Virus record (IMG/VR): IMGVR_UViG_3300036851_000313
Coordinates: 1-61,539 of that record
DNA from: a virus
Direction: 5' to 3' (one strand)
DNA: 61,539 nt
The position numbers were made by a program, and so were the translations under genes. Positions 1 to 61,539 of the stretch are shown here, piece by piece. Positions within the stretch are counted from its first letter, which is position 1. Each line of letters begins with the position of its first letter. Under the pieces are notes generated by a model, which was given only the letters and a program-made list of their open reading frames with translations, was not told where the DNA came from and searched no databases.

Positions 1-127
1 CCGCGCCCTCGTCCAGCCCGAGAGGGCCGACGAGCCTGCTGCGCCCGTTGATCTGAGTAAGCCGCCGCCTGGTCCACCACAACCACCGTGGCCGCCCGAA
101 TGGAGGCCGAACGCATGAGGGACCGGG
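1..127. repeat. Terminal direct repeat (circularisation overlap), copy 1
   Basis: These 127 bases are identical to 61413..61539. A perfect repeat of exactly 127 nt matches the largest k-mer commonly used by de Bruijn assemblers, so it is most likely the overlap left when a circular graph path is written out linearly. The unique circle is then 61,412 bp. A real short terminal redundancy is the alternative but would be a coincidence in length. Confidence 0.93.
2..118 (+). CDS. 3' fragment of the coiled-coil protein gene (duplicate of the 60655..61530 end)
   Basis: Reading from base 2 gives the last 38 residues of the gene at 60655..61530, ending in a proline-rich tail and TGA at 116-118. It is present only because the linear contig repeats its first 127 bases, so it is not a second gene copy. 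Confidence 0.9.
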   Translation, partial: RALVQPERADEPAAPVDLSKPPPGPPQPPWPPEWRPNA

Positions 128-159
128 CCGACGAGACACCCCGAGCCCGCAGGAGGTGA
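115..159 (+). CDS. 14-residue coupling mini-ORF
   Basis: An ATG overlapping the preceding TGA (ATGA) opens a 14-codon, arginine-rich ORF that stops 6 nt before the next gene's GTG and contains that gene's AGGAGG-type ribosome site. It probably carries ribosomes across the gap rather than making a functional protein. It spans the circular junction. Coding status is uncertain. Confidence 0.35.
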   Translation: MRDRADETPRARRR

Positions 160-165
160 GCGGCC

Positions 166-408
166 GTGAGCGACATCAAACCCGGCGACCGGGTACGCAT
201 CCGAGACGCATACGGCCACTGGCGTGACGCCACGGCGCTCAGCGGCGAAGAAGACACCCACGACATCGACCCGAAGACCGGGAACCCGCGCAAGATCCAC
301 GACTTCCCCGTCGTCTGGGTACGCACCCGGCCCGGCGGCGACCCCGTGCCCTGGCCCGCCGAAGACGTGCAGCCCGCCGAACCCGCAGGAGGCGAGCCCG
401 ATGGCTGA
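166..408 (+). CDS. Small SH3-like hypothetical protein
   Basis: 80 aa, GTG start with an AGGAGG site at 151-156. The N-terminus (KPGDRVRIRD) resembles the opening strand of small SH3-like beta barrels, and the C-terminus is acidic and proline-rich. It overlaps the next gene by 8 nt. Function unknown; first gene after the circular junction in the small-protein early operon. Confidence 0.65.
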   Translation: MSDIKPGDRVRIRDAYGHWRDATALSGEEDTHDIDPKTGNPRKIHDFPVVWVRTRPGGDPVPWPAEDVQPAEPAGGEPDG

Positions 409-592
409 CCCGCAGTGCCCGAACGGGCACGGACGCATGCTGCTCCGCGACCCACCCGGCGGGCACACACGAGAGCAACGCTGGTGCGGCATCTGGTACG
501 ACTGCCCGCCCGGCCCGCCCGGCCATAGCTGCGAATCATCGGTACTGATCCCGTCTGCGGAACTACTACTCGCCCACGAGGATCAGCGGTGA
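401..592 (+). CDS. Small cysteine-rich hypothetical protein
   Basis: 63 aa starting at ATG 401 inside the end of the previous gene, preceded by CAGGAGGCGAG. Four cysteines include CPNGH near the N-terminus, suggesting a small zinc-binding fold. It ends in a 4-nt GTGA overlap with the next gene. Function unknown. Confidence 0.6.
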   Translation: MADPQCPNGHGRMLLRDPPGGHTREQRWCGIWYDCPPGPPGHSCESSVLIPSAELLLAHEDQR

Positions 593-891
593 CCACGCCC
601 GACGACCAGGCGGCCAGTGCGGTCGTGGATGCGCTCAACGCGTGCGAGACCTACCTGAACTGCGCACAGGACGGCACACCCTGCCAACTGTGCACCGAAG
701 ACGCCGCCCACGTAATCCTCACCGCCCTCCGCAAGCTCGGATGGGCGCCCGCCCACGACACAGCCGAACGGATAGCCCGGGCCATCGAAACCGCGGCCGG
801 ACCCGGCGCCGGGTTGGACAGCTTCGGCACCGGCATGCTCCGCGCCGCCCGCATCGCCCGCGAACACGGCCAGCCCCGGGGCCGCCCGTGA
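589..891 (+). CDS. Helical hypothetical protein with Cys cluster
   Basis: 100 aa, GTG start in a GTGA overlap. The sequence is mostly helical, with four cysteines spaced CETYLNC...CQLC near residues 19-36. No family recognised. It belongs to the operon running toward the primase. Confidence 0.6.
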   Translation: MTTPDDQAASAVVDALNACETYLNCAQDGTPCQLCTEDAAHVILTALRKLGWAPAHDTAERIARAIETAAGPGAGLDSFGTGMLRAARIAREHGQPRGRP

Positions 892-926
892 ACCGCGGAC
901 AGCACTGGCAGGCCGCCACCGACTGA
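888..926 (+). CDS. 12-residue mini-ORF
   Basis: GTG in a GTGA overlap opens 12 codons and stops at 924-926, just before the GGAGGAG site of the next gene. It is likely a translational relay, with low certainty that a stable product exists. Confidence 0.25.
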   Translation: MNRGQHWQAATD

Positions 927-947
927 CCTACCCGGAGGAGAACAGAC

Positions 948-1046
948 GTGGGATCATGGAGGGGCAACGGCGAGACCGCCCGGAGTTGGCACCTCCAGGC
1001 GGCCTCTGAGCCACTCCTCCACACGGCGAAGGAGGGCCTGACGTGA
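948..1046 (+). CDS. Small hypothetical protein
   Basis: 32 aa from GTG 948 with a strong GGAGGAG site at 933-939. It is rich in Trp, His and Ser and ends in a GTGA overlap with the nuclease gene. The strong ribosome site argues for expression. Function unknown. Confidence 0.5.
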   Translation: MGSWRGNGETARSWHLQAASEPLLHTAKEGLT

Positions 1047-1606
1047 GTTTGACACGTCCGCCCCATCACGGCGATTCCACCCCCGCAACCGGCGGCGGCG
1101 TCAGCGCCGTCCCGGTCACCTACCGCGACGTCCGGTTCCGATCCACCCTCGAAGCCGACTGGGCCGCCACCCTCGACACCCTCGGCATCACCACCTGGTC
1201 CTACGAACCCGAGGCCGTCCGGCTCCCCAGCGGCGAGCACTACCGCCCCGACTTCTGGCTACCCAAGCGCAACACCTGGCTCGAGGTGAAAGGCCCCCAC
1301 AACCTCGGCCTGCAGAAGACGATCGAGCTGTACCACCAGCTACGGATCGACCCGTGGGACCACCGCGACCCGTTCGTCGTCATCCTCCGCGCCCCCGAAC
1401 GCGGCAACGCCACCTACGAGGGCATCACCGACACCGCGGAGATCGTCTTCCGCCACTGCCACGGCTGCGGGCACTTCTCGTTCATCGACCTCGACACCGC
1501 CTGGGTGTGCCGGGTCTGCGGCCAGTGGGCCAAAGCCCACGTCTCACCCGACGCCACCGACCACGAAAGCGGCACCCTGCCGTTCACCCGAGCGGGGCGC
1601 CTATGA
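1043..1606 (+). CDS. PD-(D/E)XK-type nuclease with C-terminal zinc ribbon
   Basis: 187 aa. The core has an early acidic residue in a STLEADWA motif, then YRPDFWLP and WLEVKG, the spacing typical of the TnsA/restriction-like PD-(D/E)XK fold (catalytic D, E and K visible). A C-terminal knuckle pair CHGCG...CRVCG (about residues 147-168) should bind zinc and DNA. The GTG start follows GGAGGG by 6 nt. It overlaps the primase by 4 nt, suggesting a role in replication intermediates or in nicking DNA. Exact substrate is unknown. Confidence 0.72.
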   Translation: MSLTRPPHHGDSTPATGGGVSAVPVTYRDVRFRSTLEADWAATLDTLGITTWSYEPEAVRLPSGEHYRPDFWLPKRNTWLEVKGPHNLGLQKTIELYHQLRIDPWDHRDPFVVILRAPERGNATYEGITDTAEIVFRHCHGCGHFSFIDLDTAWVCRVCGQWAKAHVSPDATDHESGTLPFTRAGRL

Positions 1607-4362
1607 CCACAACGGCGCAGCCCGCCTACGACCTCCTCCACACCGCCCTCGCCTGGCACGCGATAGGCGTCTGCATCGTCCCGGCCGCTGGTGACACCCC
1701 CGGTGCCAGCGACTCGAAACAGCCATGGCCGGACAGCCCCGTGTGGACGCCGTACAAAGCCGCCCGCCCCACCGAGGACCAACTCCACCGATGGTTCGGC
1801 GGCGACCGGTACAGCGGCCTCGGCGCCGTCTGCGGGCAGGTGTCCGGCAACCTTGAACTGCTCGAGTTCGAAGGGCGCGCCATCCAGGAAGGACTGCACA
1901 AGGAGATCGCCGACATCGCCGACGCCTCCGGGCTCGGCGACCTGTGGAAACGCATCACCCGCGGCTACTGCGAACGCAGCCCATCCGGCGGCATCCACCT
2001 GCTGTACCGGGTCGACGGCGAACCCGTGCCCGGCAACGCCCGCCTCGCGGTCCGCCCAGCCACCGACGACGAGCTCACCGACCAGGAACGCGCCGTCCTC
2101 GCCGCCAAACCCGGCAAGATGTTCACCCGCGTCCTCGTCGAGACCCGCGGCGAAGGCGGCTACGTCGTCGTCGCCCCATCCAACGGCGCCACCCACCCCA
2201 GCGGCCGGCCCTGGACACTCCTCGTCGGCGGACCCGGCACCCTGCCCACCATCACCGCCGACGAACACCGCGCCCTGCACGCCCTCTGCGCCATGGTCGA
2301 CCGGCGGCCGACAACACCCGCCCCGGCCGAGCCAGCCCGCAGAGACACCAGCGAGCCCGCCGGCGAACGTCCCGGCGACGACTTCAACGCCCGGGCGTCC
2401 TGGGACGACATCCTCACCCCGCACGGCTGGACCGTCGTCCACGGACACGGCCACTACCGGGTCTGGCGGCGTCCCGGCAAAGACAAGGGCGTCTCCGCCA
2501 CCACCGGGCGGAACGACGGCGACAACCTGTGGGTGTTCTCCACCTCCACCGAATTCGAAGCCGAGAAGCACTACAGCAAGTTCGCCGCCTACACGCTGCT
2601 CGAACACGGCGGCGACTACCGGGCCGCCGCGAAAGCGCTCCAAGGTGACGGCTACGGCGGACAACGGCGACCACAACCCCGGCCGGCATCCCACACCACC
2701 CCGCCATCCACACAGGATCCACAGGCTGAGGACGAAGACGCCGACCCGCCGCCGGCGCACCTCGCCCCGATCCCCACCTACCCCACCGACGCCATCCCCG
2801 GGCCGCTCAGCCACCTCATCCGGTCCGGAACCAGGGCGGGACTCCCGGCCGCCTACATCGCCGCCGGCGGGCTCGCCGCGCTCACCTACGCCGCGCTCGA
2901 CTGCCGCATCACCATCAATGACCGCTGGACCGAACCGGCGACCCTGTGGATCGCCGCGATAGGCGGCGCCGGCACCGCGAAGTCACCGGCCGTCAGATAC
3001 GGATGGCACCCCATCGACGCCCTTGAGACCCAACTCCGCGGATCATGGCAAGAGCAGCTCGAGTCCTGGGCCAGCCTGCCGAAGAAGGAACGCGGCCCCC
3101 AACCGGTCAACCCCGCCCGTCTCGTCTCCGACATCACCACCGAGGCACTGCTGCGCCGTCTCGCCGAAGGCCCCAAGACCGTCGTCGTCGACGAGCTCCG
3201 CGCATGGCTCGGCGGCATCGGCCGCTACGGCCTAGGCGGGGCCAGGCAGAAAGACCTCGGCACCTGGCTCGCCCTCTGGCAAGGCGACACCGCGTCATAC
3301 GACCGCGTCGGCGGCGACGTCTCGATCGTGGTCCCCCGCCCCGTCGTGCCCATCATCGGCACCCTGCAGATCGAGGACCAGCAACTACTGGGTGACGTCC
3401 GCTCCGGGTTCCGTTCCCGCTGGCTACCGCACCTCGGACCCGTCACCCTCGCCGGCGATGGCGACGACAACCACGGCGCATGCGCAGACTACGAGGCGGC
3501 ACTGACCCGGCTCGTCTACAGCAAACCGCGCGGCGAGCTGCGTCTCGCAGAAGGCGACGCCCGCCAAGCGTGGCGGGACGCGCGGGCACGGTGGCGAAGC
3601 GAGGCGCACGGCGCGTCCCCCGGCGTGCGCGCCGCGCTCGCCAAAGCCGACAAGCAGGCGCTGCGGATCGCGCTCGTCATCGCCATCAGCCTCGACGCGG
3701 CAGGTGACATCGTCCCCCTCGACGCCATAAACGCGGCCGTCGCGATAGTCGACTACGCCATGGGCTGCTGGCGTGCCATGCCCGAAGACGAGGCGCTCAC
3801 CCTCGACCGGACGGAGGAGAAGCTCATGCCCGCAGTCGAAGACCTCGCGGCCTGGCTTGAGCGGCGTGAGGACCGGCGGGCCAGCAGGCGGGAGATCCTC
3901 CTCGCCAAGCCGGCCGGGTTGCGGACGGCGCATCAGCTGACCGTGCTGATGAACAAGTACGAGGCCGTCTACCCGGGGTCGATACAAGAGGAGCGCACCG
4001 GCGCGCGAGGCCCTGCGGCGATCGTCGTGTACGCCCCCCGACGATCACCCGAAACTGTTGATGTCAATAGTTTGGGTGCCACTCATATCTCTCTCGCGCA
4101 TCAGCGACTGTCGAAAAACAGCAGGTCAGAGACTTACTCCCCAGAGAGAGATCATGAAAAAGAAACTGCTCCCGCGTCAGCAGTTCCAACAGTTCAGCAG
4201 TTAATCGACGGGCAGGAAACACCGCAGGTCACCCCACCACCAGACCCCGCAGACCACCCCCGCCAACAGTTGCAAACAGTTACCGCCGGCGCCTGCGAAT
4301 CCTGCGGCTGGCCCACCGACTCCACCGCCCACGCTGAGAACTGCGAGGTCGACTGGCCATGA
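1603..4362 (+). CDS. Bifunctional Prim-Pol / DUF3987-type primase-helicase
   Basis: 919 aa from ATG 1603 (ATGA overlap); the open frame extends further upstream but those codons lie inside the nuclease gene. The N-terminal third looks like an archaeo-eukaryotic Prim-Pol domain (AWHAIGVCIVPA, then a PSGGIHLLY motif near residue 127 typical of the active-site strand). The C-terminal half resembles DUF3987 helicases: Walker A GGAGTAKS near 454 and Walker B VVVDEL near 527. The last 60 residues are a low-complexity linker plus CESCGWP...CEVDWP knuckle, and local GC dips around 4060-4180. Such proteins initiate and drive phage or AICE replication; no separate DNA polymerase is seen in the window, so the host replisome is probably recruited. 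Confidence 0.82.
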   Translation: MTTTAQPAYDLLHTALAWHAIGVCIVPAAGDTPGASDSKQPWPDSPVWTPYKAARPTEDQLHRWFGGDRYSGLGAVCGQVSGNLELLEFEGRAIQEGLHKEIADIADASGLGDLWKRITRGYCERSPSGGIHLLYRVDGEPVPGNARLAVRPATDDELTDQERAVLAAKPGKMFTRVLVETRGEGGYVVVAPSNGATHPSGRPWTLLVGGPGTLPTITADEHRALHALCAMVDRRPTTPAPAEPARRDTSEPAGERPGDDFNARASWDDILTPHGWTVVHGHGHYRVWRRPGKDKGVSATTGRNDGDNLWVFSTSTEFEAEKHYSKFAAYTLLEHGGDYRAAAKALQGDGYGGQRRPQPRPASHTTPPSTQDPQAEDEDADPPPAHLAPIPTYPTDAIPGPLSHLIRSGTRAGLPAAYIAAGGLAALTYAALDCRITINDRWTEPATLWIAAIGGAGTAKSPAVRYGWHPIDALETQLRGSWQEQLESWASLPKKERGPQPVNPARLVSDITTEALLRRLAEGPKTVVVDELRAWLGGIGRYGLGGARQKDLGTWLALWQGDTASYDRVGGDVSIVVPRPVVPIIGTLQIEDQQLLGDVRSGFRSRWLPHLGPVTLAGDGDDNHGACADYEAALTRLVYSKPRGELRLAEGDARQAWRDARARWRSEAHGASPGVRAALAKADKQALRIALVIAISLDAAGDIVPLDAINAAVAIVDYAMGCWRAMPEDEALTLDRTEEKLMPAVEDLAAWLERREDRRASRREILLAKPAGLRTAHQLTVLMNKYEAVYPGSIQEERTGARGPAAIVVYAPRRSPETVDVNSLGATHISLAHQRLSKNSRSETYSPERDHEKETAPASAVPTVQQLIDGQETPQVTPPPDPADHPRQQLQTVTAGACESCGWPTDSTAHAENCEVDWP

Positions 4363-4970
4363 CCAACGACGCGAACGGTGCTGGCCGTGACCTGTGCGAC
4401 GCCGACGGCAACACCGGCCCCTGCCGCTTGCCGGCCGGCTGGGGCACCGACCACGTCGGCATCGGCCGTTGCAAGCTGCACGGCGGCTCGACCCGCACCC
4501 ATGTGGCCGCGGCGCGCCGCCGGGCGGCCGAGGTGTCCATCGCGGACTACCTCGCGGAGCGCAACCTGCCGGCCGACCAGCCGCCCGGCCTGGTGCTGGC
4601 CGAGCAGCTCGCGCGCTGGGTGGGGCAGGTGACGTATCTGCACGCGATCGTCGCGCACCTGCCGCCCGACGGGCTGAAGCAGGCCGACATGTCGGGGCGG
4701 TTCGAGAAGCCGGCGGTGTGGGTGGAGCTGCTGTGGCGGGCCGAGTCGGAGTTGCGGGCGACGGCGAAGGTGATGGACGACGCCCGGCTGGGGGACCGGA
4801 TGGTGGCGGTCGCGGAGCGGCAGGGCGACCGGCTGGCGGAGGCGCAGCGCTGGATCCTGGCCGAGTTGGGGCTGGATCCGGACGAGGAGGCGGTGCGGGC
4901 GGTGGTGGCGGCTGGTATCCGCCGGTTGTTCGGCGGTCAGGGTGAACTCGAGGCGGGAGGCGCAGCATGA
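4359..4970 (+). CDS. Conserved phage protein with CRLPAGWGT/HGG motif (possible small terminase)
   Basis: 203 aa, ATGA overlap with the primase. The N-terminus carries the C-x3-AGWGT-x3-GIGRCKLHGGS pattern I recall from actinophage proteins near packaging or HNH genes, followed by a long helical region. A DNA-binding small terminase is possible, but the large subunit lies 4.5 kb away. Assigned as conserved hypothetical. Confidence 0.55.
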   Translation: MTNDANGAGRDLCDADGNTGPCRLPAGWGTDHVGIGRCKLHGGSTRTHVAAARRRAAEVSIADYLAERNLPADQPPGLVLAEQLARWVGQVTYLHAIVAHLPPDGLKQADMSGRFEKPAVWVELLWRAESELRATAKVMDDARLGDRMVAVAERQGDRLAEAQRWILAELGLDPDEEAVRAVVAAGIRRLFGGQGELEAGGAA

Positions 4971-5626
4971 ACGGCGGGTCGTGGGTGGAGGGCGAGCACG
5001 AGATGCCGGACGGGTTCGTGCCGCCGTCAGCGTCGCTGTCACCGCTGGTGCATATCCCGGATCCTGACGGGGGTTCCCTCTGCGGGGAGCGTCACGCCTG
5101 GCTGGTGTTGTCCACTCGGCAGGCCGACCTCACCTGCCCGCGCTGCTTGGCGGGTCCGCCGATCCGGGTCATGTCGTCGCCGCCGACTGAGCCGGCGCAG
5201 CCGCCGTCGCTGGACCCGGACGCGGCGGACGAGCGGATCGTCGGCACCGAGTCGGGTGTGTGGATCGGCCCGGATCGGACGCTGAAGCTGCGGCCGGGCG
5301 ACCAGCCGCTGCCGGTCCGCAACGACCGGCGGGACATCCAGTCACAGGTGATCGCCGACATCGAGGCCCGGCGGGAGGTGGGGATCGCCCGGTACGGGAC
5401 CGCGTTGCAACCGCACAACGGGCGGGACGCGCTGCGGGACCTGTACGAGGAGCTGCTGGACGCCGTGATGTACGTGCGGCAGGTCATGGCCGAGCGGTCC
5501 GAGCCGATCCCGAGTGTCGAGCTGGCCGAGGCCCGCCGGGAGGCGCAGCGCCAGGCCGATCTCGCGGCCGAGCTGCAGCGGCAGGTGCGGGCACTGGAGC
5601 GGCAGCTTGAGCGGAGGTCGCCGTGA
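4967..5626 (+). CDS. Hypothetical protein with MazG-like helical segment and coiled-coil tail
   Basis: 219 aa. The N-terminus has two Cys pairs (CGERH...CPRC). Residues about 125-170 read VGIARYGTALQPHNGRDALR then DLYEELLDAVMYVRQVM, a pattern common in phage MazG/NTP-pyrophosphohydrolase-like proteins (EExxD). The last 50 residues form a glutamine/arginine coiled coil. A nucleotide-pool role is possible but unproven. Confidence 0.55.
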   Translation: MNGGSWVEGEHEMPDGFVPPSASLSPLVHIPDPDGGSLCGERHAWLVLSTRQADLTCPRCLAGPPIRVMSSPPTEPAQPPSLDPDAADERIVGTESGVWIGPDRTLKLRPGDQPLPVRNDRRDIQSQVIADIEARREVGIARYGTALQPHNGRDALRDLYEELLDAVMYVRQVMAERSEPIPSVELAEARREAQRQADLAAELQRQVRALERQLERRSP

Positions 5627-5898
5627 TCGGCTGGACGTACCTGGAGCGGGGCCGCCCGGTGACGGTGCTGGTGCGGTGGGGGCCGGGCGGGGGGCCGCGG
5701 AACGTGCTGGTCCGCCGCGCCGACGGCGAGTTGGTGGTGCGGCCGTTCCGTGGTTTGCGCAGGGTGCCGCCGTCCGCGCCCGCTGGGCTGGCCAGGAGTG
5801 CCGAAACTGCCCGGTCTGGTGTCAGGGGCGCGGGAGGGGGGTCGGGGGCCGCAGAGGGGCGCACAGCGGCTCACGATGACGGGGAGGTCGAGTCGTGA
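5623..5898 (+). CDS. Small beta-rich hypothetical protein
   Basis: 91 aa, GTG start in a GTGA overlap. The first 50 residues are strand-rich (VTVLVRWGPGGGPRNVLV), and the rest is Gly/Ala/Ser-rich and disordered. No family recognised. Confidence 0.55.
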   Translation: MIGWTYLERGRPVTVLVRWGPGGGPRNVLVRRADGELVVRPFRGLRRVPPSAPAGLARSAETARSGVRGAGGGSGAAEGRTAAHDDGEVES

Positions 5899-6152
5899 CC
5901 GACCGTTGCGAGTTCACCGACCTGCCGGTCGACCAGTGCGCGCACTGCCTCGGTCTCGCCGCCGAACCGGAGCGGCTGGCCGAGGACCGCGCCGCGTACC
6001 TCGCGTCCGACCGGTGGACCCCGGCCCGGTTCCCCGGCCGGTGCGCCGCGTGCGGGGAGTGGACGATCGAGGAGGGCGACCCGATCCGGCTCGAAGAGGG
6101 GCTCGGCTGGTACGGGGCGTTGTGCTGCGACGACCCGGACGAGACGGGGTGA
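5895..6152 (+). CDS. Zinc-binding hypothetical protein
   Basis: 85 aa, GTGA overlap. Paired CQHC-like (CAHC) and CAACGEW motifs suggest one or two zinc sites; the C-terminal half resembles the small CGxCGxx-EGDPI modules that report Cys-ligand folds in actinophages. Function unknown. Confidence 0.58.
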   Translation: MTDRCEFTDLPVDQCAHCLGLAAEPERLAEDRAAYLASDRWTPARFPGRCAACGEWTIEEGDPIRLEEGLGWYGALCCDDPDETG

Positions 6153-6349
6153 CGGGCGTGATCTGCGCCAGGTGCGGCTACCACCGGGACGAGTGCGTGT
6201 GCCCGGACCCGGACTTCTACGACCCGGAGTGCCCGGGATGCGGCGCCGATGACGGCACGTGCTGGTGCTTCGACGAGTTCGAGGACGACGACTGGCGGCC
6301 AGCGCCGCGGTCGACGGTGACGTTGGACGTGCGCGGAGGTGTGCTGTGA
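6149..6349 (+). CDS. Cys-rich zinc-ribbon hypothetical protein
   Basis: 66 aa with nine cysteines in CARCGYHRDECVC and CPGCGADDGTCWC clusters and a strongly acidic middle. Start GTG 6149 overlaps the previous stop; GTG 6158 is an alternative. Probably a small metal-binding DNA- or protein-interaction module. Confidence 0.58.
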   Translation: MTGVICARCGYHRDECVCPDPDFYDPECPGCGADDGTCWCFDEFEDDDWRPAPRSTVTLDVRGGVL

Positions 6350-6630
6350 GCGTTCACCGGTTCCTCGTCACGACGGCCCGCGCTGAGGCGCGCTTCGACA
6401 TGTGGGAGGCCACGGCCGGCTACGCGAACTGGCTGGAAGGCCGGGTCGCGGGCAAGGGCGGCACCCGGGAGACGTGGCTGGTGACCGTGTTCGACGTGCA
6501 CGCCCTGAACTTCCTCACCGCCGCACGACGGCTCGACACGGTCACGGTCGAGGAGATTCACGGCGCAGGGGACGACGAGCGATACGTGCTGCGCGTCGGC
6601 GAGCCGGGAACCGGGTGGGTCAAACCGTGA
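6346..6630 (+). CDS. Hypothetical early protein
   Basis: 94 aa, GTGA overlap. Mixed alpha/beta, no cysteines and no motif I recognise (notable: MWEATAGYANWLEGR). Part of the small-gene cluster between primase and terminase. Confidence 0.55.
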   Translation: MSVHRFLVTTARAEARFDMWEATAGYANWLEGRVAGKGGTRETWLVTVFDVHALNFLTAARRLDTVTVEEIHGAGDDERYVLRVGEPGTGWVKP

Positions 6631-6860
6631 CCGCCGTGACGTTCGTCGCCCCTGCGCGTGAGCCGTGGTCGGGGGCGCACCTGCTCGACACCGGCCGCGA
6701 CTGCGCGCTGCCCGGTGCCGGTGAGGGGCATCTGTCGGGGTGGACGGTGTGCGGGCGGGAACTCAGCCCGGGCGAGCTGTGGCGGGTCGTCGAGCCGGGG
6801 GACGCGCAGCCGGTGTGCGGCGGGTGCCGGGGCGTCGAGACGCAGGAGGGCATGTGGTGA
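6627..6860 (+). CDS. Hypothetical protein with Cys pairs
   Basis: 77 aa, GTGA overlap. Contains spaced cysteines (CALP, VCGRELS, CGGC), consistent with one zinc site in the C-terminal half. Function unknown. Confidence 0.52.
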   Translation: MTAVTFVAPAREPWSGAHLLDTGRDCALPGAGEGHLSGWTVCGRELSPGELWRVVEPGDAQPVCGGCRGVETQEGMW

Positions 6861-6931
6861 CCGTGGTCTGGCGGCCGCTGCCGCATCGCGACCGTGAGCC
6901 AGCGACGAGACGGAGGCGAGACCAGCCATGA
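6857..6931 (+). CDS. 24-residue basic mini-protein
   Basis: GTG in a GTGA overlap and a 3' end overlapping the next ATG by 4 nt (ATGA). The product is arginine-rich. It is either a relay ORF or a tiny nucleic-acid-binding peptide. Confidence 0.35.
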   Translation: MTVVWRPLPHRDREPATRRRRDQP

Positions 6932-7158
6932 ACGACTGCCGCTGCGCCTGCCGGTCGGCCGTCGAAGGGGAGATCGCCCAACTCGATGCCCAAGCCGCGC
7001 ACATCAAGCTGAGCCCTACCCGTCAACCGGCGGCGCTCCGCGAAGCCCAGGTGCTTGAGGGACTAGCTCGGCGCTTCCGCCGTGCATTGGCCGACGCGGA
7101 CCTTATTGAGGCGGCCACAAGGGAAGGATCTGCTGCGTCCGGGGAGGCCGTGTCGTGA
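6928..7158 (+). CDS. Helical hypothetical protein
   Basis: 76 aa, ATGA overlap. Starts with CRCACRS then continues as predicted alpha-helix rich in Ala/Glu/Arg. No recognised family. Confidence 0.52.
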   Translation: MNDCRCACRSAVEGEIAQLDAQAAHIKLSPTRQPAALREAQVLEGLARRFRRALADADLIEAATREGSAASGEAVS

Positions 7159-7421
7159 CCGCCCGCCTGTTGCCCTTCCCGCTGCAACTCCAGCTGTGGG
7201 GGCACGCCGAGTGGGGGGTGTTCCGGCCGCTGGACCAGTGCTGGGAGGACGGGGCGACCTGGTCGTACGGCGGACACCGGCTGTGGGACGCAACGGCCGA
7301 CGACGTGCAGGCCGAGCTCGTGGTGCGCGACCCGGACGGCGCGGTGCCGGTGCAGTTGTGGCGGGCGCTGCCGTACGTGGCCCTGCCGCACGGGCACGCG
7401 CACCCCGGGGGCAGGCTGTGA
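7155..7421 (+). CDS. Hypothetical early protein
   Basis: 88 aa, GTGA overlap. Trp-rich and strand-rich (LQLWGHAEWGVF, WSYGGHRLWDA). No family recognised. Confidence 0.52.
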   Translation: MTARLLPFPLQLQLWGHAEWGVFRPLDQCWEDGATWSYGGHRLWDATADDVQAELVVRDPDGAVPVQLWRALPYVALPHGHAHPGGRL

Positions 7422-8080
7422 GCGACTGCCCAGGAGTTTGCAACGCCGCGTTCCGGCGGGCGGAGAAGGCCCGCGCCGAGCACGGTGCCGAGCACGACCT
7501 GAAACCGCAGCCGGGCGCGCCGGTGTGGTGCCGTCGCTGCGCCACCATCGTCCGGGTGTGTCTGCACGAGCTGGACGACCTGGCGGCGATCCTCGAGGCC
7601 GAGGCCGCCGGGAAACGCGGGCAGGCCGGCGACAGGGTGTCCGGGTCCGCCGGGTCGCCCAGCCCGGCGCCGAAGGTCGACGACGCCGAGGAGATCGTCG
7701 CCACCCTGGAGGGCTGGGAGTCGGCGTGGCGCGACCGCCACGGCTGGCCTCAGAAGCCGCTCAGAGGCCGTAGCGGCACGAGGAGCATCGGGTGCGTGTC
7801 GTGGCTCGCCCGGCACCTGGACGGCATCCTGGCCGACCCTGACATGGCCCCCGACTTCGGGACGGAGGTGCTCAGGTTGCACCGGATGGCGCAGCGGGCG
7901 TCGTCCACGTCTCCGGACATGGTGCGGAAGCCGCTGCCGTGCCCACGCTGCGACCGACGTTCGCTGATCGCGAAGGGCGGCGCGAAGCACATCGAGTGCG
8001 AGGCGGAGGGCTGCGGCCGGTTGCTCACCTTGGACGAGTACGACGAGATGGTGGCCGCGACGGCGAGGGCGGTGTCGTGA
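7418..8080 (+). CDS. Zinc-ribbon protein with two Cys4-like sites
   Basis: 220 aa, GTG 7418 in GTGA overlap. The N-terminal region has CPGVC...CRRC, then a low-complexity linker, a helical middle (GWESAWRDRHGWP) and a C-terminal ribbon CPRCDRRSL...CEAEGCGRLL. This resembles a common actinophage protein in which a C-terminal ribbon may bind DNA. Function unknown. Confidence 0.6.
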   Translation: MSDCPGVCNAAFRRAEKARAEHGAEHDLKPQPGAPVWCRRCATIVRVCLHELDDLAAILEAEAAGKRGQAGDRVSGSAGSPSPAPKVDDAEEIVATLEGWESAWRDRHGWPQKPLRGRSGTRSIGCVSWLARHLDGILADPDMAPDFGTEVLRLHRMAQRASSTSPDMVRKPLPCPRCDRRSLIAKGGAKHIECEAEGCGRLLTLDEYDEMVAATARAVS

Positions 8081-8367
8081 ACGCGCCGCCGTACCGCGAT
8101 GGGCGAATCCACGTCATGGCGGACCGTTGCTCGACATGCGTGTTTCGACCGGGGAACCTCATGCATCTTCGGCCGGGCCGTCTCAAGGATCTCGTAGAGA
8201 CCAACCGTGCTCGCGACGTTGCGTTCGCCTGTCACCAGACGCTGTACGGGGGCGACATCGGCCAGGCGATCTGCCGCGGGTACTTCGATGCCTACGGGGA
8301 TGAGATCACTCCGCTTCGACTCGCCCGCGCATGGGACATGATCGTGTTTGATGCGGAGGTCGAGTGA
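8077..8367 (+). CDS. Conserved Cys-containing hypothetical protein
   Basis: 96 aa, GTGA overlap. The CSTCVFRPGNLMHL start and ACHQT, AICRGY motifs match a recurrent actinobacterial phage/AICE protein with three or four conserved cysteines, possibly metal- or cluster-binding. Local GC is lower than its neighbours. Confidence 0.6.
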   Translation: MNAPPYRDGRIHVMADRCSTCVFRPGNLMHLRPGRLKDLVETNRARDVAFACHQTLYGGDIGQAICRGYFDAYGDEITPLRLARAWDMIVFDAEVE

Positions 8368-8627
8368 CCAACGCCCGCTTCTCCGACGTGCCGGATGTGG
8401 CCCGGTCGTGGCTGACCGTGGCCGAGGCGGCGGCATACACCGGCCGATCCGCCCGCACCGTGCAGGAGTGGATCCACGACGGGCGGCTGCGGACCATCGA
8501 CCTGGCCGGGCTGCGGCTGGTGCCCAAGAGCGACGCGCTGGACGTGGAGCGGGAGACGCGGCGGGCGATGCGGCGCGGCCGACCTGGTGCGAGACACGCC
8601 GGGAGCCGGGCGGAGGTCGCCTCTTGA
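8364..8627 (+). CDS. Excisionase/MerR-type helix-turn-helix DNA-binding protein
   Basis: 87 aa. Residues about 17-60 (WLTVAEAAAYTGRSARTVQE then WIHDGRLRTID) form the winged HTH of the excisionase/HTH_17 family. The basic tail (RRAMRRGRPGARHAG) may add DNA contacts. It is the last protein gene before the tRNA and the late region, so a late-gene or packaging regulator is possible; the integrase is serine-type, so a classical Xis role is less likely. Confidence 0.7.
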   Translation: MTNARFSDVPDVARSWLTVAEAAAYTGRSARTVQEWIHDGRLRTIDLAGLRLVPKSDALDVERETRRAMRRGRPGARHAGSRAEVAS

Positions 8628-8675
8628 CGACCTTCCGCGTATCTTGGCCTCAGCATGGGTGATCTTCGCCCACGC

Positions 8676-8754
8676 GGCGGGGTGGAGGAGTTCGGTCGTC
8701 CTCATCGGGCCCATAACCCGAAGATCGCCAGTTCAAATCTGGTCCCCGCGACCA
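8676..8754 (+). tRNA. tRNA-Met (CAT), initiator-like
   Basis: Cloverleaf built by hand: acceptor 8676-8682 with 8744-8750, D-stem GAGG/CCTC with an 11-nt loop, anticodon stem 8705-8709/8717-8721 (TCGGG/CCCGA) with loop CCCATAA, 5-nt variable loop, T arm 8727-8743 with loop TTCAAAT, discriminator A, encoded CCA. Three G-C pairs closing the anticodon stem and an unpaired 1:72 position (G/G) are initiator hallmarks. Position 33 is C instead of the usual T. Confidence 0.85.
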
Positions 8755-8783
8755 GCCCCGGCCACCTCGACCCGGCCGGGGCT
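8754..8783 (+). terminator. Hairpin terminator after the tRNA
   Basis: A perfect 10-bp stem (8754-8763 with 8774-8783) and a 10-nt loop begins at the last base of the CCA end. No T run follows, as is common in actinomycetes. It could end the early transcript and/or shape tRNA 3' processing. Confidence 0.7.
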
Positions 8784-8806
8784 TCCGCACGCTTAGGAGG
8801 CCGTCG

Positions 8807-8917
8807 ATGTCCGAGCAGCCCGCCGAACCTGTCCAGCCCGAGCCCGACCCCGAGACGCAGCCTGAGCCCGCCGCCGATCCGGCGCCGGCCGAGGACGAGT
8901 CCGGGGCCGACGAGTAG
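8807..8917 (+). CDS. Short acidic proline-rich peptide
   Basis: 36 aa, ATG 8807 with TAGGAGG at 8794-8800. Composition is almost only Pro, Glu, Asp, Ala and Gln, so it is disordered and highly acidic. First ORF of the late region, upstream of the packaging genes. Confidence 0.55.
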   Translation: MSEQPAEPVQPEPDPETQPEPAADPAPAEDESGADE

Positions 8918-8998
8918 CACGCTAGCTGTCTGGGGTCGGGGTTGTTCCCTACGCTGCCGGCCCCGGCCCCGGGCCCTTGACCGGGAGGCGGTGACCCG

Positions 8999-9364
8999 GT
9001 GTGGGAATACCGGGCCGCGCTCCTCGACGTGCTCGACGGGGACACGATCCGCGCGCTGGTCGACCTCGGCGGGCACGTCCGCGCCCAGTGGGACCTGCGC
9101 CTAGCTGACGTGACCGCCCCGGAGCTGCGGCAACCCGGCGGGGTGGAGTCGCTGGAGTACACGCGGGCGTGGATGGCCGAGCTCGCCTCGGTGCGCTGGC
9201 CGTTGCTGGTGCGGACGAGGGTGAACCGGAACCCGGAGCCGGAGGAGCTGCGGTCGTTCATCCGGTACGTCGCGGACGTGTACGACCTGCATTCGGCGCG
9301 GCACCTGAACGGGGAGCTGCGCGCGTTCCTGGTGCTGCACCCGGAGTGGGGGCCGGGGTCGTGA
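8999..9364 (+). CDS. Staphylococcal-nuclease-like (thermonuclease) protein
   Basis: 121 aa. LDGDTIRALVDLGG, a RLADVTAPEL-type strand and a VYDLHSARHLNGEL-type end resemble the SNase/OB barrel (DGDT start; final A-x-LN element). The catalytic Arg equivalents are not all clear. Similar genes precede terminases in actinophages and may act in host DNA degradation or packaging. GTG start preceded by GGGAGG. Confidence 0.65.
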   Translation: MWEYRAALLDVLDGDTIRALVDLGGHVRAQWDLRLADVTAPELRQPGGVESLEYTRAWMAELASVRWPLLVRTRVNRNPEPEELRSFIRYVADVYDLHSARHLNGELRAFLVLHPEWGPGS

Positions 9365-9417
9365 GGTCGCGCCGGCTGCTGCTGTTGGCGCACCGCCGCC
9401 ACGCCCGCGCGCTGTGA
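9361..9417 (+). CDS. 18-residue basic mini-ORF
   Basis: GTGA overlap with the nuclease. Arg/His/Leu-rich, stopping 9 nt before the terminase start and covering its ribosome site. Probably a translational relay. Confidence 0.3.
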   Translation: MRSRRLLLLAHRRHARAL

Positions 9418-9426
9418 GGTGGACCG

Positions 9427-10911
9427 GTGTCGCTGGATCTGGCGTTCGAGTACGCGGCGCGGGCGTTTGAGCCGAAGACGCCGCGCCGGGCGGCGCCGCT
9501 CGCGGAGCTGGCCCGCATCCTCGACCCGCGGACCGTGCAGACCCCGGCGCTGGACCGGATCGACGCCGAGCTGGACCTGCTGTTGGACATCCCGGACGGC
9601 CGGCTGGTGATCTCCATGCCGCCGCAGGAGGGCAAGTCGGTGCGGGTGGCGAAGGTGTTCCCGGTGCGGGCGTTGCAGCAGGACCCGGACCGGCGGATCG
9701 TGGTCGCCTCCTACGGGCACGACCTGGCCCGCCGCAACGGCCGGTCGATCCGCGACGCCATCGTGGGGCATCCGGAGCTGGACCTGCGGGTGCGGATCGA
9801 CGTGGCGGCGCAGCACGAGTGGCAGGTCGCCGGGCACGACGGCGGGGTGTACGCGGCCGGTATCGGCACCGCGTTGACCGGCCGGCCGGCGGACCTGATG
9901 GTCATCGACGACCCGATCAAGGACCGCCGGGAGGCGGACTCGGAAACCTACCGGCAGAACGTGTGGGACTGGTGGCTGGAGGTCGCCTCCACCCGGCTAG
10001 CACCCGGCGCGCAGGTGGCGGTAGTCGCCACCCGCTGGCACGAGGACGACCCGATCGGCCGATTCCTGGCCGCAGAGGACAGGCACCTGTGGCGGGTGCT
10101 GAACATCCCGGCGCAGGCCGACCACCGGCCGGAGAACGGCGAGACGGACCCGCTAGGCCGGGAACCGGGCGAGTTCATGACCTCGGCCCGCGGCCGGACG
10201 GTCGCCCAGTGGGAGGCCATCAAGGTCCGGTCCGGGGCCAGGACGTGGGCCTCGCTGTACCAGGGCCGCCCGTCCCCGGCTGAGGGCGGCATCCTGAAGC
10301 GGGGCTGGTGGCGGAGGTTCGAACATCCGCTGTGGATCGACCGCGACGACGGGGCGCGGCTGATCCCGGGGCATGACCACGAGCTGGTGCAGTCGTGGGA
10401 CATGGCGTTCAAGGACACCAAGGGCTCCGACTTCGTGGTGGGGCAGGTGTGGATGCGCCGCGGCGTGGACGCCTACCTGCTGGACCAGGTGCGCGGCCGG
10501 ATGTCGTTCACGGACACGTGCGCGGCGGTGCGGTCGCTGTCGGCGCGGTGGCCGCAGGCGGTGCTGAAGCTGGTGGAGGACACGGCGAACGGCCCGGCGG
10601 TGATCAACGCGCTGGCGCGGACGGTGCCGGGCCTGGTGCCGGTGCAGCCGGACGGCAGCAAGCTGGCCCGGGCGTCGGCGGTGTCCCCGTTCGCGGAGGC
10701 GGGGAACGTGCATGTGCCGGCGGACGAGCTGGCGCCGTGGGTGGGCGAGTGGGTCGAGGAGCTGGCCGCGTTCCCCAACTCGGCGCACGACGACCAGGTG
10801 GACGCGTTCAGCCAGGCGATCAATCGGCTGCTGCTGAATCCGCTGCTGGAGGAGCAGATCGTGGAGGACGAGTCGCTGGACGACGCGTTCGCCTACATGG
10901 CCAGGTACTAA
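9427..10911 (+). CDS. Terminase large subunit
   Basis: 494 aa. DNA-packaging motor. The ATPase half has a Walker A-like MPPQEGKSV near residue 64, Walker B LMVIDDP near 156 and the ATRWHEDDP coupling motif near 200. The C-terminal RNase H-like nuclease has SWDMAFKDT near 323, LVEDTANGP near 383 and HDDQVDAFSQA near 454. The GTG start fits the operon. It heads the packaging/head genes; the partner small subunit is not certain. Confidence 0.95.
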   Translation: MSLDLAFEYAARAFEPKTPRRAAPLAELARILDPRTVQTPALDRIDAELDLLLDIPDGRLVISMPPQEGKSVRVAKVFPVRALQQDPDRRIVVASYGHDLARRNGRSIRDAIVGHPELDLRVRIDVAAQHEWQVAGHDGGVYAAGIGTALTGRPADLMVIDDPIKDRREADSETYRQNVWDWWLEVASTRLAPGAQVAVVATRWHEDDPIGRFLAAEDRHLWRVLNIPAQADHRPENGETDPLGREPGEFMTSARGRTVAQWEAIKVRSGARTWASLYQGRPSPAEGGILKRGWWRRFEHPLWIDRDDGARLIPGHDHELVQSWDMAFKDTKGSDFVVGQVWMRRGVDAYLLDQVRGRMSFTDTCAAVRSLSARWPQAVLKLVEDTANGPAVINALARTVPGLVPVQPDGSKLARASAVSPFAEAGNVHVPADELAPWVGEWVEELAAFPNSAHDDQVDAFSQAINRLLLNPLLEEQIVEDESLDDAFAYMARY

Positions 10912-10929
10912 GCGGGAAGGCGGTGACCG

Positions 10930-12558
10930 GTGGCGGCTAACTCGACGGCGCTCGCGGAGTCCGCCGCCGCCCTCGGCAACGAGATCACGCATCTGTCGGA
11001 GGCGCTCGGGCAGGAACGCGAAACCAACGTGCTCCTCCTCGAAACCATCACCGAGCTGGAGCTCAGCATCGAGGATGCCGGGTGGCGGCGGCTGGCGGCC
11101 GAGGGTCAGGTCGAGTTCTCCCACGACGGGCTGCGGCGGATCGCCGCGTTGTGCCGGCTGATGGCCATCAAGTCGCCGGTCATCAAGCGCGGCTTGGCCC
11201 TGCGCCGGGTGTACGTGTGGGGTCTTGGGGTGCAGATCCAGGCCCGCGCGGACGGCTCCGACGGGCAGCAGGACGTCAACGGCGTCGTGCAGGAGTTCCT
11301 CGACGACCAGGGCAACCGTGAGGCGTTCACCGGTGAGCAGGCCCGCGAGGAGTGCGAGGGCGAGCTGGCCGAGACCGGCAACTTGTTCCTCGCCTGTTTC
11401 ACGTCGCCGCGCACCGGCCGGGTGCAGGTCCGCACGGTGCCGTTCGAGGAGATCGCGGACGTGATCTGCAACCCGGAGGACCGCGGCGAACGCTGGTTCT
11501 ACCAGCGGGTGTGGACCACCGTCGAGCTGGACGCGGCGACCGGTGTGACCCGGCAGCAGACCCGCACCGTGTACTACCCGGACCTGCACTACCGGCCCCG
11601 TCAGCGGCTTCCCCGGCAGATCAACGGGCACCCGGTGCAGTGGGACGCGCCGATGCTGCACGTGCGGGTCAACGGGCGGCGCGGCTGGAAGTTCGGCGTC
11701 CCGGACGCGTATGCGGCGATCGACTGGGCCCGGATGTACCGCGAGTTCCTCGAGGACTGGGCGCGGCTGGTCAAGGCGCTCAGCCGTTACGCGTGGCGCA
11801 CGACCGCGAAAGGCAGCAAGCAGGCCGCGGTGAAGAAGACCATCGCGACCGCGCCGGGCACGGACGCCACCGGGGCGCCGCTGCACGCCGGCGCGACCGC
11901 GATCATGGGCCCCGACCAGAGCCTCGAAGCCATACCCAAGAGCGGCGCGACGATCGACTCGGAATCGGGTCGGCCGCTGGCCGCGATGGTCGCCGCCGCG
12001 CTGGGCGTGCCGGTGACGATGCTGCTCGGAGACCCGGGCGTCACCGGCGCCAGGGCAACGGCCGAGACCCTCGACAGGCCGACGGAGCTCGAGGCCGGAA
12101 CACGCCGGGCGCTGTGGGCGGCCAAGCATGTGGCGCTGCTCGACTACGTGGTCGACCAGGCTGTGATCGCGGCGCAGGGCCCGCTGAAGGGCACCGTCGA
12201 GTGGGACGAGGCGGGTCGGCAGGTCGTGACCCTGGCGGACGACACCGAGCGCACGTTGGAGATCACGTGGCCTCCGCTGGACGAGGTCGACGTGTCGCTG
12301 CTGGTGAAGGCCATCAGTGAGGCTGACGCGACCGGGAAGATGCCGGACCTGGTGACCGCGCGGCTGCTGTTGCAGGCGCTCGGCGTCAGCGATGTGGACG
12401 AGATCCTTGACGAGATGACAGATGAGGACGGCGAGTTCGTCTCCCCCGACGCCTCTGCTGGCCAGGCGGCGGTGGACGCGTTCCGCCGCGGCGAGGACCC
12501 GGCTCGGCTTGTAGGCGACGGGGATGAGGAACCTGAGCCTGCCGAGGAGCAGGTGTGA
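10930..12558 (+). CDS. Portal protein
   Basis: 542 aa, GTG start 18 nt after the terminase. Placed by synteny (terminase, portal, MuF) and by length. The segment around residues 355-385 (PVTMLLGDPG...ARATAETL) resembles the conserved stretch of SPP1-like portals, and the acidic C-terminus is typical. The first 45 residues form a helix that may be a clip or leader. It forms the dodecameric DNA gate at the capsid vertex. Confidence 0.9.
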   Translation: MAANSTALAESAAALGNEITHLSEALGQERETNVLLLETITELELSIEDAGWRRLAAEGQVEFSHDGLRRIAALCRLMAIKSPVIKRGLALRRVYVWGLGVQIQARADGSDGQQDVNGVVQEFLDDQGNREAFTGEQAREECEGELAETGNLFLACFTSPRTGRVQVRTVPFEEIADVICNPEDRGERWFYQRVWTTVELDAATGVTRQQTRTVYYPDLHYRPRQRLPRQINGHPVQWDAPMLHVRVNGRRGWKFGVPDAYAAIDWARMYREFLEDWARLVKALSRYAWRTTAKGSKQAAVKKTIATAPGTDATGAPLHAGATAIMGPDQSLEAIPKSGATIDSESGRPLAAMVAAALGVPVTMLLGDPGVTGARATAETLDRPTELEAGTRRALWAAKHVALLDYVVDQAVIAAQGPLKGTVEWDEAGRQVVTLADDTERTLEITWPPLDEVDVSLLVKAISEADATGKMPDLVTARLLLQALGVSDVDEILDEMTDEDGEFVSPDASAGQAAVDAFRRGEDPARLVGDGDEEPEPAEEQV

Positions 12559-12764
12559 TGCGCCGGTTCACGCTGGTCCGCGAGGTCGACCCGTCCGGTG
12601 TGTCGGGTGTGGGCGTGGTGGCGTGCGGGGTGCAGTTCGACGACGGCACGGCGGTTGTGCGGTGGCTGGGGGACCGGCCGTCGACGGTGGTGTGGCAGTC
12701 GATCGAGGACGCGCTGGTCATTCATGGGCACGACGGGCTGACGCGCGCAGAATTTCTGGATTGA
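12558..12764 (+). CDS. Small hypothetical protein between portal and MuF
   Basis: 68 aa from ATG 12558 (TGATG); a GTG three bases earlier is an equally good start. Strand-rich, similar in style to small SH3-like head proteins. Function unknown. Confidence 0.55.
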   Translation: MRRFTLVREVDPSGVSGVGVVACGVQFDDGTAVVRWLGDRPSTVVWQSIEDALVIHGHDGLTRAEFLD

Positions 12765-12765
12765 C

Positions 12766-12852
12766 GTGGGCGATGTGGCGGCGCTGGTGATCGTCGGGGT
12801 GGCGCTGCTGGTCGCTGCGGCGGCGTACTGGCGGGCGGGCCGGGGCGGCTGA
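12766..12852 (+). CDS. 28-residue single-pass membrane peptide
   Basis: GTG 12766 to TGA 12852. One hydrophobic span (VAALVIVGVALLVAAAAYW) followed by RAGRGG. Small membrane peptides recur in this head region; role unknown. Confidence 0.45.
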   Translation: MGDVAALVIVGVALLVAAAAYWRAGRGG

Positions 12853-12856
12853 GGCG

Positions 12857-13039
12857 ATGCTGACGGTGCTGACGGTCGTCCTGGCGCTCGCGCTCGTCGC
12901 GGTCCTTGGATGGGTGCTGGCCGTGGTGGAGCGGCCGGACTGGCGCGATCGCGGCATGTACTTGGATCCGGACGTGCCGCCTCCGGTGCCGGTGGACGCG
13001 CCGCTCACGCAGCAGCCTCCGGTGGACTACGACGGCTGA
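12857..13039 (+). CDS. 60-residue membrane protein
   Basis: One N-terminal transmembrane helix (residues 1-24), then a basic stretch and a proline-rich cytoplasmic-type tail. TGATG junction with the MuF gene. Role unknown. Confidence 0.55.
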   Translation: MLTVLTVVLALALVAVLGWVLAVVERPDWRDRGMYLDPDVPPPVPVDAPLTQQPPVDYDG

Positions 13040-14094
13040 TGGCGGTCACCAGGGAGACGCTGCGGCTGGCCCGGCGGCTGCGCATCGACCTGTCCCGGCA
13101 GGTGGATCAGCGGACCCGCGAGCTGGTACGGGCCTGGAGCAGGGCCTGGGACGAGGTGTCGGACTCGTGGGACGCGGCCGTGGCCGAGCTGCTGGCGGTG
13201 GGCGAGGGTTCCTGGCCGTCGCAGGCGCAGATCCTGCGGGTGTCCAGGGCGCAGCGGGCGCTCGCCGTCACGGCAGAGCAGCTGCGCGACCTGGCCCGGT
13301 TCACCGGGGTCACGGTCAGCGGTGACTTGGCGGGGATCGTGGGCGAGGCCGCGGCCATGCAGCCCCGGCTGATCGTGTCCCAGCTGCCGGTCGACAAGGC
13401 CGACGTGGCGAGCATGGTGGCCCGGTTCGACCGGGTCGACCCGCGCGCCCTGGAGGCGATCGTGGCGCGCACCACGCAGCAGATCACCGCCGCGACGTGG
13501 CCGATCTCGGTGGAAGCCTCGGAGGCGATGCGCCGCACTCTGATCCGCGGCGTCGCGGAGGGCCTGAACCCGCGGGCTGCGGCCCAGCTGATGCTGCGCC
13601 GGCTGGAGGGCGGCTTCAACGGCGGCCTGACCCGGGCGATGGTGATAGCCCGCACGGAGATGCTCGACGCGCACCGGCTCGCGGCGGCGCAGGCTCAGCT
13701 GGCGAACCACCAGGTGATGGCCGGGTGGACGTGGCTCAGTGCCTTATCGCCGAGAACCTGTCCGTCCTGCTGGAGCATGCACGGTTCGGTGCACCCGCTG
13801 ACGGAGCCCGGTCCGCTGGACCATCAGGCGGGCCGGTGTTCCCGAATGCCCGCAGTGAAGAGCTGGCGGCAGCTCGGTTTCCAGATCGACGAGCCGCCGT
13901 CGCTGCTACCCGACGCTAAGACGGTGTTCGACGCGCTGCCCGAGAAGGACCAGCTTCGCGTCATGGGGGCTCAGCGCCTTGAGCTGCTGCGGTCGGGTCG
14001 GGCCCGGTGGGAGGACTTGTCGCAGCGCCGGTACACCCCGGAGTGGCGGGCGTCGTTCGGTGTGAGACCCGTAGGCCAGCTAGTGAGTGCGTGA
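13039..14094 (+). CDS. MuF-like head morphogenesis protein
   Basis: 351 aa from ATG 13039 (the frame is open upstream but overlaps other genes). An N-terminal helical region is followed by the MuF domain with ARTEMLDAHRLAAAQA near residue 210 and the CPSCWSMHGS...H...GRCSRMP signature from 241. Minor capsid protein at the portal, probably ejected or needed for assembly. Confidence 0.9.
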   Translation: MAVTRETLRLARRLRIDLSRQVDQRTRELVRAWSRAWDEVSDSWDAAVAELLAVGEGSWPSQAQILRVSRAQRALAVTAEQLRDLARFTGVTVSGDLAGIVGEAAAMQPRLIVSQLPVDKADVASMVARFDRVDPRALEAIVARTTQQITAATWPISVEASEAMRRTLIRGVAEGLNPRAAAQLMLRRLEGGFNGGLTRAMVIARTEMLDAHRLAAAQAQLANHQVMAGWTWLSALSPRTCPSCWSMHGSVHPLTEPGPLDHQAGRCSRMPAVKSWRQLGFQIDEPPSLLPDAKTVFDALPEKDQLRVMGAQRLELLRSGRARWEDLSQRRYTPEWRASFGVRPVGQLVSA

Positions 14095-14104
14095 GGAGTG
14101 TGCT

Positions 14105-14584
14105 GTGGCGACGAAGAAGGACGACGAGAAGGCCACCGACCCCGGGACCGCCGCGTCGGTGTTGCGTGCGTCCGGTGAGGAACCGCGCGGCGACGATGTG
14201 GCCGCGGCGGGGGAGTCGAAGCCCACCGAGACCGCCGATGTGGCCGCGGCGGAAGACGAGGACGCGAAGCCGAAGCGGTCCCGGTCGAAGAAGCTGACCG
14301 TGCGTTCCACCCAGTTCGCGGAGAAGGCACGCAAGTTCGTCGCCGACACCCGCGAGGCGTTGGACGACCTGCTTGACGAGGCGCAGGCCGCCCGCTCCGA
14401 GGTGGAGCCGGAGCGCGACGAGTACGCGCTGATGCCGTCGGTGAACCGGGTCATCGGCTGGGAGGGTGACCTGCGGCGCGCGTTGGAGGGGTTGGACTCG
14501 CACGCGCAGGATCTGACCGTCGCGGTCGCCGACGTGGAGGCCGCCCGGTCGCAGGTGAAGGCAGCGGAGAAAGCCGAGTCCTGA
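14105..14584 (+). CDS. Charged helical hypothetical protein
   Basis: 159 aa, GTG 14105 (GTG 14087 possible). The disordered Lys/Asp/Glu/Ala N-terminal half is followed by a long amphipathic helix. Could be a head chaperone or internal protein. No family recognised. Confidence 0.6.
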   Translation: MATKKDDEKATDPGTAASVLRASGEEPRGDDVAAAGESKPTETADVAAAEDEDAKPKRSRSKKLTVRSTQFAEKARKFVADTREALDDLLDEAQAARSEVEPERDEYALMPSVNRVIGWEGDLRRALEGLDSHAQDLTVAVADVEAARSQVKAAEKAES

Positions 14585-14736
14585 TGGACGTGGTGACGCT
14601 GCTGCTGCTCCTAGCAGCGGCGGTCTGCTTCACGTTGGCCGCGTTCGGCGTGTCCGCGCGGGTCAACTTCATCGCGCTGGGGTTGCTGTTCTGGGTGTTG
14701 GTGCCGTTGCTCGGAGCTGCGCTGGCGGTCGGCTAG
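14584..14736 (+). CDS. 50-residue two-helix membrane protein
   Basis: ATG 14584 in a TGATG junction. Two hydrophobic segments (MDVVTLLLLLAAAVCF and NFIALGLLFWVLVPLLGAAL). Its last bases overlap the minus-strand gene ending at 14733. Function unknown. Confidence 0.55.
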   Translation: MDVVTLLLLLAAAVCFTLAAFGVSARVNFIALGLLFWVLVPLLGAALAVG

Positions 14737-14885
14737 ACCGTCTCGGGATGCACCCCGCCGGGTGGGACGAGTAGCACGCACCCGGTGAGTTCGCACACGT
14801 ATTCGGCGTGGCCGCCGCCGTGGTCGAGGGTGACGACGGCGAGACGCCACATGTGCTCGCAGCCGGTGTCGTCGTCAGCGGCCAC
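14733..14885 (-). CDS. Minus-strand 50-residue Cys/His protein (moron-like)
   Basis: GTG start at 14885, stop 14733. Cysteines and histidines (GCEHMWRL...VCELTGCVLL) suggest a small metal site. It lies against transcription of the late operon, together with the overlapping gene 14875..14967, in a stretch with no plus-strand gene, which supports it being real. Function unknown. Confidence 0.5.
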   Translation of the reverse strand: MAADDDTGCEHMWRLAVVTLDHGGGHAEYVCELTGCVLLVPPGGVHPETV

Positions 14886-14967
14886 GGCTCTTGACGATCA
14901 CGATCCCGACCGTACCTAGCGCATTGAACGCGAGTGCGAGGAGCGCCAGCGCGAGCGTCCAGTCCAT
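14875..14967 (-). CDS. Minus-strand 30-residue membrane peptide
   Basis: ATG at 14967. One transmembrane helix (WTLALALLALAFNALGTVGI) and a basic end (VKSRGR). Its 3' end overlaps the next minus-strand gene by 11 nt, so the two form a tiny operon. A lysogeny-expressed moron is possible. Confidence 0.45.
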   Translation of the reverse strand: MDWTLALALLALAFNALGTVGIVIVKSRGR

Positions 14968-14994
14968 CCGTTGATTGTCGCACCGGGAGGCCGG

Positions 14995-16860
14995 ATGCCC
15001 TGGGATGTGGTGCGTGGCGGTGGCACATGCCGGGCCGACCAGTGGGCTGTGGTGCGGCGCGGCGGGAAGACCGTGGGCTGCCACGACAGCGAGCAATCCG
15101 CGAAACGGCAGCTCGCAGCCTTGAATGTCAACGTGAGGGAGTCCGGTGTGCCGAAGATCACCACGACTGCGGCGTCACCGGTCGAGACGCTGATCGAGCA
15201 GGCCCGCGAGACCGGGCTGCTCGATGAGGCGAAGTACTCGGCGCAGCAGCTTCGCGACCTGCTCGCCAAGGGCCACGCGATCAAGAACGATGCGGGTGAC
15301 CCGTCGTACCCGATCGACGACGAGGAAGACCTCGGCCGCGCGATCCGCGCCGTGGGGCGGGGCGGTGCTGGGCACAACCGGATCCGCAAGTACATCGCCG
15401 GCCGGGCCCGGGCGATGGGCAAGTCGGACGCGGTCCCCGACTCGTGGGGGAAGAGCGGCGGGCTGAAGGAGTCTGCGCTCGCGGAGACCACCCCGCTCGC
15501 GGAGGCGGTGCGCGGCACCCCGACCGGGCGGCGCATGCAGATCCAGATCGCGTCACCTGGGTGGGGGTCGAGCGGCTACTACTCCGAGACCGTGCTGAAG
15601 CAGGCCGCCGCCGACGCCGTATTCGGCAAGGATTTGCCGCTCTACGTGGACCACCAGACCATCTCCGAGTCGCAGGACCGGATCCACGGCGAACGGTCCG
15701 TGAAGGACCTCGCGGCCCGGTTTGTCGAGGACGCCCGCTGGGATGGCACCGGCCTGGTCGCCGAGGTGGAGGTCACCAACCCGGCGTGGCGCCCGGTCCT
15801 CGCCGAGATGCGGGACCACGTCGGAGTGTCGATGCGCGCCATCGGTCAGGCCGAGATGGGCGAGGCCGAGGGCCGCGAGGGTCTCCTCGTGCAGTCCATC
15901 GACCGCGCGCTTAGTGTCGATTTCGTCGCGGAGGCCGGGCGGGGCGGGAAGGTGCTGGCGCTGCTCGAATCGACGCGGACCGAGCTGGCGGAGGCCCGGA
16001 ACGTGGGCGGATGGCTGGAGGCCCGGCTGCACACCGCGTTCACCGAACTCACGGACGGCATGTACGGCGACGGCCGGCTGACCCGCGAGGAACGCATCAG
16101 CCTCAGCTCCGGGATCGGGGATGCCCTGGCCGCGTTCACGGCCCGGGTCGAGGCGGACGCGCCGCAGCTGTACGAGCGGGATCCGTGGGCCGACCCGGCG
16201 CCGGTCGCTGCAGCGATGGAAGAGACGAGCAAGGGCGGAGCACCGCCAACCAACATCCCGAAGGAGGCTTCCGTGTCCGGAAGCAGCACCGGAGCGCCCC
16301 CCGAAGGTGGCGGCTCCACCACGACGACGCAGCAGCCGGTCGAGGTCACCGAGGCCGCAGCCCGCGTCGAGCAGCTCGAGAAGGACCTCACCGAGGCGCG
16401 GGCCGCGCTGGAGACCCGCTCCAACCACCAGGTGCGCGCCGCCGAGGCGGAGCGGCAGCTGACGGAGTCCCGGGGCGAGCTCGCGCGGCTGCGGGCCGCA
16501 GAGGTGGCCCGCACGCAGACCGCGGCCGCGTTGGCCGAGTCCGGTTTGCCGGAGCCGGCGTTCGCCCGGGTGACGGCCGCGGTGGTCGGGCACGAGGGCC
16601 GCGGGGTGCCGCTCACCGAATCCGCCACCGTGGACGCGGACAAGCTGAAGGCCGCGATCAAGGCCGCGGTCGACGCGGAACGCACCTACATCGCGTCGGT
16701 GGCCGAGTCCCTCGGCATGGGCGCGGTGCGAGGGCTCGGCGGCGACGGGAAGGGCGCGGAGCTGACCGAGGCCAAGTTCGAGGAAGGTATGGCTGCCCTG
16801 TACGAGGTGATCGGCATGGACGAGAAGACCGCCAAGATGGCGGCGCGAGGGAGGGCCTGA
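14995..16860 (+). CDS. Capsid maturation protease fused to scaffold
   Basis: 621 aa from ATG 14995; a TTG at 14971 is in frame. Region 1 (to about 155) ends in the RARAMGKSDAVPDSW peptide often seen before phage proteases. Region 2 (about 180-330) is the protease: YVDHQT (His near 219), GVSMRAIGQAE (Ser near 279), SVDFVAEAG. Region 3 (from about 427) is a Gly/Ser/Thr linker then a coiled-coil scaffold (VEQLEKDLTEARAALETR). It cleaves itself and head proteins during procapsid maturation; scaffold and protease share one frame. Confidence 0.85.
   Translation: MPWDVVRGGGTCRADQWAVVRRGGKTVGCHDSEQSAKRQLAALNVNVRESGVPKITTTAASPVETLIEQARETGLLDEAKYSAQQLRDLLAKGHAIKNDAGDPSYPIDDEEDLGRAIRAVGRGGAGHNRIRKYIAGRARAMGKSDAVPDSWGKSGGLKESALAETTPLAEAVRGTPTGRRMQIQIASPGWGSSGYYSETVLKQAAADAVFGKDLPLYVDHQTISESQDRIHGERSVKDLAARFVEDARWDGTGLVAEVEVTNPAWRPVLAEMRDHVGVSMRAIGQAEMGEAEGREGLLVQSIDRALSVDFVAEAGRGGKVLALLESTRTELAEARNVGGWLEARLHTAFTELTDGMYGDGRLTREERISLSSGIGDALAAFTARVEADAPQLYERDPWADPAPVAAAMEETSKGGAPPTNIPKEASVSGSSTGAPPEGGGSTTTTQQPVEVTEAAARVEQLEKDLTEARAALETRSNHQVRAAEAERQLTESRGELARLRAAEVARTQTAAALAESGLPEPAFARVTAAVVGHEGRGVPLTESATVDADKLKAAIKAAVDAERTYIASVAESLGMGAVRGLGGDGKGAELTEAKFEEGMAALYEVIGMDEKTAKMAARGRA
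16273..16860 (+). CDS. Nested scaffolding protein (internal in-frame start)
   Basis: Inside the protease gene a perfect AAGGAGG (16261-16267) sits 5 nt before an in-frame GTG (16273), exactly where the linker to the scaffold begins. The product would be a 195-aa free scaffold. This mirrors lambda C/Nu3, where scaffold is a nested C-terminal product of the protease gene. Internal initiation is inferred from the ribosome site alone. Confidence 0.7.
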   Translation: MSGSSTGAPPEGGGSTTTTQQPVEVTEAAARVEQLEKDLTEARAALETRSNHQVRAAEAERQLTESRGELARLRAAEVARTQTAAALAESGLPEPAFARVTAAVVGHEGRGVPLTESATVDADKLKAAIKAAVDAERTYIASVAESLGMGAVRGLGGDGKGAELTEAKFEEGMAALYEVIGMDEKTAKMAARGRA

Positions 16861-16863
16861 GCG

Positions 16864-17220
16864 ATGGCCAAGAACCAGGTGTACGCGCCCACGAAGACCC
16901 GCCCGCTGACCTGCACCCAGCCGGCCACCCCAGCGTCCGGTGACCCCGTGCTGTGCGGGCAGATCCCCGGTGTCGCGCTCATCGCAGAGAATGCCGACGG
17001 CGATACCGTCTGCGCACTCGACGGCGCCTTCAACCTGTCGGTGCAGGGCGAAACCAACGCCGACGCCGGCAGCGCCGTCGCCAAGGGCGACATCCTCTAC
17101 TACGACTCCGCCGAGACCGTGAAGATTAACAAGGACACCACCGGTGTCCGGTTCGGCTACGCGCTCGGCACCGTCGGGTCCGGTGCCACCGCCACCATCC
17201 CCGTCGAAATCGGCTACTGA
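16864..17220 (+). CDS. Head decoration / DUF2190-like protein
   Basis: 118 aa. Position just before the capsid gene, with motifs such as AKGDILYYDSAETVKI and SGATATIPVEIGY, fits the DUF2190/head-fiber or gpD-like trimeric decoration family. It probably stabilises the expanded capsid. Confidence 0.78.
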   Translation: MAKNQVYAPTKTRPLTCTQPATPASGDPVLCGQIPGVALIAENADGDTVCALDGAFNLSVQGETNADAGSAVAKGDILYYDSAETVKINKDTTGVRFGYALGTVGSGATATIPVEIGY

Positions 17221-17234
17221 GGAGCGATCGAGAC

Positions 17235-18437
17235 ATGACTGCTACCGCAACTCTCGACGCCCTCGGCCTCGACAACCTCACCGAGGTCGGCTCGTGGAAG
17301 GCCGAAGACGCGTCCACGCAGGCGATCTACGGTGGGGAAGGCGTCAACCTGTCCGCCCGCCGCAAGCGCCGCGGCCCCGACCCGCACTACCAGCGGGACC
17401 TGCTCGAGGTCGCCAACCTGTACGCCAAGGTGCTCCAGGGCAACCGCCGCGCATCGGTGGACTTCGCCGAGGTCATGTCCACCTCGGACTTCGCCATCCT
17501 GTTCGCCGACATCGTGGACCGGCAGATGCTGGCCCGGTACGCGTCGGCACCGATCCAGTGGGACCGGATCGCGCGTCGCGGTCGAGTCCGGGACTTCCGC
17601 ACCGTCAAGCGGTTCACGTTGGACGGCGCTGAGGCGACCCTCGACGAAGTGAAGCAGCTCGCGCCGTACAAGGCCGCGGCGCTGACCGACGCGAAGTACG
17701 AGTACGCGGTCAAGAAGTACGGCCGTCGACTCCCGCAGTCGTGGGAGACGCAGGTCAACGACGACCTGGACGCGTTCCGGGACAACCCGGACCGGCTCGC
17801 CGGGGCTGCGCGGCGCTCGGAGGAGCGGTTCGCCACCGACCTGTACGCCGGCACCACCGGCCCCGACACGACGTTCTTCGCGAGCGGCAACAGCAACATC
17901 GTGACCGGCAACCCGGTCCTGTCGATCGCCGGGTTGCAGACCGCGTACCAGGTGCTGGCCGCGCAGCTCGACACCGACGGGAACCCGATCTTCGTCGAGG
18001 CTGTGACGCTGGTCGTGCCGCCCGCGTTGAAGGTGACGGCGAACAACATTCTCAACGCGATCCAGATCGAGACGGTGGAGCAGGGTGGCACCGCGAACCA
18101 GCGGCTGATCGCGCAGAACTGGATGAAGAACGACGTGTCGCTGCTGGTGAACCCGTGGCTGCCGATCATCTCGACGACGAACGGGAACACGTCGTGGTAC
18201 CTGTTCGCCTCTCCCGGTGTGGGTCGGCCGGCGATGGAGGTCGGTTTCCTGACCGGGCATGAGCAGCCAGAGTTGTTCATGAAGTCGCCGAACTCGATCC
18301 GGATCGGCGGTGGGCTGACTGCGCCAGAGGACGGGGACTTTGACACCGACGCCATCGACATGAAAGTGCGGCACGTTTTTGGGGGAACGTTGATGGAACC
18401 CAAGAGCGCCGTCGCGAGCAACGGAACCGGCTCCTGA
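17235..18437 (+). CDS. Major capsid protein
   Basis: 400 aa, about the usual HK97-fold length, directly downstream of scaffold and decoration genes. The E-loop/A-domain-like sequence (FASGNSNIVTGNPVLSIAGL, VVPPALKVTANNILNAIQIE) and a C-terminal GLTAPEDGDFD segment match actinophage capsids. GGAGCG ribosome site upstream. Forms the icosahedral shell. Confidence 0.9.
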   Translation: MTATATLDALGLDNLTEVGSWKAEDASTQAIYGGEGVNLSARRKRRGPDPHYQRDLLEVANLYAKVLQGNRRASVDFAEVMSTSDFAILFADIVDRQMLARYASAPIQWDRIARRGRVRDFRTVKRFTLDGAEATLDEVKQLAPYKAAALTDAKYEYAVKKYGRRLPQSWETQVNDDLDAFRDNPDRLAGAARRSEERFATDLYAGTTGPDTTFFASGNSNIVTGNPVLSIAGLQTAYQVLAAQLDTDGNPIFVEAVTLVVPPALKVTANNILNAIQIETVEQGGTANQRLIAQNWMKNDVSLLVNPWLPIISTTNGNTSWYLFASPGVGRPAMEVGFLTGHEQPELFMKSPNSIRIGGGLTAPEDGDFDTDAIDMKVRHVFGGTLMEPKSAVASNGTGS

Positions 18438-18439
18438 TC

Positions 18440-18679
18440 GTGGCTGACCTGCCGTCTCCGGTGACGGTGAACGATCTGCTGGTGCGGGCCGTCTACGACC
18501 GGCTCGGGGAGCAGAACGACCTGCTGCGGGAGTTGCGCGACCGGTGGGCGGCCCCTCCGCCGGCACCGGCCGCGGAACCCGCGGCGGGCGAGGTGGAGCT
18601 GCTGGAGCCGTCCGCGCCGGGGAAGACACGGCCGGCCCAGCAGCCTCCACGTAAGCGCGCGGGTAAGACCGCGGACTGA
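18440..18679 (+). CDS. Small charged head-region protein
   Basis: 79 aa, GTG start 2 nt after the capsid stop. N-terminal helix (VYDRLGEQNDLLRELRDRW) then a Pro/Ala/Lys-rich tail. A minor capsid-associated protein is possible. Confidence 0.55.
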   Translation: MADLPSPVTVNDLLVRAVYDRLGEQNDLLRELRDRWAAPPPAPAAEPAAGEVELLEPSAPGKTRPAQQPPRKRAGKTAD

Positions 18680-18717
18680 GCGTCTTCTCGGGGCCCACAC
18701 GGAACGGTGCCACGACC

Positions 18718-18957
18718 ATGTCAAATCCGTATCGCGACAAGCTGCTGTCGGTCGGCTACCTGTCCCGGGGCCGCACCCGCGCGAAAGTTCGTGAGGGCCG
18801 CCGCGGTGACGGAACCCGGGTCAAGGCGACCACCGACGAGCTGGGGAACACCACCACCGAACACGCCACCCGCGACGACCGGGTGGACGTGACCGTCCGT
18901 CCCCAGACTGTGCGTGCCACCAGGGACAGCAGCGGGAGACTGGAGAATATCGAATGA
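18718..18957 (+). CDS. Small hypothetical head protein
   Basis: 79 aa, ATG 18718; ATGA overlap with the next gene. Rich in Arg, Thr and Asp with a strand-like C-terminus (VDVTVRPQTVRAT). Function unknown. Confidence 0.55.
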   Translation: MSNPYRDKLLSVGYLSRGRTRAKVREGRRGDGTRVKATTDELGNTTTEHATRDDRVDVTVRPQTVRATRDSSGRLENIE

Positions 18958-19331
18958 GCGACGACGGTCCCCGCAACTACGGGGACGCCATCAACCAGGC
19001 CCGGGAACTCGTCAACCAGGGCCGGCTCGTCGACCCCGACGAGCACTACCCGTATAAGCACGCCGATGTTTCGGCGCTGGTGGAGGAGAACCCGCCCGCC
19101 GGCCCGGACGGCCCTGACGACGACCGGGTCCGCATCCGGGACCTGATGTCGCAGGACATCGCGGACGCGTCTCGGGACTACATCGACGCGCAGGCCGCGT
19201 ATCTGCGCGATCCCGGCGACGCCACCCGCGGCGCCTACCACGATGCGCGGGACCGGTTGATCACCGCGAGGCAGGCGCATCGGGCGAATCGCCGCAGCGC
19301 GGCCGTGATCGGGTTCAGGGGGGCCGAGTAA
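18954..19331 (+). CDS. Hypothetical helical head-region protein
   Basis: 125 aa with charged helices (DASRDYIDAQAAYLRDPGDA). TAATG junction with the next gene. Possibly head completion or an adaptor; no family recognised. Confidence 0.55.
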   Translation: MSDDGPRNYGDAINQARELVNQGRLVDPDEHYPYKHADVSALVEENPPAGPDGPDDDRVRIRDLMSQDIADASRDYIDAQAAYLRDPGDATRGAYHDARDRLITARQAHRANRRSAAVIGFRGAE

Positions 19332-19807
19332 TGGCCGTTACCGTGAGCGGGTTTTTCGTCCAGAACTTCATCGACGAGCTGGACGCCACCAACGTCGGCC
19401 TCGATCTCACGCTCACCACCCACAAGGTCGCGCTGCTCAGCAACGCAGCCACACCCAACTTCGACACCGACGTGACGTGGGCGGTCACCAACGAGGTGTC
19501 CGGCACCGGCTGGGCATCCGGCGGGATCCTGTTCTCCGCCGCCGCCGCCGGGGGCACGTCGCTCGCGCCGACGCTGACCATCAGCCCGGCCGGCACGATG
19601 ATGTGGGACATGAACGACGTGTCCGTGGCGTCCACGACGCTCACGAACGCCCGCGCAGCGCGGATGTACGCGGACGCGTTGACGACGCCGACGGCGGACG
19701 CCCTCATCCTCCTGATCAACTTCGGGGCGGACTACTCCACGAACAACGGCACCTTCGGGATCCAGTTCGCCGCTGCTGGTGTCGGCACCTGGGATCTCAC
19801 CCCGTAA
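19331..19807 (+). CDS. Structural beta-rich protein (decoration or adhesin)
   Basis: 158 aa, Ala/Thr/Ser-rich beta protein starting MAVTVSGFFVQNFIDEL. It resembles the small structural protein at 21639..22076 in layout (start, then VALLSNAATPNF). Likely a virion surface protein in the adhesin cassette. Confidence 0.6.
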   Translation: MAVTVSGFFVQNFIDELDATNVGLDLTLTTHKVALLSNAATPNFDTDVTWAVTNEVSGTGWASGGILFSAAAAGGTSLAPTLTISPAGTMMWDMNDVSVASTTLTNARAARMYADALTTPTADALILLINFGADYSTNNGTFGIQFAAAGVGTWDLTP

Positions 19808-19899
19808 CCGCATCGAAGTTAATGAAGCCACGCCTGCGCCCGTCCCGACAGCAATGACGACATCCACGTCTACGGCGACCGCCACGAGTTGCTCGTGAC
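19808..19899 (+). other. Short gap with two relay mini-ORFs
   Basis: This gap holds an 11-codon ORF (19822-19857) whose TGA overlaps the ATG of a 14-codon Ser/Thr ORF (19854-19898) ending just before the next gene's ATG. No clear ribosome site precedes that gene. A reinitiation relay or gene remnant is possible; no protein is asserted. Confidence 0.3.
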
Positions 19900-20184
19900 A
19901 TGCCGTACTCGCAGGGAAACATCCGCATGTTCTGCCGCAACAGCGATGGAACCGAGGTTACGGCCACGGTCTTCTTCAAGACCCAGAACGGGAACATGGA
20001 GCAGATCGTCGTCACGAACGGATCGTCCACGCTGGTGCCGAAGGTGATCCTCCGTAAGGGCGACCTGTCGCAGTCGTTCGACATCACGCCGCTGCTCGGC
20101 CGGACGATCACGAAGGAAGAGATCAACCTGTTCGGCGTCATTCGCATCACGGAGTTCAACAGCCTTGAGATGTCCTGCGGGTGA
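19900..20184 (+). CDS. Small beta-rich structural protein
   Basis: 94 aa with lower GC and more Asn/Lys than its neighbours (MFCRNSDGTEVTATVFFKTQ). Composition differs from flanking genes, hinting at separate acquisition. Possibly a virion accessory. Confidence 0.55.
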   Translation: MPYSQGNIRMFCRNSDGTEVTATVFFKTQNGNMEQIVVTNGSSTLVPKVILRKGDLSQSFDITPLLGRTITKEEINLFGVIRITEFNSLEMSCG

Positions 20185-20187
20185 TCC

Positions 20188-21219
20188 ATGGCGATTGCCC
20201 AGGTCCAGAAGCAGACGGGCTCATCGGCTGACACGTCGTCCGTCTCTGCGACGTTCGGCGCGGGCCCGACGCAGAACAACCTGCTGGTCGCCGTCTATCA
20301 CAGTAAGGACCACTACCCGACCACGCCGACCGGCTGGACGAAAGCCGCCGAGATTGAGTCGTGGGGCGTCCTCACCTGTTTCTATAAGACGGCGGGCGCA
20401 GCTGAGTCGTCCACGGTCACGGTCAGCGACGGGACCGGGACCAGCTACCAGTCGCTGACGATCCTCGAGTACAGCGGCATCACCACCACCACACCGCTGG
20501 ACAAGACGGCCACGGCGAGCAGCGGCGGCAATGTCACCACCTCGCAGGCCACCGGCACCACGGCGACTACCGCGCAGGCGGACGAACTGCTGATCGCCGC
20601 AGTCGGTGTCGAGTACGGGGCTGGCATCGTCTTCAACAACGCGTGGACCAACTCGTTCACCCAGCAGAGCAACGTCACGGGGAACCTTCTCAACGAGGAG
20701 GGGTCTACGACAGCGCACCGGATCGTGGCGGCGACCGGTACCTTCACGACCACCGAGACGTGGCTTAACAACGCCCGCTCCGAGGGCCTGATCGCCACGT
20801 TCAAGGCGTCATCTGACGGCACGGGCGCCACCGTCACGGCGGCCACTGTCGCGACCGTTGCTGCGGTTCCGGCGGCGACGGTGCGGGCGGGGGCCGTCGC
20901 GACACCCTCGGCGGTCGCAGCAACCGCCGCCGTACCCGCCGCTGCCGTGCAAGCTGGGTCCACGCTGACCCCGTCGACAGTGGTCGCAGTCGCGACGGTG
21001 CCGACAGCGGTCGTGTGGGGCCCGCCGACCGGGCTCACCGCCACCCCCGTGACGGCCAGCCAGATCGACCTGTCGTGGAACGCGCACCCGATGGCCACCG
21101 CCTACGACATCGAACGCGACGGGGTTGTCATCGCCACCGACGTGGGCACCACCAGCTACCAGGACACCGGCCTGGCCGGGTCCACCACCTACGACTACCG
21201 GGTCCGTTCCGTGCGCTGA
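20188..21219 (+). CDS. Adhesin-like structural protein with 22-residue repeats and Fn3 domain
   Basis: 343 aa. The beta-rich N-terminal domain (about 1-210) is related in style to the N-terminus of 23514..26762. Three copies of a 22-residue P(A/S)xV-A-x-A-x-VPAxxVxAG repeat follow (about 215-275), then a C-terminal fibronectin type III domain starting GPPTGLTATPVTASQIDLSW and ending YDYRVRSV. Such domains decorate virions and bind cell-surface polymers. Location between capsid and connector genes suggests a capsid-attached fibre. Confidence 0.72.
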   Translation: MAIAQVQKQTGSSADTSSVSATFGAGPTQNNLLVAVYHSKDHYPTTPTGWTKAAEIESWGVLTCFYKTAGAAESSTVTVSDGTGTSYQSLTILEYSGITTTTPLDKTATASSGGNVTTSQATGTTATTAQADELLIAAVGVEYGAGIVFNNAWTNSFTQQSNVTGNLLNEEGSTTAHRIVAATGTFTTTETWLNNARSEGLIATFKASSDGTGATVTAATVATVAAVPAATVRAGAVATPSAVAATAAVPAAAVQAGSTLTPSTVVAVATVPTAVVWGPPTGLTATPVTASQIDLSWNAHPMATAYDIERDGVVIATDVGTTSYQDTGLAGSTTYDYRVRSVR

Positions 21220-21233
21220 GATGAGGTTGGACA

Positions 21234-21632
21234 TTGGCCGAGCTGCAGCCGCGGTACCCCGCGTGGTCGCCGGACCGGCAGTTCGACCCGCAGGAGCCGG
21301 TGTACGCGGAACGGTTTTGCGCCTGCGGCGGCATCTTCCGGATGCGCGCCCGCGCCGGCGACATGGGCATGCATGTGGCGTCGTTTGAGCACCGGCACTG
21401 GCAGTCGAACGGCGGGTTCCCGGGGAAGACGTGCGCGCCCGCGACGAAGGCTGAGGCGCTGGCGGAGCACGACCGGTTGGCGTTCGCGTCGCGGCTCGAG
21501 GCGACCACGAAGGCGGCGCAGGCGGAGGGGTTGGAGGGTGGGGAGCTGGCGGCGCGGGTGCAGGAGTTCGTCGCCTCGTACCAGCCGCGGCAACGGCCGA
21601 ACTTCGACGTCAACGCGTCAGCGGAAGACTAG
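21234..21632 (+). CDS. Hypothetical protein, TTG start
   Basis: 132 aa from TTG 21234 with GATGAGG upstream. FCACGGIFRMRARAGDMGMH and a later Cys suggest a small metal site; the C-terminal half is helical. Its TAG is in frame with the next structural gene, with no stop in between. Function unknown. Confidence 0.55.
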   Translation: MAELQPRYPAWSPDRQFDPQEPVYAERFCACGGIFRMRARAGDMGMHVASFEHRHWQSNGGFPGKTCAPATKAEALAEHDRLAFASRLEATTKAAQAEGLEGGELAARVQEFVASYQPRQRPNFDVNASAED

Positions 21633-21638
21633 GGGGCG

Positions 21639-22076
21639 GTCAAGATCGCGAACGCCATCTACGACAAGGCCCGCAAATCGTTCGCTGACGGCAACTTCGC
21701 GTGGTTGACGCAGAAGACCAAGTGGTATCTGGTGGACGCTGCGGACTACACCGTGGACCTGGTGAACCACGAGTTCCTGTCGTCGATTGCCGCCGCCGGT
21801 CGCGAGGAGTCCGTGCAGGTCTCTACGACGGGCCGCACGTCGGACACGGGTGTGCTCGACCACGCGGACATCACGTTCACCGCTGCGGCCGGCGACCCGT
21901 GCGAGTACCTGATCTGCGTGAAGGCCGCTGTCGCGGACGCTGACGCGGACCTAGCGGACACGGCGCAGCGGCTCATCATCTTCATCGACACGGCGACCGG
22001 CCTACCGGTGACCCTCTCCGGCGGAAACGTCGTGGTCGCGTTCGACTCAGGCACCAACAAGATCGCGAAAATCTGA
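21639..22076 (+). CDS. Small structural protein with atypical start
   Basis: Reading from GTC 21639 gives about 145 aa beginning KIANAIYDKARKSF, the opening I recall for this recurrent actinophage structural family, and ending TATGLPVTLSGG...NKIAKI. No ATG, GTG or TTG exists between the upstream TAG (21630) and TTG 21705, which would cut off this conserved-looking start. The start is therefore GTC, a sequence error, or the TTG. Probable virion protein in the adhesin cassette. Confidence 0.62.
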   Translation, partial: VKIANAIYDKARKSFADGNFAWLTQKTKWYLVDAADYTVDLVNHEFLSSIAAAGREESVQVSTTGRTSDTGVLDHADITFTAAAGDPCEYLICVKAAVADADADLADTAQRLIIFIDTATGLPVTLSGGNVVVAFDSGTNKIAKI

Positions 22077-22084
22077 CCTTGGAG

Positions 22085-22219
22085 GTGTCGCGGCGCGGGT
22101 TCCTCGGCATGGCCGCGGCGTTCCTGTTGCCGCTGCATCACCGTCCCGACCACAAGCCGGGCCCGTCGCCCACACCGACCGACGGCGTCTACGCGGACGT
22201 GTACTCCGACACGTACTGA
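22085..22219 (+). CDS. Short peptide with Tat-like signal
   Basis: 44 aa from GTG 22085. SRRGFLGMAAAFLLPL is a good twin-arginine signal, followed by a His/Pro linker and YADVYSDTY. The tail motif recurs as EDTYSDTYEAE in the 1082-aa adhesin. GGAG upstream. Product would be exported or membrane-tethered. Confidence 0.5.
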   Translation: MSRRGFLGMAAAFLLPLHHRPDHKPGPSPTPTDGVYADVYSDTY

Positions 22220-22233
22220 GGGGTGGGTGACGG

Positions 22234-23502
22234 ATGGCGCTGCTGCCGACGAACGTCGCGGGCGGGCAGACCGGTCACCTCAGCCACAGCAACCAGGCGT
22301 ACAAGAAGCTCAACAACGCCTGGGTCGATGCGGTCGCCGACTTCGCGGCGGTCGGTGACGGCGCGGCCGACGACACCACGGCGGTGCAGAACGCGTTGAA
22401 CGCGACCCCGCAATACGGCACCTGCCTGATGGGTCGGCACAAGATCACCGCGACGTTGTCGCTGCCCCGCGCGATGCGGCTGCTGGGCACCGAACACGAC
22501 TCCGGCCTGTACGCGTCCGGCTCCAACTTCTGGTTCTTCGACCCCACCGGGTACGACTACCTGGAGGCCGAGAACCTCACGTTCGACGGGAACTACCCGA
22601 CCCGCACCTCCGGCACCGGGTTCGCCCTGTCCGGCTTCACCAACGTCACGTTCCGCAACTGCGCGTTCAAGAACATCCCCGAGCACGGCATCACCCTCAC
22701 GAACTGCCAGCACGTGCGGATCAAGGACTGCGTGTTCGACAACCTGAAAACCGCCGGGGTGTACGTGCTCGACCCCGGCGCCGGGAACACAAGCTCCGAC
22801 ATCTGGATCGAGGACAACTTCTTCAACAACTGCCAGGCCGGTCGCACCGCAGGGAACGCCGCGATCCAGACCTTCGGCACCGCCGTCGGCACAATCACCC
22901 GCCTGCACATCCTCCGGAACCGGATCAAAATCCCCGGCCTGGACGGGGTCGGGATCGGGCTGGACTACGCAGAGCACTCCGACATCGTCGGCAACAAGGT
23001 GGAGGGGGCGATCCCGCACAGCCCGGACGGCAACGGGGAGAACATCGTCGCCACCGGCCGGTTCAACAAGGTGCTCGACAACGAGGTGTGGAACGCGGGC
23101 GGCTCGTCGGGGATCATGACGTTCTGCCTCACCGGGAAACGCGACGGCGAGGGCACCATGATCCGGGGGAACCACTGCTGGGACTGCAACGGCGCCGGGA
23201 TCGTGGTCACCTCCTGGTCGGACAACCTGGCGTTGAAGGACTTCGACATCTCCCACAACCGCTGCTGGAACACCGGGGTGCGCACCGGCGGGGACGCGCA
23301 GGACCTCGGCTTCCAGGAGTATTGGGGCGCCGGGGTCACGACGGGTGTGACGTGGGCCGGTTCCCGGCTGGCGCACAACGACTTCCGTGGGAACACGAAC
23401 CCTTCCGGGTATCTGCTCGCCTCACCGTCGTCGGGGCTGCTGCGGGTCGCGAACATCCTCACCGGCACCACGATGGACTTCGCCACCGCCAGCATGACGT
23501 GA
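22234..23502 (+). CDS. Pectate-lyase-like beta-helix spike
   Basis: 422 aa. An N-terminal DFAAVGDGAADDTTAVQNAL motif is the hallmark of pectate_lyase_3 tail-spike proteins, followed by repeated short beta-helix rungs (NVTFRNCAFKNI, HVRIKDCVFDNL, DIWIEDNFFNNC). Right-handed beta-helix spikes bind or cleave surface polysaccharide. Catalytic residues cannot be assigned. Part of the adhesin cassette between capsid and connector genes. Confidence 0.82.
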   Translation: MALLPTNVAGGQTGHLSHSNQAYKKLNNAWVDAVADFAAVGDGAADDTTAVQNALNATPQYGTCLMGRHKITATLSLPRAMRLLGTEHDSGLYASGSNFWFFDPTGYDYLEAENLTFDGNYPTRTSGTGFALSGFTNVTFRNCAFKNIPEHGITLTNCQHVRIKDCVFDNLKTAGVYVLDPGAGNTSSDIWIEDNFFNNCQAGRTAGNAAIQTFGTAVGTITRLHILRNRIKIPGLDGVGIGLDYAEHSDIVGNKVEGAIPHSPDGNGENIVATGRFNKVLDNEVWNAGGSSGIMTFCLTGKRDGEGTMIRGNHCWDCNGAGIVVTSWSDNLALKDFDISHNRCWNTGVRTGGDAQDLGFQEYWGAGVTTGVTWAGSRLAHNDFRGNTNPSGYLLASPSSGLLRVANILTGTTMDFATASMT

Positions 23503-23513
23503 GGTAAGTTGCC

Positions 23514-26500
23514 GTGGCCATCGCTCACGTCTCCTCGACGGGTTCGCCCTTAGCGAGTGCGATGGGCTCGACGTCGATGGCGATCGCCTACCCGACGGGT
23601 GTAGCCGCTGGTCGCTTGGCGATCATCCACGGGTCGGTCAAACTGTCCTCCTCGACGTGGGGTGCGGTCTCCGGGTGGACCCTGATCGGTGAGGCCACCG
23701 GCGGCACCGGTACGTCAGCAAACGACGCAGGCACTACCCGGGTCGGTTTGTGGGCGCGGGTGCTGGACGGCACCGAGACCGGTTCGGTGACGGTAACGAA
23801 TACCGGCGGGGTGTCCTGCGCCGGGGCGATGACGATCCTGTCGAACGCCACCGGCAGCTGGGATTACGCCACGTTCGTGACCGGGGCGGACACCACCCAC
23901 GGTGCAAACTGGTCAGCGACGTGCGGGGCGTGGGGCTCGGCGTTGGCCGCGAACGACTGGGTGTACGTGGCGAACTCCACCGACACCGACATCGCGCAGT
24001 CGATCACGGCGCCGGCTCTAACCCAGACCGGGGCCACGTTCGGGACGTTTACGCTGCGCAACCGGCGGCTGTCCACCACTGGCACCGACTCCGGCGCCTA
24101 CGCCTGGACCGCATCGGTCACCACCGGATCATCGAATGCACCGACCTGGACACACACGTCCACCACCTCAACATGTGGCGCCACCATCGTGGCGCGTATC
24201 CGCGAGGTCACCCCGCCGGTCAGCCCGAAGAGTATTACCAGCCCGAACACTCCGAATCAGCTTGTCGGGTTGGCGGGCTGGTACCGGGCTGGGTCCGGTG
24301 CCGGGGTCGCATCAAACGACCCGGTCGATCTGTGGCCGGACCAGTCAGGAAACAACCGGGACCTCGCCCAGACCGACACTACGAAACAACCCACTTACCA
24401 GACCGCGGTAGTCAACGGGAAACCGGTCATCCGGTTCGACGGCACCACCGACGTGCTGGTGGCGACGCGCACCTCCGAGACCACCATCTGGCTCACGATC
24501 GTGGCCAGGCGTCGCACCGCCACCGTCAACGGGGCACGGCTGCTGATGTTGCGTCCCGAGTTCGGCACCTCCGGGTTCGGCGGCCCCGAGGCCGGCTCGG
24601 TCTGGAACTGGTTCCTGAACGAAGACAGTACAGTGCGGGACCTGGGCGGCACGGTCACCAACTGGACCATCCTCACCGTCGTCCTCGCGTCCCCGTCGTC
24701 GGCGACGATCTGGCGGGACGGCGCGTTCGTCGCCACGTTCGACCCGATCGACCACTACACGTCCAACCCGGCGCTGGTGGTGGGTGCCGCGACCGACGCC
24801 GCACCGGTGGACCTGCCCGGTGATTATGACGTCGCCGAGATCTTTTACTACAACCGGGTCCCGGCCGAACGGGAACGCTCGGAGCTGCACTCGTACCTGC
24901 AGGACGAGTACGGCATCACCGTCGCCGACTACACGGCACAACTGGTCGGCCAGCCGACGATCACGACCACGGCACCTGCGGGGGCCATCACTTTCCCGGG
25001 CATCCCTGCGCCGGGCTCGTACGAGGACACGTACAGCGACACGTACGAGGCGGAGGTCAACCAGCCGACCGTCACCGGCGGCACGCAAACCGTCGTACTG
25101 CAGGGCCTAGGGATCCCGTCCGCGGAGGCGATCCCGGCACCGACGGTGACGGTGCCGCCGACCAGCCCGGCCCCGGCCACTGTGGCGGCAACGGCATCCG
25201 CTCCGGCGGTGACGGTCGCCGCGGGGGCGGTGCCGACCCCGACGACGGTCGCGGCGACAGCAGGGGTCCCAGCGGCGGCCGTCGTCGTCAGCGCTGCCGC
25301 GGCTCCGGCCACGGTCGCAGGAACTGCGGCCGTCTCGTCACCGACCGCAGCGGCGGGCGCGACCGCGACACCGGCCACCATCGCCGCCACCGCGACGGTG
25401 CCTGCCGTCACCATCCAGGCGGGAGCCGTCGCCACACCGGCGACGGTGGTAGTTGCGGCGGCGGTCCCGGCGCCGGTCGTCCAGGCGGGCAACGTTCCCG
25501 CGCCTACCACAGTGGCCGCGGCGGCCGCGATCCCCGCGGTCGCGGTCGAGACCGGCGCCACCTTGCTGGCCGCCGCGGTCGCCGCGGCCGCTTCGGTGCC
25601 AGCGGTTACGGTGGCCGCCGGTTCCGTCGTCACGCCGGACACGGTGGCCGCGTCGGTGACCGTTCCGGCGCCGACGGTCACCACCGGCGGCCGGGACGTG
25701 TCGGACTGGTCCCCGGTCGTCTCGGCCACCACCCAGGCGGGCACTCCGGCCCCCGCCACTGTCTCGGGTGTAATGGCTATCCCGGCCGTCACGGTGCAGG
25801 CCGGGGCGGTGGCGACCCCAACCACAGCGAGCGCGGTCGCAGCGATCCAGTCGGTCATACTCGAGGCCGGGGTCACGCTCGCCCCGGCCACGGTCGGCGC
25901 CGCGGCTGCGGTGCCGGCGCCCACGGTGGTCACGGGCAACGTGCCCGCCCCGGCTACGGTCACTGCGGTCGCGAGCGTCGGCGCGGCCACGGTCACCACG
26001 ACGGCGCTGGTCACCCCTGCGACGGTCGGGGCGGTCGCCTCGGTTCCCGCCGCGGCGGTCGCCGCGGGCGCGGTGTCAACACCGGCCACGGTCACAGCAA
26101 CAGCGGGCGTCCCTGCGGTCGGCGTGGTGGCGGGTGTCACCCTCGCCCCGGCCACGGTGGCGTCCACGTCCACCGTGCCCACCGTCACGGTCGTCACCGG
26201 GAACGCCCCCACCCCGCAGACCGTCACCGCCGTAACCACGGTCGGCGCGGCCACCGCCCAGACCGGTGCCACCGCCACCGCCGCGACTGTCACCAGCACA
26301 GCGGCCATACCGGCCCCGGCCGTGATCGCCGTGACCCAGGCGGCGCCGCCCACCGTCGCAGCCACAGCAAGCATCGCCACCCCGACCATCACGACCACCG
26401 CGGTGGTACTGCCCGGCACCGTCCAGGCGGTCGCTGCGGTCCCAGCCCCGGCGGTGACCATCGGGGCCACTGCGTCACCGGCCACAGTGGCTGGGACCGC

Positions 26501-26762
26501 CGCGGTGCCGACGCCGACGATGCGGCTTAGCGCGGAACCGGTCACGGTCACCGCCGTGGCTGCCGTATCGGCAACCCTGGTGCAGACCGGGGTGCTCCTG
26601 CTCGCCGCCACCGTCGCTGTCGTCGCCTCGGTTGGCGAACCCGTCGTTGTCGTGGCCGTTCCCGCTCGCGGCGCAGCGCGCCCGGTGAACCGCAGCGCTG
26701 TCACAACACCCGGCCGCAGCAGTATCACCGTCCTCGACCGCTCGGAGGTGAACCTGCGGTGA
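23514..26762 (+). CDS. Giant adhesin: beta domain, ConA/LamG domain and ~22 repeats
   Basis: 1082 aa. Residues 1-235 form a beta-rich domain like the 343-aa adhesin. About 245-475 resembles a laminin-G/concanavalin-type lectin (LAGWYRAGSGAGV, WPDQSGNNRDLA, VIRFDGTTDVL, VAEIFYYNRV). From about 553 onward roughly 22 copies of a 22-residue Ala/Val/Thr/Pro repeat run almost to the C-terminus. The repeats probably form a long stalk and the lectin binds host glycans. No protease or TM segment seen. Confidence 0.72.
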   Translation: MAIAHVSSTGSPLASAMGSTSMAIAYPTGVAAGRLAIIHGSVKLSSSTWGAVSGWTLIGEATGGTGTSANDAGTTRVGLWARVLDGTETGSVTVTNTGGVSCAGAMTILSNATGSWDYATFVTGADTTHGANWSATCGAWGSALAANDWVYVANSTDTDIAQSITAPALTQTGATFGTFTLRNRRLSTTGTDSGAYAWTASVTTGSSNAPTWTHTSTTSTCGATIVARIREVTPPVSPKSITSPNTPNQLVGLAGWYRAGSGAGVASNDPVDLWPDQSGNNRDLAQTDTTKQPTYQTAVVNGKPVIRFDGTTDVLVATRTSETTIWLTIVARRRTATVNGARLLMLRPEFGTSGFGGPEAGSVWNWFLNEDSTVRDLGGTVTNWTILTVVLASPSSATIWRDGAFVATFDPIDHYTSNPALVVGAATDAAPVDLPGDYDVAEIFYYNRVPAERERSELHSYLQDEYGITVADYTAQLVGQPTITTTAPAGAITFPGIPAPGSYEDTYSDTYEAEVNQPTVTGGTQTVVLQGLGIPSAEAIPAPTVTVPPTSPAPATVAATASAPAVTVAAGAVPTPTTVAATAGVPAAAVVVSAAAAPATVAGTAAVSSPTAAAGATATPATIAATATVPAVTIQAGAVATPATVVVAAAVPAPVVQAGNVPAPTTVAAAAAIPAVAVETGATLLAAAVAAAASVPAVTVAAGSVVTPDTVAASVTVPAPTVTTGGRDVSDWSPVVSATTQAGTPAPATVSGVMAIPAVTVQAGAVATPTTASAVAAIQSVILEAGVTLAPATVGAAAAVPAPTVVTGNVPAPATVTAVASVGAATVTTTALVTPATVGAVASVPAAAVAAGAVSTPATVTATAGVPAVGVVAGVTLAPATVASTSTVPTVTVVTGNAPTPQTVTAVTTVGAATAQTGATATAATVTSTAAIPAPAVIAVTQAAPPTVAATASIATPTITTTAVVLPGTVQAVAAVPAPAVTIGATASPATVAGTAAVPTPTMRLSAEPVTVTAVAAVSATLVQTGVLLLAATVAVVASVGEPVVVVAVPARGAARPVNRSAVTTPGRSSITVLDRSEVNLR
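25173..26660 (+). repeat. Tandem 66-bp (22-residue) coding repeats
   Basis: Diverged tandem units with consensus PATVAATAxVPAxTVxAGAxxT at protein level, period 22 residues (66 bp). About 22 units are countable by eye, one interrupted by a 17-residue insert (SDWSPVVSATTQAG). Three further units occur at about 20830-21010 in a different gene. Confidence 0.85.
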
Positions 26763-27433
26763 GCCCCGTCGTGTATTGGATCGACAAGACCGTCGTCATC
26801 GACTGGTCACTCAAGAAGCTCGACGGCACCGCCGCGGCCGGCGCCACCGTCACCGCGACGATGGTGAAACCGGACAACACCACCGCCGCCGGGGACATCC
26901 TCGAGGTCGGCCCCGCGGACGACGGTGGTCGGCTGTACCGCATCTCCTACGACCCGCTGGACGCCGGGTTGTGGGTGGCTCGGCTCAAGGCCACCGGCAC
27001 TGCGGACTCCGCGGACCAGGTCGACTTCTACGTCCGCCCCAATCTGCTCGGCGTCGCGGCGAACACGTACGACCCCGCGACGGACCGCGGATATGTGCGG
27101 TTGCTCATCCCGGACACCGACGTGCACGACCCGACCCGGGTCATCTTCACCGACGCCGAGATCGACGCGTTCCTGACCCGTCAAGCGTCCGATGTGCGGC
27201 TGGCCGCCGCGCAGGCGCTGGACACCATCGCCTCCGACGAGGCCCTCGTCTCCAAGAAGATCAAGACGCAGGATCTGTCCACCGACGGCCCGGCAGTGGC
27301 GAAGGAACTGCGGGAGCGCGCGTCGGAGCTGCGGCGGCAGGTCGCCGAGGGCGACGCCGACGATTCGGGCGGCTTCCACATCGTGGAGTACGACCCGTCA
27401 GCGTGGCTTACGGCTGCGGAGCTGGCGGAGTAG
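26759..27433 (+). CDS. Head-tail connector-like protein
   Basis: 224 aa, GTG start in a 4-nt overlap. A beta-rich N-terminal half (VTATMVKPDNTTAAGDIL) is fused to a helical C-terminal half (YVRLLIPDTDVHDP, FTDAEIDAFLTRQASDVRLA) that matches gp6-type adaptor/DUF proteins with the DAEIDAFL motif. Likely sits under the portal. Confidence 0.72.
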   Translation: MSPVVYWIDKTVVIDWSLKKLDGTAAAGATVTATMVKPDNTTAAGDILEVGPADDGGRLYRISYDPLDAGLWVARLKATGTADSADQVDFYVRPNLLGVAANTYDPATDRGYVRLLIPDTDVHDPTRVIFTDAEIDAFLTRQASDVRLAAAQALDTIASDEALVSKKIKTQDLSTDGPAVAKELRERASELRRQVAEGDADDSGGFHIVEYDPSAWLTAAELAE

Positions 27434-27436
27434 CGC

Positions 27437-27856
27437 ATGCGCCGCGCCCACGTTCTGCACCCCGACTGGAGCTCGCACCACCGACCCACCGCGGCCGCCA
27501 CCATGTCGGCCACCTGCGACATCACCCGCGACGGCACCGGGGACGGCATCTTCGACCCCGCCACCGGCAAGACCACCCCGCCCCCGCGGGTTACCGTCGC
27601 CGCCGACGCGCCGTGCCGGGTGCAACGCTCCGCGTTCCCCGAACAGGCCAGAGCGCAGGCCGAGCAGGTCATCACCACCCGCACCTACCTCGTTGCCCTC
27701 CCGCACGACGTGCCCGAGCCGAAGGTCGACGACCTGGTGGAGATCACGGCCAGCGTGGACGCCGACCTGGTCGGCCGCAGCCTGCGCGTTCTCGACGTGC
27801 GGTACGCGTCCGAGCAGTGGCAGCGGGACCTGATCTGCCAGGACGACCTCGGCTGA
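27437..27856 (+). CDS. Head-tail stopper / DUF6093-like protein
   Basis: 139 aa. ITRDGTGDGIFDPATGKTTP and APCRVQ near the middle are typical of the actinophage DUF6093 family found between connector and HK97 gp10-like genes. Probably the stopper sealing the filled head. Confidence 0.72.
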   Translation: MRRAHVLHPDWSSHHRPTAAATMSATCDITRDGTGDGIFDPATGKTTPPPRVTVAADAPCRVQRSAFPEQARAQAEQVITTRTYLVALPHDVPEPKVDDLVEITASVDADLVGRSLRVLDVRYASEQWQRDLICQDDLG

Positions 27857-27870
27857 GAGGAGGAGGCGAC

Positions 27871-28230
27871 GTGGCCGCATTCGACATGGACGCCGCCGAG
27901 CTGCGGTCCCTCGCCGTCGACCTCGGCCGCGCCGCGCCAGCGGCGATCACACAGTCCCGGGTGATCGTGCAGAAGACCGGCCACGGTTTCGTCGCCGACG
28001 CGCAGGCGTTCGCCCCGGTCGACACCGGGTTCCTGCGCTCCAGCATCGGCGTCGACTTCCACGGCGACGGGCTCGGTTTCGACGCCGGGCCCACCGCCTC
28101 GTACGGACACTTCGTCGAGGGGGGCACCTCGCGGATGGCGCCGCAGCCGTACGTGCGGCCCGCCTGGGACCGCCGCGTCCCCCAAGCCGTCGAGGCGTTC
28201 GAGCAGATCGGCGGGCGGGTGCTGCCGTGA
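27871..28230 (+). CDS. HK97 gp10-like tail-completion protein
   Basis: 119 aa, GTG start after AGGAGGAGG. The core FAPVDTGFLRSSIGVDF...YGHFVEGGTSRMAPQPYVRPAW is the signature of the HK97 gp10 family, which completes the neck or tail attachment. Confidence 0.88.
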   Translation: MAAFDMDAAELRSLAVDLGRAAPAAITQSRVIVQKTGHGFVADAQAFAPVDTGFLRSSIGVDFHGDGLGFDAGPTASYGHFVEGGTSRMAPQPYVRPAWDRRVPQAVEAFEQIGGRVLP

Positions 28231-28661
28231 CCGTCACCGCGGAGGCCCGCACCCACAAGGACGCCATCCTCGCCCTCATCGACGCCATCGCCGGCCTCAA
28301 CACCTACGACGCCGAGGTGCCGGAGACCCCGCCGCTCGACCCGGACGGACGGGTACACCCCTACGCGGTCATGTGGGGCGACATCGGCACCCGCGTCAAC
28401 TCGTCCCTCGCCCTGAACAGCGTCGACATGGACTGGCCGTTCCAGGTGACCTGCGCCGGCGGGGACATCGACCGGTGCCTGTGGGCCGTGGACAAGGTGT
28501 GCGCCGCGCTGGTCGACGTGTCCCCGACAGTGGCGGGCCGGTCGGTGTGGCCGATCCGGCAGGAGGCCGCCGGCCCCGACAAGCCGATCCGGGACGACCG
28601 GATACAGCCCCCGCGCTGGTACGTCCCGCTGCTGTTCCGCACCTACTCCACGCCCGCCTGA
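28227..28661 (+). CDS. Tail terminator-like protein
   Basis: 144 aa, GTGA overlap. Synteny (after gp10-like, before tail tube) and the pattern FQVTCAGGDIDRCLWAVDKV match gpU/tail-terminator proteins of siphophages, which cap the tail tube. Confidence 0.72.
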   Translation: MTVTAEARTHKDAILALIDAIAGLNTYDAEVPETPPLDPDGRVHPYAVMWGDIGTRVNSSLALNSVDMDWPFQVTCAGGDIDRCLWAVDKVCAALVDVSPTVAGRSVWPIRQEAAGPDKPIRDDRIQPPRWYVPLLFRTYSTPA

Positions 28662-28730
28662 TCATCCGCCGCTCACGGCCGCCGACCTCGTCGCGCGGCC
28701 GTTCCCGTATGCCCCGACGAGGAGACTCGG

Positions 28731-29051
28731 ATGGCACTACTCGCCAAGCAGCAGATCGGCATCACCGGCGCGGCCGTCACCTACAGCGCCGCCGCCGCCT
28801 CAGACACGGTCGAACCGGACGACCGGGCGTTCTACCACGTGAAGGTCGGCACCACCGCCACCACCGTCACCGTCGTGGTGCCCGGCTCCCAGTACGGGCA
28901 GGCCCGGCCCGACGTCGCGGTCGGTCCGCTCACCAGCACGGACCGGTTCATCGGTCCTCTCATCGCGGATCTCGCCGACCCGGCCACCGGGCTCATCACC
29001 ATCCAGCACTCGCAGATCACCAGCGTGACCGGCGCCCTGATCCGGATCTGA
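28731..29051 (+). CDS. Small structural protein near tail tube
   Basis: 106 aa, GAGGAG ribosome site. Beta-rich and Thr/Val-rich. A minor tail-tube-associated or decoration protein is likely from position; no family recognised. Confidence 0.58.
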   Translation: MALLAKQQIGITGAAVTYSAAAASDTVEPDDRAFYHVKVGTTATTVTVVVPGSQYGQARPDVAVGPLTSTDRFIGPLIADLADPATGLITIQHSQITSVTGALIRI

Positions 29052-29066
29052 CAGGAGCGAGCTGAA

Positions 29067-29450
29067 ATGCCGAACGAGTTCGTGAAGATGCGGAACCCGG
29101 CCAACGGCAGCGTCGATGAGATCCCTGCCGGGGCCGCCGACGCCTACGAACGTAAAGGATTCGAGCGGCTCACCGGCGCCCGCTCCTACGCGCAGGCCGA
29201 CCAGGAACGGGTCGAAGCCGAGCTCGCCGCCGAGGCCGAGCTGGCGCGCGCCGGGGATGCGGCCGAGGACATCGCCGAAACCGTCGATGAACGCACCGTC
29301 GATCAGGTGCTCGCCGACGTGGGCAACGACCCCGACCTCGCGCAGGCCGCGCTCACTGCGGAATGGGCCGGCCGGAACCGCTCCACCCTCACCGCCCAGC
29401 TCGAACACATCATCGCGGCCGGTCAGACCGGCGACACCGAGGAGGACTGA
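29067..29450 (+). CDS. Hypothetical charged protein before the tail tube
   Basis: 127 aa. Opens MPNEFVKMRNPANGSVDEIPAGAADAYERKGFERL, split here as MPNEFVKMRNPANGS then VDEIP, a short beta module often placed before tail-tube genes, followed by an Ala/Glu helix. Function unknown. Confidence 0.58.
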   Translation: MPNEFVKMRNPANGSVDEIPAGAADAYERKGFERLTGARSYAQADQERVEAELAAEAELARAGDAAEDIAETVDERTVDQVLADVGNDPDLAQAALTAEWAGRNRSTLTAQLEHIIAAGQTGDTEED

Positions 29451-29453
29451 CCC

Positions 29454-29936
29454 GTGGCCGATCTCGTTTCCGACGGCAAGATCCGCGTGTATTGGGTGCC
29501 CGGCACCGGCGGCATCGCCAACAAGGCCGCCCCCACTGTCGCCGAACTCAACGCGGGGACGCGGCTCGATCAGACGATGACCCCCGACGGGCTCGACATC
29601 TCCTTCGCCACCGCCGAGGTCGACAACTCGGCGCTGTCGTCCACGTTCGACACCCGCAAGGCCGGGCGGCGCACCCCCACGATCGGGGTGACGGTGAAGG
29701 CGCAGGACGGCACCGACACCATCCTCGGGCTACTCACCTACCAGGCGGAGGGCTACCTCGCGGTGCGCCGCAACATCGACGCGTCCACGGCGTGGGCGTC
29801 GACGCAGAAGGCCGAGGTGTTCCCGGTGCAGTGCGGCATGCGGTCTAAGGCATACGGGCCGAACACAATCCAGCGTTTCACGGTCAACCTCTTCTGCACG
29901 GCTGATCCGGACGACAACGCCACCGTCGCCGCTTGA
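29454..29936 (+). CDS. Major tail tube protein
   Basis: 160 aa, GTG start. RVYWVPGTGGIANKAAPTVA near the start and the small size fit the actinophage tail-tube family. It stands just upstream of the tail chaperone and tape measure and is followed by a hairpin. Builds the helical tail tube. Confidence 0.85.
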   Translation: MADLVSDGKIRVYWVPGTGGIANKAAPTVAELNAGTRLDQTMTPDGLDISFATAEVDNSALSSTFDTRKAGRRTPTIGVTVKAQDGTDTILGLLTYQAEGYLAVRRNIDASTAWASTQKAEVFPVQCGMRSKAYGPNTIQRFTVNLFCTADPDDNATVAA

Positions 29937-29952
29937 TCCACACCCACGAGTA

Positions 29953-29986
29953 GCGGGCCCGGTCACCCTAGCCGGGCCGGGCCCGC
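29953..29986 (+). terminator. Hairpin after the tail tube gene
   Basis: GCGGGCCCGG (29953-29962) pairs with 29977-29986 across a 14-nt loop, with alternative GC-rich pairings. It probably attenuates transcription so that tube protein exceeds downstream tail proteins. Confidence 0.6.
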
Positions 29987-30024
29987 GCTTCATCTGTCGG
30001 CTAGGGCAACGGCTAGGAGACCCG

Positions 30025-30525
30025 ATGGACATCGACGCGGTCCTCGACGCGTACGAGCTGCCCGAGCACACCGTGCAGGTGTGCCTCAAGGGCTCCCTCG
30101 TCGCCGAATACGAGCAACTCGACCAGAGGCTGCAGACCGCCGACCGCGACGCCAGCAGCCTGTCCGCGCCCGCCGAGGCCGTCCAGATCGCGTGGCGCAT
30201 GCAGGAACTGCGGGAGCAGATGCTCGCCGCGTCCCGCACCTTCCGGTTCCGCGGCCTCGCCGGGGCCGCCTACTCGCAGCTGCTCGAAAGTCACAAGAAC
30301 GACAAGGGCGAGCTGTCCGAGGACACCTGGCCACCCGCCCTGATCGTCGCCTCCTGCGTCGACCCGGTGATGACCCAGGAGAAAGCGCAGGCGCTGCGCG
30401 GCAAGGTCACCGACCGGCAGTGGCAAGACCTGTACGACGCGGCGCTCGCCGTGAACCGGCAGTCGGTCAGCGTCCCTTTCAGCAATCTCGCCAGCGCCGT
30501 GCTCCGCACCTCGCCCGAGAACTAG
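30025..30525 (+). CDS. Tail assembly chaperone (G-type product)
   Basis: 166 aa, ATG 30025. Placed between tail tube and tape measure and followed by an overlapping -1-frame ORF without a start codon, the classic G/GT arrangement. Helical sequence. It would coat the tape measure during tail assembly. Confidence 0.82.
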   Translation: MDIDAVLDAYELPEHTVQVCLKGSLVAEYEQLDQRLQTADRDASSLSAPAEAVQIAWRMQELREQMLAASRTFRFRGLAGAAYSQLLESHKNDKGELSEDTWPPALIVASCVDPVMTQEKAQALRGKVTDRQWQDLYDAALAVNRQSVSVPFSNLASAVLRTSPEN

Positions 30526-30902
30526 AGGCGGCGGCCCGGTGGGGTGTCGCCCCGTCGCGCTGGCGAGGCCGCGAACCGCGCACCACGACCACCTACGAGT
30601 ACGACCCCGCTGGTCGGCTGGTCCGGGCCACGACGGCCCGCGAGGCGGAGTGGCTGGACGTCGACCGGGCCGAGACGGTCGCGTTCCTGCTCGAGGAACG
30701 GGGCCGCTGCCCCGGCTGCGGGCAGCCGCTGGACGAGTCCACGGCCGACGACGCGGAGGGCGCGTACACGGTGCCGGAGACGTGGTGCCACGCCTGCGCG
30801 GCGCACCGCCACGTCACGAAGGATCACGCAGGGGAGCCGGGCTACCTGTCGTGGGTCGAGCGGAAACCACGCGACGTCAACGCTCCGGCCAGCACTCCTT
30901 GA
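30025..30902 (+). CDS. Tail assembly chaperone frameshift product (GT-type)
   Basis: The -1 frame continues from the end of the G gene (LEAAARWGVAPSRWRG...) to a stop at 30900-30902 and has no usable start until deep inside, so translation must slip near 30505-30522 (codons TCG CCC GAG AAC before TAG). The extension has a zinc knuckle CPGCGQPL...CHACAAH. The exact slip site is not a textbook heptamer; CCCGAGA is my best candidate. Confidence 0.68.
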
Positions 30903-31074
30903 TCGCCTCGACGCCCACCTCGTCGACGGCGGTCAGGACGTCCTCGCTGGCGCGGAGATCCTGGCGGATCGACTCGCAGTTCTCCCGGAACTGGCGCTGC
31001 TCCCACCACTGATAGCCGCCGATGAGCCCACCCACGAGTACCAGCGCGGCGAGCACTACGACCAGTCGCCTCAT
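30877..31074 (-). CDS. Minus-strand membrane/exported 65-residue protein (moron)
   Basis: ATG 31074 preceded by GGGGGAGG on the minus strand. MRRLVVVLAALVLVGGLIGG is an N-terminal membrane anchor or signal; the rest is a helical domain with two Cys (ENCESIRQDL, EAIKECW). It is wedged between tail chaperone and tape measure against the operon. A lysogenic-conversion role (for example superinfection exclusion) is plausible. Confidence 0.65.
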   Translation of the reverse strand: MRRLVVVLAALVLVGGLIGGYQWWEQRQFRENCESIRQDLRASEDVLTAVDEVGVEAIKECWPER

Positions 31075-31126
31075 CCGCCTCCCCCTTCAGCGATTCACGG
31101 TAGCCCAGAAGGGAGCGTGACGACCC

Positions 31127-34100
31127 GTGGTTGACAGATCCGTCAAGGTCACGCTCCGCGCCGACGTGGCCCCGTTCACGGCCGGGTTGAAGGGCGCGCA
31201 GCGGCAGACCGAATCCTTCTACGGGTCGATCAGCAAGGGCGAGGCGAAGGCCCGCGCCGCCTGGCAGATGCAGGCGCAGGCCGAGAAGGAGATGGCCGCC
31301 GACTTCCAGCAGCGGATGGCGAAACGGCACGAGGCCATGACCAAGGCCGGGGTGGCGCTGACCGCGTTCGGTGTCGCCACCGTCGGCGGGCTCGGCCTGG
31401 CCGCCAAGGCCGCCATCGACTGGGAGTCCGCGTGGGCTGGGGTGACCAAGACCGTGGACGGCTCGGCCACGCAGATGGCTGCGCTGGAGTCGGGGCTGCG
31501 TGACCTGGCGAAGGAGCTTCCCGCATCCCACGACCAGATCGCCGCCGTGGCGGAGGCGGCCGGGCAGCTCGGCATCAAACGTGAAGCCATCCTCGGGTTC
31601 ACCCGCACGATGGTGGCTCTCGGCGAGACCACGAACCTGACCGCCGATGAGGCCGCCACGGCGATGGCCCGGATCGCAAACATCATGGGCACCCCGCAGG
31701 CCGAGATCGACCGGCTCGGCGCCGCCCTGGTCGCGTTGGGCAATGATGGCGCGTCCACGGAGCGGGAGATCGTGGAGATGGCGCTGCGCATCGCTGGCGC
31801 CGGGAGGACCATCGGGTTGACCGAGGCGGACGTGTTGGCGTTCGCGAACGCGCTGTCGTCGGTGGGCATCGAGGCGGAGGCCGGCGGAACCGCGATCTCC
31901 CGGGTGATGGTCGACATCGCCCAGTCGGTGCGGCAGGGCGGGGACAAGCTGGAGCTGTTCGCCCGGGTCGCCGGCATGTCGGCCACCCAGTTCCAGGCCG
32001 CGTTCCAGCGGGACGCCGCCGGGGCGATCGTGTCATTCGTCGAAGGTCTCGGCCGCATCCAGGCCTCCGGCGGGGACACCTTCGGCGTATTGGAGCAGCT
32101 GGAGCTCGGGGAGATCCGGGTCCGGGACGCGCTGCTGCGCACGTCGGGCGCCGGGGATCTGCTGCGCAAGTCGCTGGATCTGGGCGCGCGGGCGTGGAAG
32201 GACAACACCGCGCTCGTGGAGGAGGCCAACAAGCGGTACGCGACTACCGCGGCCAGGTTGGCTATCGCGCGGAACCAGCTCAACGACTTCGCCATCGACA
32301 TCGGGGAGACGTTCCTGCCGGCGGTGGGCGGGGCCGCGGACCGGATGGGGTCGTGGCTGCAGGTGCTGCAGGGCCTGCCCGGCCCGGTGAAGGAGACCGG
32401 CTCGGTGGTCGGTGCGCTCGCCGGGGCAGCCTCGCTGGCTGGCGGTGCGTTCTTCCTGGCCGCCCCGAAGGTGGCCGCGTTCAAGGCGTCGATCGCCGAT
32501 CTGGGGCCGAAGGGGCAGATGTTCGCCCGCGGCCTGTCCGGTGCCGCCGGGATCCTGGGCGGGCCGTGGGGGATCGCCATCGCGGGCGGCATCACCGCGC
32601 TCGGCCTGTTCATCGACGCGAAGGCGAAGGCGGCGCAGGAGGTCCGCGAGTACACCCGCGCCCTGCAGGCCGACTCCGGGGCGCTGGGCGTCAACACCCG
32701 CGCCCTGGTCGCGCACAAGCTGGAGCAGGAGGGGTCGCTGGAGGTCGCGCAGCGGCTCGGCGTCGACCTGGCTACGCTCACCGAGGCGGTGCTCGGCAAT
32801 CGCAGCGCCTACGAGCAGGTGCGCGGGCAGCTCGAGGCGTACGCCCGGGCCGCCGCCGACGCCCAGTACATCGACTCGGGGCGGATCAACGACGCGCAGA
32901 CCCTGATGGACATGATCAACGGCCAGTCGGGGGCGGTGCGCGGCGCCGCCGAGTCATACAAGCGGGAGGCCGCCGCCGCCGGACAGTCCGCCGACGCGGT
33001 CGACGGGAGCGCCGCATCGGCCGGCAACGCCGCCGCCGAGACGGGGAAGCTCGGCGCCGCCGCGGACGCGACCACAAGCGAGCTGAAGGACGAGAAGTCC
33101 GCCGCCGACCGGCTCAAGGAGTCCATCGACGCGCTCACCGGGGCGCACCGGGCCGCGTACGGCGCCGAGATCAACTTCGAGGAGGCGCTGGACGGGGTCA
33201 CCGCATCGGTGAAGGAGAACGGGCGGAGTCTCGACATCCGCACCGAGAAGGGCCGCGCGAACGCCCGGGCGATCCTCGGCGCCGCGGAGGCGGCCAGCGA
33301 GCACGCGCAGAAGGTCGCCGACGAGACCGGGTCGCTGGAGAAGGGCCGGATCAAGCTCGCCCAGCACCGCGAGCAGCTGATCAGGCAGATGGTGCAGCTC
33401 GGCTACACCCGGGAGGCCGCGCAGAAGCACATCGACACGCTGTTGCGGGTCCCGAAAAGGGTGAACACGGACGTCACCGCGGATACGCGTCCGGCGGCGC
33501 GGGCCATCGCCGGATTCGAGGCCAACGTGAACGCGATGCTGCGCCGCGTCCGCGGCCCGCACAAGGTGACGGTCAGCGTGTCCGGGAACTTCGTGCAGCG
33601 CGCCGGGGGGCGGATCTTCGAGGCCGAGGGTGGGCTGGTCGACTACTACGCCGACGGCGGAACGCGGGAGCGGCACGTCGCGCAGATCGCGCCCGCCGGG
33701 GCGATGCGGGTGTGGGCCGAACCGGAGACCGGCGGGGAGGCGTACATCCCGCTCGCCCAGTCAAAACGGGGCCGGTCCGAACAGATCCTCGCCGAAACTG
33801 CCGGCCGGTTCGGGATGCGGGTGGTGCCGATGGCCGACGGCGCGATCCTGATGCGTCTTCTCGGGCAGCAGTCCGGGGTGTCCGGCCAGGACCGGGCGCT
33901 ACGGGAACTGGCGCTGCGCGCGCAGAAGGACTCCACGGCTGCGCTTGCCGGCGGCTACCGCGGTGGCCGCGGTGTGGAGCAGTGGCGCGGCGCCGGACTG
34001 CAGGCGCTGGCCGCCGCTGGGGCGCCGTCGTCGTGGATCGGGTCGCTGTTGCGGCGGATGAACCAGGAGTCGGGCGGGAACCCGCGGGCGGTGAACCTGT

Positions 34101-34543
34101 GGGACATCAACGCGCAGCGCGGCTACCCGAGCGTCGGCCTGATGCAGGTCATCCGGCCCACGTTCCAGGCGTACGCCGGCCGGTATCGCAACCGCGGCCC
34201 GTTCATGTACGGCACGTCCATCGACCCGCTGGCGAACATCTACTCGTCGATCAAGTACGCGAACGCCCGCTACGGCAGTGCGCCGCGCGGCTGGAACCGG
34301 GCGGGCGGGTACGACTCCGGCGGCCTCGCCCGCGGCGCCGGGTACATCCCGAAGCTCACCCCGGCCCCGGAGCGGGTGCTGTCCCCGGTGCAGACCGCGG
34401 CGTTCGAACGGCTCGTCGACGTCATGGTCAAGGGTGGCGGTCAGCCGATCCAGTTCGTGAACGAGGGCGTCATCGGCTCCCAGATGGAGCTGCAGAACTG
34501 GCTGGCCAAGTCGCTGGATAACCTGCGGCACCGGGGACGCTGA
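31127..34543 (+). CDS. Tape measure protein with lytic transglycosylase domain
   Basis: 1138 aa. The TP901-like core near residues 80-330 (TAFGVATVGGLGLAAKAAIDW) is followed by hydrophobic helices around 425-500. A C-terminal SLT/lysozyme-like domain is near 955-1065, with catalytic Glu in NQESGGNP (about 978), GLMQVIRPTF and NIYSSIKYANARYG. Sets tail length (roughly 170 nm if 1.5 A per residue holds) and helps DNA cross peptidoglycan. Confidence 0.93.
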   Translation: MVDRSVKVTLRADVAPFTAGLKGAQRQTESFYGSISKGEAKARAAWQMQAQAEKEMAADFQQRMAKRHEAMTKAGVALTAFGVATVGGLGLAAKAAIDWESAWAGVTKTVDGSATQMAALESGLRDLAKELPASHDQIAAVAEAAGQLGIKREAILGFTRTMVALGETTNLTADEAATAMARIANIMGTPQAEIDRLGAALVALGNDGASTEREIVEMALRIAGAGRTIGLTEADVLAFANALSSVGIEAEAGGTAISRVMVDIAQSVRQGGDKLELFARVAGMSATQFQAAFQRDAAGAIVSFVEGLGRIQASGGDTFGVLEQLELGEIRVRDALLRTSGAGDLLRKSLDLGARAWKDNTALVEEANKRYATTAARLAIARNQLNDFAIDIGETFLPAVGGAADRMGSWLQVLQGLPGPVKETGSVVGALAGAASLAGGAFFLAAPKVAAFKASIADLGPKGQMFARGLSGAAGILGGPWGIAIAGGITALGLFIDAKAKAAQEVREYTRALQADSGALGVNTRALVAHKLEQEGSLEVAQRLGVDLATLTEAVLGNRSAYEQVRGQLEAYARAAADAQYIDSGRINDAQTLMDMINGQSGAVRGAAESYKREAAAAGQSADAVDGSAASAGNAAAETGKLGAAADATTSELKDEKSAADRLKESIDALTGAHRAAYGAEINFEEALDGVTASVKENGRSLDIRTEKGRANARAILGAAEAASEHAQKVADETGSLEKGRIKLAQHREQLIRQMVQLGYTREAAQKHIDTLLRVPKRVNTDVTADTRPAARAIAGFEANVNAMLRRVRGPHKVTVSVSGNFVQRAGGRIFEAEGGLVDYYADGGTRERHVAQIAPAGAMRVWAEPETGGEAYIPLAQSKRGRSEQILAETAGRFGMRVVPMADGAILMRLLGQQSGVSGQDRALRELALRAQKDSTAALAGGYRGGRGVEQWRGAGLQALAAAGAPSSWIGSLLRRMNQESGGNPRAVNLWDINAQRGYPSVGLMQVIRPTFQAYAGRYRNRGPFMYGTSIDPLANIYSSIKYANARYGSAPRGWNRAGGYDSGGLARGAGYIPKLTPAPERVLSPVQTAAFERLVDVMVKGGGQPIQFVNEGVIGSQMELQNWLAKSLDNLRHRGR

Positions 34544-36003
34544 TGGCCGCCATCACCCATGACCTGCGCGTCGACTGGAGCAACAACGGCTCCTTCACCG
34601 ACGCCGAGGAGAACGTCACCGGCCGGGTGTGTGCCCGACCCGGCGTCACCGTCCAGTTCGGCCGCGACCAGTACCGCGCCCTGTCCCCGGTCGCCGCCGG
34701 GGAGATGCGGTTCGAGCTCGACAACGCCTCCCGCGAGTACAGCCCCGAGAACAGCGGCTCCCCGATCGGCGCGAACCTGAAACCGGGCCGCCCGGTCCGC
34801 CACCAGATCACCCACGACGCGATCACGTACGGGGTGTTCCGCGGCCACCTCGACGACTTCAACATCAACCCCGACACGAACGTGAAACGGGCGTGGTTCA
34901 CCTGCCTCGACGGGCTCGCGAAGCTCGTCAAGCCGAAGGTGTCCACCCCGCTGCACGAGGGCATCCGCACCGGCGCGGCGATCGGGCACGTCCTCGACGC
35001 CGCCGGGTGGCCGTCCGGGTCGCGGGACCTCGACATCGGCGCGACGATCATCCGGCACTGGTGGGAGGACGGCACCGCCGCCTACGAGGCGCTGCAGAAG
35101 GTGCTCGCGTCCGAAGGTTCCCCGGCGGTCGCCTACGTGGACCCGGCCACCGGCAACTTCATGTTCCGGGACCGGCACCACCGGCTGACCCGCGCGGCGT
35201 CCACCACCAGCCAGGCGACGTGGCGCGGCTCCGGCGCCGAACCGGTCATGTCCCCGCCGTTCGTGTACGAGCACGGGTACCGGGACATCGTCAACGACAT
35301 CGCCTTCGAGGTGGACGAGCGCAACGCCGACGGTGTCCTGACGAACGTGTGGGAGACCGACGACGTGATCACCGTCGCCGCGTCGTCATCCGTCATCCGG
35401 CACGTGCAGGCGTCGGACCCGTTCAAGGGCGCGGTCGCCCCGGTGGCCGACACCGACTTCACGGTCCTGTCCGGCTCCGTGTCGTCGGTGACCCTGTCCC
35501 GCACCTCCGGCCAGTCCACGATCATCACCGTGAATGCTGGCGCGTCGGGTGCGACCATCGGGGGGCTGCGGCTGCGCGCCTTCTCCGCGCCCGTGGTCCG
35601 CACCTACAAGATCACCGCGTCGGACGCGGCGTCGATCGCCGATCACGGCTCGGCGGCCCTGCCATCGGGGCTCGAGCCGGTGTGGGCTGGCCGGCACGAC
35701 GCGCAGGCCCTGGCCGACCTGTACGTGCTGCAACGCGCGCAGCGGGTGCCGATCGTCCGTACCCGCATGACCGGCGGCAACGACACCCGCATCGTGCAAT
35801 GCCTCACCCGGAAGATCTCCGACCGGGTCACGCTGGTCGAGACCGAGTCGGGGCTGAACGACGACTTCTTCGTCGAGCGCATCGAGCTCGGCACCGACGG
35901 GGTCGAGCTGACCGTCGACTTCGGGTTGGAGAAGGTGCCGACGCAGCCCGCCGTGTTCATTCTCGGCACCAGTGTTCTGAACACGGGGGTGCTCGGCTAC
36001 TGA
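34543..36003 (+). CDS. Minor tail / distal tail protein
   Basis: 486 aa, TGATG junction with the tape measure. The N-terminal MRFELDNASREYSPENSG stretch and following GVFRGHLDDFNINPD match the actinophage minor tail family downstream of the tape measure. Likely part of the baseplate. Confidence 0.8.
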   Translation: MAAITHDLRVDWSNNGSFTDAEENVTGRVCARPGVTVQFGRDQYRALSPVAAGEMRFELDNASREYSPENSGSPIGANLKPGRPVRHQITHDAITYGVFRGHLDDFNINPDTNVKRAWFTCLDGLAKLVKPKVSTPLHEGIRTGAAIGHVLDAAGWPSGSRDLDIGATIIRHWWEDGTAAYEALQKVLASEGSPAVAYVDPATGNFMFRDRHHRLTRAASTTSQATWRGSGAEPVMSPPFVYEHGYRDIVNDIAFEVDERNADGVLTNVWETDDVITVAASSSVIRHVQASDPFKGAVAPVADTDFTVLSGSVSSVTLSRTSGQSTIITVNAGASGATIGGLRLRAFSAPVVRTYKITASDAASIADHGSAALPSGLEPVWAGRHDAQALADLYVLQRAQRVPIVRTRMTGGNDTRIVQCLTRKISDRVTLVETESGLNDDFFVERIELGTDGVELTVDFGLEKVPTQPAVFILGTSVLNTGVLGY

Positions 36004-36431
36004 TGAGCGAACTGCGCGCGGTCGCCTTCGTCTCGGCGGGCCGGTGGGTGGCGCGCTGCCCGCGCCCGTTCTGCTCGAACGCGGAGCAGTTCGGCGGCTG
36101 CCAGGACGGCTCTCCGGGTGGGCTCGGCGGCACCGCGTTCCGGTGCCGCGAGGAGTACGGCGGCTGCGGGCTGACCTGCCCGGCCGAGTGGCCGCCCAAC
36201 GTGGAGGACATCGAGTTCCTGCTCGCCCACCGGCCGGTGCCGGCCACCCGCAACTGGGCGCCGACCGAGACGCTGCACGACCTGCTGGCCGAGAACGCGG
36301 CGCACGGCATCCTGCCGATGGACCCGGCCGCGCTCGGGTCGGAGCGGCACGTGACGGCGATGCTCATCGAAGGGGACCGCATCGCCGGCCGCGAACTCCC
36401 GGCCGGTAGGCGTCTAGAGATCGGGGGCTGA
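36003..36431 (+). CDS. Cys-rich tail-region protein
   Basis: 142 aa. CPRPFCSNAEQFGGCQDGS and FRCREEYGGCGLTCPAEWPP give seven cysteines in the first 65 residues, a pattern I recall from small proteins after actinophage minor tail genes. Possible metal or disulfide fold. Confidence 0.65.
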   Translation: MSELRAVAFVSAGRWVARCPRPFCSNAEQFGGCQDGSPGGLGGTAFRCREEYGGCGLTCPAEWPPNVEDIEFLLAHRPVPATRNWAPTETLHDLLAENAAHGILPMDPAALGSERHVTAMLIEGDRIAGRELPAGRRLEIGG

Positions 36432-36432
36432 C

Positions 36433-36966
36433 GTGGCCTGGACCGCGCCGCCGATTTTCGTTTCCGGAAGCACGTTGACCGCGGCCCAGATGAACATCCT
36501 GTCCGACGACCTGCGGGAGACCGCCTCGGCGAAGGCCACCACGGCGGGCAGCTTCTTCGCCACCACCGCCGCGAACACCATCGCCGAACGCATCCCCACC
36601 ATCGCCTCGGTCCTCACCTCGCAGACCACCGGCAGCAACACCTACACCGACCTGGCGACGGTCGGCCCGCAGTTGACCGCCGCTACCGCTGCGACGGCGC
36701 TCATCATCATCACCATCCGGTCATCGAACAACACCGCCGCGTCCGGCTGCTTCATGGGGTACGAGATCAGCGGCGCCACGTCGCTGGCCGCCGACGACTC
36801 CCGCGCGCTGATCAACGCGAGTGGCACCAACTCGCTGTACATGAGCTGGGCGGTGCTTTCCGGTGGGCTCACCGCGGGCAGCAACACGTGGACGGTGAAG
36901 TACCGGGTCACCTCCGGTACCACCGGCACGTTCTCCGACCGCCGCCTCACGATCATCCCGTACTGA
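36433..36966 (+). CDS. Small tail fibre/structural protein
   Basis: 177 aa, GTG start. WTAPPIFVSGSTLTAAQMNI is a typical first segment of short actinophage tail proteins; the remainder is Thr/Ser/Ala-rich beta structure. Probably a receptor-contact or baseplate accessory. Confidence 0.7.
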   Translation: MAWTAPPIFVSGSTLTAAQMNILSDDLRETASAKATTAGSFFATTAANTIAERIPTIASVLTSQTTGSNTYTDLATVGPQLTAATAATALIIITIRSSNNTAASGCFMGYEISGATSLAADDSRALINASGTNSLYMSWAVLSGGLTAGSNTWTVKYRVTSGTTGTFSDRRLTIIPY

Positions 36967-36985
36967 GCCGAGAGGGGGAACGGCC

Positions 36986-37252
36986 ATCGCCACCGTCAAG
37001 ACATACATGGGGCAGATGCGGCAGGTGCAGCGCCGCGTCGGGGTGAAAATGGGCTGCGACGTGGACCGGGCGCCGCAGCCGGTCCGGGTGGCGCTGGCCA
37101 CGGTGCTGTGCCTGATCGCGGTGCTGGTGAAGACCCTCGTTGACGCCGGGGTCATCACCGACGCCCAGTTGCAGGCCACCCTGACAGCGGCCCGCGACGA
37201 CTTCTACGACCCGGAACCCGCCGAACCGCCGCCGCCGCTCAACGAGCCCTGA
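36986..37252 (+). CDS. Hypothetical protein with atypical (ATC) or internal ATG start
   Basis: From ATC 36986, 5 nt after GAGGGGGAA, the product is 88 aa (ATVKTYMGQMRQVQRRVG...). The first standard start is ATG 37007, which has no close ribosome site. The middle is helical (ALATVLCLIAVLVKTLVDAG) and the end is proline-rich. Function unknown. Confidence 0.55.
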   Translation: MATVKTYMGQMRQVQRRVGVKMGCDVDRAPQPVRVALATVLCLIAVLVKTLVDAGVITDAQLQATLTAARDDFYDPEPAEPPPPLNEP

Positions 37253-37304
37253 CACCGCGGCCCCGGTGTGACCCGGGTTCCCCTGAGCCGACTGGGCGGT
37301 GGGC

Positions 37305-37493
37305 ATGGATGACCGGGTCCGCTACGCGATCATCGTCGTGATCACCGCCGCGTGGATCGTCAACTTCGCCGCCAAGTTCGTCATCCCCGGCTACGAGCCG
37401 TCCGTCGGCGTGGACGGCGTGTTCGGCGTCGTCGTCGGCTACCTGTTCCTGTCCGCGGACCGCGGCCGCCGCGATCGGGACGGCGGCGGATGA
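37305..37493 (+). CDS. Small membrane protein (holin-like)
   Basis: 62 aa with two hydrophobic spans (YAIIVVITAAWIVNFAAKFV and GVFGVVVGYLFLSA) and a charged C-terminus. The actinophage lysis region often has such proteins, so holin or Rz-like roles are possible. Confidence 0.6.
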   Translation: MDDRVRYAIIVVITAAWIVNFAAKFVIPGYEPSVGVDGVFGVVVGYLFLSADRGRRDRDGGG

Positions 37494-38089
37494 GCGCCGC
37501 AGTCCTCACCGAGCTGGTGAACTCGGCCGTCTGGTTCCTCGTCGGCATCGCCGCCGGGTACCTCGCCGGCCGGCTGCGCCGCGAGGTCCGCGAGATCCGG
37601 GAGGTCGTCGTGGACGACTCGGGTGAGCCGGGCAGGGCGGGTAGTCAAGGCGGCCCCGGTGGGCCGGGCGGGGTCGGCGGCACCGGGGGCACCGGCGGCG
37701 GTCACGGCGGCGTGGGCGGCCCGGGGGGCGTGGGCGGGCGCGGCGGGCGGGCAACCTCCCACTGGTGGGGGCAACGCGCCATCGGCGTGGTCGTGATCCT
37801 GCTGGCAATCGCCACTGTTGCGCAGGCCGTCGTGTTCGAACGGCAACAGGCCCGGCTCGCCGCCTGCCAGACCAGGTTCGTGGAGGACTTCACCGCCGCG
37901 CTGCGCACCCGCGCCCAGATCGGCGAGGAGGACCGGGCCAACCTCAACACGCTGATCCGCGACGTGATCACCGCCCAGCCGGGCAGGGCCCGCGACGTCC
38001 TCGCCGTCTACCTGCAACGCCAGGCGGAGCTGGAGGGGCAGCGTAAGGCCGTGCCCCTGCCGACGCTGCCGAGGGAATGCGGGCCGTGA
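37490..38089 (+). CDS. Membrane protein with Gly-rich (collagen-like) insert
   Basis: 199 aa, ATGA overlap. TM helix 1 (WFLVGIAAGYLAGRL), a charged stretch, a glycine-rich block of GGPGG/GGTGG units (about 50-85), TM helix 2 (IGVVVILLAIATVAQAVVF) and a helical C-terminal domain. Probably inserted in the host envelope or linked to lysis. Function unknown. Confidence 0.6.
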   Translation: MSAAVLTELVNSAVWFLVGIAAGYLAGRLRREVREIREVVVDDSGEPGRAGSQGGPGGPGGVGGTGGTGGGHGGVGGPGGVGGRGGRATSHWWGQRAIGVVVILLAIATVAQAVVFERQQARLAACQTRFVEDFTAALRTRAQIGEEDRANLNTLIRDVITAQPGRARDVLAVYLQRQAELEGQRKAVPLPTLPRECGP

Positions 38090-38835
38090 GGCACCGGAGG
38101 CTGTCGGGGCTGCGGGCCATCGGTGTCGTCGTCGTCGTCCTGTCTCTGCTCACCCTGTGGGTGGCGTGGCAGCAACGCGGCCAGGATGAACAGATCGCCG
38201 CGCTGTATACGGCGCTGCAACGGGAGCAGGCGGCCACCAGGGCGAAGGGCGACCGGCCGGTGGCACCGCCCGCCGAGCAGATCGCCCGCGACCCGCAGAT
38301 CGTCCCCGGCGCGCAAGGCCCACCCGGGATGCGCGGCGAGCCGGGACAACCGGGGGAGAGCATCGTCGGGCCGCCGGGACCGCCTGGGCCACCGATATCC
38401 GCCGCCCAGGTGCAGGCTGCGGTCGCCGCCTACTGCGCCCCGCGCGACGGGTGCCGCGGACCTGCCGGGGCCGGACCCAGCCCCGAACAGATCGCCGCCG
38501 CGGTCGCCACCTACTGCAACGCCCGCGGCGAATGTCGCGGAGCTGCCGGCACCGACGGGCGCGACGGCCGGGATGGAACCGACGGGGTTGACGGCGCGGA
38601 CGGCGTACCCGGGCCGCCACCCTCGGACGAGCAGGTCGCCGCGGCGGTCACGGCCTACTGCGACAGCCGCGGCCAGTGTCGCGGACCCCAAGGCGAACCC
38701 GGCGCCGATGGGCGCGACGGCCAACCTGGGCAGCCCCCGGCGAGCTGGACCTACCGCGACGAACTCGGCCGCGCCCACACCTGCGAGCGCGACGACCCGT
38801 TCGACCCCGACGCGCCCACCTACCAGTGCGACTGA
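38086..38835 (+). CDS. Membrane-anchored collagen-like protein
   Basis: 249 aa from GTG 38086 (GTGA overlap; ATG 38077 also possible). One TM helix near the N-terminus, then G-x-y collagen-like segments (GPPGMRGEPGQPGES, GPPGPPGPP, GTDGRDGRDGTDGVDG) alternating with three cysteine modules of the type QIAAAVATYCNARGECRG. A trimeric stalk at the cell or virion surface is plausible. Encoded beside the lysis genes. Confidence 0.68.
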   Translation: MRHRRLSGLRAIGVVVVVLSLLTLWVAWQQRGQDEQIAALYTALQREQAATRAKGDRPVAPPAEQIARDPQIVPGAQGPPGMRGEPGQPGESIVGPPGPPGPPISAAQVQAAVAAYCAPRDGCRGPAGAGPSPEQIAAAVATYCNARGECRGAAGTDGRDGRDGTDGVDGADGVPGPPPSDEQVAAAVTAYCDSRGQCRGPQGEPGADGRDGQPGQPPASWTYRDELGRAHTCERDDPFDPDAPTYQCD

Positions 38836-38852
38836 ACGCCGGAGGAGGACAC

Positions 38853-39038
38853 GTGCCCGACCCCGACGACCCCACCGGCCTCGAGGCCGACGACAGCGAC
38901 GAGGCCACCCTCGAAGGCGACCTCGCCACGGTGGGCGACGACGAATACTTCGCCGCCCTGGAGGACATGCCGGCGCTGCTGGCCGAGGACGGCACCCAGC
39001 TCGACCCGGCGGAGGGGGTCCGCGATGAGCGCCGCTGA
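38853..39038 (+). CDS. Small acidic protein upstream of amidase
   Basis: 61 aa, GTG 38853 with GGAGGAGG. Very acidic (Asp/Glu about 35 percent). It overlaps the amidase start by 14 nt. Possibly a regulatory or chaperone peptide for lysis. Confidence 0.55.
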   Translation: MPDPDDPTGLEADDSDEATLEGDLATVGDDEYFAALEDMPALLAEDGTQLDPAEGVRDERR

Positions 39039-39489
39039 CGTCCGCCGGATGGAAGCGATCGTGGCCCGCATGAAACGGTTCGACGTGCGGATCCGCTACA
39101 TCGACGGCTGGCGCGACCGCGGCCGCCCCTACACCTTCACCCCGCGCGGCATCCTCGACCACCACGACGCCTCCTCCACCAACTCCGGCACCTGGGGGGC
39201 GCTCGGCATCATCGTCGCCGGCCGCACCGGCATCCCCGGCCCCCTCTCCCAGTTCCAGATCGCCCGCGGCGACGAGCCGCAGGTCGCCATCGTGGCCGCC
39301 GGGCGGGCCAACCACGCCGGCACCGGCGGTGGGCCCGGCAGGCTCCCGGCAGGCATCCCCAAGGACTCGGGCAACGCCTACCTGTTCGGCGCGGAGAAGG
39401 CCAACAACGGGGTTGGGGAGCCGTACAGCGCGGCGACCCTGTACGCGGCGAAGAGCCTGTTCGTGGCCGTTCTGGAGGTCGTGACGTGA
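39025..39489 (+). CDS. Endolysin amidase, N-terminal part
   Basis: 154 aa of an N-acetylmuramoyl-L-alanine amidase (amidase_2/PGRP fold): LDHHDASSTNSGTW carries the first zinc His (near 46-47), then FQIARGDEPQVAIVAAGRANHAGTGG. The reading frame stops before the last helix, and the missing GHKE/KIDP ligand segment is encoded at once in the next gene in the -1 frame. Either a split enzyme, programmed slip or frameshift mutation. Confidence 0.8.
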   Translation: MSAADVRRMEAIVARMKRFDVRIRYIDGWRDRGRPYTFTPRGILDHHDASSTNSGTWGALGIIVAGRTGIPGPLSQFQIARGDEPQVAIVAAGRANHAGTGGGPGRLPAGIPKDSGNAYLFGAEKANNGVGEPYSAATLYAAKSLFVAVLEVVT

Positions 39490-39908
39490 AGACCTCGATG
39501 CTGGCCGGTCACAAGGAATTCAGCGAGCCCGGCCGGAAGATCGATCCCCGCTACGACATGGACGACATGCGCGCCCAGGTGGAGGCGCACACCCGCAGCG
39601 AACCGCCGACACCGATCCCCCCGGAGGACGACATGCCGCTCACCCAGGCCGACGCCGACCTCGTGGCCCGCACCCTCCTGAACGCCAAGATCGGCTCCAA
39701 GGGAATCGTCGGGTGGACGGTCGCCCATTGCGTCGACGGCACCACCCGCACCGTCATGGAGGCCCGGGATCTCGCCAAGGCGCTGCCGACTGCGGACGCG
39801 ATCGCCGACGCCGTGATCGCGAAGCTCCAGGAAGGCAGCCCTGACCTAACCGCCATCAAGCAAGCCGTGAAGGACGCACTCCGCGAACTCGTCGGGCCGC
39901 AACCGTGA
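39486..39908 (+). CDS. Endolysin amidase, C-terminal zinc-site part
   Basis: 140 aa, GTG in a GTGA overlap. Starts with LAGHKEFSEPGRKIDPRYDM, which completes the amidase active site (H and K, then D), followed by a proline linker and a helical C-terminal domain (about 50-140) that may bind the wall or oligomerise. Works only with the upstream half, or as a frameshift fusion. Confidence 0.78.
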   Translation: MKTSMLAGHKEFSEPGRKIDPRYDMDDMRAQVEAHTRSEPPTPIPPEDDMPLTQADADLVARTLLNAKIGSKGIVGWTVAHCVDGTTRTVMEARDLAKALPTADAIADAVIAKLQEGSPDLTAIKQAVKDALRELVGPQP

Positions 39909-40051
39909 TCGTTCTCGGCCTGGTCCTCGCCCTCGTCGGCTGGCTCACCGGCATCGGCCTGCTCACCACCATCGGCGTCGTGCTCGTGGTGGTCGGGCTG
40001 ATCCTCGCCCTGGTCGGCTCGGTCGGGCCCGTGAACGGCAGGTGGTATTGA
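39905..40051 (+). CDS. 48-residue membrane protein (holin candidate)
   Basis: GTGA overlap. Two hydrophobic helices in VIVLGLVLALVGWLTGIGLL and VVLVVVGLILALVGSV separated by a short turn. Immediately follows the endolysin, the usual place for a holin in actinophages. Confidence 0.65.
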   Translation: MIVLGLVLALVGWLTGIGLLTTIGVVLVVVGLILALVGSVGPVNGRWY

Positions 40052-40110
40052 TGCCCGCGAAGCCTGGCGTCACCGGCGCCGAGATCTGGTGCAGTTCTCT
40101 TGTCCTGTGA
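40051..40110 (+). pseudogene. Truncated gene start interrupted by HNH insertion
   Basis: TGATG junction starts MPAKPGVTGAEIW in high-GC phage codons, then composition drops and it stops after 19 codons. The break coincides with the 3' end of the HNH gene, suggesting that an insertion cut this gene (perhaps the 5' part of the holin now starting at TTG 40837). Confidence 0.5.
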
Positions 40111-40735
40111 CTAGCTCTAGATGGGCCGGATTGACGCAGCGCCGATGCGGGCAGGACGTACCACCGTGACAGGCCAGATCGAGACTATGGCACACATGGT
40201 CGAGTTCTAGATCATCTGGAATGGGCGCTACGAATAGTTCATAGATAACGCGGTGTGCCATCCTCTTCGCGCCACCCCAAACCACATTCGCGTAACCGTC
40301 GGGCCGAACCGATCTCCATTGCCAGCAGTCGTTACTCAGAACGGTGATCTTGTCAATCAAGCGCTCAGGCACATCGCCGATCAGCCTAAGCGTCTTGATC
40401 GGATCGCCGTGGGTCTTCCAGCGCCGGTAGTGTAGGTCGCACCAGCTGCGGGCTATATGGGGTCGCTCACAACCATCAATCGCACAGGTTCCTCGTGACC
40501 GCTCATGCGTCTTGAGTGGATCTCCATGCTTACGCCAACGTTCATAGTGCGTATCGCACCATCCGCGAGCATGAGCCAGTTGGACGCAGCCATCGATCTG
40601 GCACGGTTGGCGTTCTGGGCGTTTCGTCTTGAGCGGATCACCGGTTGCTAGCCACCGCTTGTAGTGGGTGTTGCACCATCCGCGGGCTAGATGAGGTTTC
40701 TCGCAGTCTTCGATGGCGCAGGTACGCTCATCCAC
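40070..40735 (-). CDS. HNH homing endonuclease with three zinc-finger-like repeats
   Basis: 221 aa, GTG 40735 with GAGGAG. Three repeats of C-x-I-x2-C-x2-P/L-H-x-A-R-x-WC-x2-HY (residues 6-100) are probable DNA-binding knuckles. The C-terminal half is an HNH nuclease (CWQWRSVRPDGYANVVWG, LELDHVCHSLDLACHGG, RCVNPAHLELVTGQEN). GC is clearly lower than in neighbours and orientation is opposite to the late operon, indicating recent acquisition as a selfish element. Confidence 0.9.
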   Translation of the reverse strand: MDERTCAIEDCEKPHLARGWCNTHYKRWLATGDPLKTKRPERQPCQIDGCVQLAHARGWCDTHYERWRKHGDPLKTHERSRGTCAIDGCERPHIARSWCDLHYRRWKTHGDPIKTLRLIGDVPERLIDKITVLSNDCWQWRSVRPDGYANVVWGGAKRMAHRVIYELFVAPIPDDLELDHVCHSLDLACHGGTSCPHRRCVNPAHLELVTGQENCTRSRRR

Positions 40736-40836
40736 GTCGGTCTCCTCGCATGAGATCGGCCATGCCCCCGGGCCGTTACAGCGGTCGCGGGGGTCGCAAT
40801 ATCTGTGATCATTCTATCAAGTAATGAGGTGCGACT

Positions 40837-41211
40837 TTGTCTCCAAAACACCTCGTCAACCAGCCGTCTCCGGCCCCCACCCGCAAGATGACCGCCGTCG
40901 GCGGCACCGCCACCGCGGTCGCCCTGCTCGTGTGGGTCGCGCACCGCGGCCTCGGCCTGGACCTCGACCCCGAGCTCGCGGCGCTGATCGTCGGCGCGCT
41001 CGCCTCGGTGGCCGGCTACCTGGCGAAGGAACGCCGCGACCAGGACACTGCCGGGCAGAAGATGACGCTCGGCCGGCACCGCTACCCGCCACCCCCGCGC
41101 AGGCCACCCGACGACGCCGGGCTCACCACCGTCGAAATCCTGCTCATCATCATCGTGGTGATGCTGTTCGTCCTCGTCGCCGTTACCACCGGGGCACGAA
41201 TAGACGTGTGA
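40837..41211 (+). CDS. Holin-like membrane protein
   Basis: 124 aa from TTG 40837 (ATGAGGT upstream). TM1 around 22-38 (TATAVALLVWVAH), a second helix (ELAALIVGALASVAGYL), a basic loop, and TM3 near the C-terminus (EILLIIIVVMLFVLVAVTTG). Its current N-terminus abuts the HNH insertion, so the native start may have been upstream. Likely lysis protein. Confidence 0.68.
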   Translation: MSPKHLVNQPSPAPTRKMTAVGGTATAVALLVWVAHRGLGLDLDPELAALIVGALASVAGYLAKERRDQDTAGQKMTLGRHRYPPPPRRPPDDAGLTTVEILLIIIVVMLFVLVAVTTGARIDV

Positions 41212-41214
41212 CCG

Positions 41215-41337
41215 ATGCGCGCCCGCCACCGCGCACCCCACCGCGACCACCTGCTGTTCTGGCACCTGTTCGCCATCGCCGCCTGGGCGATCATCGGGCT
41301 GATCCTCGCCATCAGCGTCACCCGCGCCGGCTACTGA
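41215..41337 (+). CDS. 40-residue membrane peptide
   Basis: ATG 41215. Basic N-terminus (MRARHRAPHRDHLL) and one helix (FWHLFAIAAWAIIGLILAIS). Last plus-strand gene of the late region; possible second holin or antiholin. Confidence 0.5.
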   Translation: MRARHRAPHRDHLLFWHLFAIAAWAIIGLILAISVTRAGY

Positions 41338-41356
41338 CTAGAAACTAGAAACTAGA
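41337..41356. repeat. Triple tandem ACTAGA(A) repeat
   Basis: ACTAGAA ACTAGAA ACTAGA occurs at 41337-41356, AT-rich within very GC-rich DNA, between convergent operons and beside a terminator. Could be a protein-binding array; purpose unknown. Confidence 0.6.
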
Positions 41357-41359
41357 CGT

Positions 41360-41398
41360 CCGCCCCGCTGTCCCTCCTCCGAGGGGACAGCGGGGCGG
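41360..41398. terminator. Strong bidirectional terminator between convergent operons
   Basis: A perfect 15-bp stem (41360-41374 with 41384-41398) with a 9-nt loop. It separates the rightward late operon from the leftward transfer block and can serve both strands. Confidence 0.88.
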
Positions 41399-41403
41399 CT
41401 TCG

Positions 41404-41676
41404 TCATGCCCGGGGACGGTTCACGGCATCGAGCGCCCGCGCCGCGACGATCGCCGGGTCGGCCATCACTCGCGCCCGCGCCTCATCCCGGACATCGGCC
41501 GGTAGGCGGTCGAAGGTGTCCTGGTAGCAGGTCCGCATCATCCGGTCCCGAATGTCCTCCGGCATCGCCACGAACACCGTCGGGTGCATCGCTCCGGCCA
41601 TGTCGCGGAGCAGGATCGCCGCCATCAGCAGCGCATACGCGGCGTCCACCAGATCGTTGCGTTCGATGTCGGTCAC
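41404..41676 (-). CDS. Small helical hypothetical protein
   Basis: 90 aa from GTG 41676 in a GTGA overlap (ATG 41685 in frame too). Helical with a DIRDRMMRTCYQDTFDRLPA motif. Last gene of the minus-strand block. Function unknown. Confidence 0.6.
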   Translation of the reverse strand: MTDIERNDLVDAAYALLMAAILLRDMAGAMHPTVFVAMPEDIRDRMMRTCYQDTFDRLPADVRDEARARVMADPAIVAARALDAVNRPRA

Positions 41677-41957
41677 GGCTTCCATTCCTCGCGGAAGTTT
41701 GGGTGGTCGGCGTGCCTCGCGGCGATTGACCTCAGCAGGACCCGGCCGGGCCTCACCGAGGCCGCGAGCGTCACACCGGCCCGCCCCGCCGCATACCGCG
41801 CTTTCATCGCCTGCCACGCGAGCGTCCCCGCGACCCGCCTGCGGGCCTCCTGCGCGTCCGGCGCGAACTCCGCGCCGCACAGCGCGAGGATGCGGCGCTC
41901 ATCGGCGGTCTCCTCCTCCGCGAGGCGGTCCCGCAGGAACTCCACCAGCTCGTTCAC
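41673..41957 (-). CDS. DUF6221-like protein A
   Basis: 94 aa, GTG 41957. VNELVEFLRDRLAEEETADE at the N-terminus and ARHADHPNFREEWKP at the end match the DUF6221 pattern common in Streptomyces plasmids, AICEs and phages. The next gene is a paralogue. Function unknown. Confidence 0.75.
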   Translation of the reverse strand: MNELVEFLRDRLAEEETADERRILALCGAEFAPDAQEARRRVAGTLAWQAMKARYAAGRAGVTLAASVRPGRVLLRSIAARHADHPNFREEWKP

Positions 41958-42310
41958 GGCTTCCACTCCTCGTTGTAATCGGGGTGGTCCGCGTACGGCA
42001 GGGCGAGGTTGATGACCGCAATGTGAAGACCTGAGCGAACGCACTGGGTGGACCAAGCCATGTCGTTCTTACCGGACGCGAGGAGAGAGTTGATCTCGCC
42101 GTCGAGCGCAATATAGGCGTCCACGATCCGCCGCTTCGCCTCGACCTCGCGCAGCACGTGGGCGGGGTCGTGGGCGGACACGAATGCTAGTTCGGCTGAC
42201 TCGGAGCCCCAGGGATACGACGGGTAAGAATCCACCTCGTTGATGCATGCCCTCGCCAGCCGCTCGCGCTCGCCAAGCCGCGCGGTGAGGAACTCCACCA
42301 GACCGCTCAC
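41954..42310 (-). CDS. DUF6221-like protein B
   Basis: 118 aa, GTG 42310. GLVEFLTARLGERERLARAC start and LPYADHPDYNEEWKP end, paralogous to the adjacent gene. Both genes end with the same TGGAAGCCGTGA, showing a tandem duplication. A middle segment (SLLASGKNDMAW) has slightly lower GC. Confidence 0.75.
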   Translation of the reverse strand: MSGLVEFLTARLGERERLARACINEVDSYPSYPWGSESAELAFVSAHDPAHVLREVEAKRRIVDAYIALDGEINSLLASGKNDMAWSTQCVRSGLHIAVINLALPYADHPDYNEEWKP

Positions 42311-42480
42311 GGCACCTCCTCCGCCCACTGCTCCACCCACGTCGGCTTGTCCATGCCCCGGTCCGCCACATGCGGCCCGGCGTGGCCTAGCCGCAGATCG
42401 CAGCGGATGCCCAGCCGGTGCCGAGCCGGGCACCGGTCCCATGGCCACCGCGACCACCGCAGCCCAGACAGGTCGATCAC
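42307..42480 (-). CDS. Small Cys/His/Trp protein
   Basis: 57 aa from GTG 42480 (GTGA overlap). WSRWPWDRCPARHRLGIRCD and GHAGPHV give a possible zinc site. Function unknown. Confidence 0.55.
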   Translation of the reverse strand: MIDLSGLRWSRWPWDRCPARHRLGIRCDLRLGHAGPHVADRGMDKPTWVEQWAEEVP

Positions 42481-42713
42481 CGGACCAGCCTCTCGCGTGC
42501 CTCGTCCGCGCGGGCGTAGTGTTCGCAGGGCCACGATACGAACCGGCGGCGGTTGGAGCAGGCCCAGCAGACAGCCTCCCGTCCGTCGCCTGCGAGGTCG
42601 ACGGGCCGGTGCGCGTCCATGACCAAACCGTTGAGCCAGACCGCGATGCTGTCCGGGTGCATCCTGCGCAGCATCTCGCGCAGAAGTTCCCAGAACAGGT
42701 TCAACCGGGTCAC
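42477..42713 (-). CDS. Small hypothetical protein with Cys pair
   Basis: 78 aa, GTG 42713. Helical start (LFWELLREMLRRMHP) and CWACSNRRRFVSWPCEHY near the C-terminus, a probable zinc knuckle. GTGA overlaps at both ends. Confidence 0.58.
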   Translation of the reverse strand: MTRLNLFWELLREMLRRMHPDSIAVWLNGLVMDAHRPVDLAGDGREAVCWACSNRRRFVSWPCEHYARADEARERLVR

Positions 42714-43213
42714 CGGACCACCCTCCCACGCCCGTTATGCGCGACGTTGTGGATCGGCCGCTCCGCCCGGATCGCCGCCTCCTCGGCCGCATCCGCCGAC
42801 TCGCGGTCCGGGAACCACTCCGTGCGCCGCTGCACATCACCCTCCATGAACGCCCGCAGGTCCGCGTTGTGCTGCGCCTCCCGCCGCAACACGTCGTACG
42901 AGGTCCCGATATAGCCGGGCGGCCCGATCGGGGGGCAGGTGCAGGCCGGGTACCAGCGGTACAGCGCCCGCCGCCTGCTGCGGGATCTCAGCACCACCCG
43001 GCGGCGCTGACGCAGCCTCGCCGCCCGCCGCCGTGCGTGGACCCGCCGCAGCAGCCGCCACCACCGGCGCACACCCCGCCGCCCCGACCCGCTCGACACC
43101 AGCAGCGCCGCGGCTACCGCCCACGTAACCGGCTCCGTGAGCAGCGGGGCCAGCAGCGGCCACGCGGCGTCCAGCATCTCGACTAGCAGCGCCTCAAGCT
43201 CCCCGTCGGTCAC
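42710..43213 (-). CDS. Membrane-anchored GIY-YIG-like nuclease
   Basis: 167 aa from GTG 43213 (the frame opens further upstream inside the translocase). A hydrophobic N-terminal region (TWAVAAALLVSS), a very basic segment, then YIGTSYDVLRREAQHNADL...WFPDRESADAAEEAAIRAERPIHNVAHN, matching the core of GIY-YIG domains (YIG, R, E, N). The canonical first GIY strand is replaced by YRWYPACTCPPIGPPG. It could nick DNA for the adjoining translocase. Confidence 0.62.
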   Translation of the reverse strand: MTDGELEALLVEMLDAAWPLLAPLLTEPVTWAVAAALLVSSGSGRRGVRRWWRLLRRVHARRRAARLRQRRRVVLRSRSRRRALYRWYPACTCPPIGPPGYIGTSYDVLRREAQHNADLRAFMEGDVQRRTEWFPDRESADAAEEAAIRAERPIHNVAHNGRGRVVR

Positions 43214-44763
43214 GACGCCGCCCACCGGCCATGCCCCGTCTGCGCGGCCACCCCGTCGTCCCGCCACGACGCCAGGCGCCGCTCCACCGTCGCCCGCGAC
43301 AACCCCAACTCCTCGCCCGCGGCCACCAGGTCGGCGGTCTGCGCCCCGTCCTGGCCGGCTGAACGGAGCCGCTCCAGCAGCCGGTCATCCGCAGACGGCG
43401 ACGGCTCCACGACTGGGCCAGCGGTCGGCACGTCCGCGCCGCCGGGCCGGGCGTGCTCCGCGGCCGTCTCCCGGCGCTGCGCCTCCGACACCCAGAACGC
43501 CCGCGCCAGCCTCGGCCGCGACGACAACGCCGTCCGCGCGTGCAACAGCCCAGGCTTCGACGCGTCGAACCGCGACGTGTCCCACCCGTCATCCAGGGCA
43601 CCGTCGCCGAACACCACCACCGAGTGCGCCCGCTCCCGCACCCGCAGCCCGATCGTGTTCGCGAACTGCCCCCGCACCTGCGGATCCACCACCACCACCG
43701 TCGGATACTGCGTCGCCGCGTACACGAACACCCACGCCTCCCGGCCCATCAGAGCCAGCTGCGCCAACGCCTTCTTCGCCCGCCCCGAATCCTTCAACCG
43801 GGCCAGCTCGTCGATCACCACGATGACTGCCCGCTGCTCCGCGGTCGGCTTCCAGTCACCGGAGTCCATCGCCCGGTACCGGGCATCCATGTCCGCCACG
43901 GCCTTCTCCAGCATCACCACCGTGGACGACACCGAGTCGGCGAACTCGGCCGCCGCCGGCCGCCAGTCCCGCATCTGCGGGCTGCCCTTCAAATCGGCGA
44001 CCCGCACCTCCGCATCGGCGCAGTACAGCAGCGAGGCGATCAGCACATGCTCCACCCCAGTCTTGCCCGCATCAGTGGTACCGGCGATCATCGTGTGCCG
44101 GTGCAGCGGCACCAGCAGATCCCCGCCGTCCGCGTACACGCCCAGCGGCGCCGGATCCCGGACCGACCGAGCCTGCGGACCGGGCCACGACCTGATCCTC
44201 GCCAGCGGGTCCCGCAGCATCCGCCGCACGATCAGGAAACCGCCGGTACCGGTCCGCTGCACCGACACCGACCCGTCCCGGGCCCGCCACGTGTTCGTCA
44301 GCCGGTCCGCCAACTCGTCCAGGTTCCGCCCGGTCTTCCCCGGATACAGGGTGACCTTGACCGCCCACCCGTTGCGGTCCGCGCCGACCACCTTCGCGGT
44401 CGACCGCTCCAGCTCGGGGACGTACCGGGCGGTGCCGGTGTCCCAGTTCTGCGCCACCTCGCGGGCGCGCTGCCACGACTTGGCGGCCTCCTGCCGCGGC
44501 ACCACCGTGGCCTCGTACCAGCCGGTGACCGCCCGCCACCGGGCCGCACCCGGTACCGCCGGTACCGTCCACTGCCCGGACCAGCGGTCCCGGGCGCCGC
44601 GAACCACGGCCACGGCGGCACGACGGTGCCACCGCCACACCGCCCACCCGCCGCCGGTCCGCTCGCCCCGGTTCAGGAACACCACTACCGCGGCCAGGAC
44701 GACGCCGTACCAGCCGACCGCGATGAGCAGCCCGTACCACAGGCCCGCCGCGAAATCGGCCAA
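43210..44763 (-). CDS. FtsK/SpoIIIE-type DNA translocase (TraB/TraSA-like transfer protein)
   Basis: 517 aa, TTG 44763. One N-terminal TM helix (GWYGVVLAAVVVFL, residues 17-31), a helical linker, then the motor: Walker A GTTDAGKT 228-235, KGSPQM, Walker B VIVVIDEL 313-320, ATQYP 350-354. The C-terminal 50 residues (LVAAGEELGLSRATVERRLA) form a winged helix like FtsK-gamma. Streptomyces TraB/TraSA with this architecture pump double-stranded plasmid DNA between hyphae; no relaxase is seen, as expected for that mode. Shorter than chromosomal FtsK and lacking its four TMs. Confidence 0.9.
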   Translation of the reverse strand: MADFAAGLWYGLLIAVGWYGVVLAAVVVFLNRGERTGGGWAVWRWHRRAAVAVVRGARDRWSGQWTVPAVPGAARWRAVTGWYEATVVPRQEAAKSWQRAREVAQNWDTGTARYVPELERSTAKVVGADRNGWAVKVTLYPGKTGRNLDELADRLTNTWRARDGSVSVQRTGTGGFLIVRRMLRDPLARIRSWPGPQARSVRDPAPLGVYADGGDLLVPLHRHTMIAGTTDAGKTGVEHVLIASLLYCADAEVRVADLKGSPQMRDWRPAAAEFADSVSSTVVMLEKAVADMDARYRAMDSGDWKPTAEQRAVIVVIDELARLKDSGRAKKALAQLALMGREAWVFVYAATQYPTVVVVDPQVRGQFANTIGLRVRERAHSVVVFGDGALDDGWDTSRFDASKPGLLHARTALSSRPRLARAFWVSEAQRRETAAEHARPGGADVPTAGPVVEPSPSADDRLLERLRSAGQDGAQTADLVAAGEELGLSRATVERRLASWRDDGVAAQTGHGRWAAS

Positions 44764-44779
44764 CGCTCATTCCCCCCCG

Positions 44780-45070
44780 TCAGGAGCCGGGCTGCCAGCC
44801 CGCCGGGGCGTGCCCGGCCGGCACCCCCCACGCCTCCCACTGCTCGGACACCTCGGTGAAGCTGATCCCGCAGCCGCCGCAACCACTGTCCAGGGACGCG
44901 GTCATGTGCATGCACACCGGGTCACCGCTGCCGTTCATGCGCCCACTCCTTTGCTCGGCCACGAACGTGTCGACGTCTTTCTTGTTGCCGCTCTCATCAA
45001 CACCGCCGCGGTAGCCCTCGACTTCGCGAAGCTGCCGCAGTCGTTCGAAGCGCGGATCGCCATCGAACAT
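44780..45070 (-). CDS. Small Cys-rich protein of transfer block
   Basis: 96 aa from ATG 45070 (overlapping the previous stop), or 52 aa from ATG 44938 with AAAGGAG. The C-terminal half has CGGCGISFTEVSEQWEAW. Position in AICE-like clusters suggests an accessory of transfer; unknown function. Confidence 0.58.
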   Translation of the reverse strand: MFDGDPRFERLRQLREVEGYRGGVDESGNKKDVDTFVAEQRSGRMNGSGDPVCMHMTASLDSGCGGCGISFTEVSEQWEAWGVPAGHAPAGWQPGS

Positions 45071-45273
45071 CAGCGGATGCCGAACGAGGCCAGGAACGCC
45101 GCCGACATCGTGTCAGCCGACGCCACCACACCCTGCCCCAACGGGATCTGCGCCAGCAGCAAGCCCCACCCGCCGAGCAGGATCAACTCCCACGTCTTCG
45201 TCTTCTTCAGCTTCCAGGACACGAAGATCCCGGCGGACAGCGCCACCAGGACCACGGTCAGCGCGACAGACAT
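45070..45273 (-). CDS. Two-TM membrane protein of transfer block
   Basis: 67 aa, ATG 45273 with AAGGGGTG. Two helices (ALTVVLVALSAGIFVSW and ELILLGGWGLLLAQIPL). Small membrane proteins next to TraB/Spd genes are normal in actinobacterial plasmids; it may help pore formation or spread. Confidence 0.68.
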   Translation of the reverse strand: MSVALTVVLVALSAGIFVSWKLKKTKTWELILLGGWGLLLAQIPLGQGVVASADTMSAAFLASFGIR

Positions 45274-45346
45274 GCGATCACCCCTTCAGTGACTCGCCGT
45301 GGCGGTGAAACCATCAAGATCGTGCGGCTCGCGCGCGCGCGTATGG

Positions 45347-45568
45347 CTACCTGTCTGAGGGATTGAGGGAACTGAGGGAACTCACGCACCGTTGACCCCT
45401 CTCGGCCTGCCGCCGCATCCACCTGAGCCGCATGTCGAGCAGGATGTCCCGCGAGCGCGGGCGCGACGGCTCCGTCAGCGTCAGGTAGTAGTCGATGATC
45501 CGCAGGGCGGTCTCGGGGTCGGTGCGTGGAGTGACCCCGATGGCGATCTCGGCCGTGTTCCTGGTCAT
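45347..45568 (-). CDS. Small charged hypothetical protein
   Basis: 73 aa, ATG 45568 in a 4-nt ATGA overlap with the DUF2637-like gene. Helical (DPETALRIIDYYLTLTEPSR). Function unknown. Confidence 0.58.
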   Translation of the reverse strand: MTRNTAEIAIGVTPRTDPETALRIIDYYLTLTEPSRPRSRDILLDMRLRWMRRQAERGQRCVSSLSSLNPSDR

Positions 45569-46392
45569 GGCGTGCTCCCTCCGTGTCCGTTACTTCCAGT
45601 CGCCTCGAGCTGGCGGCGTAGCTGCTGCGCGGTGGTCTTGCTGATCTGCAACTCCCGCGCCCACGTGGCGAGCGACTCGCCCTCGAGCCCGCGGGCCCGG
45701 ATCTCGGCGAGCCGTTCGGTGTCGCTGCGGGCTCGCCCGTTCGGCGCAACCCGCTTGGCCGGCCGCGTTCGTTTGGCAGGCTGGGGGCGGGTGCCGGCGG
45801 CGACCGGCGCCAACGCGGCGGACCCAACCCCCCCGGGGCCGCCCACCCCGCCGCCGGCACCCGCAGACGCCGAGTTCGTCGCGAGTTTGTGTTTAGGCTC
45901 CACTGATTTGTATTTAGGCTCCACAAACCCGGCGCGGCGGATCATGGACAGTAGCGTCTCCACCGACCACACGAACGCCACCGCCGGCCACGCCGCCACC
46001 ACCCTGGCCAGCACGTTCGGTTCGGCAGCCGCCACGTTCGCGCCCAGCGTGGCCACCGCCCCCAGCCCGAGCAGGCACCACGCCAACCGCGACGCCGGAC
46101 GGCCCGCCCGGGAGTCAGCCAGCAACCCCATCGACCCGGCCAGCACCGCACCGTCGACCGACAGGGGCAGCAGTACCGCCGACAGCGCCGACTCGCCGAC
46201 CCGTACCGCCACCTCGTGCGCGTGCTGGTACGACACCACCGCGGCGACCGCGGCCACCGTCAGGACACCGGCGACGGCGAGGCGGTGGGCGGTCCGGTCG
46301 GTATCGGCGTACCGGCCAGGGTCGGCCGGGGCGGGCGGCGGAACCGCATCGGTGAATCCGCCCGTACTCGCCGGCCGGCCCTGGGGTTCCAT
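45565..46392 (-). CDS. DUF2637/SpdB-like membrane protein with C-terminal HTH
   Basis: 275 aa from ATG 46392 preceded by GAGGAGGTG. Four hydrophobic helices (about 45-160; LSAVLLPLSVDGAVLAGSMG is typical of DUF2637), a Gly/Pro linker and a C-terminal helix-turn-helix (LATWARELQISKTTAQQL). DUF2637 proteins accompany FtsK-type Tra genes in AICEs and relate to SpdB2-type spread proteins. Expressed leftward from the GntR-regulated promoter region. Confidence 0.83.
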   Translation of the reverse strand: MEPQGRPASTGGFTDAVPPPAPADPGRYADTDRTAHRLAVAGVLTVAAVAAVVSYQHAHEVAVRVGESALSAVLLPLSVDGAVLAGSMGLLADSRAGRPASRLAWCLLGLGAVATLGANVAAAEPNVLARVVAAWPAVAFVWSVETLLSMIRRAGFVEPKYKSVEPKHKLATNSASAGAGGGVGGPGGVGSAALAPVAAGTRPQPAKRTRPAKRVAPNGRARSDTERLAEIRARGLEGESLATWARELQISKTTAQQLRRQLEATGSNGHGGSTP

Positions 46393-46479
46393 CCGCCGCA
46401 CCTCCTCGTGTGCGATCCTGCGCGGTACTTCACCATACGCCGATACCGCAGTACCGCAACCACGGGTACCGTCATACGG
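46393..46479. promoter_or_regulatory. Divergent promoter/operator region of transfer block
   Basis: Between DUF2637-like and gntR genes lie GCGGTAC (46422-46428) and its inverted copy GTACCGC (46451-46457), the tandem ATACCGCA GTACCGCA (46443-46458), and GGTACCGTCATACGG next to the GTG. These are fitting operator half-sites for the GntR protein, which would repress both directions, as KorSA does for its targets in pSAM2. Confidence 0.65.
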
Positions 46480-47238
46480 GTGAAGGACGACCCGCCCCGC
46501 GGCCACGGATACCGGCAGATCGCCGCCGACCTGCGCGCCGACATCATCGGCGGCAAATACCGGCCCGGCGACGAAATCCCCTCCTACCGGGAACTCGTCA
46601 AGACCTACGGCGTCGCCGACCTAACCGCCCGCCGCGCCACCGACGTCCTGAAAACCGAGGGCCTCGTCCACGCCGACCGGCAACGCCTCGTCGTCCGCGA
46701 CACTCACCCCCCCGTCACCATTTGGATGACCCATACCGACTCCGCCGGCCGCCGCCACGGCGCCTCCACCGACGCGTTCGTCACCGACCTGCGCGACCAG
46801 GGCCGCGAACCCTCCCAGACCATCGACGTGGCCATCGTCGCCGCCGACCACCTGATCGCCGACCGGCTCGAGCTCGACCCCGGAACCACCGTCGCCGCCC
46901 GCCGCCGCGTCCGGCACGCCGACGGGCAGCCCCTGGACGTCAACGACTCCTACTACCCGTACGAGCTGGTGCAGGGCACCGAGGTGCTCACCCCCGGCGA
47001 CGTGGGTCGCGGCATCGGCAACGTACTCCGCGAACTCGGCCACGAGCAGGTCCGCTTCGTCGACGAGATCACCACCCGCACCGCCGCCGACGACGAGCGC
47101 CGCCGCCTCGACGTGCCCGCCGGCACCCCCGTCATCGAACACGTCCGCACCGGGTATACCGCGGCCCGGCCCATCCGGGTCACGATCACGGTCGTGCCCG
47201 GGGACCGGGTGCGGCTGCTGTACGAGGTCGATGCGTGA
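46480..47238 (+). CDS. GntR-family regulator with UTRA domain (KorSA-like)
   Basis: 252 aa, GTG 46480, apparently leaderless. N-terminal winged helix (YRQIAADLRADIIGGKYRPG, then ELVKTYGVADLTARRATDVL) and a C-terminal UTRA ligand-binding domain (GRGIGNVLRELGHEQVRFVD, RTAADDERRRLDVPAGTPVI). It is divergent from the transfer genes and likely their repressor. AICE KorSA proteins belong to the same family. Confidence 0.88.
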   Translation: MKDDPPRGHGYRQIAADLRADIIGGKYRPGDEIPSYRELVKTYGVADLTARRATDVLKTEGLVHADRQRLVVRDTHPPVTIWMTHTDSAGRRHGASTDAFVTDLRDQGREPSQTIDVAIVAADHLIADRLELDPGTTVAARRRVRHADGQPLDVNDSYYPYELVQGTEVLTPGDVGRGIGNVLRELGHEQVRFVDEITTRTAADDERRRLDVPAGTPVIEHVRTGYTAARPIRVTITVVPGDRVRLLYEVDA

Positions 47239-47537
47239 TGATGATGGATCACCCCTACTGGCAGGTGCCGCACGAGCCATGCCCCACGTGTGGCCGCACC
47301 TACGGCATCCCCGTAGACGTCCCGGGCAGGTGCGGGGTGTGCCTGACGGGGCTGAGCCTCGACGGCCGCCCGGTCCACCCCGTCCAGCGCGGCGGGCGCT
47401 GGGTGTCGCCGATCACCGGGGCGGAGTGCGCTCAGCTGCCCGATGGGACATGGACGATCCTGATCGCCTGGCCGGGTTGGTCGCGCGAGGATCAGGTCGC
47501 CGATTGCGCCGCTGCTCGGGCGCGAGGTGTGTGGTGA
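47238..47537 (+). CDS. Zinc-ribbon hypothetical protein
   Basis: 99 aa, TGATG junction with gntR. CPTCGRTYG...CGVCLTGL form a ribbon; the C-terminal half is Trp-rich (WTILIAWPGWSREDQVAD). Common small protein in actinobacterial mobile elements; unknown function. Confidence 0.62.
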   Translation: MMMDHPYWQVPHEPCPTCGRTYGIPVDVPGRCGVCLTGLSLDGRPVHPVQRGGRWVSPITGAECAQLPDGTWTILIAWPGWSREDQVADCAAARARGVW

Positions 47538-48061
47538 TCATCCGCCGGGCCGCAGCAGACGACCTGCCTGCCGTCACCGCACTGATCGGCGAAGCCGCCG
47601 CCTGGCTGGCCGGCCGCGGCGTCGACCAGTGGCGCACCCCACCCGGCCCGGACCGCATCGAGGTCAGCATCAAGGCCGGCGACGTGTGGATCCTCCGCCA
47701 CGCCGACACCCCCGCCGCCACCGTCACCCTGGACGACTACGGCGACCCCGAATTCTGGGAACCCCACGCCGCCGGCGACGCCCTCTTCATGCACCGCCTG
47801 GCCGTCGCCCGCACCCACACCGGCCGCGGCATCGGCGCCGCCCTCGTCGAATGGTGCGCCGAACAAGCGTGGCAGCGCGGCAAATGGTGGCTGCGCTGGG
47901 ACGCCTGGAAAACCAACCCCGGCCTACTCGCCTACTACCGCCGGCTCGGCGCCGAACACGTCCGCACCGTCGACCTCGCCCACCGCTCCTCCGGTGCGCT
48001 CTTCCAAGTCCCCGCCAGGCCGATGAGCGTCACCGCCCGCGCACTCATCCGCGAGGCGTGA
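47534..48061 (+). CDS. GNAT-family N-acetyltransferase
   Basis: 175 aa, GTG 47534 (GTGA overlap). IIRRAAADDLPAVTALIGEA opening and the acetyl-CoA loop LAVARTHTGRGIGAALVEWC (R/Q-x2-G-x-G/A) followed by LRWDAWKTNPGLLAYYRRLGAEHV are classic GNAT. Substrate unknown. Co-transcribed with the GntR gene; overlaps the convergent HNH-like gene by 17 nt. Confidence 0.88.
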   Translation: MIIRRAAADDLPAVTALIGEAAAWLAGRGVDQWRTPPGPDRIEVSIKAGDVWILRHADTPAATVTLDDYGDPEFWEPHAAGDALFMHRLAVARTHTGRGIGAALVEWCAEQAWQRGKWWLRWDAWKTNPGLLAYYRRLGAEHVRTVDLAHRSSGALFQVPARPMSVTARALIREA

Positions 48062-48581
48062 GCTGGCTCGGATGACGGCTTCTGATGATCTCCTCCAGCG
48101 CGACCCGATAGATCGACTTCAGCTCGCGGCGGCTTTCCGGCTGGATATGGTCGGTGGCCGCTTGCCACCATCCCGGTCTGCGCTCGCCGGTCTCCACCCA
48201 GGCCAAGGCGGCGGCCCGCTCCCCTGCCCGGAACTCCGGCATGTCGTGATGGCACGGGAAATGGCAGAGCGGCAGCACGTTGGACAGGTCGTTGTTGCGG
48301 GTATCGCAGAAGTCCTCGAGATGCGCCGCGTCGAGGAAGCGCTGGGCGAGCCGCCACGTCTTGCGTCGCCGCCGCTCCGCGTTCCAGTCGGGATGCTCCT
48401 CGCGGAGGGCTCCCACGTCGTCTATGGGCGGGAGCCATCCGCATCGGAAGCACGACGGCTCGCCGAGCCCGATGAACCGAAAGTAGGCGTCGGGCAGCTC
48501 GTCGGACGTGCGCCAGCGCACGGCGACGTCGTAGAGGCGAAACGTCTTCCGCGCTCCGGCGGGTGAGCCAGACATCTGCAT
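48045..48581 (-). CDS. HNH-like protein
   Basis: 178 aa, ATG 48581 with AAGGGG. CFRCGW (about 46) and AAHLEDFCDTRNNDLSNVL then CHFPCHHDMP resemble an HNH fold (AH..., N, HH) with zinc cysteines. Convergent with the acetyltransferase and divergent from the integrase. Could be a free-standing nuclease. Confidence 0.65.
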   Translation of the reverse strand: MQMSGSPAGARKTFRLYDVAVRWRTSDELPDAYFRFIGLGEPSCFRCGWLPPIDDVGALREEHPDWNAERRRRKTWRLAQRFLDAAHLEDFCDTRNNDLSNVLPLCHFPCHHDMPEFRAGERAAALAWVETGERRPGWWQAATDHIQPESRRELKSIYRVALEEIIRSRHPSQLTPRG

Positions 48582-48658
48582 GATCCCCTTCGGGCGAACT
48601 GTTGGCGTCCGCGTAACGTCGCGTGCGCGAAGTTTCGGCAGAGCCTACACTACCCGCC
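48582..48658 (+). promoter_or_regulatory. Integrase promoter region (leaderless)
   Basis: TACACT at 48646-48651 is a good -10 and lies 7 nt before the integrase GTG, so transcription would begin at or next to the start codon. No ribosome site is present, supporting a leaderless message. The -35 is weak. The minus-strand HNH-like gene starts at the other edge. Confidence 0.5.
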
Positions 48659-50017
48659 GTGACGACGACCCAGAACGCAGCCATCTACGTGCGGATCAGC
48701 GACGACCGAGCGGGTGCCGGGCTCGGCGTCGCCCGGCAGGAGAAAGACTGCCGCGAGCTAGCGAAACGCCTCCGCTGGCACGTCACCGACGTCTACATCG
48801 ATAACGACGTCTCCGCCTACACCGGCAAACCCCGCCCCGAGTACGACCGGCTCCTCGAGGAGATCCGCGACGGCACCGTCACCCGCGTATTGGTCTGGCA
48901 CACCGATCGGCTGCACCGCAACAACCGCGAGCTCGAGGACGTCATCGACGCCGCCGAGCTGCACGGCACCGTCATCCACGGCTACAAGGCCGGCCCGCTG
49001 GACCTGTCCAACGCCTCCGGTCGGATGACCGCCCGGATCCACTGCGCCGTCGCCCGGGGCGAATCCGAACACAAGGCCGAACGGCAGAAGCGCAAGCACC
49101 TAGAGATCGCGCAGAAGGGCCGTCCCAACGGCGGGCTGCGGCCCTTCGGGTGGGACGAGGACAGGATCACCCTCCGCCCGACCGAGCACGCCATCATCCG
49201 CGAGGCCGCCCGCCGACTCCTCGCCGGCGAGTCGCTGCGAAGCGTCGCCGCAGACCTGAACGCCCGGGGCGTGGCGACCGTGACCGGCAAGCCGTGGTCC
49301 CCAACCGTGCTCCGCGCCATGCTCGCCCGCCCCCGCATCGCCGGGCTCCGCGAACACAACGGCCAGATCGTCGGCAAGGCGACGTGGCAGCCCGCGCTGC
49401 CCAAGACGACCTGGCAGGAACTCCGCGACTTCTTCGCCGACCCGGAACGCCATGTCGGCGCCAACACCCGCCGGTGGCTGCTCACCGGCATCGCCCAATG
49501 CCCCGCCGGGCACCGGCTCACCACCCGAATGGGCAACCGCAACCGGCCCGAGACGTCCCGCACCTCCTACGCCTGCCCGACCTGCCGCATCTACCGGGCA
49601 ACCGAACCGCTGGACGCGTACGTCACAGAGGCCGTGCTGCATCTCCTGCGACGGCTCACCATCGAGCCGACGCCGACCATCGATGACCGCCTGGCCGCGG
49701 AGATCGAGAGCGTGCAGACCCGGCTCGAGGAAGCGGACGACCTGTTCGCCAGCCTCACCATCAACAAGGAGCAGTACACCCGCATCAGCCGCAAACTGCG
49801 CGGCCGACTAGCGGAACTCGATCGGCGCGCCCTTCCGCCGCGACGACGCCGCCTCGTCAAGGGGCTCGCCAAGCCGGACAACCGGGCCGCGTGGGACGCG
49901 CTACCGCTGGACCGGAGACGCCGGGTCGTGGCCGAGCTGATGGACGTGATCGTGCACCCGGCCGGGGTCGGGCGACGGTCGTTCCGCCCAGAGACGGTGG
50001 AACTGCGCCCGCGCTAG
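48659..50017 (+). CDS. Large serine recombinase (integrase)
   Basis: 452 aa from GTG 48659. Catalytic domain: YVRIS with nucleophile Ser14, ARQEKDC, VLVWHTDRLHRNNREL, DLSNASGRMTARI. Recombinase domain GGLRPFGWDEDR through SPTVLRAMLARPRIAGLREH, zinc ribbon CPAGHRLTTRM...CPTCRIY and a coiled-coil plus C-terminal basic domain. Integrates the circle at attB. Start chosen at the leaderless GTG; the frame opens 36 nt earlier. Its directionality factor is probably 54167..55282. Confidence 0.93.
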   Translation: MTTTQNAAIYVRISDDRAGAGLGVARQEKDCRELAKRLRWHVTDVYIDNDVSAYTGKPRPEYDRLLEEIRDGTVTRVLVWHTDRLHRNNRELEDVIDAAELHGTVIHGYKAGPLDLSNASGRMTARIHCAVARGESEHKAERQKRKHLEIAQKGRPNGGLRPFGWDEDRITLRPTEHAIIREAARRLLAGESLRSVAADLNARGVATVTGKPWSPTVLRAMLARPRIAGLREHNGQIVGKATWQPALPKTTWQELRDFFADPERHVGANTRRWLLTGIAQCPAGHRLTTRMGNRNRPETSRTSYACPTCRIYRATEPLDAYVTEAVLHLLRRLTIEPTPTIDDRLAAEIESVQTRLEEADDLFASLTINKEQYTRISRKLRGRLAELDRRALPPRRRRLVKGLAKPDNRAAWDALPLDRRRRVVAELMDVIVHPAGVGRRSFRPETVELRPR

Positions 50018-50166
50018 ATCCTGCGCAGCAGCCTCTCGAGAAGAGTCATCACCGGCCCAGCAACAACACCCTCACGAAACACCAGAATTTTCCCCGTCTC
50101 GCGGTGCACGAGTGCTACGGCGTCGCGGATCGGCGCGGTCGCCACCATCAACGGTCGGCCCTCCAT
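50014..50166 (-). CDS. Small hypothetical protein beside the integrase
   Basis: 50 aa from ATG 50166 ending convergent to the integrase with a 2-nt overlap. MEGRPLMVATAPIRDAVALV... ends basic (LLERLLRRI). It has codon use like real genes. Unknown; could overlap attP. Confidence 0.45.
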   Translation of the reverse strand: MEGRPLMVATAPIRDAVALVHRETGKILVFREGVVAGPVMTLLERLLRRI

Positions 50167-50302
50167 CACAAAACGACCCAGCGAGAAGAGGGATGGCGGG
50201 CCTTGTCTCCGCTGACTCGCTGGACACGGCGTGTTTACGCCATCTCTACCGCGCGCTACCCCGTTGGCGTTACGACGTATGCGCAATTTTTACCGTCGGA
50301 GC
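50167..50302. other. Intergenic region, attP candidate
   Basis: This 136-bp non-coding stretch between the integrase side and the repressor contains short inverted elements: GGCGTGTTTACGCC (50230 area) and TACCGCGCGCTA. Serine-integrase attP sites are usually within a few hundred bases of the integrase, so this is the best place to look. No core can be fixed without attB. Confidence 0.35.
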
Positions 50303-50767
50303 CTATCCACCGTTGTTTGCCGGGCGGAGCCGACGCAGGATCGCCCGCAGCTCCCCGTGCAAATCGTTGATGGCGTCCAGCCTGTCGAACGCGTCATCCC
50401 ACGTGATCTCTTCGCCGAGCACGTCCGCGAGCGAGCGGCGCAACGCCTCCGGGTCAGTGATCTCCTCGTCGCCCACATGAACCACGTCGCCGCCACCGAT
50501 GTCCACCTCAGCTGGCACCGGCGACACCTGCCCGCCCTTGCGTAGCCGGTTCAGATCGCCGCTCGACCAGCGCAGCGCCGCCTCGATCGCCGCGCGTTTC
50601 CGCGCCTGCGGCCATCGTTTCCCGGATTCCAGGTTGCGGATCGTGCCAACGTCGACGCTGGCACTGTCGGCCAGCTCCTGCTGAGTCATGTCGAGCGCAC
50701 CGCGCCGATCGGCTACGAGGACGCCGACTTCCACGAGATCACGACCGTCCGCCACGGCCCTCAGCAT
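50303..50767 (-). CDS. XRE-family repressor (immunity repressor candidate)
   Basis: 154 aa from ATG 50767 (GTG 50791 in frame). HTH: MTQQELADSASVDVGTIRNL then ESGKRWPQARKRAAIEAAL. The acidic C-terminal region (VLGEEITWDDAFDRLDAIND) may oligomerise. Divergent from the XRE gene at 50901 across an operator-like region, the classical lysogeny switch arrangement. Confidence 0.8.
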   Translation of the reverse strand: MLRAVADGRDLVEVGVLVADRRGALDMTQQELADSASVDVGTIRNLESGKRWPQARKRAAIEAALRWSSGDLNRLRKGGQVSPVPAEVDIGGGDVVHVGDEEITDPEALRRSLADVLGEEITWDDAFDRLDAINDLHGELRAILRRLRPANNGG

Positions 50768-50840
50768 GACAGAAAAACCGGGAACTTCCACGGCTCTACC
50801 CGGTTGTGCGGCGAGCCGCGTTATGGTCCCTGACCTGCGA

Positions 50841-50893
50841 CTTAATGATTCTTAACGTTTCTTCTTGACGACTTCGCTACTCTTCCCTACTGT
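50841..50893 (+). promoter_or_regulatory. Early promoter with spaced operator repeats
   Basis: TTGACG (50865-50870), 17-bp spacer, TACTGT (50888-50893), then 7 bp to the ATG at 50901: a near-ideal leaderless promoter. CTTAATGATT CTTAACGTTT CTTCTTGACG (50841-50870) gives three repeats spaced by 10 bp (one helical turn), placing a repressor over the -35. Confidence 0.75.
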
Positions 50894-50900
50894 TCACTAC

Positions 50901-51134
50901 ATGGCAGTAGCACGGCTCAACGGAGCCCGAGTCAGAGCGGTCCGGGAAGTGTTCAACATCACCCGAGCTGACCTCGCAAAAGCCGTCGACGTCACGGACG
51001 GCTACATCGGCCACATCGAGACCGGGCTCAAGCAGCCGTCCCCGGCTGTCGCCCGCCGCATCGTCGACCACCTCCTCATCGCCGTCGATGAGGGCCTCAT
51101 CACGTACGCCGCCACCGATGAGGCCGTGGCATGA
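50901..51134 (+). CDS. XRE/Cro-like regulator
   Basis: 77 aa, leaderless ATG 50901. HTH of the lambda-repressor fold: VRAVREVFNITRADLAKAVD, VTDGYIGHIETGLKQPSPAV. First gene of the rightward early operon, divergent from the repressor, hence a Cro-type or early activator role. Confidence 0.82.
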   Translation: MAVARLNGARVRAVREVFNITRADLAKAVDVTDGYIGHIETGLKQPSPAVARRIVDHLLIAVDEGLITYAATDEAVA

Positions 51135-51328
51135 ACCCGGACGACGTCGAGGAGGGACTGGCCGTGACCGTCACATCCGACCGCACCATCGCCGGCCGCT
51201 CCTGGCAGGGCGAGCAGGGAACCGTCTACTCCGCGTTCCTCCGCGGCCAGATCGACGACTGGGTGATTGTCCGCATCGGCGACACCGACATCGCTGTCCG
51301 CCCCGACGAAATCGAGCCCGCGTCGTGA
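51131..51328 (+). CDS. Small SH3/KOW-like protein
   Basis: 65 aa, ATGA overlap. Beta-rich (VTVTSDRTIAGRSWQGEQGT, DDWVIVRIGDTDIAVRPDEI), reminiscent of KOW/SH3 barrels. Function unknown. Confidence 0.58.
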   Translation: MNPDDVEEGLAVTVTSDRTIAGRSWQGEQGTVYSAFLRGQIDDWVIVRIGDTDIAVRPDEIEPAS

Positions 51329-51474
51329 CCCCCGAGCAGCTCGACCGCATCCGCGCCGCCGCTCGCGCCGCGGTCGACGGCTGGCCGCCGCTGTCCGAGG
51401 CGCAGCAGCGACGGCTGCGGGTCCTCCTCCACGGCGCCGACGAATTGCCCGCCCCGACCGAGGCCGCGTCATGA
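51325..51474 (+). CDS. 49-residue helical protein
   Basis: GTGA overlap; TPEQLDRIRAAARAAVDGWP and LSEAQQRRLRVLL repeats like the next gene. Helical, arginine-rich, ends EAAS. Confidence 0.5.
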   Translation: MTPEQLDRIRAAARAAVDGWPPLSEAQQRRLRVLLHGADELPAPTEAAS

Positions 51475-51608
51475 CCGCCGCCGATGTGACGGCCCGCGAG
51501 TCCGCGTGGATCGATGCGCAGCTCGCCGACGCCCCCGAGATCACCGAGGAACAGGCGCGGCTGCTGCGGCGCCTGTTCGACGACGCGCCCGCCGAGGCCG
51601 CGTCATGA
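51471..51608 (+). CDS. 45-residue paralogue of preceding helical protein
   Basis: ATGA overlap. EITEEQARLLRRLFDDAPAE parallels LSEAQQRRLRVLLHGADELP of the neighbour and both end EAAS, suggesting a tandem duplication. Also present in many actinobacterial AICE/prophage early regions. Function unknown. Confidence 0.5.
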   Translation: MTAADVTARESAWIDAQLADAPEITEEQARLLRRLFDDAPAEAAS

Positions 51609-51745
51609 CGTACTGCCGAACCGTCCGAGGGGAGGGAACCCAAATGAGCAGACGAATGAAGTTCCTCACCGCCGCAGTAGTGGCGTTGGCCGCCGTGCTG
51701 GTCGTGTTCGGCCCGGCCATCGCTCGCGCCGCAGACCAGTCGTAG
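51605..51745 (+). CDS. Short exported/membrane peptide
   Basis: 46 aa from ATG 51605 (ATGA) or 33 aa from ATG 51644 with GGGGAGGG. MKFLTAAVVALAAVLVVFGP is a signal or anchor, then ARAADQS resembling an AxA cleavage site. Small secreted peptide; function unknown. Confidence 0.5.
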   Translation: MTYCRTVRGEGTQMSRRMKFLTAAVVALAAVLVVFGPAIARAADQS

Positions 51746-51756
51746 GCCACGCAAAA

Positions 51757-51785
51757 GGGCCGGTCCGCTTAGCCCGGACCGGCCC
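51757..51785 (+). terminator. Hairpin terminator/attenuator in early operon
   Basis: Perfect 11-bp stem (51757-51767 with 51775-51785), 7-nt loop. Located after five early genes and before the next cluster at 51836, so it likely attenuates rather than fully blocks transcription. Confidence 0.72.
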
Positions 51786-51835
51786 AACGCGGGACTCACC
51801 CGCACCGCAAGTACAGCACACGGAAGGGACTCACC

Positions 51836-52135
51836 GTGAACACCACACCCGCCGCCACCGCAGAGTCGATCGAGCTGGCGAAAGCCCAGCACCTGGCCAA
51901 GGCCATGGCGCGGCTGCACCCCGGACCGGGGCTGCACGGCGTCACCGCCGCCACGCCCACCCCGCCCCACCTGTACGACGTGGTCCGGGCCACACCCGCC
52001 GACCACGTCCTGTGCTGCTGCTGGCACGGCATCTGCGAGCACCCCGACGACATGCTGCACCACCTCGACGACCCCGGCCCGCACGCCCTCACCGACGACA
52101 CCGGGATCGCCGTCACGGCCGGGGGTGTGCGGTGA
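51836..52135 (+). CDS. Hypothetical Cys/His protein
   Basis: 99 aa, GTG 51836. Helix then HVLCCCWHGICEHPDDMLHH, a probable metal site. GTGA overlap with next gene. Function unknown. Confidence 0.55.
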   Translation: MNTTPAATAESIELAKAQHLAKAMARLHPGPGLHGVTAATPTPPHLYDVVRATPADHVLCCCWHGICEHPDDMLHHLDDPGPHALTDDTGIAVTAGGVR

Positions 52136-52449
52136 CCGCTGCCCTGCTGGTCGCCACCGCCGCGCTGGCGCTCGTGCTGCTGGCCGACCGGCGGCGCCTC
52201 ACCCGCAAGCTGGCCGCGGTGCGCGCCGACCGAGACCAGACCGCCGCCCAACTCCTCCTGGTGGACGCCGCCCGCCGCGCCGCCCGCGCCGACAACGCGC
52301 GCCTGCGGCAGCTGCTGGCTGGCACCGAGGAGACCATGCGGATCGTCCACCGGCAGCTCGAGGCCCGCGCCCTGCCCTGCCTGTCCGGCCGGCCCCTCGT
52401 CCTCCTGCCGCACCCCGACCAGCAGACCGGCGGCGGTGAGGCGTCGTGA
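52132..52449 (+). CDS. Membrane-anchored coiled-coil protein
   Basis: 105 aa, GTG 52132. TM helix (ALLVATAALALVLLADRRR) followed by a coiled coil to residue 75. Topology like Rz or division-interfering proteins; role unknown. Confidence 0.55.
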   Translation: MTAALLVATAALALVLLADRRRLTRKLAAVRADRDQTAAQLLLVDAARRAARADNARLRQLLAGTEETMRIVHRQLEARALPCLSGRPLVLLPHPDQQTGGGEAS

Positions 52450-52646
52450 CCGGCATCCGCCCCATCGCCGACTGCTGCTCCGAACAGACCACCTGCCCGG
52501 TCTGCCTGGACTGGCTGTGCCCCGACCACAGCGGCGACTTCGACCGCGGCGGCTTCGTCCACTGCGAGTACCACGAATGCCCGACGCATGGGGACTGCCA
52601 CGAGCAGGCGTGCGGACACCTCGCCTCGTGTGGGGGTGCGGCGTGA
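52446..52646 (+). CDS. Cys-rich zinc protein
   Basis: 66 aa, GTGA overlap. Ten Cys and several His (CCSEQTTCPVCLDWLCPDH, CEYHECPTHGDCHEQACGH): RING/ZZ-like double zinc site. Possibly a host-interaction adapter. Confidence 0.6.
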   Translation: MTGIRPIADCCSEQTTCPVCLDWLCPDHSGDFDRGGFVHCEYHECPTHGDCHEQACGHLASCGGAA

Positions 52647-52810
52647 CCGCCCCCACCGCGGAGACCCGCCGCGCCGCCCTCGACGCCATGACCGCCGACG
52701 AGTGCCGCATCGCCCTCGGCTACCTGCTCGACCGGCACCCCGACGCGTTCGACGCCGCCGCCAACACCATCGCACGGCGACGCCGCAACAGGGGAGACGA
52801 CGATGCCTGA
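52643..52810 (+). CDS. 55-residue helical protein
   Basis: GTG 52643, GTGA overlap. Helical (RRAALDAMTADECRIALGYL), basic C-terminus. Function unknown. Confidence 0.5.
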   Translation: MTAPTAETRRAALDAMTADECRIALGYLLDRHPDAFDAAANTIARRRRNRGDDDA

Positions 52811-53222
52811 CCTCGACCACATCCTCGCCGACCACGCCACCCGCGCCGCCGCCGACCCGGTCGCCTACGAGAAGACCGAGCACGCCTGGGTGATCGAAGC
52901 GAATGGAGCTCACGACCCGGACGAGCTCAAGGCGCTCGTGGTGGCGCTTGAGCAGGAGGTGGCCAAGCTGCGCGCTGGTGTCGTCGGCCCCGCGCTGCGG
53001 GCCGACTTGGAGGACGTCGCCAAGACCGCCGAAGCCGTCCTGCACCGCGACTTCGAGGGCCGCGGCGACAGGCACTACCTGGAAGGCGTCCACGACGGCA
53101 TCGCCTGGGCGCTCGGCTGGAACGACCCCCCCGACCTGCCCGAACCGCTACCCAAATGCGCCGTCTGCCGCGACGAGCCGCCGGTCGGCAGGCGCTGCCC
53201 AGGATGCCGGGAGTGGTCCTGA
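52803..53222 (+). CDS. Helical protein with C-terminal zinc knuckle
   Basis: 139 aa, ATG 52803. Coiled-coil middle (ALVVALEQEVAKLRAG), end CAVCRDEPPVGRRCPGC. Lies just before the RecB-like nuclease (1-nt TGATG overlap) and may partner it. Confidence 0.58.
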   Translation: MPDLDHILADHATRAAADPVAYEKTEHAWVIEANGAHDPDELKALVVALEQEVAKLRAGVVGPALRADLEDVAKTAEAVLHRDFEGRGDRHYLEGVHDGIAWALGWNDPPDLPEPLPKCAVCRDEPPVGRRCPGCREWS

Positions 53223-54163
53223 TGACCGTCACCACGCCGCGCAAACGCGCCGCCAAAAAGACCACGCCCACCGGCGCCGCCCGCATCCCCAAGCGCTCCC
53301 AGGGCTTCTACCGCGACCCCGAAACCGGGGAGAAACTCCGCTCCGTCACCACCATCATCAACCAGGGCGTCCCCAAGGAGGCGCTGATCTTCTGGGCCGG
53401 GAACATCGTCGCCCGCTCCGCCATCGACAACCTCCCCGACCTGGTTCGCGCCTCCATCGACGCCGCCAAACGCGAGGAGATGTACGACTACCTGCGGCGC
53501 GCCCACACCCGCAAGAAAGACGAGCGCGCCGACATCGGCTCCGCCGTCCACCGGCTCGTCGAAGCGCACATCCTCGACCAGCCCATGCCCGAGGAGCTTC
53601 TCGCCGACGAGGAGATGGCCCCGTTCCTCGAGCAGTTCCTGCTGTTCGTCGAGACGTGCGAGGTGACGTTCACCGCATCCGAGATGGTGGTCGCCAACCC
53701 CGGCGAAGGCTACGCCGGCACGTTGGACTACATGCTGCGCTCCCCGTTGATCGTGAAACAGATCAATGCTGCGCTCGGCAGTGACATCCCTATTGACCTC
53801 GACCTACTCGGGGACACCAAAACCGGGGGCGAGCTCCACGAGACCCTCTACGACGGCAAGTCCCCGAAGGGCGTGTACGGGGAGGCTGGGCTGCAGATGG
53901 CCGGGTACAAGCACGCCGCCGTCTGCTGGCTGCGCGACGGTTCCAAGGTGCCGATGCCGCCCACCGCCGACGTGGGGATCGTGCTGCACCTGCGCCCGGA
54001 CGGGTTCCGCGTCTACCCGGCGCTGTGCGGCGACGCCGAGTACCGGTACTTCCTGCACGCCAAGCAGGTCGCCGAATGGACCTCGCAGCACTCCAAGACC
54101 GTGCTCGGGCAGCCACTCGACCTGCCCGGCGTGACACCGCTGAGGAAGAAGGGGGCTGCGTAG
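53222..54163 (+). CDS. RecB/Cas4-like PD-(D/E)XK exonuclease
   Basis: 313 aa from ATG 53222. Motifs in order: IGSAVHRLVEAH (His near 107), YAGTLDYM (Asp near 168), LLGDTKTG (D and K near 198-200), LQMAGYKHAA (QxxxY). This is the PDDEXK_1 exonuclease signature. Probably processes DNA ends for recombination or replication with the DnaQ-like and Hjc-like proteins. Confidence 0.83.
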   Translation: MTVTTPRKRAAKKTTPTGAARIPKRSQGFYRDPETGEKLRSVTTIINQGVPKEALIFWAGNIVARSAIDNLPDLVRASIDAAKREEMYDYLRRAHTRKKDERADIGSAVHRLVEAHILDQPMPEELLADEEMAPFLEQFLLFVETCEVTFTASEMVVANPGEGYAGTLDYMLRSPLIVKQINAALGSDIPIDLDLLGDTKTGGELHETLYDGKSPKGVYGEAGLQMAGYKHAAVCWLRDGSKVPMPPTADVGIVLHLRPDGFRVYPALCGDAEYRYFLHAKQVAEWTSQHSKTVLGQPLDLPGVTPLRKKGAA

Positions 54164-54166
54164 CCC

Positions 54167-55282
54167 ATGGCTGTCATCGACCTGCAACGCCGGATGCGCC
54201 AGCTCGGCGAGATCCGCATCGGGCACGTGGTGCCCACCTCCAACGGCAAGACCCGGCCGGAGAAGCTCGACCGGTTCCGGTTCACCAGCCCGTCCCAGGC
54301 CATCCTCGGCGACGTCGCGAAGGCGTACGGCGGCCAGGTGAAGGAGTGGGATCCGGCCAACGGCGGACCCCGCGAGTGGGAGGTGTACACAGACAGCCAC
54401 CGGCTGCCGGTCATCATCCCGCCGCTCGCCGTGACGCAATGGTACGAGCAGTACGCCGGGTCGAAATGCGTCAGGCGGTGCGACGGGCGCATCGAGCAGA
54501 AGTCCGACAAGCCGTGCCTGTGCGACCCGGAGCGCCGGAAGTGTTCGCTCACCACGCGGCTGAACGTGATGCTCCGCGACGTCCCGCCGATCGGCCACTG
54601 GCTGCTCACCTCCCGCGGCTACTACGCGGCGGTCGAGCTGCCGCCGGTCGCCGAGCTGCTCGCCAAGGGCGGCGGGCACGTCCCCGGCTGGCTGTCCGTC
54701 GAGGAGCGCCGCATCGTGCGGGAGAAGCCGGACGGCGGCACCGAGACCGTGCGGTTCATGGTGCCCACTTTGGACATCGATCTGGCACCGGCGCAGATCC
54801 TGTCCGGCGGTGTCGAGGCGGCGGCGCTGGGCGGCGGGGACCGGAAGGCACTTGAGCCGGGCGCCGGTCCGCGTGACTGGCAGGCGGAGATCGGGGGCGC
54901 GTCGTCGCGGGATGACCTGCTGCGGATCCGGCAGGAGGCCGCGAAGGCGGGCGTGCCGAACGGGGAGGAGTTCGATTCCTGGCTCGTCACTCGGATGGCC
55001 GAGATCAAGCAGCAGTCCGATCCGCCGCCGGCCGGGAATCTCGGCGCGCAGGCGGACCCGGAGGCGGACCGGATCGGCGTGTGGCAGCAGATCCTGGCCG
55101 CCGCCCCGCCCGGCTGGGGGCCGGCCGACTTGGAACGCGACTTCGCCGAACGCAACGGCGGCCTCGTGCCCGCCACCGCCGAACCCGCAGAACTGCAGGG
55201 CTACCTCGAGCAGCTCCGCGAGGGCGCGATCGCCGCCGAGACAGTCGAGGGCGAACTCGTTGACGAGAAGGTGCCGTTTTGA
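54167..55282 (+). CDS. Recombination directionality factor, phiC31 gp3-like
   Basis: 371 aa, ATG 54167. The opening VIDLQRRMRQLGEIRIGHVV, SNGKTRPEKLDRFRFTSPS, TQWYEQYAGSKCVRRCDG and LTTRLNVMLRDVPPIGHWLL match the gp3-like family of actinobacterial serine-integrase directionality factors, with zinc cysteines around 102-125. It would bind the integrase and switch it from integration to excision. Located in the early operon, so it is made on induction. Confidence 0.82.
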   Translation: MAVIDLQRRMRQLGEIRIGHVVPTSNGKTRPEKLDRFRFTSPSQAILGDVAKAYGGQVKEWDPANGGPREWEVYTDSHRLPVIIPPLAVTQWYEQYAGSKCVRRCDGRIEQKSDKPCLCDPERRKCSLTTRLNVMLRDVPPIGHWLLTSRGYYAAVELPPVAELLAKGGGHVPGWLSVEERRIVREKPDGGTETVRFMVPTLDIDLAPAQILSGGVEAAALGGGDRKALEPGAGPRDWQAEIGGASSRDDLLRIRQEAAKAGVPNGEEFDSWLVTRMAEIKQQSDPPPAGNLGAQADPEADRIGVWQQILAAAPPGWGPADLERDFAERNGGLVPATAEPAELQGYLEQLREGAIAAETVEGELVDEKVPF

Positions 55283-56076
55283 GCGCCTGGCACGAGGGTC
55301 CGATGCTCGCGTACGACTGCGAGACCACCGGCATCCAGGTCGAGACCGACCGGATCGTCACCGCGTCCGCGGTCGAGCTGTCGCCCACCGACACCTCGCA
55401 GTGGCAGGTCGTCCGCGACACGTGGCTGATCGCGGTCGACGTGGATATCCCCGAGGCCGCCACCGCGATCCACGGGGTGACCACGGCGCATGCCCGCGAG
55501 CACGGCCAGCCCGCCGCCGGGGTGATCGACCGGGCCGCCGGGGAGCTCGCCCTGGCGCTCACCCACGGCGTGCCCGTGGTGGGTATGAACCTCAGCTTCG
55601 ATCTGACGCTGCTGGACCGGGAGTGCCGCCGGAACCGGGTGCCGACCCTCGCCGACCGGATGGACGGCCGGCCGGTCGCCCCGGTGCTGGACGTGCGGAT
55701 CCTGGACAAGCACGTCGACACCTTCCGCAAGGGTTCCCGGAAACTCGACGCCCTGTGTGAGACCTACGGGGTGCCGCACGATGGGGCGCACGACGCCTGC
55801 GAGGACGCGCTGGCCGCCGCCCGGGTGCTGTTCCGGATCGGGCAGATCGGTGCCGGCAAGCGCCGGGGGCGCATCCCGGAGGTGGAGCAGGCGTGCCGCA
55901 GGCTGGCCGCGCTGACCCTCGACCAGCTGCACGACCTGCAGGTCGAGTCGGCGGCGGAGCAGGCCCGCTCGTTCGCCGCCTATCGGGAACGCAGCGGGCA
56001 GCCGGTGCCGGACGACGTCGAGGGTGTGTGGCCGGTCCGCCCGCTGCCCGCAGTCGAGGGGGCGGCGTCGTGCTGA
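55279..56076 (+). CDS. DnaQ-like 3'-5' exonuclease
   Basis: 265 aa, TTG start in a TTGA overlap. Exo I AYDCETTGI, HGVTTAHARE, Exo II GMNLSFDLTLLDREC, Exo III HDACEDALAA: DEDDh-type residues. C-terminal 100 residues are helical. May proofread or process ends with the Prim-Pol. Confidence 0.9.
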   Translation: MSAWHEGPMLAYDCETTGIQVETDRIVTASAVELSPTDTSQWQVVRDTWLIAVDVDIPEAATAIHGVTTAHAREHGQPAAGVIDRAAGELALALTHGVPVVGMNLSFDLTLLDRECRRNRVPTLADRMDGRPVAPVLDVRILDKHVDTFRKGSRKLDALCETYGVPHDGAHDACEDALAAARVLFRIGQIGAGKRRGRIPEVEQACRRLAALTLDQLHDLQVESAAEQARSFAAYRERSGQPVPDDVEGVWPVRPLPAVEGAASC

Positions 56077-56333
56077 CCCGCGAGCAGGCGGTGGAGCACC
56101 TCGCCTACGTGCAGACCGCGATCGCGTGTGTGGACGCCTGCGACTTCGACGGGCTTCAGGAGGTGCTGGACCTGCACGCCCTGTTCCGCCACGTCACCGA
56201 AACCGGGCCTGATGATCCTGCCGGGCCGGACCGGCTCGCGGAGATGCGCCGCTACGTCGGCGCGGCCCGCGTCTTCGCCCGCGCCGTCGACCAGGTCAGG
56301 TTGGAACGAATCCAGCAAGAAGTAGCGCCGTGA
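56070..56333 (+). CDS. Helical hypothetical protein
   Basis: 87 aa, GTG 56070. All-helical with REQAVEHLAYVQTAIACVDA. GTGA overlap with next gene. Function unknown. Confidence 0.52.
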   Translation: MLTREQAVEHLAYVQTAIACVDACDFDGLQEVLDLHALFRHVTETGPDDPAGPDRLAEMRRYVGAARVFARAVDQVRLERIQQEVAP

Positions 56334-56500
56334 CCCTCGGCTGTCCCTACTGCGATCACGTTGAGGTCGTCTCCCTCGAGGATCCCGACGCTTCCCTGTC
56401 TGACATGTCCAGTCACCTGATCTGGCGGCACAACAGCACAGACCCGGACGACCTCGCCCGGATCCGGGTCGACGGCGAATTGGAGGAGGAGTTGTCGTGA
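56330..56500 (+). CDS. C2H2-like zinc-finger protein
   Basis: 56 aa from GTG 56330, GTGA overlaps at both ends. CPYCDHVEVV...SHLIWRHNS gives a C2-H2 pattern. Small DNA-binding candidate. Confidence 0.58.
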   Translation: MTLGCPYCDHVEVVSLEDPDASLSDMSSHLIWRHNSTDPDDLARIRVDGELEEELS

Positions 56501-56688
56501 CCCGTCACCTGCCCGCGCTCGCGTTCGCCGCCGGCACCCTCACCGCCGGCTACGCGATCCACCACGCCCGCGTCCGCCCACTCGAACGGGAACTGCAAGC
56601 GGAACGCGCCCAGCGGCACCGCGACCTGCTCGCCCAGTACGGGCGGCGCATCCCCGGCCGGGTCCTGCCCATCAGGGGCACCACGTGA
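56497..56688 (+). CDS. Small membrane-anchored protein
   Basis: 63 aa, GTG 56497. Hydrophobic N-terminus (LPALAFAAGTLTAGYAI) then a basic helix. Function unknown. Confidence 0.5.
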   Translation: MTRHLPALAFAAGTLTAGYAIHHARVRPLERELQAERAQRHRDLLAQYGRRIPGRVLPIRGTT

Positions 56689-56990
56689 ACGCCCTGCCGA
56701 CCTGGGACAAGATGTCCGAACTCGACCGCGGTGCCGTGCTGCTGCACCTGTGGAAACGCGAACGGGAAGGCGCCTCCTACGCCGTCTCCGACTATCCGGC
56801 CGAGTTCTTCAACGACCCGCAGCTGACCGCGCTCGGACCGGCGGACGCCTGCCGGCACGCCGTGTACGTGATCGGCTCCTACAGCCGCGCCTGCGACCTC
56901 CTCGGCGACGACGAGGTGGCCGCGCTGTATGAGCTGGCGCTCACCGCCGACCGAGACCGCGTCCTGACCAGATTGCGAGCCGAGTCGTGA
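56685..56990 (+). CDS. Hypothetical helical protein
   Basis: 101 aa, GTG 56685. MSELDRGAVLLHLWKREREG and SYAVSDYPAEFFNDP match a small family I associate with actinophage early regions. Function unknown. Confidence 0.55.
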   Translation: MNALPTWDKMSELDRGAVLLHLWKREREGASYAVSDYPAEFFNDPQLTALGPADACRHAVYVIGSYSRACDLLGDDEVAALYELALTADRDRVLTRLRAES

Positions 56991-57217
56991 GCGCCGAGAC
57001 GCCTGTCCCCATGTTGGGCGCCAGGCTCACCGGACGCTACGACGACGACCGCGCCTTCACCGTCGAAGGCTGCGTCAACTACGAGGTCGCCGTCACGTTG
57101 GGCGGTTCCGAGCCGCTGTTCGTGGACGCTCTCGACCTGCTCCGCGTCGTCTCCCACGTCGTCCTCGACCTCGTGTACGGGCCGAGTCCCACCGCCGATG
57201 ACGAGGTGCCGTCGTGA
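56987..57217 (+). CDS. Small hypothetical protein
   Basis: 76 aa, GTGA overlap. Beta strands (YDDDRAFTVEGCVNYEVAVT) then helix. Unknown. Confidence 0.5.
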   Translation: MSAETPVPMLGARLTGRYDDDRAFTVEGCVNYEVAVTLGGSEPLFVDALDLLRVVSHVVLDLVYGPSPTADDEVPS

Positions 57218-57489
57218 GAACCATCTGGAAGTACCAGCTGACGACGACAGACACGCAGACCATCAGCATGCCCGCCGGTGCCAGGATCCTGTGCGCGCAA
57301 CTCCAGCATGGGACCCCTAACCTGTGGGCCGAGGTCGACCCGGCCGCACCACCCGAACCGCGAACCATCCGCATCTACGGCACCGGCAACCCCGCCCCCG
57401 ACAAGCCCGGCCAGTACGTCGGCACCTACCAGCTCTACGACGGCGCGTTCGTCGGCCACGTCTACGACCGGACCGAGGTGCCGTCGTGA
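57214..57489 (+). CDS. Conserved DUF7352-like beta protein
   Basis: 91 aa, GTG 57214. IWKYQLTTTDTQTISMPAGA...QLQHGTPNLWAEVDP is the pattern of a widespread small phage family (IWKYxL...G...L...WxxVDP). Role unknown. Confidence 0.72.
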   Translation: MRTIWKYQLTTTDTQTISMPAGARILCAQLQHGTPNLWAEVDPAAPPEPRTIRIYGTGNPAPDKPGQYVGTYQLYDGAFVGHVYDRTEVPS

Positions 57490-57899
57490 GCGCCGAGCTG
57501 CTGCGCGAGGCCGCCCGGCTGATGAGAGAACGGGCCGGGAAGGCGACACCCGGGCCGTGGCTCGCTAACGTCCTCGGCTCCGAGGGTTACGCCGTGACAA
57601 AGGATCGCGACCTGTCTGGACCCCCACGACGTCGCATCCGGGTGGCGCGCTGCGGCCACGAGGACTGGGACACCGACAAGCACAACGCCGAGCACATCGC
57701 CTCCTGGCACCCAGCCGTATCCCTCGACGTGGCCGACCTGCTGAAGCACGTGGACGGCCTTCCGCCGGTCAGCAATCGGGACTGCGTCTCGCTCGTGGGT
57801 CCAGATGAGCCGTGCGGCCAATGCCTCGCCTGCTCGGTGCATTGGCTGAGGAACGCGGCCACATCACTCGCCCGCGCCTACCTGGGCGGCATCACGTGA
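57486..57899 (+). CDS. Hypothetical phage early protein
   Basis: 137 aa, GTG 57486. ELLREAARLMRERAGKATPG PWLA start and DKHNAEHIASWHPAVSLDVA resemble the ead/Ea22-like family, in which such proteins carry an NAEHIA-type segment. Function unknown. Confidence 0.62.
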   Translation: MSAELLREAARLMRERAGKATPGPWLANVLGSEGYAVTKDRDLSGPPRRRIRVARCGHEDWDTDKHNAEHIASWHPAVSLDVADLLKHVDGLPPVSNRDCVSLVGPDEPCGQCLACSVHWLRNAATSLARAYLGGIT

Positions 57900-58102
57900 G
57901 CGCCGACGCGGCCTACATGCGCGAATACCGCCGCCGCCACCCCGACTACGTGAGCAGGCAACGCGCCGACAACCGGGCCCGGCAACGCGCCTACACCCGG
58001 CTCGCCAGACGGCACCTCGCCGACTTCTGCCGACTCTACCTCGAAGAACGCCTCACCGAACACGCCCGGCTCGCCGCACAGGCAGCGGAGGGAACGACGT
58101 GA
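57896..58102 (+). CDS. Small basic protein, copy 1 of a duplicated pair
   Basis: 68 aa, GTG 57896. SADAAYMREYRRRHPDYVSR, basic helix, ends HARLAAQAAEGTT. Its paralogue 58983..59192 lies on the other side of the DUF5131 gene. Could bind nucleic acid. Confidence 0.65.
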   Translation: MSADAAYMREYRRRHPDYVSRQRADNRARQRAYTRLARRHLADFCRLYLEERLTEHARLAAQAAEGTT

Positions 58103-58986
58103 GCGACCACAGCGCCATCCAATGGACCGAGGCCACGTGGAATCCGGTCACCGGATGTTCCAAGGTCAGCCCCGGCTGCGACCACTGCTACGCCGAACGC
58201 CTCACCGAACGCTTCCACGGCAAAGGCTCGTTCGCTGAGGTCAAGCTGCACCCGGACCGGCTCGACCAGCCGCTGCGTTGGCGTCGCCCGCGCCGCGTGT
58301 TCGTCAACAGCATGAGCGACCTGTTCCACGAGTCGGTGCCCGACGACTACATCGCCCACACCTTCGCGATCATGGCCGCCACGCCGCGGCACACGTACCA
58401 GGTGCTCACGAAACGGCATGGTCGTATGCGGTCCCTGCTGTCCTCGCCGAAGTTCCAGGAGAAGACCGAGCCGTGGCGCGTCGTCGGCGACAACGTGGTG
58501 CCCGACCCAGGCTGGCCGTTGCCCAACGTCTGGCTCGGCGTGAGCGTGGAGGACCAGCATTGGGCGGACATCCGCATCCCCACGCTGCTCGACACCCCGG
58601 CCGCTATCCGGTTCCTATCCTGCGAACCGCTCCTCGGACCCGTCGATCTACGGAATCTGCGAGCCCGCAACGGGGCGCTCATCGACTGCCTCGCCGGTGA
58701 TGTGAAGGACCCACGCGACCAAGCGGTGTACGCCGCTTGTCCCGGCTCCATCGACTGGGTCATCATCGGCGGCGAGAGCGGACCCGGCGCGCGACCCATG
58801 GAACTCGACTGGGCCCGCCACCTCATCGAGCAGTGCGCCGCCGCCGATGTCGCTTGCTTCGTGAAGCAGCTCGGCTCCGTGTGGGCCCGCGGCCTGTACG
58901 GCGACAGCAAAGGCGGCCACTGGGACCTCTGGCCCGCCGACCTGCGGGTCCGCGATTACCCGCAGACCGTGGCGGTGGCGTCGTGA
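58099..58986 (+). CDS. DUF5131 / phage Gp37-Gp68-like protein
   Basis: 295 aa, GTG 58099. SAIQWTEATWNPVTGCSKVS then PGCDHCYAERL: the radical-SAM-like Cx3-8CxxCY motif of DUF5131; NSMSDLFHE, VLTKRHGRM, GVSVEDQHWAD, FLSCEPLLGP and IIGGESGPGARP follow in the family order. Function in phage is unknown; iron-sulfur or SAM chemistry has been suggested. Confidence 0.9.
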   Translation: MSDHSAIQWTEATWNPVTGCSKVSPGCDHCYAERLTERFHGKGSFAEVKLHPDRLDQPLRWRRPRRVFVNSMSDLFHESVPDDYIAHTFAIMAATPRHTYQVLTKRHGRMRSLLSSPKFQEKTEPWRVVGDNVVPDPGWPLPNVWLGVSVEDQHWADIRIPTLLDTPAAIRFLSCEPLLGPVDLRNLRARNGALIDCLAGDVKDPRDQAVYAACPGSIDWVIIGGESGPGARPMELDWARHLIEQCAAADVACFVKQLGSVWARGLYGDSKGGHWDLWPADLRVRDYPQTVAVAS

Positions 58987-59192
58987 GCGCCGACGCGGCC
59001 TACATGCGGACGTACCGCCGCCGTCATCCCGAATACGTACGCCAGCAGGTCGCCGACAACCGGGCCCGCCGCCGCGCCCTCGAACGACTGGCCCTCGCCC
59101 ACGGTGCCGAGTTCTGGCACCTGTACACCGAGGAACGCAACGCCGAACGCGCACGCCTCGCCGCACAAGCAGCGGAAGGGGCGACCGCATGA
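58983..59192 (+). CDS. Small basic protein, copy 2 of a duplicated pair
   Basis: 69 aa, GTG 58983. SADAAYMRTYRRRHPEYVRQ and ERARLAAQAAEGATA align with copy 1 along the full length. Both are translationally coupled (GTGA). Confidence 0.65.
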   Translation: MSADAAYMRTYRRRHPEYVRQQVADNRARRRALERLALAHGAEFWHLYTEERNAERARLAAQAAEGATA

Positions 59193-59335
59193 CCGCCCCG
59201 CCGCCCACCAGCCCGGCCCCGCCCGCGGAGACAACAACCACGGCGATCCCGCCGGCGGGGCCGAACAATCTCTCTCCCCCGGCAATCCCCCCGGCCGGGG
59301 GAGAGACCCCCACCATCATCGGCGGCGCGCTGTGA
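59189..59335 (+). CDS. 48-residue Pro/Thr/Ala-rich peptide
   Basis: ATG 59189 in an ATGA overlap. Nearly all Pro, Thr, Ala and Gly, so disordered. May be a linker ORF or a secreted peptide. Low certainty. Confidence 0.4.
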   Translation: MTAPPPTSPAPPAETTTTAIPPAGPNNLSPPAIPPAGGETPTIIGGAL

Positions 59336-59697
59336 GCAGCCGGGAACGCGCCAAAGGCACAGCGTGGGAGAGCGCCGTCGTCCAATGCCTCCGCGCCGCC
59401 GGGTTCGTCCATGCCGAACGGCGCGCCCTGGCCGGCGGACGCGACCGCGGAGACGTCACGGGAGTTCCGGGTTTAGTTGTTGAGTGTAAGAACGGCGCCC
59501 GGCTCGACCTGCACACCTGGCTCGCCGAAGCCAAAGCCGAGGCCGCCAACGACGGCGCCCAATACGGGGTCGCCTGGGCCAAACGCAAAGGCAGACCGGC
59601 CGCCGCAGACGGCTACGTGTTCATGGACGGCGCCACCTTCACCGCCCTGCTCGCCGCCGCGTACGGCATCCACGACCAGTCGGAGGCCGCGTCGTGA
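59332..59697 (+). CDS. Hjc-like Holliday junction resolvase
   Basis: 121 aa, GTG 59332. AKGTAWESAVVQCLRAAGFV (catalytic E), RGDVTGVPGLVVECKNG (D, E-x-K) is the archaeal Hjc/PD-(D/E)XK pattern. Probably resolves branched replicated DNA before packaging. Confidence 0.85.
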   Translation: MSSRERAKGTAWESAVVQCLRAAGFVHAERRALAGGRDRGDVTGVPGLVVECKNGARLDLHTWLAEAKAEAANDGAQYGVAWAKRKGRPAAADGYVFMDGATFTALLAAAYGIHDQSEAAS

Positions 59698-59882
59698 CCT
59701 TGTTCAACGAGCCCGACCGGCCGCCCCCGCGCCGGCCCCGCGACGCCGCCCCCGACCGCGAACCCGCCCGGCTCCACCACCTCTACCACCGCGGCACCTG
59801 CACCCGCTGCGGCGAGCCCTGGTCGATGGCCGGCCGCCGGGCGCCCTGCACACCCGCACCCGAAAGGACCGACACCCCGTGA
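59694..59882 (+). CDS. Small Cys/His zinc-finger protein
   Basis: 62 aa, GTG 59694. LHHLYHRGTCTRCGEPWSM...CTPAP gives one H-x-C-x2-C site. A compact zinc-finger often precedes phage clamp genes. Unknown. Confidence 0.55.
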   Translation: MTLFNEPDRPPPRRPRDAAPDREPARLHHLYHRGTCTRCGEPWSMAGRRAPCTPAPERTDTP

Positions 59883-60658
59883 ACACCGTCACCGTCGGCA
59901 CCGCCGACCTCCGCCAGGCCCTCTCCTCGGTCGCCCCGCACGCCGACCCGGACCCCGACTTCCCGCCCCTGCACCGCATCCGACTCCAGGGCGACCAGGC
60001 CGGCATCAACCTGACCGTCACCGCCACCAACCGGTACACCGCCGGCCACGCCCTCGTCTCCGTCGAAGACGACAGCGCCGACGAGTACGCCGAGGAGCCG
60101 TTCCGCGTCGACATGTCCCCCACCAACGTCAAAGAGATCCTCACCCTGTTCAAAGGCAAGGCCGGCGCCGGCGACGAACCAGGCGACACCCTGCGCCTCG
60201 ACGTCGACGACAAGCACACCCGCGTCACCGACACCTCCGGGCTGTTCGAAGGCAAGGCGTTGACGCTGCCCCGCTGGCCCGACGAAACCAACTTCCCCGA
60301 CGTGCCCGGCCTCATCGCCCGCGCGCTCGCCCGCAACGACGACGGGCTGGCCGGCGTCACCATGACCATGACCGGCGACGGCGACCTGTTCCACGGCATG
60401 GCCGAAGCCCTCGCCCACAAGGGCCGCCTCGTCGCCGACGGCACCAAGGTCGCCCTGTTCGCCGCCGCCGCCAAAGCCTACGAACAGCCGCTGGTCATCG
60501 AACCCACCGGCGAAGGCAAGGCGCTCGTCATCTCCTGCGGCGAATCCTTCCTCGGCCTGCTCATGCCCATGCGCCAAGACGATGAGGGCGACGCCAGACA
60601 CGCCGCGTGGCGGGCCGCGTGGCTGCGCAGACTCCCAGAACTTGCCAGCACGCCATGA
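59879..60658 (+). CDS. DnaN-like sliding-clamp homologue
   Basis: 259 aa, GTG 59879. DLRQALSSVAPHADPDPDFP, then IRLQGD...LTVTATNRYTAGHALV resembles a beta-clamp domain (VTATNxYxAG). About two clamp domains long, so shorter than bacterial beta (about 370 aa) and perhaps a trimer. It may recruit host polymerase to the Prim-Pol fork. Confidence 0.78.
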   Translation: MNTVTVGTADLRQALSSVAPHADPDPDFPPLHRIRLQGDQAGINLTVTATNRYTAGHALVSVEDDSADEYAEEPFRVDMSPTNVKEILTLFKGKAGAGDEPGDTLRLDVDDKHTRVTDTSGLFEGKALTLPRWPDETNFPDVPGLIARALARNDDGLAGVTMTMTGDGDLFHGMAEALAHKGRLVADGTKVALFAAAAKAYEQPLVIEPTGEGKALVISCGESFLGLLMPMRQDDEGDARHAAWRAAWLRRLPELASTP

Positions 60659-61530
60659 CCGAGAAGCCCACCTCCTACGTGCCCCGCTCGATGGGCGCAG
60701 AGTACGGCCACCACCTGGAAGGACCCGCCACGGCCGACCGGCTGCGCGACGACATCGCCACGGCGTTGTTCTATGAGCACGACGGCAAGCAGGTGTTCCG
60801 GTGGGCCGATGCGCGGGTGGAGATGGGCCAGGACTTTTACATCAGCGATGTCATCGACGCCGTCTACGCCGCCGTCCGGCCCCACATCGACAAACTGACT
60901 CAATCCCACACGCCGGATTTGGTCGACTGGCAGCTACGCATCACCAGGGCGCTGTGCCGAGACTGTGACTCCAGGGGCTTTCGGCTCAACGACGGGCTCC
61001 ATGGCGGCGGCCTGTGCGACCACGGCAGATGGTGGACCGAAGCAGGACGCATACTCGACGGCATCCGGCCCGAACTCGCACGATTGACGGCCGCCATCGA
61101 CGCGCTACGCGCCCGCGCCGAACAGGCCGAGGACCGGCTCGACGGGCAGGCGTGGGAAGACCTCACCGCCGAATGGGACGCGCTCCGCGGGCAGCTGGCC
61201 GACTCGGAAGACGCACTGGAGCGCGCCAAGACCGAGGCCCGCATAGCTATCGCCCAGCGGGACCGGTGGCGCGACGCGGCACGCGAGGCCGACCAGCACA
61301 TCCAGGCCGCGCGGGAGCTGTGCGACGAGGCTGTCGCCGAGCGCGGCGAGTACGAGCGGCTCGTACCGGGGGAATCGCCGCAGCCTGCACTCGTCAAGGC
61401 TGCGGACATCCACCGCGCCCTCGTCCAGCCCGAGAGGGCCGACGAGCCTGCTGCGCCCGTTGATCTGAGTAAGCCGCCGCCTGGTCCACCACAACCACCG
61501 TGGCCGCCCGAATGGAGGCCGAACGCATGA
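60655..61530 (+). CDS. Coiled-coil hypothetical protein at the circular junction
   Basis: 291 aa, ATG 60655 in an ATGA overlap. Residues about 40-85 resemble a folded N-terminal domain with HDGKQVFRWADARVEMGQDF, then CRDCDSRGF...LCDHGRWW metal-like, and a coiled coil from 140 to 245 plus a proline tail. Its last 38 codons recur at 2..118. Function unknown. Confidence 0.62.
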   Translation: MTEKPTSYVPRSMGAEYGHHLEGPATADRLRDDIATALFYEHDGKQVFRWADARVEMGQDFYISDVIDAVYAAVRPHIDKLTQSHTPDLVDWQLRITRALCRDCDSRGFRLNDGLHGGGLCDHGRWWTEAGRILDGIRPELARLTAAIDALRARAEQAEDRLDGQAWEDLTAEWDALRGQLADSEDALERAKTEARIAIAQRDRWRDAAREADQHIQAARELCDEAVAERGEYERLVPGESPQPALVKAADIHRALVQPERADEPAAPVDLSKPPPGPPQPPWPPEWRPNA

Positions 61531-61539
61531 GGGACCGGG
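61413..61539. repeat. Terminal direct repeat, copy 2
   Basis: Exact copy of bases 1-127 at the right end; see the left-end entry. It proves the two ends join, reading continuously from the coiled-coil gene into the small-gene operon. Confidence 0.93.

Follow-up and report, generated by a model that had tools for sequence, protein, structure and literature searches.

A tra/spd/kor-type cassette in a temperate actinomycete siphovirus: a possible route for phage DNA between hyphae

The window analysed here, a stretch of 61,539 nt, is the IMG/VR virus record IMGVR_UViG_3300036851_000313, a complete circle with an exact 127-bp terminal repeat. Its plus strand carries the virion genes (TerL, portal, head morphogenesis, MCP/protease, tape measure and neighbours; 9427..36003, PHROGs) and an endolysin (39025..39489, PHROG_880 3e-21), which bears out the full siphovirus head, tail and lysis set of a preliminary description. 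The Prim-Pol gene and large serine integrase named there were matched by Pfam, as a Prim-Pol/DUF3987 replication protein (1603..4362, plus strand; PF09250 1.9e-10, PF13148 4.4e-30) and an integrase (48659..50017, plus strand; PF00239 Resolvase 5e-26, PF07508 Recombinase 2e-12, PHROG_95 5e-93). A recombination directionality factor (RDF) resembling phiC31 Gp3, absent from that description, lies at 54167..55282 on the plus strand (PF18897 1.5e-36), and phiC31 gp3 itself matches the same family. The gene set of a temperate siphovirus is present (TerL, portal, MCP, tape measure, endolysin, integrase, RDF and a repressor-like gene), and the window is the whole circular genome of such an integrating phage. 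Relatives of its TerL come mostly from Streptosporangiales (eight of 347 genomes, against three others in 395 class-wide genomes); we infer a high-GC actinomycete as host, most likely one of the Streptosporangiales. Many Streptosporangiales are mycelial.

Opposite the late genes lies the cassette, which consists of a GntR/UTRA regulator gene and a divergently transcribed operon for a DUF2637 membrane protein, a 67-aa membrane protein, a 517-aa FtsK-family translocase, a membrane/GIY-YIG protein and small genes. The cassette proper spans about 41404-47238, narrower than the 41404-48061 first assigned to it; a GNAT gene within that range (47531-48061) and an HNH-like gene (48045-48581) were considered and left outside. 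A perfect 15-bp inverted repeat, terminator-like, separates the convergent late and tra-like operons (41360..41398), and a similar one occupies the equivalent place in G001, a related phage whose TerL is 93% and whose translocase is 34% identical to that of the window. The last gene of the operon encodes a 90-aa protein (41404..41676, minus strand) that is 79% identical in G001. Next to it are four small open reading frames on the same strand (41673-41957, 41954-42310, 42307-42480, 42477-42713), for which no PADLOC match was found among those tested. A gene missing from the preliminary description (42710..43225, minus strand) overlaps the 3' end of the translocase gene and combines a membrane segment with a GIY-YIG nuclease domain (PF01541 0.0076, PHROG_16880 2e-8; PF01541 4e-7 in the G001 homologue). 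Such a nuclease is a non-standard part for tra cassettes and counts against a transfer reading. On the other side of the translocase gene, also on the minus strand, are genes for a 96-aa protein with no family match (44780..45070), the 67-aa membrane protein (45070..45273) and a 73-aa protein with no PHROG match (45347..45568). The 67-aa protein is 39% identical to its G001 counterpart and matches a profile of 13 proteins from AICE-like elements of group A (hhalign E 9e-5, probability 59%); by this comparison it is predicted to correspond to the membrane protein of 62-64 aa that AICE-like elements encode upstream of tra. The small membrane proteins reported earlier are represented by this gene, with counterparts in G001 and group A.

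The DUF2637 gene (45565..46392, minus strand; PF10935 4.3e-16), which starts more probably with the ATG at 46392 than with an upstream GTG, encodes an SpdB-like membrane protein with a C-terminal HTH-like tail, in agreement with the original identification of such a protein beside the translocase. Its family also includes the DUF2637 genes that neighbour tra in pMR2, p7 and AICE-like elements. The G001 copy groups with DUF2637 genes inside AICE-like tra operons (support 99), and the window copy with two other Streptosporangiales copies; the genes nearest to it, at loci L269 and L272, lie 8-20 kb from tra and are not clearly part of a tra operon. DUF2637-type proteins also occur in phages without FtsK (Samy; phiC31 gp25-like), so that this protein alone is not diagnostic. 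Its PHROG_733 label would make it an excisionase or RDF, an assignment we rejected: the Gp3-like RDF lies elsewhere, and the SpdB-type DUF2637 protein of p7 matches PHROG_733 at 3e-23.

The GntR/UTRA regulator (46480..47238, plus strand; PF00392 2.3e-14, PF07702 2e-23) stands in a KorSA-like position divergent from the operon; the Pfam matches uphold its first description, and the same divergent position is found in G001 and in G024, a further phage genome with GntR, DUF2637 and FtsK genes. The divergent promoter gap (46393..46479) contains repeated GGTAC/GTACC half-sites that may form a GntR operator. In G001, four CCGGTACC copies at 18157-18339 lie within the corresponding gap and next to it.

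The translocase itself (517 aa, 43210..44763, minus strand) matches PF01580 FtsK_SpoIIIE at 9.2e-8, a score that exceeds the Pfam cut-off, and PHROG_1358 at 2e-25. It has a single N-terminal transmembrane segment (12-30), a Walker A motif GTTDAGKT (228-235), a Walker B motif VIVVIDE and an ATQ motif. Alignment to plasmid TraB proteins revealed a winged-helix-like tail at about 455-515, which the G001 translocase lacks. FtsK_alpha, FtsK_gamma and FtsK_4TM are absent, while all three were recovered in the chromosomal FtsK of Sphaerisporangium used as control; by its sequence, the architecture is that of TraB and not of chromosomal FtsK. Structure prediction from the single sequence reached a pLDDT of 40 and gave no usable model.

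Single-protein pattern scans of viral and genome collections returned no confirmed relative of the translocase, and whole-genome searches did find relatives. The nearest are those of phage G001, of Gilgamesh-type phage-plasmids and of AICE-like integrative elements of Streptosporangiales, with identity to any relative of only about 30-34%. Across 297 class-wide genomes the best matches, down to 2e-39, were tra genes of mobile elements. Matches at E<=1e-30 were found in 45 of 347 Streptosporangiales genomes, many at loci with a small transmembrane protein, Xis and integrase and some with DUF2637 in the operon. In the best tree the window pairs with G001 (87) and then with Gilgamesh phage and the 130-kb phage-plasmids (92), within a clade (96) that also holds pIJ101 Tra and the group A elements; chromosomal FtsK forms a separate clade (100), and the window falls outside the RepSA-AICE clade (98). 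Branches are long, so the AU test does not reject other placements (p 0.22-0.24), chromosomal FtsK included, nor a joining of the RepSA/pMR2 clade (p 0.22). The TraB/TraSA-like label of the preliminary description thus holds as TraB-type by domains, transmembrane segment and alignment, but the protein lies outside the classical pSAM2/pMR2 (RepSA) AICE clade in the best tree. The phylogeny proposed there as a check separates the window from chromosomal FtsK in the best tree, although the AU test leaves their joining unrejected.

The G001 cassette lies at the same locus and in the same order, with the GntR gene divergent from genes for DUF2637, the counterpart of the 67-aa membrane protein, FtsK, GIY-YIG and the 90-aa protein. 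Since this order is repeated in an independent phage genome, that of the window is not due to chance. Two Streptosporangiales prophages (G624 and G489) likewise combine FtsK with polytopic membrane proteins. All reading frames of the cassette are open, and Walker A and B are intact. The cassette recurs in G001, its combination of GntR, DUF2637 and FtsK in G024, and FtsK with polytopic membrane proteins in the two prophages; it is accordingly a tra/spd/kor-type cassette that phages have maintained, neither an AICE nor an accident.

A possible DNA target was found in G001, where the stop codon of the translocase gene is immediately followed, within 100 bp, by six ATGCGTCGCAT-like copies (20767-20859), a richness seen in 0 of about 1500 random windows. 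We consider this a candidate clt-like cluster. The clt of pWTY27 has the same location relative to its translocase gene (PMC3583192), and for pSAM2 no clt is described (PMC9513070). The window itself has no convincing clt: four GACGGGG copies around the translocase stop codon (43201..43350, minus strand) are weak candidates and suggestive only, as 2.2% of random windows are as rich. When 34 further loci were tested for 3' repeats near tra, enrichment was apparent at L206 and L211 alone (1.6-4%), so such repeats are not a general signal. GTCGCA repeats in G024 were rejected as clt; they sit in a low-complexity reading frame.

The best reading of these data is transfer of phage DNA between hyphae. 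The GntR/UTRA repressor would hold down the divergent operon, and upon derepression a TraB-type hexameric motor would assemble at the membrane with the DUF2637 and small membrane proteins. This motor may contact the circular phage genome by its C-terminal winged helix, at a cis site close to the translocase gene, and drive double-stranded phage DNA through septa or points of hyphal contact. After excision, the genome could travel through a mycelium and on to others with no need for virions, and reintegrate. Its basis is observed, namely gene content, TraB-type architecture, fixed cassette position and order, homology to AICE-like elements and the clt-like cluster of G001; to the explanation as a whole, virion-free spread included, we would give an even chance.

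The strongest competitor, which we consider unlikely, keeps the DNA within one mycelium: the translocase and Spd-like proteins would move or clear phage DNA across vegetative cross-walls and sporulation septa, making every compartment and spore lysogenic, with no transfer to other individuals. The SpdB-like DUF2637 and small membrane proteins belong to a class that has been linked to the spread of AICEs inside a mycelium (PMC9513070), prophages of mycelial Streptosporangiales retain an FtsK gene, and for a prophage that integrates, conjugation between strains would be a bonus. However, host FtsK already performs septal transport of an integrated prophage, and the closest homologues belong to mobile elements that use their tra genes for transfer between mycelia.

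In both the window and G001 a GIY-YIG nuclease with a membrane segment is coupled directly to the ATPase gene, which would also suit superinfection exclusion or defence, in which a membrane FtsK/HerA-like ATPase and the nuclease destroy or block incoming DNA of competing elements. At this fixed locus, divergence is much greater in the inner cassette genes (33-34%) than in the backbone (TerL 93%), the pattern of specificity cassettes, and there is a weak PADLOC match to mad8 (5.7e-10). We nevertheless regard this as improbable: PADLOC found no other MADS or known defence component, the nuclease was not seen in G024, the prophages, the phage-plasmids or the AICE-like elements, and DUF2637 with GntR better matches tra/spd/kor.

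Homology to AICE-like elements, together with the lack of RepSA or a second integrase, might instead mark a decaying AICE remnant that once recombined into a phage and is now functionless. This seems very improbable given the open frames and intact Walker motifs, the G001 order kept despite 34% translocase identity, and the recurrence of the cassette in other phages and prophages. Least probable of all is an FtsK taken over to resolve dimers of phage DNA or package it, the alternative of the preliminary description, or to segregate it: FtsK-like genes are common across actinophages, yet this translocase lacks FtsK_gamma, the phage has its own TerL and integrates with a serine integrase and RDF, and the cassette stands opposite the late genes under its own regulator.

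More tentatively, hyphal transfer may characterise a lineage of temperate actinomycete phages that carries a relaxase-free TraB-type dsDNA conjugation cassette in a core accessory locus, has swapped alleles with AICE-like elements, spreads both by virions and through hyphae, and has a recognisable clt. A working cassette would give the virus two independent ways from host to host; one of them would avoid receptors and the extracellular phase and could take host DNA along. Conjugation of dsDNA without a relaxase is a speciality of actinomycetes, and a phage that owned it would link transduction with conjugation. Descriptions of transduction by phages are said to be rare for Streptomyces (PMC9513070). 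For binding and transfer, the ATGCGTCGCAT cluster of G001 offers a specific DNA target.

Among known systems, chromosomal FtsK shares the motor superfamily and differs in its alpha, gamma and 4TM domains. The Streptomyces tra/spd/kor modules (pIJ101 Tra-SpdA-SpdB-KorA, TraB plasmids, pMR2) resemble the window in a single FtsK-family translocase with N-terminal transmembrane segment, a winged-helix-like tail in several, Spd-type/DUF2637 membrane proteins and a GntR regulator; no T4SS was seen in them, and in the subset of window proteins scanned we found no relaxase or T4SS family. Unlike these modules, the window has DUF2637 upstream of the translocase, a GIY-YIG nuclease after it and a complete phage as carrier, and identity is about 30% or less. 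AICEs of the pSAM2/pMR2 type, and the smaller AICE-like elements identified here as group A, likewise carry an integrase, a Prim-Pol-type Rep and an FtsK-type Tra together on a single integrating element, along with GntR, DUF2637 and a 62-67-aa membrane protein. The window differs in its full virion, lysis and packaging genes, its size of ~61 kb and a translocase that the best tree places outside the RepSA-AICE clade; given the full siphovirus set the element is a phage and not an AICE, and Prim-Pol, being also a phage gene, is weakly informative for AICE membership. The Int+Rep+Tra screen of Ghinet et al. would flag the window as an AICE (PMC3218068), and prophages like it will be taken for AICEs by screens of this kind.

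The nearest known translocases (29-33%; support 92) are those of Gilgamesh-type Streptomyces phage and 130-kb phage-plasmids, which are virion-forming or phage-derived, the phage-plasmids carrying a Gilgamesh-like TerL (77-96% identical). In contrast to the window, these are extrachromosomal 130-kb elements with different FtsK neighbours and no DUF2637 annotated beside FtsK. The plasmid-phage pZL12 also combines phage genes with a 'Tra3-like' annotation, and the title of its report (Zhong et al. 2010, as cited in PMC3583192) names 'transfer' and a 'plasmid/lytic phage cycle'; it is an unrelated 90-kb ParAB plasmid-phage, with no TraB/DUF2637/GntR cassette within the 50 kb examined. With pZL12 and the Gilgamesh-type phage-plasmids as precedents, dual spread of the phage described here would not be the first case.

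The window, one complete IMG/VR virus record, ends in an exact direct terminal repeat of 127 bp, so the 61.4-kb genome is circular. The full siphovirus head, tail and lysis set claimed for it in the preliminary description was recovered by PHROGs matches among genes running rightward from 9.4 to 40 kb: TerL (PHROG_38, 1e-104), portal (6e-125), head morphogenesis, MCP/protease (1e-50), tape measure (1e-150) and endolysin (3e-21). A membrane-anchored protein with collagen-like GPP repeats (38077-38835) shares 64% identity with its counterpart in the related phage G001, and in the product of the HNH_3 endonuclease gene (40070-40735) a Cys/His-containing motif recurs, encoded by three imperfect direct repeats of 117 nt (39 aa). 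The Prim-Pol/DUF3987 gene (1603-4362) and the large serine integrase (48659-50017) were likewise confirmed. A phiC31 Gp3-like recombination directionality factor is encoded at 54167-55282, distant from the integrase gene, and matches PF18897 (1.5e-36), as does phiC31 gp3. Integrase and directionality factor together make this an integrating temperate phage with phiC31-style integration and excision. A DUF5131 protein (58099-58986; PF07505, 7e-88) is well conserved among phages. TerL relatives reach E<=1e-100 in 8 of the 347 Streptosporangiales genomes scanned, versus three others in 395 class-wide genomes, making a Streptosporangiales host likely. The closest TerL among named phage records (62.8%) belongs, beside actinobacterial phages, to 'Microcystis phage MinS1' (MZ923504.1), whose stated cyanobacterial host may deserve checking.

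A transfer-type cassette lies between late genes and integrase. A GntR/UTRA regulator (46480-47238) diverges from an operon, encoded on the strand opposite the late genes, that starts with a DUF2637 membrane protein whose tail is HTH-like (46392-45565), continues with proteins of 73 aa, 67 aa (membrane) and 96 aa, an FtsK-family translocase (44763-43210) and an overlapping membrane/GIY-YIG protein (43225-42710), and closes, after four small genes, with a 90-aa gene (41676-41404). A perfect inverted repeat (41360-41398) marks the operon end, facing the late operon; three tandem ACTAGAA-like units (41332-41357) stand directly ahead of this terminator-like element. All components named beforehand, namely translocase, DUF2637 protein, small membrane protein and divergent regulator, were located, and the proposed range of 41404-48061 is correct overall, except that the GNAT gene (47531-48061) falls outside. 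The PHROG_733 label 'excisionase' on DUF2637 proteins is misleading.

The translocase carries Walker A (GTTDAGKT), Walker B and ATQ motifs, one transmembrane segment (residues 12-30) and a C-terminal tail alignable to plasmid TraB tails such as those of p7 and NBC_00138. FtsK_SpoIIIE is its sole Pfam family above cut-off; FtsK_4TM, alpha and gamma domains, all present in a Sphaerisporangium chromosomal FtsK used as control, were found neither here nor in the Tra proteins of pIJ101, pMR2 and p7. Its best matches across 297 genomes of the class are mobile-element tra genes (2e-39 downward). By tblastn, phage Gilgamesh and 130-kb Streptomyces plasmids come first (at most ~30-33% identity), followed by small transfer plasmids including pIJ101. 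These 130-kb replicons (NZ_CP108441, NZ_CP070374, NZ_CP107821, NZ_CP122459, CP108533), labelled 'non-mobilizable', encode a Gilgamesh-like TerL (77-96% identity overall, 77-94% for the accessions listed) and are therefore phage-plasmids; in NZ_CP108441 a type I-E cse2 lies close to the FtsK gene. Matches at E<=1e-30, many spanning the whole protein including the tail, occur in 45 of 347 Streptosporangiales genomes. Inspected neighbourhoods are either classical AICEs (tra-RepSA-Xis-Int, GntR) or smaller AICE-like elements, group A, with a 62-64-aa membrane protein, a ~110-aa protein, tra, an Xis-like gene and an integrase; in two of these (L267, L271) DUF2637 sits within the same operon. A profile-profile match (E 9e-5, probability 59%) is suggestive of a correspondence between the 67-aa protein and the small group A membrane protein. 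In another locus, L207, a partly N-masked tandem array (10651-11070) with intervening GTGCAC-rich repeats follows shortly past a group A tra gene.

In the tree, which leaves out three wrong-frame rows, G001 is the partner of the window (support 87); Gilgamesh and the phage-plasmids join next (92), within a clade (96) holding pIJ101 Tra, p7-type TraB and group A. Separate clades hold chromosomal FtsK (100) and RepSA-type AICEs (98). In this tree the translocase groups neither inside chromosomal FtsK nor in a strictly lytic phage clade, the placements named beforehand as speaking against a transfer role, but its branch lengths are great, and the AU test rejects none of three other placements, with chromosomal FtsK (p 0.24), with RepSA AICEs (0.22) or with group A (0.22). 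The tree therefore favours, without proving, a phage branch of mobile-element tra.

G001, an IMG/VR genome (61.4 kb; TerL 93%, MCP 78%, portal 73% identity), has the order GntR / DUF2637 - 67 aa - FtsK - GIY-YIG - 90 aa at the same locus with the same flanking genes. The 90-aa gene (79%) and backbone are well conserved, GntR (33%) and FtsK (34%) are not, and cassette alleles look as if exchanged at a fixed locus. DUF2637 groupings support such exchange: that of G001 clusters with L267/L271 (99), that of the window with a different Streptosporangiales pair (93) not clearly inside a tra operon. A third phage, G024, has a divergent GntR, DUF2637 and FtsK-like gene. The prophages G624 and G489, both from Streptosporangiales and related in TerL, each carry an FtsK-like gene of 730-750 aa that lies past the late genes in the opposite orientation, with adjoining polytopic membrane proteins; an HU-like DNA-binding protein gene follows closely in both (L289-L291, L292-L294). 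The FtsK-like gene is missing from several smaller relatives.

A putative cis site was sought in both genomes. Directly 3' of the G001 translocase stop, a 120-bp gap holds six copies (<=1 mismatch, 20767-20859) of a 9-mer within ATGCGTCGCAT, a richness equalled in 0 of ~1500 random windows of that genome. The cluster is placed exactly as the clt of pWTY27, which comprises 16 bp of traA and the adjoining 159 bp with four TraA-bound 7-bp direct repeats (PMC3583192). The translocase stop of the window lies inside the overlapping nuclease gene, and the sole local candidate, GACGGGG x4 (43201-43350), is a weak one, matched in richness by 2.2% of random windows; since even pSAM2 has no known clt (PMC9513070), this is not disqualifying. 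The divergent GntR gap contains GGTAC/GTACC half-sites in the window and CCGGTACC x4 in G001, both candidate operators.

Beyond gene content, we infer a mechanism in which the GntR regulator would control the operon and a TraB-type motor with Spd-type helpers would pump the phage genome, a dsDNA circle, across septa or between hyphae in contact. This is the best-supported explanation, and we give it an even chance. Purely intramycelial inheritance by the same genes is unlikely. Exclusion or defence through ATPase and nuclease would suit the GIY-YIG partner as well as the apparent swapping of alleles, yet PADLOC gives just a weak mad8 match, and we regard it as improbable. That the cassette is a remnant is contradicted by its recurrence and highly doubtful; dimer resolution or packaging is more doubtful still, the gamma domain being absent and the phage having its own TerL.

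In the literature searched we found no description of a tra/spd/kor cassette in a phage, which does not prove its absence. Under the Int + Rep + Tra screen (PMC3218068) the genome would pass and be called an AICE; it differs from AICEs by its full virion set and is therefore a phage bearing a transfer-type cassette. For the combination of phage and transfer, a precedent is the plasmid-phage pZL12: PMC3583192 and PMC4487206 both cite a paper on it whose title speaks of transfer and of a plasmid/lytic cycle. Gilgamesh-type phage-plasmids provide another, with a translocase related to that of the window.
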